Positions 1-64,000 of a DNA stretch of 64,000 nucleotides are shown here, one piece after another (position 1 is the stretch's first letter; each line of letters starts with the position of its first letter). Where the stretch lies: the NCBI RefSeq assembly GCF_045679555.1, contig NC_092091.1, positions 12,177,918-12,241,917 of the forward strand, in the 5' to 3' direction. This DNA comes from Salvelinus alpinus. Lineage: Eukaryota; Chordata; Actinopteri; Salmoniformes; Salmonidae. The position numbers were made by a program, and so were the translations under genes. A model generated the notes under the pieces. It had not been told where the DNA came from and ran no database searches. It saw only the letters and a list, made by a program, of their open reading frames with translations.

Positions 1-3000
1 ATTGAAGAACAAGGAACAGTCATCAAAGGTGGAAGAAAAATGAGGAAAGTCATTTCTAGCCACCAGATTCATGCTCTGAACGGGAATATCTTGAATCATC
101 ATCATGGATAGCGAGACCTTCCACTGTAGACACACATTTCTCAAGTACAGAACTATAGAAATGATCCCTGAAAGAATAGTCTTGTTGTAGAAGTTGTTGT
201 GATCAAGGTGGAGCATCTTGAAAAGAGCATTTGCACCACCGGTTTGTGTTGCATTCTCAGCATCAACAGTTGTTGCAATCAAATTATAGTAATTATGGAG
301 AATTGCGAGGTTCCTCAAATGAGAAATATAGTCAACGATGCTGGTTGCCAACAGGTAAAATATGACCTAATGTTGGTGGACAGCCATCCATATTTCAAAG
401 CCGGTTATTTTTGTGGAATTCTACCCCTTTTAAACATTGTGTGTTTTAGCTATAGACGTATGGGTTGTACCATCAGATTTGTTTTTGTCTTCCACATCCA
501 GTGGTACCAAGAGTTTGTCTGTGTGATTAACGGGAGCTGAGTTAGAGCTGTGTTCGTGAGACGAAGACGGATCCCGAAGGGACCCAGGCCGTTTTTAAAA
601 ATAATTTTTACAAAAACATCTGTAGAAACAGAATGGTTTGAATTACAAACTACTAAACCCTATCTATGAAAAGCTGAGACTCTATCGAACATGCACATGT
701 AACATGTTTTGCTCTATGACGCTCACAAGCTACACAAGAGTTGTTAGAAGGTACAGGCTTCTTCTACGTAGAATATCAAAGGAATGTCAAAGGTTGTCCT
801 GAAAGGAAAATGGTAAAACACCTCATTGTGAAACTAAATATAAGGGTTGGACATGGAGATAAATGAAAGTCGGAAAACTAAAAAGAAGATTTATACTGGG
901 GTCTCAGGACTGATTCTATTGGATTTATTTTATTACCAATAAGAATTTTGGAGACTTTTCAGTAGTTTTTGTTGTACATGGTTAACATCCACTCAGAACA
1001 TATTCCATTCATCCATGTTCATTGAAGAACAAGGAACAGTCATCAAAGGTGGAAGAAACATGAGCAAAGTCATTTCTAGCCACCAGATTCATGCTCTGAA
1101 CGGGAATATCTTGAATCATCATCATGGATAGTGAAACCTTCCACTTTATACACACATTTCTCAAGTAAAGAACTATAGACATGATCCCTGAAAGTATAGT
1201 CTTGGTGTAGAACTTGTTGTGATCAAGGTGGAGCATCTTGAAAAGAGCATTTGCACCACCGGTTTGTGTTGCATTCTCAGCATCAACAGTTGTTGCAATA
1301 AAATTATGTTAATTATGGAGAATTGCGAGGTTCCTCAAATGAGAAATATGGTCAACGATGTTGGTTGCCAACAGGTAAAATATGACCTAATGTTGGTGGA
1401 CAGCCATCCATATTTCAAAGCTGGTTATTTTGTGGAATTCTACCCCCTTTTAAACATTGTGTGTTTTAGCTATAGACGTAGGGATTGTACCATCAGATTT
1501 GTCTTTGTCTTCCGCATCCAGTGGTACCAAGAGTTGGTCTGTGTGATTAACGGGGGCTGAGATAGAGCTGTGTTCGTGAGACAAAGATGGATCCCGAAGG
1601 GGCCAAGGCCCGGGTCTTTTTTTTACAAAAACATCTGTAGAAACAGAATGGTTTGAATTACAAACTACTAAAACCTATCTATGAAAAGCTGAGACTCTAT
1701 CGAACATGCACATGTAACATGTTTTGCTCTATGACGCTCACAAGCTACACAAGAGTTGTTAGAAGGTACAGGCTTCTTCTACGTAGAATATCAAAGGAAG
1801 GTCAAAGGTTGTCCTGAAAGGAAAATGGTAAAACACCTCATTGTGAAACTAAATATAAGGGTTGGACATGGAGATAAATGAAAGTCGGAAAACTAAAAAA
1901 TAGATTTATGCTGGGGTCTCAGGACTGATTCTTAAGGATTTATTTTATTACCGATAAGAATTTTGGAGACTTTTCAGTAGTTTTTGTTGTACATGGTTAA
2001 CATCCACTCAGAACATATTCCCTTCATCCATGTTCATTGAAGACAAGGAACAGTCATCAAAGGTGGAAGAAAAATGAGGAAAGTCATTTCTAGCCACCAG
2101 ATTCATGCTCTGAACGGGAATATCTTGAATCATCATCATGGATAGTGAAACCTTCCACTTTATACACACATTTCTCAAGTAAAGAACTATAGAAATGATC
2201 CCTGAAAGTATAGTCTTGGTGTAGAACTTGTTGTGATCAAGGTGGAGCATCTTGAAAAGAGCATTTGCACCACCGGTTTGTGTTGCATTCTCAGCATCAA
2301 CAGTTGTTGCAATCAAATTATGTTAATTATGGAGAATTGCGAGGTTCCTCAAATGAGAAATATGGTCAACGATGTTGGTTGCCAACAGGTAAAATATGAC
2401 CTAATGTTGGTGGACAGCCATCCATATTTCAAAGCCGGTTATTTTTGTGGAATTCTACCCCTTTTAAACATTGTGTGTTTTAGCTATAGACGTATGGGTT
2501 GTACCATCAGATTTGTCTTTGTCTTCCACATCCAGTGGTACCAAGAGTTTGTCTGTGTGATTAACGGGAGCTGAGTTAGAGCTGTGTTCGTGAGACGAAG
2601 ACGGATCCCGAAGAGACCCAGGCCGGGTTTTTTTTTTTTTTTTTTTTTTTTACAAAAACATCTGTAGAAACAGAATGGTTTGAATTACAAACTACTAAAA
2701 CCTATCGAACATGCACATGTAACATGTTTTGCTCTATGACGCTCACAAGCTACACAAGAGTTGTTAGAAGGTACAGGGTTCTTCTACGTAGAATATCAAA
2801 GGAAGGTCAAAGGTTGTCCTGAAAGGAAAATGGTAAAACACCTCATTGTGAAACTAAATATAAGGGTTGGACATGGAGATAAATGAAAGTCGGAAAACTA
2901 AAAAGAAGATTTATACTGGGGTCTCAGGACTGATTCTATTGGATTTATTTTATTACCAATAAGAATTTTGGAGACTTTCCAGTAGTTTTTGTTGTACATG

Positions 3001-6000
3001 GTTAACATCCACTCAGAACATATTCCCTTCTTCCATGTTCATTGAAGAACAAGGAACAGTCATCAAAGGAGGAAGAAACATGAGCAAAGTCATTTCTAGC
3101 CACCAGATTCATGCTCTGAACGGGAATATCTTGAATCATCATCATGGATAGTGAAACCTTCCACTTTAGACACACATTTCTCAAGTAAAGAACTATAGAA
3201 ATGATCCCTGAAAGTATAGTCTTGGTGTAGAAGTTGTTGTGATCAAGGTGGAGCATCTTGAAAAGAGCATTTGCACCACCGGTTTGTGTTGCATTCTCAG
3301 CATCAACAGTTGTTGCAATCAAATTATGTTAATTATGGAGAATTGCAAGGTTCCTCAAATGAGAAATATGGTCAACGATGCTGGTTGCCAACAGGTAAAA
3401 TATGACCTAATGTTGGTGGACAGCCATCCATATTTCAAAGCCGGTTATTTTTGTGGAATTCTACCCCTTTTAAACATTGTGTGTTTTAGCTATAGACGTT
3501 TGGGTTGTACCATCAGATTTGTCTTTGTCTTCCACATCCAGTGGTACCAAGAGTTTGTCTGTGTGATTAACGGGAGCTGAGTTAGAGCTGTGTTCGTGAG
3601 ACGAAGATGGATCCCGAAGGGACCCAGGCCGGGTTTTTTTTTTTTTTTTACAAAAACATCTGTAGAAACAGAATGGTTTGAATTACAAACTACTAAAACC
3701 TATCGAACATGCACATGTAACATGTTTTGCTCTATGACGCTCACAAGCTACACAAGAGTTGTTAGAAGGTACAGGGTTCTTCTACGTAGAATATCAAAGG
3801 AAGGTCAAAGGTTGTCCTGAAAGGAAAATGGTAAAACACCTCATTGTGAAACTAAATATAAGGGTTGGACATGGAGATAAATGAAAGTCGGAAAACTAAA
3901 AAGAAGATTTATACTGGGGTCTCAGGACTGATTCTATTGGATTTATTTTATTACCAATAAGAATTTTGGAGACTTTTCAGTAGTTTTTGTTGTACATGGT
4001 TAACATCCACTCAGAACACATTCCCTTCTTCCATGTTCATGGAAGAACAAGGAACAGTCATCAAAGGTGGAAGAAACATGAGCAAAGTCATTTCTAGCCA
4101 CCAGATTCATGCTCTGAACGGGAATATCTTGAATCATCATCATGGATAGTGAAACCTTCCACTTTAGACACACATTTCTCAAGTAAAGAACTATAGAAAT
4201 GATCCCTGAAAGTATAGTCTTGGTGTAGAAGTTGTTGTGATCAAGGTGGAGCATCTTGAAAAGAGCATTTGCACCACCGGTTTGTGTTGCATTCTCAGCA
4301 TCAACAGTTGTTGCAATCAAATTATGTTAATTATGGAGAATTGCGAGGTTCCTCAAATGAGAAATATGGTCAACGATGCTGGTTGCCAACAGGTAAAATA
4401 TGACCTAATGTTGGTGGACAGCCATCCATATTTCAAAGCCGGTTATTTTTGTGGAATTCTACCCCTTTTAAACATTGTGTGTTTTAGCTATAGACGTGTG
4501 GGTTGTACCATCAGATTTGTCTTTGTCTTCCACATCCAGTGGTACCAAGAGTTTGTCTGTGTGATTAACGGGAGCTGAGTTAGAGCTGTGTTTGTGAGAC
4601 GAAGATGGATCCCGAAGGGACCCAGGCCGGGTTTATTTTTTATTTTTACAAAAACATCTGTAGAAACAGAATGGTTTGAATTACAAACTACTAAAACCTA
4701 TCGAACATGCACATGTAACATGTTTTGCTCTATGACGCTCACAAGCTACACAAGAGTTGTTAGAAGGTACAGGCTTCTTCTACGTAGAATATCAAAGGAA
4801 GGTCAAAGGTTGTCCTGAAAGGAAAATGGTAAAACACCTCATTGTGAAACTAAATATAAGGGTTGGACATGGAGATAAATGAAAGTCAGAAAACTAAAAA
4901 GAAGATTTATGCTGGGGTCTCAGGACTGATTCTATAGGATTTCTTTTATTACCGATAAGAATTTTGGAGACTTTTCAGTAGTTTTTGTTGTACATGGTTA
5001 ACATCCACTCAAAACATATTCCCTTCATCCATGTTCATTGAAGAACAAGGAACAGTCATCAAAGGTGGAAGAAAAATGAGCAAAGTCATTTCTAGCCACC
5101 AGATTCCTGCTCTGAACAGGAATATCTTGAATCATCATCATGGATAGCGAGACCTTCCACTTAAGACACACATTTCTCAAGTAAAAAACTATAGAAATGA
5201 TCCCTGAAAGTATAGTCTTGGTGTAGAAGTTGTTGTGATCAAGGTGGAGCATCTTGAAAAGAGCATTTGCACCACCGGTTTGTGTTGCATTCTCAGCATC
5301 AACAGTTGTTGCAATCAAATTATGTTAATTATGGAGAATTGCTAGGTTCCTCAAATGAGAAATATGGTCAACGATGCTGGTTGCCAACAGGTAAAATATG
5401 ACCTAATGTTGGTGGACAGCCATCCATATTTCAAAGCCGGTTATTTTTGTGGAATTCTACCCCTTTTAAACATTGTGTGTTTTAGCTATAGACGTATGGG
5501 TTGTACCATCAGATTTGTCTTTGTCTTCCACATCCAGTGGTACCAAGAGATTGTCTGTGTGATTAACGGGAGCTGAGTTAGAGCTGTGTTCGTGAGACGA
5601 AGACGGATCCCGAAGGGACCCAGGCCGTTTTTTAAATTTATTTTTTACAAAAACATCTGCAGAAACAGAATGGTTTGAATTACAAACTACTAAAACCTAT
5701 CTATGAAAAGCTGAGACTCTATCGAACATGCACATGTAACATGTTTTGCTCTATGACGCTCACAAGCTACACAAGAGTTGTTAGAAGGTACAGGCTTCTT
5801 CTACGTAGAATATCAAAGGAAGGTCAAAGGTTGTCCTGAAAGGAAAACGGTAAAACACCTCATTGTGAAACTAAATATAAGGGTTGGACATGGAGATAAA
5901 TGAAAGTCGGAAAACTAAAAAGAAGATTTATGCTGGGGTCTCAGGACTGATTCTATAGGATTTATTTTATTAACAATAAGAATTTGGGAGACATTTCAGT

Positions 6001-6057
6001 AGGTTTTGTTGTACATGGTTAACATCCACTCAGAACATATTCCCTTCATCCATGTTC

Positions 6058-6737
6058 ATTGAAGAACAAGGAACAGTCATCAAAGGTGGAAGAAAAATTA
6101 GCAAAGTCATTTCTAGCCACCAGATTCATGCTCTGAACGGGAATATCTTGAATCATCATCATGGATAGCGAGACCTTCCACTTTAGACACACATTTCTCA
6201 AGTAAAGAACGATAGAAATGATCCCTGAAAGTATAGTCTTGGTGTAGAAGTTGTTGTGATCAAGGTGGAGCATCTTGAAAAGAGCATTTGCACCACCGGT
6301 TTGTGTTGCATTCTCAGCATCAACAGTTGTTGCAATCAAATTATGATAATTATGGAGAATTGCAAACTACTAAAACCTATCTATGAAAAGCTGAGACTCT
6401 ATCGAACATGCACATGTAACAATTTTTGCTCTATGACGCTCACAAGCTACACAAGAGTTGTTAGAAGGTACAGGCTTCTTCTACGTAGAATATCAAAGGA
6501 AGGTCAAAGGTTGTCCTGAAAGGAAAATGGAAAAACACCTCAATGTGAAGCTAAATATAAGTGCTGGACATGGAGATAAATGAAAGTCGGAAAACTAAAA
6601 TGAAGATTTATGCTGGGGTCTCAGGACTGATTCTATAGGATTTATTTTATTAACAATAAGAATTTGGGAGACATTTCAGTAGCTTTTGTTGTACATAGTT
6701 AACATCCACTCAGAACATATTCCCTTCATCCATGTTC
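6058..6737. repeat. Short satellite unit with ~340-bp internal deletion (copy 1)
   Basis: The unit jumps from ggagaattgc straight to aaactactaaaacc, skipping the part that holds the ggttcctcaaatg, ccatccatattt and T-tract segments. A short gaatt match lies at both edges in full units (gagaattgcgagg and tttgaattacaaac), which suggests a microhomology deletion. The same junction recurs at 7035, 11262, 13935 and 14612. Confidence 0.85.
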
Positions 6738-7965
6738 ATTGAAGAACAAGGAACAGTCATCAAAGGTGGAAGAAAAATGAGCAAAGTCATTTCTAGCCAC
6801 CAGATTCATGCTCTGAACGGGAATATCTTGAATCATCATCATGGATAGCGAGACCTTCCACTTTAGACACACATTTCTCAAGTAAAGAATTATAGAAATG
6901 ATCCCTGAAAGTATAGTCTTGGTGTAGAAGTTGTTGTGATCAAGGTGGAGCATCTTGAAAAGAGCATTTGCACCACCGGTTTGTGTTGCATTCTCAGCAT
7001 CAACAGTTGTTGCAATCAAATTATGATAATTATGGAGAATTGCAAACTACTAAAACCTATCTATGAAAAGCTGAGACTCTATCGAACATGCACATGTAAC
7101 ATGTTTTGCTCTATGACGCTCACAAGCTACACAAGAGTTGTTAGAAGGTACAGGGTTCTTCTACGTAGAAGATCAAAGGAAGGTCAAAGGTTGTCCTGAA
7201 AGGAAAATGGTAAAACACCTCATTGTGAAGCTAAAATTCAGGGCTGGACATGGAGATAAATGAAAGTCAGAAAACTAAAAAGAAGATTTATGCTGGGGTC
7301 TCAGGACTGATTCTATATTCTGATTCTATTCTATTCTATTTTATTTTTGTGGAATTCTACCCCCTTTTAAACATTGTGTGTTTTAGCTATAGACGTATGG
7401 GTTGTACCATCAGATTTGTCTTTGTCTTCCACATCCATTGGTACCAAGAGTTTGTCTGTGTGATTAACGGGAGCTGAGTTAGAGCTGTGTTCGTGAGACG
7501 AAGACGGATCCCGAAGGGACCAAGGCCGGGTTTTTTTTAATATTTTTTTTTTTTACAAAAACATCTGTAGAAACAGAATGGTTTGAATTACAAACTACTA
7601 AAACCTATCTATGAAAAGCTGAGACTCTATCGAACATGCACATGTAACATGTTTTGCTCTATGACGCTCACAAGCTACACAAGAGTTGTTAGAAGGTACA
7701 GGGTTCTTCTACGTAGAAGATCAAAGGAAGGTCAAAGGTTGTCCTGAAAGGAAAATGGTAAAACACCTCAATGTGAAGCTAAATATAAGTGCTGGACATG
7801 GAGATAAATGAAAGTCGGAAAACTAAAAAGAAGATTTATGCTGGGGTCTCAGGACTGATTCTATAGGATTTATTTTATTAACAATAAGAATTTGGGAGAC
7901 ATTTCAGTAGGTTTTGTTGCACATAGTTAACATCCACTCAGAACATATTCCCTTCATCCATGTTC
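6738..7965. repeat. Chimeric 1,228-bp satellite unit (copy 1)
   Basis: Starts as a deletion-type unit (junction near 7035), runs to ggactgattctatattctg, then passes through a short attct-rich tract (about 7315-7345) into ttttgtggaattctaccc, a segment normally found in mid-unit. It then completes a second unit end. It is thus a fusion of two units at a simple-repeat junction. The same fusion is found at 14315-15543. Confidence 0.85.
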
Positions 7966-10900
7966 ATTGAAGACAAGGAACAGTCATCAAAGGTGGAAGA
8001 AAAATGAGGAAAGTCATTTCTAGCCACCAGATTCATGCTCTGAACGGGAATATCTTGAATCATCATCATGGATAGTGAAACCTTCCACTTTATACACACA
8101 TTTCTCAAGTAAAGAACTATAGAAATGATCCCTGAAAGTATAGTCTTGGTGTAGAACTTGTTGTGATCAAGGTGGAGCATCTTGAAAAGAGCATTTGCAC
8201 CACCGGTTTGTGTTGCATTCTCAGCATCAACAGTTGTTGCAATCAAATTATGTTAATTATGGAGAATTGCGAGGTTCCTCAAATGAGAAATATGGTCAAC
8301 GATGTTGGTTGCCAACAGGTAAAATATGACCTAATGTTGGTGGACAGCCATCCATATTTCAAAGCCGGTTATTTTTGTGGAATTCTACCCCTTTTAAACA
8401 TTGTGTGTTTTAGCTATAGACGTATGGGTTGTACCATCAGATTTGTCTTTGTCTTCCACATCCAGTGGTACCAAGAGTTTGTCTGTGTGATTAACGGGAG
8501 CTGAGTTAGAGCTGTGTTCGTGAGACGAAGATGGATCCCGAAGGGACCCAGGCCGGGTTTTTTTTTTTTTTTACAAAAACATCTGTAGAAACAGAATGGT
8601 TTGAATTACAAACTACTAAAACCTATCGAACATGCACATGTAACATGTTTTGCTCTATGACGCTCACAAGCTACACAAGAGTTGTTAGAAGGTACAGGGT
8701 TCTTCTACGTAGAATATCAAAGGAAGGTCAAAGGTTGTCCTGAAAGGAAAATGGTAAAACACCTCATTGTGAAACTAAATATAAGGGTTGGACATGGAGA
8801 TAAATGAAAGTCGGAAAACTAAAAAGAAGATTTATACTGGGGTCTCAGGACTGATTCTATTGGATTTATTTTATTACCAATAAGAATTTTGGAGACTTTT
8901 CAGTAGTTTTTGTTGTACATGGTTAACATCCACTCAGAACATATTCCCTTCTTCCATGTTCATTGAAGAACAAGGAACAGTCATCAAAGGAGGAAGAAAC
9001 ATGAGCAAAGTCATTTCTAGCCACCAGATTCATGCTCTGAACGGGAATATCTTGAATCATCATCATGGATAGTGAAACCTTCCACTTTAGACACACATTT
9101 CTCAAGTAAAGAACTATAGAAATGATCCCTGAAAGTATAGTCTTGGTGTAGAAGTTGTTGTGATCAAGGTGGAGCATCTTGAAAAGAGCATTTGCACCAC
9201 CGGTTTGTGTTGCATTCTCAGCATCAACAGTTGTTGCAATCAAATTATGTTAATTATGGAGAATTGCAAGGTTCCTCAAATGAGAAATATGGTCAACGAT
9301 GCTGGTTGCCAACAGGTAAAATATGACCTAATGTTGGTGGACAGCCATCCATATTTCAAAGCCGGTTATTTTTGTGGAATTCTACCCCTTTTAAACATTG
9401 TGTGTTTTAGCTATAGACGTTTGGGTTGTACCATCAGATTTGTCTTTGTCTTCCACATCCAGTGGTACCAAGAGTTTGTCTGTGTGATTAACGGGAGCTG
9501 AGTTAGAGCTGTGTTCGTGAGACGAAGATGGATCCCGAAGGGACCCAGGCCGGGTTTTTTTTTTTTTTTTTACAAAAACATCTGTAGAAACAGAATGGTT
9601 TGAATTACAAACTACTAAAACCTATCGAACATGCACATGTAACATGTTTTGCTCTATGACGCTCACAAGCTACACAAGAGTTGTTAGAAGGTACAGGGTT
9701 CTTCTACGTACAATATCAAAGGAAGGTCAAAGGTTGTCCTGAAAGGAAAATGGTAAAACACCTCATTGTGAAACTAAATATAAGGGTTGGACATGGAGAT
9801 AAATGAAAGTCGGAAAACTAAAAAGAAGATTTATACTGGGGTCTCAGGACTGATTCTATTGGATTTATTTTATTACCAATAAGAATTTTGGAGACTTTTC
9901 AGTAGTTTTTGTTGTACATGGTTAACATCCACTCAGAACATATTCCCTTCTTCCATGTTCATGGAAGAACAAGGAACAGTCATCAAAGGTGGAAGAAACA
10001 TGAGCAAAGTCATTTCTAGCCACCAGATTCATGCTCTGAACGGGAATATCTTGAATCATCATCATGGATAGTGAAACCTTCCACTTTAGACACACATTTC
10101 TCAAGTAAAGAACTATAGAAATGATCCCTGAAAGTATAGTCTTGGTGTAGAAGTTGTTGTGATCAAGGTGGAGCATCTTGAAAAGAGCATTTGCACCACC
10201 GGTTTGTGTTGCATTCTCAGCATCAACAGTTGTTGCAATCAAATTATGTTAATTATGGAGAATTGCGAGGTTCCTCAAATGAGAAATATGGTCAACGATG
10301 CTGGTTGCCAACAGGTAAAATATGACCTAATGTTGGTGGACAGCCATCCATATTTCAAAGCCGGTTATTTTTGTGGAATTCTACCCCTTTTAAACATTGT
10401 GTGTTTTAGCTATAGACGTGTGGGTTGTACCATCAGATTTGTCTTTGTCTTCCACATCCAGTGGTACCAAGAGTTTGTCTGTGTGATTAACGGGAGCTGA
10501 GTTAGAGCTGTGTTCGTGAGACGAAGATGGATCCCGAAGGGACCCAGGCCGGGTTTATTTTTTATTTTTACAAAAACATCTGTAGAAACAGAATGGTTTG
10601 AATTACAAACTACTAAAACCTATCGAACATGCACATGTAACATGTTTTGCTCTATGACGCTCACAAGCTACACAAGAGTTGTTAGAAGGTACAGGCTTCT
10701 TCTACGTAGAATATCAAAGGAAGGTCAAAGGTTGTCCTGAAAGGAAAATGGTAAAACACCTCATTGTGAAACTAAATATAAGGGTTGGACATGGAGATAA
10801 ATGAAAGTCAGAAAACTAAAAAGAAGATTTATGCTGGGGTCTCAGGACTGATTCTATAGGATTTCTTTTATTACCGATAAGAATTTTGGAGACTTTTCAG

Positions 10901-11638
10901 TAGTTTTTGTTGTACATGGTTAACATCCCCTCAAAACATATTCCCTTCATCCATGTTCATTGAAGAACAAGGAACAGTCATCAAAGGTGGAAGAAAAATG
11001 AGCAAAGTCATTTCTAGCCACCAGATTCCTGCTCTGAACGGGAATATCTTGAATCATCATCATGGATAGCGAGACCTTCCACTTTAGACACACATTTCTC
11101 AAATAAAGAACTATAGAAATGATCCCTGAAAGTATAGTCTTGGTGTAGAAGTTGTTGTGATCAAGGTGGAGCATCTTGAAAAGAGCATTTGCACCACCGG
11201 TTTGTGTTGCATTCTCAGCATCAACAGTTGTTGCAATCAAATTATGATAATTATGGAGAATTGCAAACTACTAAAACCTATCTATGAAAAGCTGAGACTC
11301 TATCGAACATGCACATGTAACATGTTTTGCTCTATGACGCTCACAAGCTACACAAGAGTTGTTAGAAGGTACAGGGTTCTTCTACGTAGAAGATCAAAGG
11401 AAGGTCAAAGGTTGTCCTGAAAGGAAAATGGTAAAACACCTCAATGTGAAGCTAAATATAAGTGCTGGACATGGAGATAAATGAAAGTCGGAAAACTAAA
11501 AAGAAGATTTATGCTGGGGTCTCAGGACTGATTCTATAGGATTTATTTTATTAACAATAAGAATTTGGGAGACATTTCAGTAGGTTTTGTTGCACATAGT
11601 TAACATCCACTCAGAACATATTCCCTTCTTCCATGTTC
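7966..11638. repeat. Higher-order block 2 of the macrosatellite (units 9-12)
   Basis: Repeats the start of block 1 at an offset of 5,921-5,930 bp with very few differences. Its last unit (10959-11638) begins like the unit at 5037 but carries the internal deletion, so it is a recombinant of two unit types. It shares acatcccctcaaaac and ctcaaataaag with the unit at 13635 and not with the unit at 5037, so blocks 2 and 3 are closer to each other than to block 1. Confidence 0.8.
10959..11638. repeat. Short satellite unit with ~340-bp internal deletion (copy 2)
   Basis: Same deletion junction as the unit at 6058. The left part is of the type at 5037 (attcctgctctg), while the right part matches the deletion-type units (agaagatcaaagg, aagtgctggacatgg). 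It ends with the ttgcacatagttaac variant. Confidence 0.85.
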
Positions 11639-13634
11639 ATTGAAGAACAAGGAACAGTCATCAAAGGAGGAAGAAACATGAGGAAAGTCATTTCTAGCCA
11701 CCAGATTCATGCTCTGAACGGGAATATCTTGAATCATCATCATGGATAGTGAAACCTTCCACTTTAGACACACATTTCTCAAGTAAAGAACTATAGAAAT
11801 GATCCCTGAAAGTATAGTCTTGGTGTAGAAGTTGTTGTGATCAAGGTGGAGCATCTTGAAAAGAGCATTTGCACCACCGGTTTGTGTTGCATTCTCAGCA
11901 TCAACAGTTGTTGCAATCAAATTATGTTAATTATGGAGAATTGCAAGGTTCCTCAAATGAGAAATATGGTCAACGATGCTGGTTGCCAACAGGTAAAATA
12001 TGACCTAATGTTGGTGGACAGCCATCCATATTTCAAAGCCGGTTATTTTTGTGGAATTCTACCCCTTTTAAACATTGTGTGTTTTAGCTATAGACGTTTG
12101 GGTTGTACCATCAGATTTGTCTTTGTCTTCCACATCCAGTGGTACCAAGAGTTTGTCTGTGTGATTAACGGGAGCTGAGTTAGAGCTGTGTTCGTGAGAC
12201 GAAGATGGATCCCGAAGGGACCCAGGCCGGGTTTTTTTTTTTTTTTTACAAAAACATCTGTAGAAACAGAATGGTTTGAATTACAAACTACTAAAACCTA
12301 TCGAACATGCACATGTAACATGTTTTGCTCTATGACGCTCACAAGCTACACAAGAGTTGTTAGAAGGTACAGGGTTCTTCTACGTAGAATATCAAAGGAA
12401 GGTCAAAGGTTGTCCTGAAAGGAAAATGGTAAAACACCTCATTGTGAAACTAAATATAAGGGTTGGACATGGAGATAAATGAAAGTCGGAAAACTAAAAA
12501 GAAGATTTATACTGGGGTCTCAGGACTGATTCTATTGGATTTATTTTATTACCAATAAGAATTTTGGAGACTTTTCAGTAGTTTTTGTTGTACATGGTTA
12601 ACATCCACTCAGAACATATTCCCTTCTTCCATGTTCATGGAAGAACAAGGAACAGTCATCAAAGGTGGAAGAAACATGAGCAAAGTCATTTCTAGCCACC
12701 AGATTCATGCTCTGAACGGGAATATCTTGAATCATCATCATGGATAGTGAAACCTTCCACTTTAGACACACATTTCTCAAGTAAAGAACTATAGAAATGA
12801 TCCCTGAAAGTATAGTCTTGGTGTAGAAGTTGTTGTGATCAAGGTGGAGCATCTTGAAAAGAGCATTTGCACCACCGGTTTGTGTTGCATTCTCAGCATC
12901 AACAGTTGTTGCAATCAAATTATGTTAATTATGGAGAATTGCGAGGTTCCTCAAATGAGAAATATGGTCAACGATGCTGGTTGCCAACAGGTAAAATATG
13001 ACCTAATGTTGGTGGACAGCCATCCATATTTCAAAGCCGGTTATTTTTGTGGAATTCTACCCCTTTTAAACATTGTGTGTTTTAGCTATAGACGTGTGGG
13101 TTGTACCATCAGATTTGTCTTTGTCTTCCACATCCAGTGGTACCAAGAGTTTGTCTGTGTGATTAACGGGAGCTGAGTTAGAGCTGTGTTCGTGAGACGA
13201 AGATGGATCCCGAAGGGACCCAGGCCGGGTTTATTTTTTATTTTTACAAAAACATCTGTAGAAACAGAATGGTTTGAATTACAAACTACTAAAACCTATC
13301 GAACATGCACATGTAACATGTTTTGCTCTATGACGCTCACAAGCTACACAAGAGTTGTTAGAAGGTACAGGCTTCTTCTACGTAGAATATCAAAGGAAGG
13401 TCAAAGGTTGTCCTGAAAGGAAAATGGTAAAACACCTCATTGTGAAACTAAATATAAGGGTTGGACATGGAGATAAATGAAAGTCAGAAAACTAAAAAGA
13501 AGATTTATGCTGGGGTCTCAGGACTGATTCTATAGGATTTCTTTTATTACCGATAAGAATTTTGGAGACTTTTCAGTAGTTTTTGTTGTACATGGTTAAC
13601 ATCCCCTCAAAACATATTCCCTTCATCCATGTTC

Positions 13635-14314
13635 ATTGAAGAACAAGGAACAGTCATCAAAGGTGGAAGAAAAATGAGCAAAGTCATTTCTAGCCACCAG
13701 ATTCCTGCTCTGAACGGGAATATCTTGAATCATCATCATGGATAGCGAGACCTTCCACTTTAGACACACATTTCTCAAATAAAGAACTATAGAAATGATC
13801 CCTGAAAGTATAGTCTTGGTGTAGAAGTTGTTGTGATCAAGGTGGAGCATCTTGAAAAGAGCATTTGCACCACCGGTTTGTGTTGCATTCTCAGCATCAA
13901 CAGTTGTTGCAATCAAATTATGATAATTATGGAGAATTGCAAACTACTAAAACCTATCTATGAAAAGCTGAGACTCTATCGAACATGCACATGTAACAAT
14001 TTTTGCTCTATGACGCTCACAAGCTACACAAGAGTTGTTAGAAGGTACAGGCTTCTTCTACGTAGAATATCAAAGGAAGGTCAAAGGTTGTCCTGAAAGG
14101 AAAATGGAAAAACACCTCAATGTGAAGCTAAATATAAGTGCTGGACATGGAGATAAATGAAAGTCGGAAAACTAAAATGAAGATTTATGCTGGGGTCTCA
14201 GGACTGATTCTATAGGATTTATTTTATTAACAATAAGAATTTGGGAGACATTTCAGTAGCTTTTGTTGTACATAGTTAACATCCACTCAGAACATATTCC
14301 CTTCATCCATGTTC
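13635..14314. repeat. Short satellite unit with ~340-bp internal deletion (copy 3)
   Basis: Left part nearly identical to 10959 onward. Right part carries the aacaattttt variant shared with 6418. It is therefore a join of the block-2 unit start with the block-1 deletion-unit end. Confidence 0.85.
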
Positions 14315-15543
14315 ATTGAAGAACAAGGAACAGTCATCAAAGGTGGAAGAAAAATGAGCAAAGTCATTTCTAGCCACCAGATTCATGCTCTGAACGGGAA
14401 TATCTTGAATCATCATCATGGATAGCGAGACCTTCCACTTTAGACACACATTTCTCAAGTAAAGAATTATAGAAATGATCCCTGAAAGTATAGTCTTGGT
14501 GTAGAAGTTGTTGTGATCAAGGTGGAGCATCTTGAAAAGAGCATTTGCACCACCGGTTTGTGTTGCATTCTCAGCATCAACAGTTGTTGCAATCAAATTA
14601 TGATAATTATGGAGAATTGCAAACTACTAAAACCTATCTATGAAAAGCTGAGACTCTATCGAACATGCACATGTAACATGTTTTGCTCTATGACGCTCAC
14701 AAGCTACACAAGAGTTGTTAGAAGGTACAGGGTTCTTCTACGTAGAAGATCAAAGGAAGGTCAAAGGTTGTCCTGAAAGGAAAATGGTAAAACACCTCAT
14801 TGTGAAGCTAAAATTCAGGGCTGGACATGGAGATAAATGAAAGTCAGAAAACTAAAAAGAAGATTTATGCTGGGGTCTCAGGACTGATTCTATATTCTGA
14901 TTCTATTCTATTCTATTTTATTTTTGTGGAATTCTACCCCCTTTTAAACATTGTGTGTTTTAGCTATAGACGTATGGGTTGTACCATCAGATTTGTCTTT
15001 GTCTTCCACATCCATTGGTACCAAGAGTTTGTCTGTGTGATTAACGGGAGCTGAGTTAGAGCTGTGTTCGTGAGACGAAGACGGATCCCGAAGGGACCAA
15101 GGCCGGGTTTTTTTTAATATTTTTTTTTTTTTACAAAAACATCTGTAGAAACAGAATGGTTTGAATTACAAACTACTAAAACCTATCTATGAAAAGCTGA
15201 GACTCTATCGAACATGCACATGTAACATGTTTTGCTCTATGACGCTCACAAGCTACACAAGAGTTGTTAGAAGGTACAGGGTTCTTCTACGTAGAAGATC
15301 AAAGGAAGGTCAAAGGTTGTCCTGAAAGGAAAATGGTAAAACACCTCAATGTGAAGCTAAATATAAGTGCTGGACATGGAGATAAATGAAAGTCGGAAAA
15401 CTAAAAAGAAGATTTATGCTGGGGTCTCAGGACTGATTCTATAGGATTTCTTTTATTAACAATAAGAATTTGGGAGACATTTCAGTAGGTTTTGTTGCAC
15501 ATAGTTAACATCCACTCAGAACATATTCCCTTCATCCATGTTC
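14315..15543. repeat. Chimeric 1,229-bp satellite unit (copy 2)
   Basis: Near-identical repeat of 6738-7965 with the same attct-rich fusion (about 14892-14922). The copies differ by a T-run base and a few substitutions, such as tttcttttatt at 15447 against tttattttatt. Confidence 0.85.
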
Positions 15544-18500
15544 ATTGAAGAACAAGGAACAGTCATCAAAGGTGGAAGAAAAATTAGCAAAGTCATTTCT
15601 AGCCACCAGATTCATGCTCTGAACGGGAATATCTTGAATCATCATCATGGATAGCGAGACCTTCCACTTTAGACACACATTTCTCAAGTAAAGAACTATA
15701 GAAATGATCCCTGAAAGTATAGTCTTGGTGTAGAAGTTGTTGTGATCAAGGTGGAGCATCTTGAAAAGAGCATTTGCACCACCGGTTTGTGTTGCATTCT
15801 CAGCATCAACAGTTGTTGCAATCAAATTATGTTAATTATGGAGAATTGCGAGGTTCCTCAAATTAGAAATATGGTCAACGATGCTGGTTGCCAACAGGTA
15901 AAATATGACCTAATGTTGGTGGACAGCCATCCATATTTCAAAGCCGGTTATTTTTGTGGAATTCTACCCCTTTTAAACATTGTGTGTTTTAGCTATAGAC
16001 GTAGGGGTTGTACCATCAGATTTGTCTTTGTCTTCCACATCCAGTGGTACCAAGAGTTTGTCTGTGTGATTAACGGGAGCTGAGTTAGAGCTGTGTTCGT
16101 GAGACGAAGACGGATCCCGAAGGGACCCAGGCCGGGTTTCTTTTCTTTCTTTCTTTTTTATTTTTTTACAAAAACATCTGTAGAAACAGAATGGTTTGAT
16201 TTACAAACTACTAAAACCTATCGAACATGCACATGTAACATGTTTTGCTCTATGACGCTCACAAGCTACACAGGAGTTGTTAGAAGGTACAGGCTTCTTC
16301 TACGTAGAATATCAAAGGAAGGTCAAAGGTTGTCCTGAAAGGAAAATTGTAAAACACCTCATTGTGAAACTAAATATAAGGGTTGGACATGGAGATAAAT
16401 GAAAGTCGGAAAACTAAAAAGAAGATTTATGCTGGGGTCTCAGGACTGATTCTATAGGATTTATTTTATTACCGATAAGAATTTTGGAGACTTTTCAGTA
16501 GTTTTTGTTGTACATGGTTAACATCCACTCAGAACATATTCCCTTCATCCATGTTCATTGAAGAACAAGGAACAGTCATCAAAGGTGTAAGAAAAATGAG
16601 CAAAGTCATTTCTAGCCACCAGATTCATGCTCTGAACGGGAATATCTTGAATCATCATCATGGATAGCGAGACCTTCCACTTCAGACACACATTTCTCAA
16701 GTAAAGAACTATAGAAATGATCCCTGAAAGTATAGTCTTGGTGTAGAAGTTGTTGTGATCAAGGTGGAGCATCTTGAAAAGAGCATTTGTACCACCGGTT
16801 TGTGTTGCATTCTCAGCATCAACAGTTGTTGCAATCAAATTATGATAATTATGGAGAATTGCGAGGTTCCTCAAATGAGAAATATGGTCAACGATGCTGG
16901 TTGCCAACAGGTAAAATATGACCTAATGTTGGTGGACAGCCATCCATATTTCAAAGCCGGTTATTTTTGTGGAATTCTACCCCCTTTTAAACATTGTGTG
17001 TTTTAGCTATAGACGTATGGGTTGTACCATCAGATTTGTCTTTGTCTTCCGCATCCAGTGGTACCAAGAGTTTGTCTGTGTGATTAACGGGAGCTTGAGT
17101 TAGAGCTGTGTTCGTGAGACGAAGACGGATCCCGAAGGGACCCAGACCGTTTTTTTTTCTTCGTTTTTTTTACAAAAACATCTGTAGAAACAGAATGGTT
17201 TGAATTACAAACTACTAAAACCTATCTATGAAAAGCCGAGACTCTATCGAACATGCACATGTAACATGTTTTGCTCTATGACGCTCACAAGCTACACAAG
17301 AGTTGTTAGAAGGTACAGGCTTCTTCTACGTAGGATATCAAAGGAAGGTCAAATGTTGTCCTGAAAGGAAAATGGTAAAACACCTCATTGTGAAACTAAA
17401 TATAAGGGTTGGACATGGAGATAAATGAAAGTCGGAAAACTAAAAAGAAGATTTATGCTGGGGTCTCAGGACTGATTCTATAGGATTTATTTTATTACCG
17501 ATAAGAATTTTGGAGACTTTTCAGTAGTTTTTGTTGTACATGGTTAACATCCACTCAGAACATATTCCCTTCATCCATGTTCATTGAAGAACAAGGAACA
17601 GTCATCAAAGGTGAAAGAAACATGAGCAAAGTCATTTCGAGCCACCAGATTCATGCTCTGAACGGGAATATCTTGAATCATCATCATGGATAGTGAGACC
17701 TTCCACTTTAGACACACATTTCTCAAGTAAAGAACTATAGAAATGCTCCCTGAAAGTATAGTCTTGGTGTAGAAGTTGTTGTGATCAAGGTGGAGCATCT
17801 TGAAAAGAGCTTTTGCACCACCGGTTTGTGTTGCATTCTCAGCATCAACAGTTGTTGCAATCAAATTATGTTAATTATGGAGAATTGCGAGGTTCCTCAA
17901 ATGAGAAATATGGTCAACGATGCTGGTTGCCAACAGCTAAAATATGACCTAATGTTGGTGGACAGCCATCCATATTTCAAAGCCGGTTATTTTTGTGGAA
18001 TTCTACCCCTTTTAAACATTGTGTGTTTTAGCTATAGACGTATGGGATGTACCATCAGATTTGTCTTTGTCTTCCGCATCCAGTGGTACCAAGAGTTTGT
18101 CTGTGTGATTAACGGGAGCTGAGTTAGAGCTGTGTTCGTGAGACGAAGACGGATCCCGAAGGGACCCAGGCCGTTTATTTTTTTATTTTTACAAAAACAT
18201 CTGTAGAAACAGAATGGTTTGAATTACAAACTACTAAAACCTATCTATGAAAAGCTGAGACTCTATCGAACATGCACATGTAACATGTTTTGCTCTATGA
18301 TGCTCACAAGCTACACAAGAGTTGTTAGAAGGTACAGGGTTCTTCTACGTAGAAGATCAAAGGAAGGTCAAAGGTTGTCCTGAAAGGAAAATGGTAAAAC
18401 ACCTCATTGTGAAGCTAAAATTCAGGGCTGGATATGGAGATAAATGAAAGTCGGAAAACTAAAAAGAAGATTTATGCTGGGGTCTCAGGACTGATTCTAT

Positions 18501-19622
18501 AGGATTTATTTTATTAACAATAAGAATTTGGGAGACATTTCAGTAGGTTTTGTTGTACATGGTTAACATCCACTCAGAACATATTCCCTTCATCCATGTT
18601 CATTGAAGAACAAGGAACAGTCATCAAAGGTGGAAGAAAAATGAGCAAAGTCATTTCTAGCCACCAGATTCATGCTCTGAACGGGAATATCTTGAATCAT
18701 CATCATGGATAGCGAGACCTTCCACTTTAGAGACACATTTCTCAAGTAAAGAACTATAGAAATGATCCCTGAAAGTATAGTCTTGGTGTAGAAGTTGTTG
18801 TGATCAAGGTGGAGCATCTTGAAAAGAGCATTTGCACCACCGGTTTGTGTTGCATTCTCAGCATCAACAGTTGTTGCAATAAAATTATGTTAATTTTGGA
18901 GAATTGCGAGGTTCCTCAAATGAGAAATATGGTCAACGATGCTGGTTGCCAACAGGTAAAATATGACCTAATGTTGGTGGACAGCCATCCAAATTTCAAA
19001 GCCGGTTATTTTTGTGGAATTCTACCCCCTTTTAAACATTGTGTGTTTTAGCGATAGACGTATGGGTTGTACCATCAGATTTGTCTTTGTCTTCCGCATC
19101 CAGTGGTACCAAGTGTTTGTCTGTGTGATTAACGGGAGCTGAGTTAGAGCTGTGTTCGTGAGACGAAGACGGATCCCGAAGGGACCCAGGCCGGGTTTTT
19201 ATTTTATTTTTACAAAAACATCTGTAGAAACAGAATGGTTTGAATTACAAACTACTAAAACCTATCTATGAAAGGCTGAGACTCTATCGAACATGCACAT
19301 GTAACATGTTTTGCTCTATGACGCTCACAAGCTACACAAGAGTTGTTAGAAGGTACAGGGTTCTTCTACGTAGAAGATCAAAGGAAGGTCAAAGGTTGTC
19401 CTGAAAGGAAAATGGTAAAACACCTCAATGTGAAGCTAAATATAAGTGCTGGACATGGAGATAAATGAAAGTCGGAAAACTAAAAAGAAGATTTATGCTG
19501 GGGTCTCAGGACTGATTCTATAGGATTTATTTTATTAACAATAAGAATTTGGGAGACATTTCAGTAGTTTTTGTTGTACATGGTTAACATCCACTCAGAA
19601 CATATTCCCTTCATCCATGTTC

Positions 19623-20204
19623 ATTGAAGAACAAGGAACAGTCATCAAAGGTGGAAGAAAAATGAGCAAAGTCATTTCTAGCCACCAGATTCATGCTCTG
19701 AACGGGAATATTTTGAATCATCATCATGGATAGCGAGACCTTCCACTTTAGACACACATTTCTCAAGTAAAGAACTATAGACATGATCCCTGAAAGTATA
19801 GTCTTGGTGTAGAAGTTGTTGTGATCAAGGTGGAGCATCTTGAAAAGAGCATTTGCACCACCGGTTTGTGTTGCATTCTCAGCATCAACAGTTGTTGCAA
19901 TAAAATTATGTTAATTTTGGAGAATTGCGAGGTTCCTCAAATGAGAAATATGGTCAACGATGCTGGTTGCCAACAGGTAAAATATGACCTAATGTTGGTG
20001 GACAGCCATCCATATTTCAAAGCTGGTTATTTTTGTGGAATTCTACCCCCTTTTAAACATTGTGTGTTTTAGCTATAGACGTATGGGTTGTACCACCAGA
20101 TTTGTCTTTGTCTTCCTCATCCAGTGGTACCAAGAGTTCGTCTGTGTGATTAAGTCAAAAAAATGTAGAGGTTTTTGCTGTGGTCTCAAGACTGATAGGG
20201 ACTG
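19623..20204. repeat. Terminal, degenerate satellite unit
   Basis: The last unit runs normally to gtgtgattaa (20154). It then continues with a diverged match to the unit's far end: gtcaaaaaaatgtagagg and gtggtctcaagactgatag resemble agtcggaaaactaaaaag and ggggtctcaggactgattc. About 360 bp between these points are missing. Unrelated sequence follows, so this is the right edge of the array. Confidence 0.7.
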
Positions 20205-20391
20205 CCTCCGCTATTCCAGCACCATTTCAAATTCAACATTTCAACATCATCAACACACCTCTGCCTAGTCTAATACAGTGATCACTAAAACATACCAAAA
20301 ACTATTTGGCACAATATAAATATTATGTGGGTAACCATGGATCTGAGTTCTGTTTGTGTGTGTGTGTGTGGATGCTTTCTCCAGTGAGATA
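20205..20391. other. Array flank, nothing recognised
   Basis: Flank between the satellite edge and the Tc1 left end. It holds a short TG run near 20352-20370. No gene or repeat recognised. Confidence 0.5.
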
Positions 20392-20821
20392 CAGTTGAAG
20401 ACGGAAGATTACATCAAAAACATTTCAACTCAGTTTTTCACGATTCCTGACATTTAATTATAGCAAAATCCCTGTCAGAAGTTGACATACACTCAATTAG
20501 TATTTGGTAGCATTGCCTTTAAATTGTTTAACTTGGGTCAAACGTTTCGGGTAGCCTTCCACAAGCTTCCCACAATAATCAAATCAAATCAAGTTTATTT
20601 TATATAGCCCTTCGTACATCAGCTAATATCTCGAAGTGCTGTACAGAAACCCAGCCTAAAACCCCAAACAGCAAGCAATGCAGGTGTAGAAGCACGGTGG
20701 CTAGGAAAAACTCCCTAGAAAGGCCAAAACCTAGGAAGAAACCTAGAGAGGAACCAGGCTATGAGGGGTGGCCAGTCCTCTTCTGGCTGTGCCGGGTGGA
20801 GATTATAACAGAACTATGCCA

Positions 20822-21690
20822 AGATGTTCAAAATATTCATAAGTGACAAGCATGGTCAAATAATAATCATGAATAATTTTCAGTTGGCTTTTCATAGCCG
20901 ATCATTAAGAGTTGAAAATAGCAGGTCTGGGACAGGTGGCGGTTCCATAACCGCAGGCAGAACAGTTGAAACTGGAATAGCAGCAAGGCCAGGTGGACTG
21001 GGGACAGCAAGGAGTCATCATGCCCGGTAGTCCTGACGTATGGTCCTAGGGCTCAGGTCCTCCGAGAGAGAGAAAGAAAGAGAGAATTTGAGAGAGCCAA
21101 GATTTTCAAAATGTTCATAAATGACAAGCATGGTCAAATAATAATCAGGAATAAATATCAGTTGGCTTTTCATAGCCGATCATTAAGAGCTGAAAACAGC
21201 AGGTCTGGGACAGGTAGGGGTTCCATAACCGCAGGCAGAACAGCTGAAACTGGAATAGCAGCAAGGCCAGGCGGACTGGGGAAAGCAAGGAGTCATCATG
21301 CCCGGTTTGCCGTGACGTATGGTCCTAGGGCTCAGGTCCTCCGAGAGAGAGAAAGAAAGAGAGAAGGAGAGAATTAGAGAGAGCCAAGATTTTCAAAATG
21401 TTCATAAATGACAAGCATGGTCAAATAATAATCAGGAATAAATATCAGTTGGCTTTTCATAGCCGATCATTAAGAGTTGAAAACAGCAGGTCTGGGACAG
21501 GTAGGGGTTCCATAACCGCAGGCAGAACAGCTGAAACTGGAATAGCAGCAAGGCCAGGCGGACTGGGGACAGCAAGGAGTCATCATGCCCGGTTTGCCGT
21601 GACGTATGGTCCTAGGGCTCAGGTTCTCCGAGAGAGAGAAAGAAAGAGAGAACGAGAGAATTAGAGAGAGCATACTTAAATTCACACAGG
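20822..21690 (-). repeat. ~287-bp tandem triplication inside LINE 3' UTR
   Basis: The segment starting at ttcaaaatattcataa or ttcaaaatgttcataa begins at about 20826, 21113 and 21400 (period about 287 bp). Each copy runs through acaagcatggtcaaata, gcaggtctgggacaggt, ggcagaacag and the gagagagaaagaaagag tract. The second copy also extends the purine tract by a few bases. The related LINE tail at 37335-38172 has only one such segment. Confidence 0.85.
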
Positions 21691-22366
21691 ACACTGGATA
21701 AGATAGGAGAAGTACTCCAGGTATAACCAACTGACCCTAGCCCCCCGACACATAAACTACTGCAGCATAAATACTGGAGGCTGAGACAGGAGGGGTCAGG
21801 AGACACTGTGGCCCCATCAGAAGAAACCCCCGGACAGGGCCAAACAGGAAGGATATAACCAAAGCACAGCCCCCACACCAATAGAGGGATATCTTCAACC
21901 ACCAACTTACAATCCTGAGACAAGGCCGAGTATAGCCCACAAAGATCTCCACCACAGCACAAACCAAGGGGGGGCGCCAACCCAGACAGGAAGATCACGT
22001 CAGTAACTCAACCCACTCAAGTGACGCACCCCTCCCAGGGACGGCATGAAAGAGCACCAGTAAGCCAGTGACTCAGCCCCTGTAATAGGGTTAGAGGCAG
22101 AGAATCCCAGTGGAGAGAGGGGAACCGGCCAGGCAGAGACAGCAAGGGCGGTTCGTTGCTCCAGAGCCTTTCCGTTCACCTTCACACTCCTGGGCCAGAC
22201 TACACTCAATCATATGACCTACTGAAGAGATAAGTCTTCAGTAAAGACTTAAAGGTTGAGACCGAGTCTGCGTCTCTCACATGGGTAGGCAGACCGTTCC
22301 ATAAAAATGGAGATCTATAGGAGAAAGCCCTGCCTCCCGCTGTTTGCTTAGAAATTCTAGGGACAA

Positions 22367-25279
22367 TTAGGAGGCGTCTTGTGACCGTAGCGTACGTATA
22401 GGTATGTATGGCAGGACCAACTCGGAAAGATAGGTAGGAGCAAGCCCATGTAACGCTTTATAGGTTAACAGTAAAACCTTGAAATCAGCCCTTGCCTTAA
22501 CAGGAAGCCAGTGTAGGGAAGCTAGCACTGGAGTAATATGGACAAATTTCTTGGTTCTAGTCAGGATTCTAGCAGCCGTATTTAGCACTAACTGAAGTTT
22601 ATTTAGTGCTTTATCCGGGTAGCCGGAAAGTAGAGCATTGCAGTAGTCTAACCTAGAAGTAACAAATGTATGGATTAATTTTTCTGCATAATTTTTGGAC
22701 AGAAAATTTCTGATTTTTGCAATGTTACGTAGATGGAAAAAAGCTGTCCTTGAAACAGTCTTGATATGTTCGTCAAAAGAGAGATCAGGGTCAAGAGTAA
22801 CGCCGAGGTCCTTCACAGTTTTATTTGAGACGACTTTACAACCATCAAGATTAATTGTCAGATTTAACAGAAGATCTCTTTGTTTCTTGGGACCTAGAAC
22901 AAGCATCTCTGTTTTGTCCGAGTTTAAAAGTAGAAAGTTTGCAGCCATCCACTTCCTTATGTCTGAAACACAGGCTTCTAGCGAGGGCAATTTTGGGGCT
23001 TCACCATGTTTCATTGAAATGTACAGCTGTGTGTCATCCGCATAACAGTGAAAGTTAACATTATGTTTTCGAATAACATCCCCAAGAGGTAAAATATATA
23101 GTGAAAACAATAGTGGTCCTAAAACGGAACCTTGTGGAACACCGAAATGTACAGTTGATTTGTCAGAGGACAAACCATTCACAGAGACAAACTGATATCT
23201 TTCCGACAGGTATGATCTAAACCAGGCCAGAACTTGTCCGTGTAGACCAATTTGGGTTTCCAGTCTCTCCAAAAGAATGTGGTGATCGATGGTGTCGAAG
23301 GCAGCACTAAGGTCTAGTAGCACGAGGACAGATGCAGAGCCTCGGTCTGACGCCATTAAAAGGTCATTTACCACCTTCACAAGTGCAGTCTCAGTGCTAT
23401 GATGGGGTCTAAAACCAGACTGAAGCATTTCGTATACATTGTTTGTCTTCAGGAAGGCAGTGAGTTGCTGCGCAACAGCTTTTTCAAAAAAATTTGAGAG
23501 CAATGGAAGATTGGATATAGGCCGATAGTTTTTTATATTTTCCGGGTCAAGGTTTGGCTTTTTCAAGAGAGGCTTTATTACTGCCACTTTTAGTGAGTTT
23601 GGTACACATCCGGTGGATAGAGAGCCGTTTATTATGTTCAACATAGGAGGGCCAAGCACATGAAGCAGCTCTTTCAGTAGTTTAGTTGGAATAGGATCCA
23701 GTATGCAGCTTGAAGGTTTAGAGGCCATGATTATTTTCATCATTGTGTCAAGAGATATAGTACTAAAACACTTAAGTGTCTCTCCCGATCCCAGGCCCTG
23801 GCAGAGCTGTGCAGATCCAGGAAAGCTAAGCCCTGGAGGAATATGCAGATTTAAAGAGGAGTCTGTAATTTGCTTTCTAATGATCATGATTTTTTCCTCA
23901 AAGAAGTTCATGAATTTATTACTGCTGAAGTGAAAGCCATCCTCTCTTGGGGAATGCTGCTTTTTAGTTAGCTTTGCAACAGTATCAAAAATAAATTTTG
24001 GATTGTTCTTATTTTCCTCAATTAAGTTGGAAAAGTAGGATGATCGAGCAGCAGTGAGGGCTCTTCGGTACTGCACGGTACTGTCTTTCCAAGCTAGTCG
24101 GAAGACTTCCAGTTTGGTGTGGCGCCATTTCCGTTCCAATTTTCTGGAAGCTTGCTTCAAAGCTCGGGTATTTTCTGTATACCAGGGAGCTAGTTTCTTA
24201 TGACAAATGTTTTTCGTTTTTAGGGGTGCAACTGCATCTAGGGTATTGCGCAAGGTTAAATTGAGTTCCTCAGTTAGGTGGTTAACTGATTTTTGTCCTC
24301 TGACGTCCTTGGGTAGGCAGAAGGAGTCTGGAAGGGCGTCAAGGAATTTTTGTGTTGTCTGAGAATTTATAGTACGACTTTTGATGCTCCTTGGTTGGGG
24401 TCTGAGCAGATTATTTGTTGCGATTGCAAACGTAATAAAATGGTGGTCCGACAGTCCAGGATTATCAGGAAAAACATTAAGATCTACAACATTTATTCCA
24501 TGGGACAAAACTAGGTCCAGAGTATGACTGTGGCAGTGAGTAGGTCCAGAGACATGTTGGACAAAACCCACTGAGTCGATGATGGCTCCGAAAGACTTTT
24601 GGAGTGGGTCTGTGGACTTCTCCATATGAATATTAAAATCACCAAAAATTAAAATATGATCTGCTATGACTACAAGGTCTGATAGGAATTCAGGGAACTC
24701 AGAGAGGAATGCTGTATATGGCCCAGGAGGCCTATAAACAGTAGCTATAAAAAGTGATTGAGTAGGCTGCATAGATTTCATGACTAGAAGCTCAAAAGAC
24801 GAAAACGTCATTTTTTTTTTTGTAAATTGAAATTTGCTATCATAAATGTTAGCAACACCTCCGCCTTTGCGGGATGCACGGGGGATATGGTCACTAGTGT
24901 AACCAGGAGGTGAGGCCTCATTTAACACAGTAAATTCATCAGGCTTAAGCCATGTTTCAGTCAGGCCAATCACATCAAGATTATGATCAGTGATTAGTTC
25001 ATTGACTATAACTGCCTTTGAAGTAAGGGATCTAACATTAAGTAACCCTATTTTGAGATGTGAGGTATCACGATCTCTTTCAATAATGGCAGGAATGGAG
25101 GAGGTCTTTATCCTAGTGAGATTGCTAAGGCGAACACCGCCATGTTTAGTTTTGCCCAACCTAGGTCGAGGCACAGACACAGTCTCAATGGGGATGGCTG
25201 AGTTGACTACACTGACTGTGCTATTGGCAGACTCCACTAAGCTGGCAGGTTGGCTAACAGCCTGCTGCCTGGCCTGCAC
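22367..25279 (-). CDS. LINE endonuclease-reverse transcriptase, long open frame
   Basis: 970 codons. An AP-type endonuclease spans about residues 76-285: NVRSLTSK near 81, LTETWLKP with E107, GDFNIH at 213-218, and the terminal SDHHF at 277-281 with its D-H pair. A reverse transcriptase spans about 565-800: [36 protein letters not shown] with D656, [13 protein letters not shown] and CYADDTQLY with YADD at 746-749. The catalytic residues I can see are present. The frame ends at RSQDAS. Just beyond, 22300-22366 still encodes [13 protein letters not shown] and FLWNGLP in another frame, so a small deletion near 22370 costs the last 60-70 residues. The true start may lie upstream because the first ATG is not at a clear domain edge. 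This is the element's replication protein and would act on target DNA and the element's own RNA. It is a mobile-element gene, not a host gene. Confidence 0.9.
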
Positions 25280-25637
25280 CCTATTTCATTGTGGAGCTAA
25301 AGGAGTTAGAGCCCTATCTATGTTAGTAGATAAGATGAGAGCACCCCTCCAGCTAGGATGGAGTCCGTCACTCCTCAGCAGGTCAGGCTTGGTCCTGTTT
25401 GTGGGTGAGTCTCAGAAAGAGGGCCAATTATCTACAAATTCTATCTTTTGGGAGGGGCAGAAAACAGTTTTCAACCAGCGATTGAGTTGTGAGACTCTGC
25501 TGTAGAGCTCGTCACTCCCCCTAACTGGGAGGGGGCCAGAGACAATTACTCGATGCCGACATCTTTCTAGCTGATTTACAGGCTGAAGCTATGTTGTGCT
25601 TGGTGACCTCTGACTGTTTCATCCTAACATCGTTGGG
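25280..25637 (-). pseudogene. LINE esterase-like (SGNH) domain remnant
   Basis: Read on the minus strand from 25637: PNDVRMKQSEVTKHNIASAC, a small frame break near 25560, then RHRVIVSGPLPVRGSDELYS, VDNWPSF, a stop codon, DSPTNRTKPDLLRSDGLHPSW and a further stop before the 970-codon frame. The SGPLP and DGLHPS blocks fit the C-terminal half of the SGNH-type esterase domain described in CR1-group LINEs (family knowledge). DGLH would hold the catalytic Asp-His pair. The N-terminal catalytic block is absent because of the 5' truncation. In this copy it is broken by two stops and one frameshift. Confidence 0.65.
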
Positions 25638-25917
25638 TGAATTTTGGCCCATTCCTCCTGACAGAGCTGGTGTAATTGAGTCAGGTATGTAGGCCTCCTT
25701 GCTCGCACATGCTTTTTTAGTTCTGGCCAAAAATGTTCTATAGGATTGAGGTCAGGGTTTTGTGATGGCCACTCCAATACCTTGACGTTGTTGTCCTTAA
25801 GCCACTTTGCCACAACTTTGGAAGTATGTTTGGGGTCATTGTCCATTTGGAAGACCCATTTGCGACCAAGCTTTAACTTCCTGACTGATGTCTTGAGATG
25901 TTGCTTCAATACATCTA

Positions 25918-26265
<348 letters not shown>

Positions 26266-26857
26266 TTACACTTTTCACATCAAAGTACATTCACCTCTAG
26301 GATACAACCCGTCTCCTTCCTGAGCAGTATAACGGCTGTGTTGTCCCATGGTGTTAATACTTGTGTTCTATTGTTTGTACAGATGATCGTGGTAACTTCA
26401 GGCGTTTGGAAATTGCTCCCAAGGATGAACCAGACTTGTGGAGGTCTACAATTTTTTTCTGAGGTCTTGGCTGATTTCTTTTGATTTTCCCATGACGTCA
26501 AGCAAAGTGTCACTGAGTTTGAAGTTAGGCCTTGAAATACATCCACAGGTACACCTCCAATTGACTCAAATTATGTCAATTAGCCTATCAGAAGAAATTT
26601 GTGGAGTGGTTGAAATACGAGTTATAATGACTCCAACCTAAGTGTATGTAAACTTCCGACTTCAACTGTACATTCAGCCTCTTGTGAATTGAAGGAAAAT
26701 TATGAAACACAGAGACAAAAGTACATTTTTTGGGGAAGCCTGGCTTCCCTTGGCATCCATAAATACACATCACTGACAGGGGTTGTATTTGAAGTCGAAA
26801 TGGAGGTTAGTAACTGTCGATCTGATGTCCAGAAGTGCTTTGCGGTATGAACTTTCT

Positions 26858-27094
26858 GTCCCGCTTTAATATAAATGCATCTTATGAAGGCTTCAATTCA
26901 CAAATAATCTATAACCGTATATCATGCTTTATACAGATTCATGTGTATGACATAACCATCAATATATTTTTTCACATCTATTCATATTTTACAGTGCATG
27001 AAATACGGTTATAGATGATTTGTGATCCATTTATGCAGTGCTTTTGAAGCTTTATAAAGCCTTCATAAGATGCACTTCAACTAAAGCGGGACCA
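26858..27094. mobile_element. hAT-like miniature inverted-repeat element
   Basis: About 237 bp with complementary arms. Left arm: gtcccgctttaatataaatg with catcttatgaaggctt. Right arm: aagccttcataagatgc with aactaaagcgggac. Inner complementary parts are ataatctataaccgtat and atacggttatagatgat. It is flanked by the same 8 bases, aactttct, at 26850-26857 and 27095-27102. An 8-bp target duplication and no coding capacity fit a nonautonomous hAT element. The right end reads gggacca and the left only gtccc, so the left tip may have lost two bases. Confidence 0.75.
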
Positions 27095-27102
27095 AACTTT
27101 CT

Positions 27103-27319
27103 GTACAAAAAAATAAAGATAAACACGAAAAAATCCACTAAATAGCAAAGTTGGATTGGAACTCGTAAGATAATGCCCTACTCCGTCGGCACCATCTTAT
27201 CAAAGGAGACTGATGATGATGGCATCTGCACAAGGATAATGCACTAAAACATTTTAAATGTGTTATTTTGTTACATGTGTCCTTAAATTGGGCCCATTTT
27301 TTTTCATGATGATGTTGAG
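27103..27319. other. Non-coding stretch, nothing recognised
   Basis: AT-rich sequence after the miniature element. No ORF with recognisable content and no repeat that I can name. Confidence 0.5.
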
Positions 27320-28160
27320 TTGGAAGTTGTGTCTGTTCGTGACAAACTGAAGAACTTTCCACCTGAACGTAGTTCATGCTTTGCTCTCACTATCCAACTG
27401 GTTGTCCGTGATGCCCCAGAGCAGGCTGGCTCATTTAGACAAGTGCTAGGCAAAGGTGTCTAGAATATTGTCCCAAACCATACAGAGCTACCGAAGGCCC
27501 ACAACAAACTAAAGATTTCAAATGCGACAAAATGGAATAGCTAGCTGAAGATGCTCAGGTCAATTCTGAGAGTTACACCAGAAGTCCTCAGTCGGCTCCA
27601 TGACTCATGCAAGCTCACAGCCACTGACATGGAAAAACATCTGAAAGCTTTGTGAAACTCTGGAGCCATTTTACGGATGCCACTGAAATGGTCTAGGGGG
27701 ACCAGGTTGTAACCAGCAGCTAATTCCATAACATGTGCCAAAGGTCTTCGCCTTACAAATGCCTTGCAAATGTCCCTACAACAAAATGCTTAAAACCATG
27801 AAGCTCTCGGAGAAAAACGTCTGTCGAAGTGATGGAGTGTTTCAGTTGGCAACATGCCTGGATCCACGCTTCAAAGTGGATTGGTGTTCTGGGGATGAGG
27901 CAAACAGTATGAAGGATCTTCTCCTTGCAAAGGTCACCCCTCTTCTGGATATGCAGAGGTACCGTACCTGCAACCCCTCCAACACAGTCACACTCTAAAC
28001 TCTTGAGTACATGACTGACCGTTCCAGTAGGAAATCCAGGAAATTGCATGAACCATGTGCCCCAGAGGATTCTGATCCATTGACTTTTTGGAAAGGTCAA
28101 GAGAAGACACTTACCCACCTGACAAAGCTAGTTATCAAGAATCTTACCAGCTTCTTCAGC
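27320..28160 (+). pseudogene. hAT-family transposase relic (ZBED-like)
   Basis: Plus strand. Fragments in order are ALTIQLVVRDAPEQAGSFR (27390 region), SNATKWNS and TPEVLSRLHDSCKLTATDM (27515-27630), LRLTNALQMSLQQNA (27745 region), and the open segment 27735-27998 with FQLATCLDPRFKVDW. LDPRFK followed by a short acidic stretch is typical of the central catalytic region of hAT transposases and ZBED-like descendants. Frames change several times and stops occur (for example in GKGV near 27460 and KAL near 27653), so the gene is dead. I see neither the BED finger nor the C-terminal dimerisation block. A domesticated ZBED gene fragment is the alternative, but nothing shows conservation. Confidence 0.65.
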
Positions 28161-28371
28161 ACCTCTTAAGAGATTGTTTTATGTTTCACCGTACTCTGAT
28201 TTTCTTAATCAGCATAAGGCCATAATCAAAGTAAGTATAAACTGATTAAAACACCTAGATTGGAACGCCTTAATCGGAGTTCCAGCAGTGTATTTGATCT
28301 GTGCATGTGCTAGCACGAGCAGCGCAAGCCTTTTGCATGAGTGAAGTGAGTTCGGAAAATCGTACATTTAT
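28161..28371. other. Short spacer, nothing recognised
   Basis: Sequence between the hAT relic and the LINE tail. No feature supported. Confidence 0.4.
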
Positions 28372-29612
28372 TTATATTTTATTTAACCTTTATTTAACTA
28401 AGGAGGGTAGGTTGAAAACAATTTCTTATTTACAATGGCTGCCTACAAAAAGGCAAAAGGCTTCCTGCTGGGACGGAGGCTGGGATTAAAACAAAAAATG
28501 TAGGACAAAACAAACATCATGACAAGAGAGACACCACAACTACATAAAGAGAGTCCTAAGACAACAGCACAGCATGGCAGCAACACAACATGACAACAAC
28601 ATCGTAGCAACACAACATGGCAGCAGCCCAACATGGTAGCAGCACAAAACATGGTACAAACATTATAGGGCACAGACAACAGCACAAAGGGCAAGAAGGT
28701 AGAGACAACCATACATCACGCAAAGCAGCCACAACTGTCAGTAAGAGTGTCCATGATTGAGTCTTTGAATGACGAGATGGAGATAAAACTGTCCAGTTTG
28801 TGTGTTTTTTGCAGCTCGTTCCAGTCGCTAGCTGCAGCGAACTGAAAAGAGGAGCGACCCAGGGAGGTGTGTGCTTTGGGGACCTTGAACAGAATGTGAC
28901 TGGCAGAACGGGTGTTGTATGTGATGTGGAGGATGACGGCTGCAGTAAATATCTCAGATAGGGGGGAGTGAGGTCAAAGAGGGTTTTATAAATAAGAATC
29001 AACCAGTGGGTCTTGCGACGGGCATACAGAGATGACCAGTTTACAGAGAAGTATAGAGTGCAGTGATGTGTCCTATAAGGGCCATTGGTGGCAAATCTGA
29101 TAGCCAAATGGTAAATAACATCTAGACGCTCGAGAGCACCCTTACCTGCCGATCTATAAATTACATTTCCATAACCTGGCATGGGTAGGATGGTCATCTG
29201 AATCAGGGTTAATTGGCAACTAGGGTGAAAGAGGAGCGATTACGATAGAGGAAACCAAGACTAGATTTAACTTTAGCCTGCAGCTTGGATATGTGCTAAG
29301 AGACAGACCGTGTACCATCTAGCCATAGTCCCAAGTACTTGTATGAGGTGACTACCTCAAGCGCTAAACCCTCAGAGGTAGTAATCACACCGGTGGGGAG
29401 AGGGGCATTCTTCTTACCAAACCACATGACCTTTGTTTTGGAGGTGTTCAGAACAAGGTTAAGGGCAGAGAAAGCTTGTTGGACACAAAGCTTTGTTGTA
29501 GTGTTTAACACAAAATCCGGGGAGACTGTATCATCTGCATATAAATGGGTGAGAGAGCTTCCTACTGCCTGAGCCATGTTGTTGATGTAAATTGAGAAGA
29601 GTGTGAAAGTAT
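28372..29612 (-). mobile_element. Rex1-like LINE, 5'-truncated (copy A)
   Basis: Minus strand. The 3' end carries a TTTATTTAACCTTTATTTAAC-type tail on the plus strand near 28372-28400. Coding remains run right to left: HLYADDTVSPDFVL with the reverse-transcriptase YADD near 29540, NTSKTKVMWFGKK, YKYLGLWLDGT (29577-29296), then the C-terminal domain LPMPGYGNVIYRS, LDVIYHLAIRFATNGP, CTLYFSVNWSSLYARRKTH and IYKTLFDLTPPYL (29197-28900). The reading frame shifts between these blocks. The endonuclease and N-terminal RT are absent, as is common for 5'-truncated LINEs. Copies B (46320-47580) and C (37138-40520) share the same block order. The Rex1 assignment is from memory of teleost LINEs and should be read as jockey/CR1-group. 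Confidence 0.8.
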
Positions 29613-30714
29613 GGATCTTCGAAATTTTTCACATAAAATGTTTATATATGTTAAAACTCAGAATCTAATATGTTTCCCAAAAATAATAAAGTTTCTGTGA
29701 TAGTACGTTTTGATAGATTGTTGATTTTCTGCATTTTCAAAGTCCCATCAGGTTGATTTCAGATGTGTCTGTGTAAACAGGATTATTAGGGACATTGTTC
29801 TTCTTGCAAAGTATGTAAATGTTTTAATCAAACTCATTTACGAATCTTCGTATTATTGTGTGCATGTAAATGTACCCACTGTCATTTTGTCATTTTTGGG
29901 TGAACTATCTTATTAATATGGCTTTTTTATATATTAAATGTATAAGTTCTCAATTACACAAAACAAAGTCACAGGTGCAACAGGAATGTTTATTTCGCTT
30001 TTTATCAAAATCAAGTGGTGAGGCACACCTGTTTTACATTTCATGTTGCGCACTATGGTGGTGTTTATATATATTTTTTTTTTTACAAAAGCATAAACCA
30101 CAAATTGAGAGAATTCTGGTGGGACATTTAAAAATGATGAACCTGGCAGAACATAATAGCGAACTGAGCAACATTAGTAATTGAATGACCCATTATTGTA
30201 AACAACATCTTTAAGCTCTGTCTCTTATAAATGGTGCTCACTGTGATGCTGTCAACCCTCTGAACTGCAGCATGGTATTCAACATATTTATCACTTCTAC
30301 CCCCCACAAACCCTATCTAATTCAGACACCACCACTACCACCCCTCAACCCGGCCGACGTGCCTGAAATGTGTTCTTAAAGAAAAGCATATGTGCAAAGT
30401 TGCATAAGAGTACAAACACTGTAATTGAAAACTTTTGAGGCAAGCCTGAGTCAAAACAGGACCTTTAAACCTTTAGTTTATTTATTTATCTTTTATTTTT
30501 TACATATTAACCTTGTACCTCTCTGTATATCTGTCCCCCTGCATGCAAATTACATTGTGTGAACACATAAACCTATGAAAAGTGCTACGACTGGCCCATA
30601 ACTTCAGATTACATAACTACACAGCAAATTGGCCAGTGTTACCTAGTGTTGATTTAGATTGACGCACATCATTTAAAAAATCCCCATCAGAATCCGTCAG
30701 TTTAAACTAGAGAT
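29613..30714. other. Non-coding interval, AT-rich
   Basis: No gene, RNA or repeat that I can support. It holds a short ATTTATTTATTT-like run near 30478 and a CCAGTGTTACCTAGTGTTG fragment near 30633 of the aacact-rich kind seen at 43200 and 49100. The longest ORF, 29870-30184, has no recognisable content. Confidence 0.5.
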
Positions 30715-31090
30715 ATCCGCTTTTTTTTGCATTGGCTGCATCTCAATCGACCACATCCGTCTATGTGAGCCTTCCGCATGCATGGTGGAAAGTGGTTGAT
30801 TACAGTGTGTTTGTCAGACCATGAGACATCCCGAAAATCCGTCTTCTCACAAAAATATCTGTAGCTTCCGAACGGTTTACGTTTTGCACAAGTGTCACGG
30901 GACTCATCTGAAGTCAGTAACGCTGATGTGCTTCTGTCTGTAGAGTCCGGACCATTTGAGCTACAAACTATTATGACTCTCGTGAAAACAATGGAGTTCT
31001 CCATTTTTCTTTACGACCCCCACAAGTGTCACAAGACTCGTTTGAAGGTAACCCATAGTATGGAGGTAGTTTTGTGCAAACAAAAATAAG
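30715..31090 (+). repeat. Dispersed repeat related to the macrosatellite right half
   Basis: Several segments match the macrosatellite unit in the same order: tgtgtttgtcagaccatgag against tgtgttcgtgagacgaag, acaaaaatatctgtag against acaaaaacatctgtag, gagctacaaactatta against gaattacaaactacta, and tttacgacccccacaag with cacaagactcgtttgaagg against ctatgacgctcacaag with cacaagagttgttagaagg. It is therefore a diverged single-copy relative of positions about 540-770 of each unit. No coding content recognised. Confidence 0.65.
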
Positions 31091-31435
31091 GGGTTAAATA
31101 TGTGTCCAAAAAATATATATATATTTGCTGAGCCTTCTTTTATCTCCTAAACATAGGACAGACACCTCAAAACCTTATTTCTTAAGATTTTTTTTTTTTA
31201 CAGTTTTTTTGCTTTTGATTAATGTGTTATACAATGCGTTTCTAAGAGGCTATAGTAATACAGGCCAAATTCTATATTTTATCAAATAACTTTGTAAAAA
31301 GAATTGTGGGGGGGGTCCTAAAGGGGTCCTAAAATTCAAAATCAAATATCTAAATGATCCATGGTATGACCATCTTAACACAATTCCATAAACTTTTAGA
31401 GTAACAATAATTTGTTTAAAAGCCGTAGAGCAGGT
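31091..31435. other. Non-coding interval
   Basis: AT-rich sequence with a short ATATAT run near 31115 and a G run near 31310. Nothing recognised. Confidence 0.4.
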
Positions 31436-32830
31436 ATTCCCAAACTGGGGTACAGGTACACTCAATACCGTCAGGGGTACGCCAAATAAAAATGTGATTC
31501 ACATTTATTTTTATTTTTATAAATCTTCACATCGGGGCTATACATTTGGGTGAGTTTTTTTTCTCTCGACTGAGTAGCCTCGTTTCAGTGCCAAAAATAA
31601 AATTGAAGCATCTAGTGTTCAGTGAAATAACAACACAAGGTCAAATACAGGTAGCCTAGTCAAATAATTAACATCCAATCACATTAACCGTTACTCTCTC
31701 GTGGGAATTCCACTAACGGTCCGTATGTAGCTAAACGTAGCTGCTGCTCATGTTGGTATCAGTACTGATGGTGCAAAAGCCATAACAGGGAAACCTAGTG
31801 GAGTGCAAGCAGTTTCTCCCGACGCCACTTGGGTACACTGCAGCATCCACTGAGAGGCTCTTGCTGCCAAGGGAATGCCTGACAGCTTGAAAGATGTTTT
31901 GGACACTATAGTGAAAATGGTTAACTTTGTTTAAGCAAGGCCCCTGAACTCTTGTGTATATTCTGCACTGTGCAATGATATGGGCAGCGACTATGTAGTG
32001 CTTTTACAACATACGGAAGTGCGCTGGTTATCAAGGGGCCAAGTATTGACACGTTTTTTTTTTAAATTGAGAGACAAGCTTATTGTTTTCTTTACTGACC
32101 ATAATTTTCACTTGTCTGACCGTTTGCATGATGGCGAGTTTCTCATACGACTGGCCTATCTGGGTGATGTTTTTTCTCGCCTGAATAATCTGAATCTAGG
32201 ATTACAGGGACTCTCCGCAACTATATTCAATGTGCGGGGGACAAAATTGAGGCTATGCTTAAGAAGTTGCAGCTCTTCTCTGTCTGCATTAACAAGGACA
32301 ACACACAGGTCTTTCCATCATTGTATGATTTTTTGTGTGCAAATTAACTCAAGTTTACGGACAATGTTTAATGTGATATAGCGAAACACCTGAGTGAGTT
32401 GGGTGCGCAATCACGCAGGTACTTTCCTGAAACGGATGACACAAACAACTAGATTCGTTATCCCTTTCATGCCCTGCCTCCAGTTCACTTACCGATATCT
32501 GAACAAGAGAGCCTCATCGAAATTGCAACAAGCGGTTCTGTGAAAATTTAATTTAATCAGAAGCCACTGCCAGATTTCTGGATTGGGCTGTGCTCAGAGT
32601 ATCCTGCCTTGGCAAATCGTGCTGTTAAGACACTGGTGCCCTTTGCAATCACGTACCTATGTGAGAGTGGATTCTCAGCCTTCACTAGCATGAAAACAAA
32701 ATACAGGCACAGACTGTGAGTGGAAAATTATTTAAGCCTGAGACTCTCTCCACTACAACATTGCAGAGTTATGTGCATCCTTTTAAGCACACCCTTCTCA
32801 TTAACCTGTGGTGAGTTATTCACAATTTTC
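31436..32830 (+). pseudogene. hAT (Charlie/ZBED5-like) transposon relic
   Basis: Begins with attcccaaactggggtac, the usual tip of this hAT group. Plus-strand transposase pieces follow in order: VGISTDGAKAITGKPSG (31755 region), VQAVSPDATWVHCSIH, LKDVLDTIVKMVNF, then the open segment 31980-32381 with HTEVRWLSRGQVLTRFFFKL and FLIRLAYLGDVFSRLNNLNL, then FWIGLCSEYPALANRAVKT, LVPFAITYLCESGFSAFTSM and KTKYRHRL (32575-32718). EVRWLSRG and the ESGFSA...R.RL dimerisation end are typical of these transposases. Stops and frameshifts occur throughout. The right end is unclear and abuts a Tc1 fragment. Confidence 0.75.
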
Positions 32831-32861
32831 GATGAACAAATAAGGTTTTATATGTAAGATG

Positions 32862-32950
32862 GCTAGACCCTTTCCTTTCCTGTTTCAGCATGACAATGCC
32901 TCCATGATCGACGAGCAGGTGTCCACCTACTTTTGGTCATGTAGTGTATA
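32862..32950 (+). mobile_element. Tc1-like terminal fragment
   Basis: gaccctttcctttcctgttt and cagcatgacaatgcctcc match, in reverse orientation, the Tc1 copy at 59122-60320 (near 59450-59490). The sequence then jumps to gagcaggtgtccacctac and ttttggtcatgtagtgta, which matches the end of that element. It is a heavily internally deleted copy of the same family; FQHDNASM is the remaining transposase motif. Confidence 0.7.
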
Positions 32951-34083
32951 CGTTCCGCTCAAGTTATTCGCTCTTTCCAGAGTTAAATGGGAAACACTGC
33001 AACATAGTAAAATCTTTAACACGTTCAAAAGTGTTATTTTAACACCAGTTCAGTGGGACACTTTCCGAATTAAATGTACACCTTTGATTTTGTTGTGTGT
33101 TAAGCCTACACTGTAAGATTCTTCTGTAATTTCAACAGTAAAACACTGTAGAATACACAGTATAATACCTTAAATATGGTGTTGATTGCACTGCCTTATG
33201 TGTAATATGCTGAAAAAATTGTTATTAACTGTAATCAAAACTGTAATCGAAATTGTCAAGTGCCGATATATGTCTATGTGTTACTGTTTAATCTAATAGA
33301 TAGAATATATATATACTGTACATTAATACTATAACTACGCCTAATCTTTATTGCTAGCCAACTTTAAACGACTTTATGTTTTCTTTGCTAACCTAGCTAG
33401 CTAGCTGGCTAAAGTTTGCTAACTGGCCTACTTCTCAAGTAGACACAAGCAATTTAGGTCTACTATAAATTGTTCTTAATTATCTTGCTGTTCGACCTGG
33501 AATTTTATTTTGGGAGCACCAGTGTGCCTAGAAAAAAAGATCTAACAAATAATCTTTGTTGTAATGATTACACTTCGCTGCATCACGGTCTCTCGGTGCC
33601 ATAGAGAATAAACACGCAGATTCGTGACCGTTATGTTTGCACCATTACTACAGAGAAAATTGCTTATTTTTTTAGCCCAAACAGTTCAAAAGATATGACC
33701 CATATTACTGGCGCAATGTTTTTGTCATTCTATAGTGGATTGACGTGCCACATTTTACACATAAACTACATAAACCACATCGCAGGCCATTCTAAAACTC
33801 CTCGGGAGCCACTAACCATTTAACTTAACTTGTCTTCCAAAAAAGGTTATTCATTTGAAAATGGTTCTTGGTAGAACCCTATCCCTCAAGAAAGAACCCT
33901 TTTGGAACCATTTTCTCTAAGAGTGTGGGGTCACGTAAGGTCAATGCTACAATAGTTTTTTCAGTTTGTAACAATAAATAGCCCAATGGTCCACTGGTTG
34001 TTTTATTACCCACAGCATCATTCAAATTGTTAAGTGGTGATTTATATATATGTGTTATTGTATAATCTAATAGATAGAATATA
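32951..34083. other. Non-coding interval with small repeats
   Basis: No gene recognised. It contains an aacac/gtgtt-rich patch (33015-33070), ctagctag-type short repeats near 33400, a block near 33843-33930 (ggttcttggtagaaccct and aagaacccttttggaacc) of a kind I know as dispersed in fish genomes, and a diverged direct repeat described separately. Confidence 0.5.
33250..33312. repeat. Diverged direct repeat, left copy (partner 34023-34083)
   Basis: attgtcaagtgccgatatat followed by gtctatgtgttactg and taatctaatagatagaatat. The partner reads attgttaagtggtgatttat, atatgtgttattg and taatctaatagatagaatat. The partner ends exactly at the TA where the Tc1 element at 34084 begins. Confidence 0.7.
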
Positions 34084-35578
<1,495 letters not shown>

Positions 35579-35580
35579 TA

Positions 35581-36489
35581 TACACTGAATATGCATACAT
35601 ACTGTATGTATTTGTGCACATACATGTATGTGTGAGTGCTATGGACTCACACTGCCGTGGACTCCACTGCACACTGAACATGCAAAATACACAAGTTAGT
35701 AGTGTTTTACATTTATCACATCTGTGTATCGGTGCAGTGTATAAGAGCTAATCATTTGATGGTTTGTGTGTAGAGTTTTGATGCAAAAACACAACTTTGA
35801 GAAGAGTTCAAATAGTTTTGAATTAAGTGTTTGGTTTTGCAAGAGATGTGTGACGTTTTGCATGTTGTGTGTTTTGGGGTTTTGTGTGCAGAGTCTTGAG
35901 AAAATGAGCCAGAGTTTCAGAAATCATGTGTAAGCAATTGTCAAAAACTGTAACAGCATTTTTCCAAAATAGCATCTACCACATTCCACCATACAGGGAA
36001 ACAGACTTTTTCCAGATTGGCAGCAACCACCTTCAGAGACTACAGTGAACGTTTCATCCCATGTAGGAGCTACACCTATTTAGCACATTTCCGGGATACT
36101 ATTGTCCGGCCAAATTTCCAATGTGGAAACTGTCCGTTTATTGAGAATGTACTGTATTTCTGAGCTGGAGGTCCAGAGTAAGCAAATTGAGACATTGCAG
36201 TGTATCCTGGATAGTTCGCACTCTAAGACCTTTTCCTTTACTACTCCTGAGCCTGGTCGTTGTGCCACCGTGTTGCCACTGACTGGCCAGGGTTGCCCTG
36301 CAGAGACCCCTCCCTAGTGAAAGCATCACTACCCTCCCATCTCACCCGCTCTTCCCATTCTATCTCGACCTCCCATCCCACCCCCCTTTGGAGAATAAAG
36401 GAGCAAGGACGCTTTATGAGGAGCTGGTGGATGCCACGGTTATCGATCCTGCATCCCAGCATTTATTTGGGCTGCAATTTCTGAGGCTG
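35581..36489. other. Non-coding interval, nothing recognised
   Basis: Begins with an atgcatac/gtatgtat-rich patch. At 35760-35930 a gttttg-rich stretch (gtgtagagttttgatgc, gtgcagagtcttgagaaa) looks like a dispersed fish repeat I cannot name. 36130-36480 is GC-richer with short ORFs on both strands but no recognisable protein. Confidence 0.4.
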
Positions 36490-37130
36490 GTAACTTTAAT
36501 GAACTTCTCCTCTGCAGCAGAGGTAACTCTGGGTCTTCCTTTCCTGTGGCGGTCCTCATGAGAGCCAGTTTCATCATGACTGACCTTCATGTCTTAAAGT
36601 TCTCATTTGCAACTGCGACCTGGCCAAGATAAAGCATAGCAGTGTGAACAGACAACAACACAGAGTTACACATGGAGTAAACAATAAACAAGTCAATAAC
36701 ATGGTAGAAAAAAAGAGAATCTATATACAATGTGTGCAAAAGGCATGAGGAGGTAGGCAATAAATCGAATAATTACAATTTAGCAGATTAACACTGGAGT
36801 GATAAATCATCAGATGATCATGTGCAAGTAGAGATACTGGTGTGCAAAAGAGCAGAAAAGTAAATAAATAAAAGCAGTATGGGGGGTGAGGTAGGTAAAT
36901 TGGGTGGGCTATATACCGATGGACTATGTACAGCTGCAGCTGGTACAGCTCCTGTACCACCCCTACCTTGTCACAACACAATTGATTGGCTCAAATGCAT
37001 TAAGAAGGAAAGAAATTCCACAAATTAAATTTTAACAAGGCAAACCTGTTAATTGAAATGCATTCCAGATGACTACCTCATGAAGCTGGTTGAGAGAATG
37101 CTAAGAATGTGCAAAGCTGTCATCGGGGCA
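36490..37130 (-). mobile_element. Tc1-like transposon relic, split by a LINE tail
   Basis: Two parts of one minus-strand Tc1 family that I recall from salmonids: gaacttctcctctgcagcag, ctctgggtcttcctttcc and gtggcggtcctcatgagagc at 36500-36600, then accacccctaccttgtcac, cattaagaaggaaagaaatt and catgaagctggttgagag at 36955-37128. Between them lies unrelated LINE sequence. The element has also lost most of its transposase and its outer ends. Confidence 0.6.
36598..36952 (-). mobile_element. Rex1-like LINE 3' fragment
   Basis: Starts near gcaactgcgacctggccaag and runs through acacagagttacacatgg, gtgcaaaaggcatgagg and gggctatataccgatgg to gtacagctgcagctg. I recall this as the 3' untranslated part of a salmonid Rex1-type LINE. 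There is no coding content. It interrupts the Tc1 relic at 36490-37130. Confidence 0.5.
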
Positions 37131-37334
37131 ATGGGTGCATCTTGTCAATGCTTTGGAAACTACAATTAAATGTGCTGCTTTGTTTGTGTATCTGTCAAAA
37201 GCTTTTGACACTATTGATCATGCTGTTTATTGAATAAGTTGTCCTTGATAGGCCTGAGCTCTGACGCCTGTTATTGGTTTCATGATTATCTTAGTGATAG
37301 ATGGGGTTAAGTCAGTATTTCTTGAAGTATATAA

Positions 37335-38172
37335 ATGTGTGGGCTATACTCGGCCTTGTCTCAGGATGGTAAGTTGGTGGTTGAAGGTATTTCTCTAGTG
37401 GTGTGGGGGCTGTGCTTTGGCAAAATGGGTGGGGTTATATCCTTCCTGTTTGGCCCTGTCCGGGGGTATCATCAGATGGGGCCACAGTGTCTCCTGACCC
37501 CTCCTGTCTCAGCCTCCAGTATTTATGCTGTAGTAGTTTATGTGTCGGGGGGCTAGGGTCAGTTTGTTATATCTGGAGTACTTCTCCTGTCTTTTCCGGT
37601 GTCCTGTGTGAATTTAAGTATGCTCTCTCTAATTCTCTCTTTCTCTCTTTCAGAGGACCTGAGCCCTAGGACCATGCCTCAGGACTACCTGGCATGATGA
37701 CTCCTTGCTGTCCCCAGTCCACCTGGTCATGCTGCTGCTCCAGTTTCAACTGTTCTGCCTGTGGCTATGGAACCCTGACCTGTTCACCGGATGTGCTACC
37801 TGTCCCAGACCTGCTGTTTTCAACTCTCTAGAGACAGCAGGAGCGGTAGAGATACCCTTAATGATCGGCTATGAAAAGCCAACTGACATTTACTCCTGAG
37901 GTGCTGACTTGCTGCACCCTCGACAACTACTGTGATTATCATTATTTGACCATGCTGGTCATTTATGAACATTTGAACATCTTGGCCATGTTCTGTTATA
38001 ATCTCCACTCGGCACAGCCAGAAGAGGACTGGCCACTCCTCATAGCCTGGTTCCTCTCTATGTTTCTTCCTAGGTTTTGGCCTTTCTAGGGGGTTTTAGG
38101 CTGGGTTTCTGTACAGCACTTTGAGATATCAGCTGATGTAAGAAGGGCTATATAAATACATTTGATTTGATT
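37335..38172 (+). mobile_element. L2/CR1-like LINE 3' end, inserted in Rex1-like LINE
   Basis: The same family as 20581-25637, in opposite orientation. gggctatactcggccttgtc, ggccacagtgtctcctgacc, gtagtttatgtgtcgggggg, gagcctaggacc-like and catagcctggttcctctc blocks are reverse complements of the 3' UTR there. It ends in gatttgatttg repeats at 38172, the 3' terminus. It keeps one copy of the segment that is triplicated at 20822-21690. It carries 3' UTR only. Confidence 0.85.
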
Positions 38173-38268
38173 TGTACCACATGGATAAATTTTGGGACTT
38201 GTTCTCTTCGCTATATACTGTATATAAACACCATTGGTCAAGCTGTTAAAAATGGTAAACTTCATCTA

Positions 38269-39874
38269 CAGTGGGGCAAAAAAGTATTTAGTCAGCCACC
38301 AATTGTGCAAGTTCTCCCACTTAAAAAGATGAGAGAGGCCTGTAATTTTCATCATAGGTACACTTCAACCATGACAGACAAAATGAGGAAAAAAAATCCA
38401 GAAAATCACATTGTAGGATTTTTTATGAATTTATTTGCAAATTATGGTGGAAAATAAGTATTTGATCACCTACAAACAAGCAAGATTTCTGTCTCTCACA
38501 GACCTGTAACTTCTTCTTTAAGAGGCTCCTCTGTCCTCCACTCGTTACCTGTATTAATGGCACCTGTTTGAACTTGTTATCAGTATAAAAGACACCTGTC
38601 CACAACCTCAAACAGTCACACTCCAAACTCCACTATGGCCAAGACCAAAGAGCTGTCAAAGGACACCAGAAACAAAATTGTAGACCTGCACCAGGCTGGG
38701 AAGACTGAATCTGCAATAGGTAAGCAGCTTGGTTTGAAGAAATTAACTATGGGAGCAATTATTAGGAAATGGAAGACATACAAGACCACTGATAATCTCC
38801 CTCGATCTGGGGCTCCACGCAAGATCTCACCCCGTGGGGTCAAAATTATCACAAGAACGGTGAGCAAAAATCCCAGAACCACATGGGGGGACCTAGTGAA
38901 TGACCTGCAGAGAGCTGGGACCAAAGTAACAAAGCCTACCATCAGTAACACACTACGCCGCCAGGCACTCAAATCCTGCAGTGCCAGACGTGTCCCCCTG
39001 CTTAAGCCAGTACATGTCCAGGCCCGTCTGAAGTTTGCTAGAGAGCATTTGGATGATCCAGAAGAAGATTGGGAGAATGTCATATGGTCAGATGAAACCA
39101 AAATATAACTTTTTTGGTAAAAACTCAACTCGTCGTGTTTGGAGGACAAAGAATGCTGAGTTGCATCCAAAGAACACCATACCTACTGTAAAGCATGGGG
39201 GTGGAAACATCATGCATTGGGGCTGTTTTTCTGCAAAGGGACCAGGACGACTGATCCGTGTAAAGGAAAGAATGAATGGGGCCATGTATCGTGAGATTTT
39301 GAGTGAAAACGTCCTTCCATCAGCAAGGACATTGAAGATGAAACGTGGCTGGGTCTTTCAGCATGACAATGATCCCAAACACACCGCTTGGGCAACGAAG
39401 GAGTGGCTTCGTAAGAAGCATTTCAAGGTCCTGGAGTGGCCTAGCCAGTCTCCAGATCTCAACCCCATAGAAAATCTTTGGAGGGAGTTGAAAGTCCGTG
39501 TTGCCCAGCAACAGACCCAAAACATCACTGCTCTAGAGGAGATCTGCATGGAGGAATGGGCCAAAATACCAGCAACAGTGTGTGAAAACCTTGTGAAGAC
39601 TTACAGAAAACGTTTGACCTCTGTCATTGCCAACAAAGGGTATATAACAAAGTATTGAGATAAACTTTTGTTATTGACTAAATACTTATTTTCCACCATA
39701 ATTTGAAAATAAATTCATAAAAAATCCTACAATGTGATTTTCTGGATTTTTCTTTCTCATTTTGTCTGTCATAGTTGAAGTGTACCTATGATGAAGATTA
39801 CAGGCCTCTCTCATCTTTTTAAGTGGGAGAACTTGCACAATTGGTGGCTGACTAAATACTTTTTTGCCCCACTG
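38269..39874 (+). mobile_element. Tc1-like transposon, complete ends, inserted in LINE
   Basis: 1,606 bp between TA dinucleotides (38267-38268 and 39875-39876). The ends cagtggggcaaaaaagta and tacttttttgccccactg are inverted repeats, and long inner arms (about 190 bp) are also complementary: ggtacacttcaaccatgaca near 38356 and tgtcatagttgaagtgtacc near 39766. It sits precisely inside the LINE sequence encoding the YADD region, so it is younger than that LINE. The transposase is described separately. Confidence 0.95.
38635..39658 (+). pseudogene. Tc1 transposase, one small lesion
   Basis: [20 protein letters not shown] starts at 38635, the expected start for this family. The N-terminal paired-like region holds [20 protein letters not shown] and [13 protein letters not shown]. 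The first catalytic Asp is in WSDETKI (39090 region). Immediately after it, one substitution makes a stop and one extra T shifts the frame (39106-39113). The second frame then runs [59 protein letters not shown] and [12 protein letters not shown] (DD34E) and ends at ITKY (39658). IMHW replaces the usual IMLW. The rest of the protein is complete, about 340 residues, so the copy looks young. Confidence 0.93.
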
Positions 39875-40520
39875 TATATGTGGTTGATACTACTATGTAA
39901 TGTATGTTATTGCCCCGACTGTTGATCTGGCTGTGTCAAAACTACAGTCAGATTTTATAGCTATGCAGGAGTCCCTTGCTGATTTAAAACTTGTGCTTAA
40001 TATAGGCAAAACTAAATACATGTTGTTTTTAGACTCTCGTAAGAAGTTTTCAGATTAACTACATGTTCACTCATTAGATGGTTATCCAATCGAATGGTGT
40101 TCCCGCAATTCTTAGGCATTTGTATTGATATGGATTTGACGTTTGAAAAACATATAGATGAGCTAGTTAATTAAGAAGCTAAGATTTAATATTGGCTTTT
40201 TCTACAGAAAGAGATCGTACCTTTCTCTAAACACTAGAAAGCAGATTATTCAGTCAACCTTTTTATCTGTTCTTGATAATGGTGATATTATTTATCAAAG
40301 TGAGGCTGCTACTACTCTTAAACCTTTAGATGCCATCTACCATAGTGCCCTTCGTTTTGTTACAGGCGACAGTTCTGATACTCATCCCTGCATCCTGTAT
40401 CAAAAGGTTGTCTGGACTTCGCTAAAGCCGTGTAGAGCTCTACATTACTCCTTTTTTGTTTACAAGGCCCTACTTCATTAACTTCCGTCTTATCTAACTT
40501 TGCTGTTGAAGTATAGACAC

Positions 40521-41217
40521 CTAGCCTAACCCGTCCTGTTAGGAGGGGGGGGCAGTTTTGCAACTTAACCCCCACATCATAAATTACGTAAAGAGACTCT
40601 CCCTGGCCATGCAGTATGGAGAGAGAGTTTCACAGTAAGACAAAGGGATCCTTCCGCCCAATTCTACTCCATCCCAGAATTTGAGAACTGAACAAAATTA
40701 CTATTTTGGAGAATGTGTAAACGATCAGTGGAGAAGCCAGCTACGACCCGGTCCGTTTTGTTTCATGTTTGTGACCTCATGAAAGACAATACAGCCACAT
40801 TACCCTAACTCTGTTTATACAGGTGCCTCAGTTATGAGGTTTGCATCTAATTCTTGTATAAAATGAATGAGTAAAGATTAAACTATTTGCGAAATTATTT
40901 AATGTGATGTGAACTTTTAAAATGAGAAAATCATCTTCCCTGTAAAATGTAACTAAGTCAGCAGCCACGCCCAAGTGAATAGGCATTGGTTGGAAATGAT
41001 GAACCAACCCCTTTCTACATTTCTATAAAAGTCCCTGTGACCCAAAGTCACCTAAGTTCCAAATAACAGGAAGACTTGACCTCACATTTAAAAAGGGCTA
41101 ATTTCTCATTTCAACCATACAGGCCAGGAAATGTGAGAGCTTGTGCCACACGTGAAATGGTATGAACTCTGAACTATTGATCACCTAAAGAAGAAGTGCA
41201 TACTAAACTAGCATATA
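40521..41217. other. Non-coding interval, unassigned
   Basis: No gene or repeat that I can name. It includes a TATAAAAGTCCCTG sequence near 41023 that looks like a TATA box, but nothing downstream supports a promoter. The Tc1 at 41218 separates it from 42826 onward, so both sides may once have been one element or one unique stretch. Confidence 0.4.
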
Positions 41218-42823
<1,606 letters not shown>

Positions 42824-42825
42824 TA

Positions 42826-44070
42826 TCAGACTGCAGCTGAACATATGCGCAAATCTAGTAGGAGAACACTGACCGACGTGGACCAATCTCCAGAGTGAGA
42901 TGAACCTCTCAGACCGAAGATTCCACAAAGAACAGGGCAAATCAGAGCCTCACATCACCAGCTTCACGTAAATACAATGCATTGCTTTTCCGAATGAGCG
43001 ATCATAAGTGGCATATGTATTTATGTGAGAATATCTTCCCAGGTCCGATAAAGACCAATGTTCCTTAGTCTTCCTTCCAAACCCCCCTTCTCTTCTCTCT
43101 GAATCTATCATGTTAACCAAACTGTTTTTGTTTAGTTTAATCACGTAATAATAATTACAGAGAATTTATTTGATAAAATAACAGTCTTCAACTTTAATGA
43201 TGCAAAAGACACGACACCACTGAGTGTTAATTTCCCTCCAACAGAGTTAATTTAACTCCTGAATCAACACTGGAAATATAACACTGAAAAATCAACACTA
43301 GAAATGTTACAATGAAAAATCAACACTGGCCAATTTGCTTTGTACTTAGTACCGACACAAATGAGTCACATTTCCCAGATATTTGGGTCTTGACTCCGTG
43401 TTCTTGTCTCCAATCTGCAGCTGCTGATGGATTTGTCTCCATTGGGTCATAAAAAATGTACTGAAATAGCAAGTCTGCTATCGGTTTTCAACATCAAAGA
43501 CTTACGGTTAACAATATGATCGCACATTGGCTTAATGTCTTGCTGCATCTCACTCAATCTCCAGGGGTAACTGTCATAGAGGTGTCATTGTGGAACGAGT
43601 GCCAGCGTTCGATGCTTGATTTGCCTGTGATAGTGTTGTGCTGCAAGCCTTTCCTCTATGGTGCCTCGCCAACACTCTCCTCGGTCTCCATGCAGGGAAA
43701 GAGGGGTGATGTAGGCCATATGAAATGTGACCCTGGCACGCTGTACAGCTGTTGTATAACGGTTCATTAGAATCGAATCATTCACCCGAGCTGTCTGAGC
43801 TAAGGGACGACTGTCACATTGTCCTCGTTATGACTTCAGAGTAGCTGCACCGAAAGAAGGAAAAAAACATGTTTTATCACCTCTTAAGAAATTAAGAGAC
43901 GTGGCAGATAAAAAAAATTAAAAAACATTTTATTGAGGCAATGTTGTTTATGCCAGTGTTGCTGTGTAAAGACAAGCAAGGCTTCACCTTTCTGTTTTTA
44001 CAGGTACAAGAGGTGGCTGGAGCGTTTTCAACATGTGTGAGCTAATAACCCAAAGGCAAAAAATCAGAGG
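42826..44070. other. Non-coding interval with AACACTG-rich patch
   Basis: No gene recognised. 43220-43335 carries repeated aacactg/aacacta words (gtgttaatttccctcc, tcaacactggaaatataaca, aaaatcaacactgg), the same kind of patch as at 33015-33070 and 49080-49240. 43900-43935 is A/T-rich. Short ORFs at 43516-43770 on both strands show no recognisable content. Confidence 0.45.
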
Positions 44071-45049
44071 GACATTGTTAAGCACTGGGCCAGTGTCCAT
44101 GGATAGAAAGGGGGATCAGGGGACATTGTTAAGCACTGGGCCAGTGTCCATGGATAGAAAGGGGGATCAGGGGACATTGTTAAGCACTGGGCCAGTGTCC
44201 ATGGATAGAAAGGGGGATCAGGGGACATTGTTAAGCACTGGGCCGGTGTCCATGGATAGAAGGGGGATCAGGGGACATTGTTAAGCAGTGGGCCAGTGTC
44301 CATGGATAAAAAGGGGGATCAGGGGACATTGTTAAGCACTGGGCCAGTGTCCATGGATAGAAAGGGGGATCATGGGACATTGTTAAGCACTGGGCCAGTG
44401 TCCATGGATAGAAAGGGGGATCAGGGGACATTGTTAAGCACTGGGCCAGTGTCCATGGATAGAAGGGGGATCAGGGGACATTGTTAAGCAGTGGGCCAGT
44501 GTCCATGGATAAAAAGGGGGATCAGGGGACATTGTTAAGCACTGGGCCGGTGTCCATGGATAGAAGGGGGATCAGGGGACATTGTTAAGCAGTGGGCCAG
44601 TGTCCATGGATAAAAAGGGGGATCAGGGGACATTGTTAAGCACTGGGCCAGTGTCCATGGATAAAAAGGGGGATCAGGAGACATTGTTAAGCACTGGGCC
44701 AGTGTCCATGGATAAAAAGGGGGATCAGGGGACATTGTTAAGCACTGGGCCAGTGTCCATGGATAAAAATGGGGATCAGGGGACATTGTTAAGCAGTGGG
44801 CTGGTGTCCATGGATAGAAGGGGGATCAGGGGACATTGTTAAGCACTGGGCCAGTGTCCATGGATAGAAGGGGGATCGGGGGACATTGTTAAGCACTGGG
44901 CCAGTGTCCATGGATAGAAAGGGGATCAGGGGACATTGTTAAGCACTGGGCCAGTGTCCATGGATAAAAAGGGGATCAGGGGACATTGTTAAGCACTGGG
45001 CCAGTGTCCATGGATAGAAGGGGGGTCGGGGTACATTGTTAAGCACTGG
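44071..45049. repeat. 51-bp minisatellite, about 19 copies
   Basis: Unit gacattgttaagcactggg, then ccagtgtccatggatagaaa, then gggggatcagg. Starts fall at 44071, 44122, 44173 and so on. Variants: agcactggg or agcagtggg, ggccagtg or ggccggtg or ggctggtg, gatagaa or gataaaa, and a one-base G-run difference giving 50-bp units. Because 51 is divisible by three and the unit lacks stops in some frames, long fake ORFs appear on both strands. I see no evidence of coding. Confidence 0.95.
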
Positions 45050-46319
45050 GCCAGTATGACACACTCCTCCAAGGGGGCATAGTGGGTGTGCTAGCCAGGA
45101 AAAGGATGAGGATACGGTAGCGCGCAGATAATTCAACCTTTAGGCTTCGCCACATCAAGCTCATGGCCTTTCACCTACTAAAGAGAGCCCTCCTGAACCG
45201 TTCACTTCTACCTCTTCTCCATTATGTACGCTGTTTTCAGATATTGAGGTATTTTTAGACAGACTCTGCTTCTATAAAGGATGCTGGTATACAATGCGTT
45301 GGTCCGAAGCCAACTCGAACCTTGGCTCATTCAGCCCCAGCCAGAATAAATCAAGAGAGAAGCATAAATGGATGTCCTGGCTGGCTGGAGTGCAGTACAG
45401 TCCATGTGGGGTGCTGGTCAGGAACTTTTTTGCTGAGACACTTGTGTTCTATATTTACTCCATTTGAACACATTCTTCTGTGTTGGTGGGGGAGGATGAG
45501 GAGGAGAGATATTCTCGCTTCCAAAGCCTTGCGTCTTGTCACGTATACAACATTCCACACGCAGATAGCTACGCAGCAAACAGAGTACCCCCACCTCCCA
45601 TTCCAAGTCCACTTCAGGCTACAAACAGAGTGTGTGTGTGTGTGGGTGGGCGGTGGGGGGGGGGGGGGAGGGATTGTGCGGCGCTTACCCTATGTTTGTG
45701 TGCATGTGTAACCTCTGACCTCATATAAATCCTGCTGTAGAAGGCAGAATGGCAAACCACTCACCTTTAACTTGGCTATTTCTATTGTTCAGGGATATTT
45801 ATAACTGGATGGGTTTGATTTCCCTGCAGTGGCCTAAGCCTGGCCTTCCTGTGAGAGAGCAGGGCAGACTGAAGTTAGTAACTCTGATTGGATCCAGATT
45901 CCTTTGTCTCAAACTCAGAATCTTTGAGCCCTCACAGAATCCAACACAATGCTATAACCTTGTTGTTGTATTACCCTTGTTACAAAAGCCAGTGATAACT
46001 GAACCCACGTGTGCCATTGTGATGCAACAGGACAGGTGATAGTAGTGACCCTTTAATTCTGTATGTTCTCTGCCTATATTTCATGGTTTGCCACTTTATG
46101 AGAGGACGTGTTACATGTGTTTGAAATACGCATAAATGTTTTCTATTCTATTTTTTTTATAGCTGTTTACAATGTTGTGGCCCCCTATCACCACAAATTT
46201 CCTGCATTGGTATCAGAAGTCTGATGGCACTATGGCGTCTATTAAATTACCAACATTTTTATTTTAAAAAATGTGTTGTCGTTAAGGGTTCTACTACCAA
46301 ATATATTTATATTTAATTA
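45050..46319. other. Non-coding interval with TG and G runs
   Basis: No gene or named repeat. A TG run with a following G-rich tract (about 45630-45672) is a simple repeat. ORFs at 45322-45711 and 45749-46039 have no recognisable domains. Confidence 0.45.
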
Positions 46320-47580
46320 AATACATTATTTTTATTATTTATTTTACCAGGAAAAGCCCATTGAGACCCAGAGTCTATTTTTCAAGGGAGACCGGGCCAA
46401 GAAGTCAGATACAATCAATATATTACAGAATTAAAACATACAACGATACAATACAACAACATGATCCAGAATAAAAAAAGCATTTGCACTCCTCTGTAAC
46501 AGTCTCCTATTAATATTTTGGCACTAACATATCCAGATGAAGCATGGATTGTAGACTATTCCATGCGTCTGGTGCACAAGAAGAGAAGACAGTCTTGCCT
46601 AATACTGTGAATGTCCTGGGGACTTTAAGTAGCAACCACCTAGCAGACCGGGTATGGTAACTGCTGGTGGTGAAGGAGACAAGACTACAGAGGTAAAGAG
46701 GGAGTTTACCCAAAAGGGCTTTGTAGATGAAAACATACAAATGTATCTTTCTGCGCATATAAAGTGAGGTCCAGCCTACCATTTGGTACAATGTGCAATT
46801 GTAGGTGAGTGACTTGGCATTTGTAATAAAGCGCAAGGATGCATGATAAACAGAGTCCAGTCTCTGTAAGACAGAAGAGGTTGCATGCATATACAGCAAG
46901 TCACCATAATCAATTACAGAGAGAAAAGTGGCCTGAACAAGCTTCTTTCTAGCCATAAGCGGGAAGCAAGCCTTATTACGAAAATAAAATGTAATTTAAG
47001 CTTTGTCACAAGATTATCCATATGAACTTTAAAGGACAACTTGTCGTCCAACCAAATACCTAGGTATTTGTAGGATGACACTTTTTCAGTGAATAAGCCA
47101 CCAGATGTGACAATGCTAACGTTCTCTGGCAGAGTTCTAGCTCTAGGAAATGTCATGAATTTAGTTTTTGTACATTCAAGACCAGTTTGATACCATAAAG
47201 GGAGGCCTGCAGTGACTGAAAAGCAGTCTGGAGCTCTTCAACAGCCTGAACCAGAGAAGGAGCACATTAATATTTGACTGTATCATCTGCATATAGATGT
47301 AACTTTGCTGGTTGCATCCCATTTCCCAAAACATTCATACAAATTGAGAACAACACAGGAGCTAAAATGGAACCCTGGGGCACACCTCTATTCATCTCAA
47401 GAAAGCTAGACTTGTGATTGTCAGTATATACACATTGTGTTCTGTCAGAAAGATAGTTCCTAAACCAATTTGCTGCCCCTTCAATGAGACCAATGTTTCT
47501 GAGTCTAGCTTGCAACAATTTTGAATCAAATGCCTTTTATAAATCCACAAACAGAGCAGCACAATGTTGCTTTTTATCAA
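46320..47580 (-). mobile_element. Rex1-like LINE, 5'-truncated (copy B)
   Basis: Minus strand. The tail is ttattatttattttaccagg near 46335. Coding pieces from 47518 down: RLRNIGLIEGAANWFRNYLS, RTQCVYTDNHKSSFLEMNRG, GVPQGSILAPVLFSICMNVL and HLYADDTVKY (RT motifs with YADD near 47278), then TFPRARTLPENV, YKYLGIWLDDKLSF (47156-46914), then MARKKLVQATFLSVIDYGDL, LDSVYHASLRFITNAKSLT, CTLYQMVGWTSLYMRRKIHL and CAPDAWNSLQ (46956-46510). The frame is broken between these three blocks. It extends further into the RT than copy A but still lacks the endonuclease. Confidence 0.85.
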
Positions 47581-49282
47581 GTGTATTACTTGGCAAAAGT
47601 ATTATATTTTGATACATTGGTCTTTTAGATAATGTTTTTGTATTTTAACGTATCTTTATCTCTGTTTATGAGATGAGGGAGGACATCTGTTTGTATCACT
47701 GACCTGAACAAAACATTTCTGTGGACATTTTAACATAAGCCTACTGTAGAGACAAATGCTGTACAGATACTATGATATACTATTTCCATCTCGCCAGATG
47801 CTTGTTTAAGGTCACTCAGCTTTTACTACATCTGAATGCAGGTTGCAAGGGAATAAAAAGTCAGACTGGTTTTGCTTCATTACGCACACACCTGCCCTGA
47901 GGAGTCCTCGGAGTTGTGTCTCTATTTTTCATTTATTTCGATAGGCTAGGGGACAGTGCTAGTAACAGTGGCTTGACTGCGGCTGGTTTTGTTCCCTTGA
48001 GGAGACGACAGACTGCAGGCCTTGAGGCGAGTAGAAGCCCTGCCATGGCAAGCCTTTACTCCCTCTACCCCCTGGCCTGCAGACGGAGAAGGATGTAATT
48101 GCAGACAGAAATTAGGGGGCGTTTTCTGATATAGCCATTTCTTGATATCAAGTCACACACATTGATACTCACCATTGGTCCGTGGATGTTTCTTTCGTAT
48201 TGGGGACAATAGTTATTGGCAACTGTAGCATTGTAGCTAAGCCAAACTAGAACCCTTTTCCTAACCTTAACCTCAGCCTCCTAACCTGCCACGCTAATTC
48301 ATCTAACCTGCCATGCTAATTCACCTAACCTGACACGTTATTTATCCTAACCTGCCACATTAGTTATCCTAACCTACTATGTAAACAAATAATCTGTGTC
48401 TCATAACACTGGAAGTGACCAATGGCTGGTATCAAAGGCCGTTTTCTGATATCAGAGAACACCCACATCATGAAACGGCCCGAATTGTGGTCTTCAATTA
48501 CACCATATTCTGCAGGCCTCCTCCCCTGCTTTCTGTCTCCCCATCTGCCTTCCTCAGGCCACAACTGACCAGATAAGGACCAGCTGACCGCCAACCACCC
48601 GGAGCAGTTTCACCAGAAGGAGACACCAGACCAGACCAGAAGCAGAGAACACCACCTCAACCAGGGCACGGAGGAATAAAGCCCTTTAAAGATACCAACC
48701 CACGCTCGGAGCGAGCAGACCACTGGGGAGGGCCTCCATTGACCTTCGGCTCACGAGCTTCCAGGTGTGTCTGCTCGCTCTGAGGTTGTCCTTCCTCCCC
48801 CTGCAGGACCAGAGCAGATCAATGACCAGACCAGACCAGACAACGCCAACACCAAGACCAGGCCAGAACCAACACCATTCCAACCCCCACCATAGATAAG
48901 TGGTCTATGGTTATGTAGTGTAAGTCAAAGTTAAAACATGTCCGCTGCCAGTCCTGAAGTCTTTGTAAAGGCAGAGCATGTGGCATTAAAGACTAATATT
49001 ATTGTAATGTCCTTAATCACTAAGTGAACTGAGATATGGACTTCTTTGTGTAATGGTTAAAAATACTTTATGAGGTGTTATTGCATAACACTAAAAGTGT
49101 TAGGTCCCTAACACTGACAAAGTGTAACAGCGTCACCATTAATAAGCACAGTGTTAATTTAACACTGAAAAGTTTGGACCCTTATAGGCACTGGCCCAGT
49201 GTTAAATTTAACACTGTCGGTGTTGATTTAACACAGGAGACTTTGCTGGGGGCCTCAGAGATTCATTCATCTTCTCCTAGGA
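47581..49282. other. Non-coding interval with degenerate short repeats
   Basis: No gene recognised. 48260-48385 has an imperfect repeat of the type cctaacctgccacgctaatt (4-5 copies), flanked by cgttttctgatat at 48120 and again at 48440. 48560-48900 has scattered ccagaccaga words. 49080-49240 is an AACACT/AGTGTT-rich patch (gtgttaatttaacactg, gtgttgatttaacac). Confidence 0.5.
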
Positions 49283-52071
49283 CACTATAATGGCGAAAGT
49301 GGGGATGGCTGCCGTTTTACAGGCTCCTATCCAACAGTGGTATTTTGTGTGTTTTTTCACATTGTTTATAACTTATTTTTATATAATGTTACTGCTACCG
49401 TCTCTTATGTCCGACAAGAGCTTCTGGGCATCAGAACAGCAATTACTCACCTTGACCTGGACAAATATTTTTCCTTTAATGAGTCCGACGCAAAGGATAT
49501 ACTGCTTCTCCGAGACCAGGTCCAAATCCCCGTCATTCGCATGGAAATACAGGGGGCGGAGATCGGGGTGCCTTGTGAGAATTTGTCGGCGAGTGGGTAA
49601 CCCGCCTCTACCATCTGTTTTATTTGACAACGTGCAATCACTTGAGAATAAACTCGATGATCTCCGTTCGAGACTACCGAGTCGAGGCTGAACGACGACA
49701 CTGATAATATACAGTTGGCTGGGTTTTCCATGCATCGGCAGGACAGAACAGCTACTCTTGTTAAGATGAGAGGTGGTGGTGTATGTCTATTTGTCCATAA
49801 CAGCTAGTGTGTGATGTCTATTATTAAGTAGGTCTCGAGGTATTGCTCGCCTGATTTAGAGTACCTCATGATAAGCTGTAGACCACACGCTCTGCCAAGA
49901 GGGTTGTCATATATATTTTTCATTGCCATCTATTTACCACCACAAACCGATGCTGGCACTAAGACCGCACTCAACGAGCTGTATAAGGCCATAAGCAAAC
50001 AAGAAAATGCTCATCCAGAAGTGGTGCTCCTAGTGGCTGGGGACTTTAATGCAGGCAAACTTAAATCCGTTTTACCTCATTTCTACCAGCATGTCACATG
50101 TCGAACCAGAGGAGAAAAAAACTCTAGACCACCTTTACTCCACACCCAGAGATGCATACAAAGCTCTCCCTCACCCCTCCATTTGGCAAATCTCATTTTG
50201 CAAATATGTTCCGGGATTCATCCAATGGCATTGCTCAGTCACTGGCTTCATCAATAAGTGCATCGATGACGTCGTCCCCACAGTGACCGTACGTACATAT
50301 CTCAACCAAAAGCCATGGATTACAGGCAACATCCGCAGCGAACTAATGGCCAGAGCTACCGCTTTCAAGGAGCGGGACACTAATCCGGACGTTTATAATA
50401 AATCCCACTATGCCCTCAGCTGAAGCATCAAACAGGCAAGGCGTCAATACAGGACTACGATTGAATCCTACTACACCGGCTCTGATGCTCGTTATATGTA
50501 GCAGGGCTTGCAAACTATTACGGACTACAAAGGGAAATCCAGCAGCGAGCTGCCCAGTGACGCGAGCCTACCAGACGAGCTAAATGCCTTTAATGCTCAC
50601 TTCGAGGCAAGCAACACTGAAGCATGCATGAGAGCACCAGCTGTTCCAGATGACTGTGTGATCACGCTATCCGTAACCGATGTGACCAAGACCTTTAAAC
50701 AGGTCAATATTCACAAGGCTGCGGGGCCAGATGGATTACCAGGACGGGTACTCAGAGCATGCGCGGACCAACTGGCAAGTGTCTTCCCTGACATTTTCAA
50801 CCTCTCCCTGACCGACTCTGTAATACCTGCATGTTTCAAGCAGACCACCATAGTCCCTGTGCCCAAGAAAGCGAGGGTAACTTGCCTAAATGACTACCGC
50901 CCCGTAGCACTCATGTTGGTAGTCATGAAGTGCTTTGAAAGGCTGGTCATGGCTCACATCAACACCATCATCCCTGAAACCCTTGACCCACTCCAATTCG
51001 CATACCGCCTCAACAGATCCACAGATGACGCAATCTCAATCGCACTCCACACTGCCCTTTCCCACCTGAACGAAAGGAACATCTATGTGAGAATGCTGTT
51101 CATTGACTAGAGCTCAGCGTTCAACACCATAGTGCTCACAAAGCTCATCACTAAGCTAAGGACCCTGGGACTAAACACCTACCTCTGCAACTGGATCCTG
51201 GACTTCCTGATGGGCCACCCCCAGGTGGTAAAGGTAGGCAACAACACATCTGCCACAACACAGAGCCCCTCAGGGGTTCGTGCTTTGTTCCCTCCTGTAC
51301 TCCCTGTTCACCTGTGACTGCGTGGCCAAGCACGACTCCAACACCATCATTAAGTTTGCTGACGACAACAATGAGACAGCCTATAGGGAGGAGGTCACAC
51401 TGCCTGGACAACAACCTCTCCCTCAATGTGAGCAAGACAAAGGAGCTGATCGTGGGCTACAGGAAAAGGAGGGCCGAACAGGTCCCCAATTAACATCGAC
51501 GGGCTGTAGTGGAGCGGGTCGAGAGTTTCAAGTTCCTTGGTATCCACATCACCAACAAACTATCATGGTCCAAACACACCAAGACAGTCCTGAAGAGGGC
51601 ACAACAACACCTTTTCCCCCTCAGGATACTGAAAAGATTTGGCATGGGTCCCCAGATCCTCAAAAAGTTCTACAGCTGCACCATCAAGAGAATCCTGACC
51701 GGTTGCATCACCGCCTGGTATGACACCTGCTCGGCATCTCATCGTAAGGCGCTACAGAGGGTAGTGCGTATGGCCCAGTACATCACTGGGGCCAAGCTTC
51801 CTGCCATCCAGGGCCTATATAATAGGCGGTGTCAGAGGAACGCCCGAAAAAATTGTCAAAAACTCCAGTCACCCAAGTCATGGACTGTTCTCTCTGCTAT
51901 CGCACGGCAAGCTGCACCGGTACACCAAGTCTAGGTCCCAAAGGCTTCTTAACAGCTTCTAACCCCAAGCCATAAGAATGCTGAACAATTAATGAAATGG
52001 TCATCCAGACTATTTATACTGACCCCCCCCCCCCCCCCGGCACATGTGACAAATAACATTTGATTTGATGG
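49283..52071 (+). mobile_element. Jockey/CR1-group LINE, decayed copy of an abundant salmonid family
   Basis: Plus strand. The 5' part with ATTACTCACCTTGACCTGG is at 49440, endonuclease remains at 49650-50130 (GWVFHASA-like, VAVYLPPQTDAG-like, VVLLVAGDFNAGKL), and RT from 50508: [56 protein letters not shown] followed by a stop where Tyr is usual (51108), then [27 protein letters not shown] with the following loop missing, and the C-terminal part VESFKFLGIHITNKLSWSKH, KKFYSCTIKRILTGCITAWY and RVVRMAQYITGAKLPAIQGL. A poly-C run at 52022-52038 and the end tttgatttgat mark the 3' side. Internal deletions (near 50190 and 51375 among others) and stops make it inactive. The exact 5' end is uncertain. 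Confidence 0.88.
50508..51934 (+). pseudogene. LINE reverse transcriptase remains
   Basis: Largest coding remains of the LINE at 49283-52071. One frame (50508-51110) holds the N-terminal RT blocks, the segment 51132-51317 holds the thumb-like LCNWILDFL block, and another frame (51509-51934) holds the C-terminal domain. The sequence between FADD and NETAYREEV lacks about ten residues that the family usually has, and a further stretch after EEV is shortened. It is the mobile element's own protein, not a host gene. Confidence 0.85.
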
Positions 52072-53035
52072 AGTAAGACAGTGTATACCCATCTATTTGC
52101 ATATCCTACGCTCCAAACAGCCAGAGCAGGTCCAGAGAGACTCAAGGCTCCTTAACTTGGAGTACCCCTTCAAAGCAAATACCTGAAATTCCTTCGTCTT
52201 TTCAAATTGTCTGTATTTGCAGGCTTTTTCCACCCCTGCGTATCTTGCTCTGCAGATACACAAGTTCACACACAGACCCCCAATGGATTCCATCTTTGTG
52301 GCTACACTGAGACACGCTCTCTCTCTCACACACACACACACACCCCGATAGATTCCAGATCAGAGGGGGAATTTATTGCATTCTCTGTTTCGCATCACGT
52401 CCCTGGAATGTGGTACTCAGGCTACAGGCCTCATAACCCCCGAGCTGATGAATTTGAGGAGGTTTAAGGAGGCATGATGGGATGCAGACTCCGCTGGGGG
52501 TGGAGGGGGGAAGGAGGGGGTTTGACGGAGCGCTTCCGGAGTGGTGCTTGGCGTTAATGACAAGCTGCCCTGTTGCTTAAAGCAGTGTTAGTACAGCTGT
52601 GGTGTGTGTGAAGCGCATCTGGAGCAAATCTTTAGGTTTTGTTCCTGACTGCCCCCTCGCTCTTTTCACTCAAGCAAATGAACAACGATTGCACGATATG
52701 CAAGGCAGACAGGGTGAATTAAATAGTTCATTAGGGGGATCTATTGTGGGGAACAGATTAGCTTGATTGTCTTTTGAGAGTTTGGGATGTTTAGAGTTTA
52801 CACCTGTTTAGAGTTTATTCTTCCCTCCATCTCTTTGTTTTTTCACTTGACCTGCTGCCTCTTTGCAGCCAAAGAATAAGTTGCGTCGCCACTTACTAGA
52901 AAAAAAAGAGGCCCTTCGGGATCTTCTAGTCCAGAGATTTTGGCCAGAAAAGCTATGAAAATGATATTTATTTAAAATATGAAAGAATGTTAAAGTTTTT
53001 CAGCAGATAAATACTAAACAATGCAGATAATATTG
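52072..53035. other. Non-coding interval
   Basis: No gene recognised. It holds a CT/CA run (52318-52346) and G-rich sequence near 52490-52520. Short ORFs are not informative. Confidence 0.45.
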
Positions 53036-53133
53036 GTTTACACAGGCAGCCCAATTCTGATCTTTTGACCAATCAGTTTAGCTCTTTCTACAATAATTGG
53101 GCAAAAGATCAGAACTGGGCTGCCTGTGTAAAC
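53036..53133. mobile_element. 98-bp foldback element (MITE)
   Basis: Arms of 32 bp: gtttacacaggcagcccaat with tctgatcttttg at 53036-53067, and caaaagatcagaactgggc with tgcctgtgtaaac at 53102-53133. They are reverse complements with one mismatch, around a 34-bp loop. I recall the gcagcccaattctgat motif as a common salmonid foldback family. No coding content. Confidence 0.85.
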
Positions 53134-53313
53134 GTAGGCGTAAGGAGAAGACAAGAATCTATTTTATTTTGGAAAGCGGTGGGTTTGGGCAGTGTAGTAA
53201 TGGAAATAGGGCCCCGAAACATCACTGAAGACACACATGTGCGCATGCACACACATACAGTTGACAGCATAACAGGTTGTATTCATGACATAGTTTACTT
53301 TATTTAATGTTGT
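53134..53313. other. Spacer
   Basis: Short stretch containing a CA-rich run near 53230-53260. Nothing else recognised. Confidence 0.4.
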
Positions 53314-53685
53314 AGGGATCAGCAACTAGATTCAGTTCCGGTTAAATTTTTTCTTTAGCGGATGGTCGGAGGGCCGGAACATAATTACAGATAAATTGTA
53401 GACTGTAAATTGACCGCAAGAAGCCCAAACATATCTAATATTTGACTAAAACAATTTCAAAACTTGCTTACATTTGTATACTATCATGTATCTATTATGC
53501 ATGGGAATACTTGGGAACAGATTTCCAAAATTACAATCACTTGGAGCTGATTATTATTATTTTTTTACAGTCTTTTATGTCCAACCATAATTTTTTAAAT
53601 TATAATTGGAAAAAACATTTTTTTGCTCAAAACTTGGGAGGCCAAATAAAAGCCTGCGGGCCACCAGCTGGGGTACCCTTTTGTA
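53314..53685. mobile_element. hAT-like nonautonomous element
   Basis: Left tip tagggatcagcaactagatt followed by a cggatggtcggagggccgg block. Right tip gcgggccaccagctgggg followed by taccctttt. The tips are complementary over about 12-15 bases (agggatcagcaacta against taccccagctgg reversed), as in the hAT group whose ends read cagggntccccaact. Possible direct repeat ttgtag on both sides (53311 and 53681). About 370 bp, AT-rich, no transposase. Confidence 0.6.
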
Positions 53686-53825
53686 GATGACGACCAACGA
53701 TGTATAGCCTTGCCTTTTCTGGAACTATAGTGCCCCCTGGAGGACATCCTCTCAAACAACCATACTAATCCCGTTGTATCGCTGGCAGCGTCATATCAAC
53801 TGCAGAGACTGGGTTCTTATGTCTA

Positions 53826-53990
53826 TCAGTGGAGGCTGCTGAGGGGAGGACAGCTCATAATAATGTCTGGAACGGAGCGAATGTAATGACATCAAACGCA
53901 TGGAAACCATGAGTTTGATACCATTCCACTCCAACCATTATCACGAGCGTGTCCTCCCCAATTAAGCTGCCACCAACCTCTTGTGATGTC
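53826..53990. mobile_element. Short salmonid foldback repeat
   Basis: cagtggaggctgctgagggg, aggacagctcataataatg, gtttgataccattccactcc and gtcctccccaattaagctgc are blocks I know as a very common salmonid dispersed repeat. The outer halves are imperfectly complementary (ggggaggacagctcata against cacgagcgtgtcctcccc), which fits a palindromic miniature element. Confidence 0.75.
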
Positions 53991-54743
53991 TATTGTGTTC
54001 TGTTATGAACAATGTTAAATTATATATCAATAATCAGTTGATAGAGAACAAATGTGTAACTACTTGCAACAATTGCACAAAACTACTGTTTAAGAATGAT
54101 GTAATGTTTTATTACAGGGTTCTTTCTTAAGCGATTTACATACATGAAAGAATAGAAAATAGCAAAAGTTCAACAACAACTCCATATCCCCCATGATGAT
54201 GGTTCTGGCACCGGGGTACAAAGCCCTGTATTTTTGCTAGCAACAATGCTTCAAGGGTAATGTTGCAAAATGCCCTGTTTCTTACAGTATGTGTACACAA
54301 AAATGACATGAAATACTGGGAGCAGTACAGTATGACGGCTAGTTATTGAGATAAGCTCTGGACATTTGATTTTCATGAATTGTCATTCCATGATGTTATC
54401 ATAGAGTTTTGTTCATACTTACATGGGCTATTTAAGTGCTATAAATTCTATCACTTTGACAATGAAACCAAAAACAGTCCTCCTAAAACTATGCAAGCTG
54501 TAGTTTTAACATTTAAAAATGACAAACAACTGTGAAATCTTAGGAAAAATTGAAATAGGCCAAAACACGCGCCAAAACATTTTGATAAAAACGACTCCAC
54601 CTTCCCCACAGACATTTAATTATTAGTGTAAAGTGTGCAGTTCCTTTATTCCTTCATATGAAAGCAATTTTAATCTGGCTGTTCATTTCCCTCTAAGGCT
54701 CTCCAGGTAGTATCAAGATCTGTGCTGCACCTGCTCTGAACTA
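53991..54743. other. Non-coding interval, probably downstream of swap70
   Basis: No gene or repeat recognised. It contains candidate poly(A) signals for the minus-strand gene to the right. Confidence 0.4.
54645..54650 (-). promoter_or_regulatory. Candidate poly(A) signal for swap70
   Basis: tttatt on the plus strand gives AATAAA on the minus strand, about 355 bases past the swap70 stop codon. Another AATAAA lies near 54106. Which one is used cannot be told from sequence alone. Confidence 0.25.
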
Positions 54744-54746
54744 GGT

Positions 54747-54870
54747 TGTGTTCATTAGGGGACGCAATAGAAAACCTTTCAAAACGCTTTGCAACGGAAA
54801 ATAAAAATGAGCCTTTTGTATTGGACAGGTCCAGGTAGTCCCTCGACATTTTCTAACCCTGGTTTCTGTG
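54747..54870. repeat. Dispersed repeat in swap70 3' flank or 3' UTR
   Basis: tgttcattaggggacgcaat, caaaacgctttgcaacgg, ggacaggtccaggtagtccc and ccctggtttctgtgt match in order a dispersed salmonid repeat I recall, which begins and ends with tgttcattagg-type inverted tips. The second tip is missing here. If the poly(A) signal at 54645 is used, this repeat lies in the swap70 3' UTR. Confidence 0.5.
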
Positions 54871-55004
54871 TAAAAACAAGCCTGCCTTTCCTGTTTTCTT
54901 TTGAGTTGGTCAACGAATGCTGAAGACGCAACTTGGCACACTGAGGGCAACATTGCATCATTGTTCCAGCAACCATGAGTGTGTTGAATGTGGGAATGGG
55001 GGCT

Positions 55005-55123
55005 CTACTGGTTCTCGGCGGCTTGGTTCTTTCTCTCCTGCCAGTCTTTCTGCCGCAAGCTCAGTTCTGCCTCAGTGAAGGACGCTGGGCCCCAGTTAGT
55101 GATTTTCTGAGGCCCCTTCGAAC
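55005..55123 (-). CDS. swap70: swap70 last coding exon
   Basis: 119 coding bases: [20 protein letters not shown], then [19 protein letters not shown] and TAG. Acceptor is ttgttttctcag (AG at 55125-55124). This is the conserved SWAP70 C-terminus. The 3' UTR continues below 55005. Confidence 0.92.
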
Positions 55124-58100
55124 CTGAGAAAACAAAATCAGAAAGTTCACTCACATCAGTGCGGACAAAGGAAAGTAAATGAGGAAAGGAAGCCACTTTA
55201 GATTATTGAGATGCACCCAGAGAGGGTGAACAAAAAAACAACACAACAGAGGGAAGAATGAAGAGAGAGTATTGATAAAAGGAGGAAAGCGTACAGTAAT
55301 ATAGTGTTGTGTTACCTGGTTGAACGAGGCGGACTAATCCCTCATGGTGGGCCACTTTATGTTTCCAGGTCCTGGTGTTATTTGCTGCATCCTCCAGTTT
55401 CTGCACTACCTCCTGTGACAAACAAAGAAAATACGATATCAGTTGTTTTTTTGATAGTGAAACAGGACAATCCATGGCTCATCTGTAGAACTCTACTGCC
55501 ACCTACAATTGTCATCTGGTACTATTTGCTTCACAAGGCACCCACCGTTCTAGCACCCCCTACATGTATAAGTAGGTATTGTTCTAGCACCACAACTCAA
55601 GCATCCCTGTTCCAGCAGAACAAAATTAGTCCTACTCCTGAACTGAAAATAATTGAGAATCTTTGTTCAAAGTACATTTTAGTCCAGAAATAAGCCGTGA
55701 ATCTTTGTCCTGGAAACCGTCCCTAAAACATGTCTCACCTGGTACTGCTCCAGTGCCCCCTGCCTCTCTTTCTCTAGCTGCTCCAGCTGCAGCATGGCGG
55801 CCTGCAGGGCATTCTCCTTGGCCGTTCCCTCCTTCCGCAGCTCCTGCTTCTCCACCTCTGTCTCAGAGATGGCCCTCTGCTGGTGGAGGTGGATCTGTTC
55901 CAGCTCAGCCCGCTTGACAGCCTCCTCCTCTAGTAACCTGGAGAGACGTACTTTAGGTACAGGGAACAGCCTCCTCTAGTAACCTGGAGAGACGTACATT
56001 AAGTACAGGGAACAGCCTCCTCCTCTAGTAACCTGGAGAGACGTACTTTAGGTACAGGGAACAGCCTCCTCTAGTAACCTGGAGAAACGTACATTAAGTA
56101 CAGGGAACAGCCTCCTCCTCTAGTAACCTGGAGAGACGTACTTTAGGTACAGGGAACAGCCTCCTCTAGTAACCTGGAGAGACGTACTTTAGGTACAGGG
56201 AACAGCCTCCTCTAGTAACCTGGAGAGACGTACATTAAGTACAGGGAACAGCCTCCTCCTCTAGTAACCTGGAGAGACGTACTTTAGGTACAGGGAACAG
56301 CCTCCTCCTCTAGTAACCTGGAGAGACGTACTTTAGGTACAGGGAACAGCCTCCTCCTCTAGTAACCTGAAGAGACGTACTTTAGGTACAGGGAACAGCC
56401 TCCTCCTCTAGTAACCTGGAGAGACGTACTTTAGGTACAGGGAACAGCCTCCTCTAGTAACCTGGAGAGACGTACTTTAGGTACAGGGAACAGCCTCCTC
56501 TAGTAACCTGGAGAGACGTACATTAAGTACAGGGAACAGCCTCCTCCTCTAGTAACCTGGAGAGACGTACTTTAGGTACAGGGAACAGCCTCCTCTAGTA
56601 ACCTGGAGAGACGTACTTTAGGTACAGGGAACAGCCTCCTCTAGTAACCTGGAGAGACGTACTTTAGGTACAGGGAACAGCCTCCTCCTCTAGTAACCTG
56701 GAGAGACGTACATTAAGTACAGGGAACAGCCTCCTCTAGTAACCTGGAGAGACGTACTTTAGGTACAGGGAACAGCCTCCTCTAGTAACCTGGAGAGACG
56801 TACATTAAGTACAGGGAACAGCCTCCTCCTCTAGTAACCTGGAGAGACGTACTTTAGGTACAGGGAACAGCCTCCTCTAGTAACCTGGAGAGACGTACTT
56901 TAGGTACAGGGAACAGCCTCCTCTAGTAACCTGGAGAGACGTACTTTAGGTACAGGGAACAGCCTCCTCCTCTAGTAACCTGGAGAGACGTACATTAAGT
57001 ACAGGGAACAGCCTCCTCTAGTAACCTGGAGAGACGTACTTTAGGTACAGGGAACAGCCTCCTCTAGTAACCTGGAGAGACGTACTTTAGGTACAGGGAA
57101 CAGCCTCCTCCTCTAGTAACCTGGAGAGACGTACATTAAGTACAGGGAACAGCCTCCTCTAGTAACCTGGAGAGACGTACATTAAGGACAGGGAACAGCC
57201 TCCTCCTCTAGTAACCTGGAGAGACGTACATTAAGTACAGGGAACAGCCTCCTCTAGTAACCTGGAGAGACGTACTTTAGGTACAGGGAACAGCCTCCTC
57301 TAGTAACCTCGAGAGACGTACTTTAGGTACAGGGAACAGCCTCCTCCTCTAGTAACCTGGAGAGACGTACATTAAGTACAGGGAACAGCCTCCTCTAGTA
57401 ACCTGGAGAGACGTACTTTAGGTACAGGGAACAGCCTCCTCCTCTAGTAACCTGGAGAGACGTACTTTAGGTACAGGGAACAGTTAGTTCAGAATGTGTA
57501 ATATACAAACAAAAGGGATATGTTGATCAAAACAATTATATTGCATACATATCCATCCTGGGGGTATACACACAAACATACAAATTCCCATTGAGAACAC
57601 AATGTGAAAAGTGCTGAGCCCAGAGAAGCACAAATGTCAGCACAGAGGAAGGAAGGGTTTCTGGATGGGAGGGACTGTTGCCTATGTCTATGTAGGAAAC
57701 ATGTAGATGCCTTGGTGTGTCTGTGTGGCCCCCTTGTGTCTCAGTGTATCCACAGAAATGGAATTGTGTGTGTGTGTGTGTGTGTCACCCTCTTCCACAT
57801 TGACTCACTCCACTTGGCAGACAATTACAGTGACTCTAGTCAGAGAGACAATCAAGTCCAGGGATCAAGAGTGTGCATGTGTGCCTATATGCCCGCTTAT
57901 GTGTCTGTGTGTTGAGCACCGACCGGGCCTGGAGCCTGCGGACCGTCTCCTCGTCCTGCCTGGCACGTTTCTCGTCCTCCAGGGCGTCCTCCAGGCGGTG
58001 GTACATGTCCTCCAGCTCATGGACGCGCTGCAGGTACTGCTCCAGCTCACTGGACTTCTGAGCCACCTGCTCCTCCATCTCCTGTCGCACCTGAAGACCA

Positions 58101-61100
58101 GCGACAAGACAATGTAGAAAGAGCACCACAGTTCACCTGAAGACCAGCGACAAGACAATGTAGAAAGAGCACCACAGTCCACCTGAAGACCAGCGACAAG
58201 ACAATGTAGAAAGAGCACCACAGTCCACCTGAAGACCAGCGACAAGACAATGTAGAAAGAGCACCACAGTCCACATGAAGACCAGCGACAAGACAATGTA
58301 GAAAGAGAACCGCAGTTCACCTGAGGACCAGCGACAAGACAATGTAGAAAGAGCACCACAGTCCACATGAAGACCAGCGACAAGACAATGTAGAAAGAGC
58401 ACCACAGTTCACCTGAGGACCAGCGACAAGACAATGTAGAAAGAGCACCACAGTCCACCTGAAGACCAGCGACAAGACAATGTAGAAAGAGAACCGCAGT
58501 CCACCTGAAGACCAGCGACAAGACAATGTAGAAAGAGCACCACAGTCCACATGAAGACCAGCGACAAGACAATGTAGAAAGAGCACCACAGTCCACATGA
58601 AGACCAGCGACAAGACAATGTAGAAAGAGCACCACAGTCCACATGAAGACCAGCGACAAGACAATGTAGAAAGAGAACTGCAGTCCACATGAAGACCAGC
58701 GACAAGACAATGTAGAAAGAGCACCACAGTCCACATGAAGACCAGCGACAAACAATGTAGAAAGAGAACCGCAGTCCACCTGAAGACCAGCGACAAGACA
58801 ATGTAGAAAGAGCACTACAGTTCTGTAAAACTAAATCTATTGGCGCTCTTGGACCTGAGGAGTCAGTGGTTAGTAGATTATAGCACTGATAGAAGGGGTT
58901 GGTTGGTTAGCAACAAAACCAACGCGTGCACAACTATGGAGAAAAACAGACGGAGTTGGCTTAAGACTGTTGACAACAGGAAAAGTATATTTCGTCTCCA
59001 AATGTTTCTTGAAAACATACATTTGCACAATGAGCACTTGTTGTCTCTCAAATATGTTGTTACAGTTTGTTAGCTAGCTAGTGAATCCGTCAAAACAAGA
59101 CATGGTATCAATAACGAGATACATTATGTGACCAAAAGTATGTGGACACCTGCTCGTCAAACATTTCATTTCAAAATCATTTGCTGCTATAACAGCCTCC
59201 ACTCTTCTGGAAAGGCTTTCCACTAGATGTTAGAACATGGCTGCGGGGACATGCTTCCATTCAGCCACAGGTGCATTAGTGAGGTTGGGCACTGATGTTA
59301 GGCAATTAGGCCTAGCTTGCAGTCAGCTTTCCAATTCATCCCAAAGGTGTTCAATAGAGTTGAGGTCAGGGCTCTGTGCAGGCCAGTCAAGTTCTTCCAC
59401 ACCGATCTCAACAAACCATTTCTGTATGGACCTCACTTTGTGCATGGGGACATTGTCATGCTGAAACAGGAAAGGGCCTTCCCCAAATTGTTGCCACAAA
59501 GTTAGAAGTAAAGAATCGTCTAGAATGTCTTTGTATGCTGTAGCTTTAAGATTTCCCTCCACTGGATCTAAGGAGCCTAGCCCGAACCATGAAAAACATC
59601 CCCAGATCATTATCCCTCCTCCACCAAACTTTACAGTTGGCACTATGCATTGGGGCAGGTAGCGTTCTCCTGGCATCCACCAAACCCAGATTCGTCTGTC
59701 AGACTGCCAGATGGTGGAGAGTGATTGATCACTCCAGAGAACGCATTTCCACTGCTCCAGTGTCCAATGGCAGTGAGCTTTACAGCACTCCAGCCGACGC
59801 TTAGCATTGCGAATGGTGATTTTAGGTTTGTGTGCGGCTGCTCAGCCATGGAAACCCATTTCATGAAGCTCCCGACGAACAGTTATTGTGCTGACGTTGC
59901 ATTCCAGAGGATAGTTTGGAACTTGGTAGTGAGTGTTGCAACCGAGGACGGATGATTTTTACGCACTTTAACACTCAGCGGTCCTGTTCTGTGAGCTTGA
60001 GTGGCCTACCACTTCGAAGCTGAGCCGTTGTCGATCCTAGACGTTCCCACTTCACAATAAGAGCACTTACAGTTGTCCGGGGCAGTTTTAGCAGGGCAGA
60101 AATTTGCTTAACTAAATTGTTGTAAAGGTGGCATTCTATGACAGTGCCACGTTGAAAGTCACTGAGCTCTTCAGTAACGCCATTCTTCTGCCAATGTTTG
60201 TCTATGGAGATTGCGAGGATGTGTGCTCAATTTTATACTCCTGTCAGCAACAGGTGTGGCTGAAATAGCCCGAATCCGCTAATTTGAAGGGGTGTCCACA
60301 CACTTTTGTTTATATAGTGTGAAACGGGCTGAAACGAGCCACCTACGTTTCCACACATGGCAGCTTCTTGTCCTTGTTGCCAGCTATTTGACCATTCATT
60401 GATGCACGTTGTCAGCCAAGCAGTCTATTTAACTCACTTATTGAATCTAATATGGCTGAACTATCCCTTTAATATAACTAAATTTAACCCATTGCATCTT
60501 CTCTTTCATATATTTATTGGAGACCCATTGTCTCTTATAACCACTCATTTGATTTTATATCCTATGCCCACTAACTTCCTACCATTCAGTCCTACCCTTC
60601 AGGCTATGAAAATGAATTATGTGATGATTGGAAACACTTGCCATCGCTAATGCCAATCTGTAAACCTTCCGTTCTTTTTTTTTCTACATATAACAAAGAA
60701 AAGAGGAAACAACCCTTCTGGATACTTCCTGAAACAGAGCAGACATTGGCCTGAGATAATGAAATAATGTAACCTTATTGATGGCAGTCCTATGAACGGA
60801 AGATGACATTTATAAAGTGTGTCAGTAGGATGTGTGGAATAAATGTCAAAGGTTATGAGCTTAGGGGTATAGATGGGAGGATGAAAGAACTAGAATGTTG
60901 CAATCATTTTCATGGAGCCAAGAATTTACTGAATAAATTAAGAGAACCTGCTGAACAAGCTGAATCAGTGGTTAGGGACAACTTCTACCTACTCCTTGAA
61001 GTCTCACATGGTGCAGGACAACTTCTACCTACTCCTTGAAGTCTCACATGGTGCAGGACAACTTCTACCTACTCCTTGAAGTCTCACATGGTGCAGGACA

Positions 61101-61760
61101 ACTTCTACCTACTCCTTGAAGTATCACATGGTGCAGGACAACTTCTACCTACTCCTTGAAGTATCACATGGTGCAGGACAACTTCTACCTACTCCTTGAA
61201 GTCTCACATGGTGCAGGACAACTTCTACCTACTCCTTGAAGTCTCACATGGTGCAGGACAACTTCTACCTACTCCTTGAAGTCTCACATGGTGCAGGACA
61301 ACTTCTACCTACTCCTTGAAGTCTCACATGGTGCAGGACAACTTCTACCTACTCCTTGAAGTCTCACATGGTGCAGGACAACTTCTACCTACTCCTTGAA
61401 GTCTCACATGGTGCAAGACAACTTCTACCTACTCCTTGAAGTCTCACATGGTGCAGGACAACTTCTACCTACTCTGTAATTCTGAAGTAGCCAGTGTAAG
61501 GTAAAATTTGCCAACTAAAAGTGTGAGGGGCAATTTTGTTAAAGTCAATTAAGTAGCCGGCCACATAAGGGGAAGTAGTCAGTGGTGAGTGTAGTTTAAA
61601 ATACAAACATATTCTCCTTTGACCGCTAAATTGTGAGTAGCTAGGTAGGTACCATTTTCTCCCTCTCCAGGTCCATCCTGTAGCGATCCTGTTGTTCAGT
61701 CTGGGTCTGCAGGCGTTTCCTCTCCTCCTCCGCCGCGTTGGCCGCCACCTCCTCTAGTTC
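55005..61760 (-). CDS. swap70: Switch-associated protein 70, C-terminal 229 residues (5 exons; 5' part outside window)
   Basis: Joining minus-strand exons 61760-61653, 58090-57924, 55937-55739, 55412-55316 and 55123-55005 gives 690 coding bases with matched phases (0, 0, 2, 0, 1), GT-AG introns throughout, no internal stop, and TAG at 55007-55005. The product is a long charged coiled coil ([20 protein letters not shown] at residue 1, [57 protein letters not shown] near 142-158) and then [19 protein letters not shown] and [14 protein letters not shown] near the end. ITNWGP.SFTEAEL identifies SWAP70 rather than its paralogue DEF6, which lacks this tail. Family knowledge: SWAP70 is a PH-domain protein that binds phosphoinositides, Rac and F-actin in membrane ruffles; the C-terminal tail is the actin-binding part. 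The EF-hand and PH regions must lie beyond 64000. Introns hold three minisatellites and a Tc1. Confidence 0.92.
55316..55412 (-). CDS. swap70: swap70 exon
   Basis: 97 bases, [20 protein letters not shown] then [12 protein letters not shown] and one base of Gly. Acceptor is tttgtcacag before GAGGTAG (55414-55413). Donor is CCAG followed by gtaaca (55315-55314). [10 protein letters not shown] is the conserved block before the tail. Confidence 0.92.
55739..55937 (-). CDS. swap70: swap70 exon, coiled coil
   Basis: 199 bases. It completes the Arg codon, then [40 protein letters not shown] and [20 protein letters not shown], ending ALEQYQ in phase 0 before gtgagaca. Acceptor is gtctctccag (AG at 55939-55938). 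The acceptor and the first ~20 exon bases are the first unit of the minisatellite 55918-57482. Confidence 0.92.
55918..57482. repeat. 46/49-bp minisatellite carrying the swap70 splice acceptor, 33 copies
   Basis: Unit on the plus strand: tagtaacctggagagacgta, then ctttaggtacagggaacagc and ctcctc (46 bp) or ctcctcctc (49 bp). A second version has acattaagtac. Counting tagtaacct gives 33 copies including the one at the exon edge (55931). On the minus strand each unit contains gtctctccag followed by gttactagaggagg, that is, the true acceptor with the first bases of the exon. All copies keep the AG; the copies at 56363 and 57303 have small changes next to it. Confidence 0.95.
57483..57923 (-). 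other. swap70 intron remainder with TG run
   Basis: Unique intron sequence between the minisatellite and the exon donor. A TG run lies at 57765-57785. Nothing else recognised. Confidence 0.6.
57924..58090 (-). CDS. swap70: swap70 exon, coiled coil
   Basis: 167 bases, entering in phase 0 with [20 protein letters not shown] and leaving two bases into an Arg codon after RRLQA. Donor is CCCG followed by gtcggtgc. Acceptor is ggtcttcag (AG at 58092-58091). The acceptor is the first unit of the 46-bp minisatellite 58091-58815, and GTG, the first codon, also occurs in the repeat. Confidence 0.92.
58091..58815. repeat. 46-bp minisatellite carrying the next swap70 splice acceptor, 16 copies
   Basis: Unit on the plus strand: ctgaagaccagcgacaagac, then aatgtagaaagagcaccaca and gtccac. 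Starts are every 46 bp from 58091 (one 45-bp unit near 58735). Seen on the minus strand, each unit ends ggtcttcag followed by gtg. Nine copies keep the acceptor (ctgaag or ctgagg on plus: 58091, 58137, 58183, 58229, 58321, 58413, 58459, 58505, 58780) and seven have atgaag, which removes it (58275, 58367, 58551, 58597, 58643, 58689, 58735). Confidence 0.95.
58816..59121 (-). other. swap70 intron
   Basis: Intron sequence between the minisatellite and the Tc1 copy. Nothing recognised. Confidence 0.5.
59122..60320 (-). mobile_element. Tc1-like transposon relic in swap70 intron
   Basis: Left tip after TA (59120-59121): cattatgtgaccaaaagtat with gtggacacc. Right tip: ggggtgtccacacacttttg with tttatatagtgtg, an imperfect inverted repeat. 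The right TA is not preserved. The minus-strand transposase C-terminal half is open from 59676: [40 protein letters not shown] and [15 protein letters not shown] (DD34E). The rest, to 60200, is decayed with stops. It lies in the same strand sense as swap70. The fragment at 32862-32950 belongs to the same family. Confidence 0.88.
60321..60976 (-). other. swap70 intron
   Basis: AT-rich intron sequence. No repeat or gene recognised. Confidence 0.5.
60977..61474. repeat. 40-bp minisatellite in swap70 intron, 12.4 copies
   Basis: Unit gacaacttctacctactcct then tgaagtctcacatggtgcag, repeated every 40 bp from 60977 to 61456 with a partial copy to 61474. Very uniform: two units have tatcac for tctcac and one has gcaagac for gcaggac. 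The donor of the upstream exon lies about 180 bases to the right. This array does not contain a swap70 splice site. Confidence 0.95.
61475..61652 (-). other. swap70 intron, donor side
   Basis: Intron stretch next to the donor at 61652-61651. Nothing recognised. Confidence 0.5.
61653..61760 (-). CDS. swap70: swap70 exon (first in window), coiled coil
   Basis: 108 bases, 36 codons, phase 0 at both ends. It encodes [20 protein letters not shown] followed by [16 protein letters not shown]. Acceptor is attggtcag before GAACTAG (AG at 61762-61761). Donor is ATG followed by gtaccta (61652-61651). No minisatellite touches this acceptor, unlike the next two exons. Confidence 0.9.
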
Positions 61761-63536
61761 CTGACCAATAGCAGAGGAGACAGTCGTTACATAATTGACG
61801 ACAGATACACAATCTTCTCTCTGTCAAAGTTGATTGTGTTTCTGAATTTAAAAATCACTTCCTGAATTGAAAATTAAATCTATCCAGTGCAATGCATTAA
61901 CTAAATTCTTAACCTAATGGATATGCGGCTTTGTAAACAAAACTATCTGAAAAGCTCCTAAAGATGAATTGCAAGCGCAGCACTGGCATCTGACTTGGCG
62001 TCATCGCAGCACAAAAAAAATACGTATTGTAAAGATTTCCCAATGTCATCTTGTGCTGACAAAGCATAGAAAGTAATATATCTTAGTGAGTTGTATCATC
62101 TTTTTCTTTGTAAATGAGCTATTTTTACTAAACTTTTTTTAGGGGCATTATTTAGTTGGTACATCCATTATTGGAGTTGTAAATTAATTATATGTACACA
62201 GTGACTATTGAAAAAAAAAAAATACTTAGATGCCTAATGAGCTTAGTTCTACTGTAACACCCCCATCAGAACCCAAAATCTAAGTTTGTTTTACTCCATT
62301 GTTTGTAAACAATGTAAATCAACATTGTGTGCAGACTCAAAACATGGTTAAAACCATCATTTTGATCTCACAGATGGTCAGTCCCTGCATCCATAGCTCT
62401 GTCTATGAATTTGAGAGTGGTTACATTTCTAGAGCCCCATAGCTCAGGTGTTTGCCAACACAGTGGCAGGGTCATTTTGTTATTGTTTGAACTGCAGATT
62501 TCCCCTTGGTTGTTAAATAAGATACATGTATGTTTGAGGAATTTTAATTATGAGATTTCTGTTGTTTAAATTTGGCGCACTGCACTTTCACTGGCTGTTG
62601 TCATATCATCCCGTTAACGGGATTGCAGCCATAAGAAGTTTTAATAGGTGATTCATCTAACATTTGACTCTTTCCATGCAGCTGTGACTTGTCATTTGAC
62701 CTTTCTCGTTCGTTACTCACTCACCATGGCAGGTTAGTGTGAAGTGACCAGCCAATCACAGTGGCTATTGTGTACACGTGAATCCAAGGTCAAAAAGGTT
62801 TAAATGGGGTTGTACCCTCAATCTCCAGTCCTGTGTGTATCAGAGAGTACGAGAGACGGGGACTTGTTGCACCTCAATGGGAGAATGTCTGAACATTCAT
62901 TGTACCGCTACTCCTCGATGCATAATGAATGAACAACAAAAGAGAGATTGTTTCCTCGGGAAATCCAATGAATGTCCACGGCTACACTATATGTGTTACA
63001 TTGGACAATAAAGTTGTATTGTTGTATTGCAAGTCTCGTGTGAGTTTGTCCAAATGAATTGTCAAGGGTCTCATCTATAAGAGCTCAGCTACAATGGGTA
63101 TTGAGGACAAGCACTGGTATTGGAATGTACAGCACAATCTCTCTACCAATCTCTACAGCGTGAACAAAACGTTTTTTTGTTAGAACTATAAGAGTGAAAT
63201 GCAATGACCACATAAGACAACATTTATGAATGTTATTTCACTCATAACTGCCTTGTTAGTATAATCAGCTCAATAGGAGAATATTGTCACTATGTATTCC
63301 ATGTTTGTTTGCTGATGAGTGAAACGAGGAAACATTTAATTTAAGTGACATTTCATCCGTAATTAGAGACCCAACTGAGCAGCGATAATTGGATTTAAAC
63401 TGTCAAACTGCATCAGAAGGCCAGATTAAAGAACTTAAATCAGGATTAAGAGGTACTGTACAATTTAATCACGATTAACAGAGGTACTGTAGCTGGAAAA
63501 ACGAGTTAAATAGAAGTGACAGCGCAAGACAGGGTA
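61761..63536 (-). other. swap70 intron, no further exon seen
   Basis: I find no coiled-coil-encoding block on the minus strand here, so the next upstream exon should be beyond 64000. The A/T-rich stretch 62130-62230 has an A run. Confidence 0.5.
62335..62645. repeat. Probable dispersed salmonid repeat
   Basis: ccctgcatccatagctctgt, ctatgaatttgagagtgg, gaggaattttaattatgag, cactttcactggctgttgtc and atcccgttaacgggat are blocks I recall together in many salmonid introns. The central ccgttaacgg is a short palindrome. No coding content, family unnamed. Confidence 0.4.
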
Positions 63537-64000
63537 AGTTGAGCTGCGGGACAGGGTAAGTTGAGCTGCGGGACAGGATAAGTTGAGCTGCGGGACAGGA
63601 TAAGTTGAGCTGCGGGACAGGGGTGAGCTGAGCTGCGGGACAGGGGTGAGCTGAGCTGAGGGACAGGGGTGAGCTGAGCTGAGGGACAGGGGTGAGCTGA
63701 GCTGCGGGACAGGGTAAGTTGAGCTGCGGGACAGGATAAGTTGAGCTGCGGGACAGGATAAGTTGAGCTGCGGGACAGGGGTGAGCTGAGCTGCGGGACA
63801 GGGGTGAGCTGAGCTGAGGGACAGGGGTGAGCTGAGCTGAGGGACAGGGGTGAGCTGAGCTGAGGGACAGGGGTGAGCTGAGCTGAGGGACAGGGGTGAG
63901 CTGAGCTGAGGGACAGGGGTGAGCTGAGCTGAGGGACAGGGGTGAGCTGAGCTGAGGGACAGGGGTGAGCTGAGCTGAGGGACAGGGGTGAGCTGAGCTG
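63537..64000. repeat. 22-23-bp minisatellite running off the window
   Basis: About 20 units in two main versions: gggtaagttgagctgcggga with ca (22 bp) and ggggtgagctgagctgaggg with aca (23 bp). The first type dominates at 63537-63620 and 63700-63770, the second elsewhere and up to the edge. Alternation of types suggests block duplication. The right end is outside the window. Confidence 0.95.

Follow-up and report, generated by a model that had tools for sequence, protein, structure and literature searches.

Introduction

The mirages of amphioxus carry repeated AG/GT splice signals, and RT-PCR of their host genes gave regular splicing, which is reportedly undisturbed by the arrays, although the repeated signals could yield aberrant transcripts (PMC3087553). 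TnC and PGBD5 have been added to the amphioxus mirage genes (PMC3902484). Another reported property of mirages is that alleles differ in length. In human ABCA7, a VNTR of intron 18 consists of 25-bp repeats that include the exon 18 donor (PMC5954066). Two frameshift isoforms were reported at 14 ± 6 and 2 ± 1%, neither of them dependent on repeat length, and longer alleles showed more skipping of exon 19 and lower expression (PMC5954066). Cycloheximide substantially raised the stop-containing transcripts, while VNTR length was described as being without effect on decay (PMC5954066). We read the 2 ± 1% isoform as retention of one repeat unit and, since cycloheximide raised the transcripts with stops, 2% would understate the use of outer copies. 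The 844ins68 allele of CBS is a 68-bp duplication of the intron 7/exon 8 junction, of which the distal copy is strongly favoured; PMC2630376 uses the word 'donor' for this site, while the title of Romano 2002, which it cites, speaks of a 3′ splice site.

Tandem duplication can also generate introns. In human segmental duplications internal tandem repeats at exon edges have been described as forming new introns (PMC2812944), and intron birth from tandem AG/GT duplication is treated in Rogers 1989, Venkatesh 1999, Zhuo 2007 and Gao and Lynch 2009, as cited in PMC3087553. In sparid fish, minisatellites occur in introns of GH and MSTN-2, and one MSTN-2 allele adds a predicted intron 1 acceptor (PMC3045353). 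The minisatellites near alternative exons of C. elegans (PMC4039745), as portrayed there, are a different phenomenon. Our literature search, which was of partial coverage, returned boundary minisatellites from amphioxus and human, none from fish and none at two adjacent acceptors.

The swap70 exons and their surroundings

The window analysed is the whole 64,000-nt stretch of Salvelinus alpinus NC_092091.1, to which all coordinates refer, and the swap70 exons lie on its minus strand. Five exons, E to I, were joined via GT...AG introns (in sequences below a slash marks the splice junction):

61653..61760, minus strand: exon E, 108 nt, weak donor ATG/GTACCT, no array at its splice sites (joined frame, TRF)
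57924..58090, minus strand: exon F, 167 nt, starts GTGCGACAGG; its acceptor is the last unit of array 2 (joined frame)
55739..55937, minus strand: exon G, 199 nt, starts GTTACTAGAGGAGGAGGCTGT; its acceptor is the last of 33 (joined open frame)
55316..55412, minus strand: exon H, 97 nt, splice sites free of arrays (joined frame, TRF)
55005..55123, minus strand: exon I, 119 nt of coding sequence up to the stop, acceptor free of arrays (joined frame, TRF)

Once joined, the exons can be read without interruption for 229 codons to a stop, and many stops are found in the two other frames. Because this frame runs open across all five exons, the exon at 55937-55739 is taken to be real. Over 185 aa the joined product is 71% identical to the C-terminal part of a provisional human SWAP70 sequence. 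A comparison with the PDB gave no chain at E 0.01 and one with Pfam gave no family above its cut-off, so the name rests on the comparison with that human sequence; we take the gene to be swap70 and the exons to encode its C-terminal coiled coil. A search of the literature for swap70 together with salmonid found, by title and start of abstract, nothing on this locus. The intact 229-codon frame and the 71% identity suggest that selection for the correctly spliced product presumably continues.

The window holds several other repeats and elements. Positions 1-19805 carry 21 tandem copies of a U3 snoRNA gene on the minus strand (20 full and one cut by the window edge), spaced 0.68-1.23 kb apart; this cluster sits some 35 kb downstream of swap70. 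An open frame of 972 codons at 22367-25285 has the look of a reverse transcriptase and is presumably LINE-like. Outside the swap70 exons there is a 51-bp × 19.6 minisatellite (44063-45055). The intron between exons E and F contains a transposon remnant at 59140-60330, which we take to be Mariner/Tc1-like, with ORFs at 59323-59841 and 59975-60226 on the minus strand, and a nearly perfect (99%) 40-bp × 12.5 minisatellite at 60976-61474, in mid-intron and not at a splice site. A 23-bp × 20.9 array at 63528-64000, whose minus-strand units include acceptor-like pieces such as CACCCCTGTCCCTCAG, runs off the window; no exon could be assigned at its low edge.

A 33-unit minisatellite at the exon G acceptor

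55917..57483, minus strand: array 1, a 46/49-bp minisatellite with 33 AG/GT acceptor junctions (TRF and unit-by-unit parse)
55917..55920, minus strand: CTGT, junction microhomology, at the exon-side end of array 1; the intron-side end (57483-57480) has it too (flank comparison)

TRF delimits array 1 at 55917/55924-57483 with a period of 46, 33.0 copies and a score of 2560, alternative fits having periods of 95 and 141 bp. When the array is parsed by the exon start GTTACTAG, 33 acceptor junctions emerge, from 57451 down to 55937, the final one of which is the acceptor of exon G. Both TRF and the unit parse confirm the preliminary description, which had reported a 33-copy minisatellite repeating a swap70 acceptor with the true acceptor last. 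Its further statement that every unit contains gtctctccag is true of the AG/GT, which is kept at 33/33 junctions, but not of the exact word, which is found at 30/33, the three deviating acceptors reading CTCTCGAG, CTCTTCAG and GTTTCTCCAG.

Each unit combines 28 intron-derived nt with a stretch of 18 or 21 nt that agrees with the beginning of the exon and is made up of 14 or 17 nt plus the shared CTGT. The junctions are spaced by 49 bp in 14 cases and by 46 bp in 18 (n=32), a difference of one triplet in the exon-derived part, GAGGAGGAGG. The intron-derived part occurs in two versions, with CCTAAAG in 21/32 units and CTTAATG in 11/32, and only eight distinct sequences are present among the 32 units, which are thus homogenised. 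Six positions of the 28 intron-derived nt vary by substitution and, barring the triplet indel, none of the 21 exon-derived nt does; with a uniform distribution this absence would have P of about 0.035. As a sign of selection on the copies it is suggestive only, and the 3-nt indel falls in the same part. A higher-order repeat was considered since the best TRF score is at the 141-bp period, but it is not claimed, the string of unit types giving P 0.20 at lag 3; at lag 9 it gives P 0.049, uncorrected. No inverted repeats of ≥10 bp were found in array 1 or in array 2, described below.

The flanks of array 1 bear on its origin. The intron flank reads ...GAACTAA-CTGT-TCCCTG, the exon flank ...GGAGGAGG-CTGT-CAAGCG and the internal joints GGAGG-CTGT-TCCC, so that a duplication between two CTGT words fits flanks and joints exactly. 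The presence of exon bases in all units and of CTGT at both edges supports the earlier proposal that the array grew from the intron–exon boundary itself. The sequence shows that the segment from the intronic CTGT to just short of the exonic CTGT was repeated head to tail; the AG with its pyrimidine tract was carried along in it, as were the first bases of the exon, and the word AACTAAC was left out. The 4-bp CTGT match may have given rise to the first extra copy, through slippage or end joining, after which the units would have been spread and homogenised by unequal exchange. Removal of the 32 extra units leaves a host intron of 472 nt, against 1986 nt now, and the array-free precursor intron would be expected to be about 470 nt long and to end AACTAACTGTTCCCTGTACCTAAAGTACGTCTCTCCAG. 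At E 0.01, neither array 1 nor array 2 had a match elsewhere in the window.

A second array at the exon F acceptor

58088..58821, minus strand: array 2, a 46-bp minisatellite of 16 units, one of them 45 bp (TRF and unit parse)

The acceptor of the preceding exon is also carried by a repeat, which is absent from the preliminary description. The unit of array 2 is a pyrimidine-rich stretch followed by TCA[G/T] and GTG, and its last copy, reading ...GTCTTCAG/GTGCGACAG, is the exon F acceptor. Inner units read GTCTTCAG/GTGGAC or GTC[TC]TCAG/GTGAAC, while those without AG read CTTCATGTG. CAG/GTG is present in 9/16 units and CAT in 7/16; the AG is never lost in the last unit, which in a single array is not informative. 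At least the first three exon bases (GTG) lie within the unit. From any of the 15 outer positions, whether it has AG or is one of the seven that lack it, reading would meet a stop ahead of the natural one, often after long open stretches. A common origin of the two arrays is ruled out by their longest shared word, which is 9 bp (E 3.4). At the exon F acceptor a comparable duplication took place, with a unit unrelated to that of array 1.

Two consecutive swap70 acceptors are therefore carried by two unrelated minisatellites. No array is found at the acceptors of exons E, H and I or at the four visible donors. The TRF edges lie 13 bp (array 1) and 2 bp (array 2) from the acceptors. When the four arrays in the swap70 stretch had their low edges placed at random (200,000 trials, nine splice sites), two or more fell within 15 bp of a splice site in 0.5% of trials and within 25 bp in 1.4%, a test that was devised post hoc. 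As to what defines a mirage, the unit of array 1 spans the boundary, that of array 2 holds at least GTG of the exon, and AG/GT recurs in many units (33/33 in array 1, 9/16 in array 2). Array 1 is thus by definition a mirage-type array, as known here from the sequence of one assembly.

It could be that such arrays mark a duplicate gene in decay after genome duplication, its proper expression lost, or that array 1 is mis-assembled. The transposons and repeats of the window are plausibly those of a salmonid, and such a host would carry duplicate swap70 genes. The introns here are also crowded: besides the arrays at the two acceptors they contain a further minisatellite and the remnant of a transposon, and donors are weak. 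The five visible exons are open, however, with neither stop nor shift, the window contains no N, and the units are a mixture of eight sequence variants, not a single sequence repeated. It would seem very unlikely that decay or mis-assembly accounts for the locus.

Splice-site strengths and the possible use of outer acceptors

Acceptors and donors were scored in bits with approximate splice-site matrices, and branch-point-like words were compared with the consensus TACTAAC. In array 1, 32/33 acceptors score 7.75-8.11 bits and the copy with CGAG scores 1.70; outside the array region, about 3% of the AGs on the minus strand of the window reach the level of the array acceptors. The other swap70 acceptors score 3.66 (E), 7.54 (F), 10.43 (H) and 12.53 (I). 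The donor of exon G, CAG/GTGAGA, has the highest score of the four visible donors (10.89 bits), while those of exon F (CCG/GTCGGT, 3.83 bits, at 57924) and exon E (ATG/GTACCT, 2.85 bits, at 61653) are weak. Both weak donors are upstream of array-bearing acceptors.

The array also contains donor-like GTACGT sites, 22 preceded by AAA (5.8 bits) and 11 by AAT (5.6 bits), all of which outscore the native donors of exons E and F. The preliminary description had placed aaagtacgtctc in most units, and it was found in 22/33. It had also suggested that single repeats could be spliced as micro-exons of 32-35 bases; the donors for this are present, but with 32 or 35 nt such exons would be rather short to be recognised by exon definition. 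Pseudo-exons of several units, 50-200 nt long, could be formed by 90 of the 528 possible acceptor–donor pairs. From each of the 32 outer acceptors, reading continues for 9-10 codons to the same TAA and thus ends inside the first unit; the readthrough is LLE(E)EAVPCT, as had been foreseen from the LLEEEAV and PC(T) codons, with 18/32 lacking one E and one copy reading PCP. On paper, then, mis-splicing into array 1 is well possible.

57483..57489, minus strand: AACTAAC, the best branch-point-like motif, 6/7 to TACTAAC (motif scan)

A feature overlooked in the preliminary description is that AACTAAC lies just outside array 1, ahead of the outermost acceptor only. Its branch A is at −33 of that acceptor, and the array begins with its final C. 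Of the words near the nine acceptors compared, it comes closest to the branch-point consensus; 6/7 matches to TACTAAC occur at 1.0 per kb on the minus strand, giving 0.034 expected per such zone. It is absent from the inner units, and those examined contain only TACCTAA or TACTTAA (4-5/7) at −17. Between AACTAAC and the true acceptor at 55937 are 1547 nt with 164 AGs, 63 of them CAG or TAG. With AACTAAC before the outermost copy, a first-AG rule would pick the outermost acceptor and give a dead transcript, while the pairing of sites across the exon would predict the last acceptor.

These features could be taken to mean that splicing often uses the outer acceptors, or pseudo-exons of several units with GTACGT as their donor, that the resulting transcripts meet TAA and decay, and that copy number therefore sets swap70 output, a reading we regard as unlikely. 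We know of no copy-number variation at this swap70 locus, which counts against it. What speaks for it are the TAA reached from 32/32 outer acceptors, the GTACGT donors (5.6-5.8 bits) that exceed those of exons E and F, with 90/528 pairs giving exons of 50-200 nt, and the branch-point-like motif, which favours the outermost copy. The 31-bp VNTR of CBS reportedly spans an exon edge. A reference title in PMC2630376 associates that VNTR with reduced enzyme activity, and the longer alleles of the donor-bearing ABCA7 VNTR had lower expression, with stop transcripts raised when decay was blocked (PMC5954066). Outer-copy use in ABCA7 was nevertheless about 2%, constant with length, and length had no reported effect on decay (PMC5954066), while amphioxus mirages are reported to splice regularly (PMC3087553, PMC3902484). 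The suggestion that copy number tunes swap70 output, as had been made for this locus, is not supported.

RNA structure was considered as a selector of the acceptor. Predicted local unpairedness (RNAplfold-type, window 150, span 100) is 0.41 at the last acceptor of array 1, inside the range of the other 32 (0.33-0.54), and structure was rejected in this role. In array 2 the last acceptor is the most open (0.63, against 0.26-0.45), which is one case.

Discussion

The most plausible reading, to which we give a probability of about 0.6, is that array 1 is a mirage-type boundary minisatellite at which the last acceptor is chosen, with slight leakage from the outer copies, and that it is mostly tolerated ballast and not a regulator. 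The exon-adjacent acceptor would be chosen because it is the only copy paired across an exon of normal size (199 nt) with a strong donor, CAG/GTGAGA. The outer copies would act as intron, and a few percent of transcripts may take an outer acceptor, meet TAA and decay. From the precedents of ABCA7, CBS and amphioxus the exon-adjacent acceptor is expected to win and to be mainly used, with slight leakage. Counting against the choice of the last acceptor are the position of AACTAAC, the near-equal scores of 32/33 acceptors, and predicted openness, which does not single out the last copy. The rise of stop-containing ABCA7 transcripts under cycloheximide (PMC5954066) and the aberrant transcripts considered possible for mirages (PMC3087553) point the same way.

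The same AG/GT in each unit would allow a different course, in which splicing to an outer acceptor creates a donor anew (GTTACT or GTGAAC) and this donor is then respliced inward, so that the arrays are removed stepwise and the message is identical at any copy number. This agrees with the AG/GT of 33/33 units in array 1 and 9/16 in array 2, and two rebuilt donors of array 2, ATG/GTGAAC (5.05) and ATG/GTGCGA (5.18), are stronger than the native ATG/GTACCT (2.85). The commoner one, ATG/GTGGAC (2.49), is however weaker than the native donor, as is CCG/GTTACT of array 1 (2.32 against 3.83). Single units of 46-49 nt are below the usual length of vertebrate introns, and since exon G itself begins with GTTACT the process would have no obvious end. 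Stepwise removal would appear highly improbable.

A switch by exon skipping would call for the arrays to weaken the acceptors of exons F and G so that both are skipped. Loss of either exon alone shifts the frame, while loss of both (366 nt) leaves E-H in frame to the natural stop, minus 122 coiled-coil residues; two exons summing to a multiple of three is, however, one chance in three. In ABCA7 the following exon was skipped more often the longer the boundary VNTR was (PMC5954066). Although we give such a switch very little credence, the in-frame skipping of F and G, together with the ABCA7 precedent, makes a joint-skipping isoform worth seeking. It is also distinctly unlikely that the two captured acceptors form a joint length-dependent switch, in which both exons are bypassed (E-H in frame, −122 residues), or that stepwise AG/GT removal buffers copy number.

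The locus provides a natural test of acceptor choice, as a row of 33 near-identical acceptors separates the good branch-point-like motif from the real exon, and each wrong choice would be flagged by a stop codon. Duplicated sites have been used to ask whether the acceptor closest to the branch point or the one closest to the exon is taken. A natural case with two copies is CBS 844ins68 (PMC2630376). The locus would also extend the boundary minisatellites of amphioxus type to a ray-finned fish, with two in one gene.

Compared with the known systems, the arrays are most like the amphioxus mirages of the globin genes BflGb6/BflGb9, Adh3, TnC and PGBD5, in which a boundary is duplicated in the manner of a minisatellite and part of the exon is within the unit (PMC3087553, PMC3902484). 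The BflGb6 mirage is of the acceptor type with AG/GT in many units, as in array 1 (PMC3087553), but has units of 150-160 bp in 6 and 3 copies in two haplotypes, against 33 units of 46/49 bp here. The Adh3 mirage has units of 10-72 bp. All these mirages belong to a cephalochordate, whereas swap70 is from a ray-finned fish and has a second array at the neighbouring acceptor. In the ABCA7 VNTR (PMC5954066) the first unit holds the real splice site and, as here, near-identical sites are stacked and an outer copy means a frameshift and premature stop; unlike the swap70 arrays, the ABCA7 repeat concerns a donor, has 25-bp units, starts at the exon edge and comes with known length variation and expression data. 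CBS 844ins68 shares the stacked acceptors, of which the distal, exon-adjacent one is favoured there, but has two copies and is not an array (PMC2630376). As with the introns from AG/GT duplication (PMC2812944), tandem AG/GT can create splice options, though the swap70 units adjoin an existing intron and no new one is shown. The GH and MSTN-2 repeats of sparids also lie in fish introns and vary in length; as presented in PMC3045353 they are inside introns, are not said to hold a real splice site and have few copies (1R, 2R and 4R alleles). The kind of array is thus already known, and the swap70 case is notable for its copy number and for the two adjacent acceptors.
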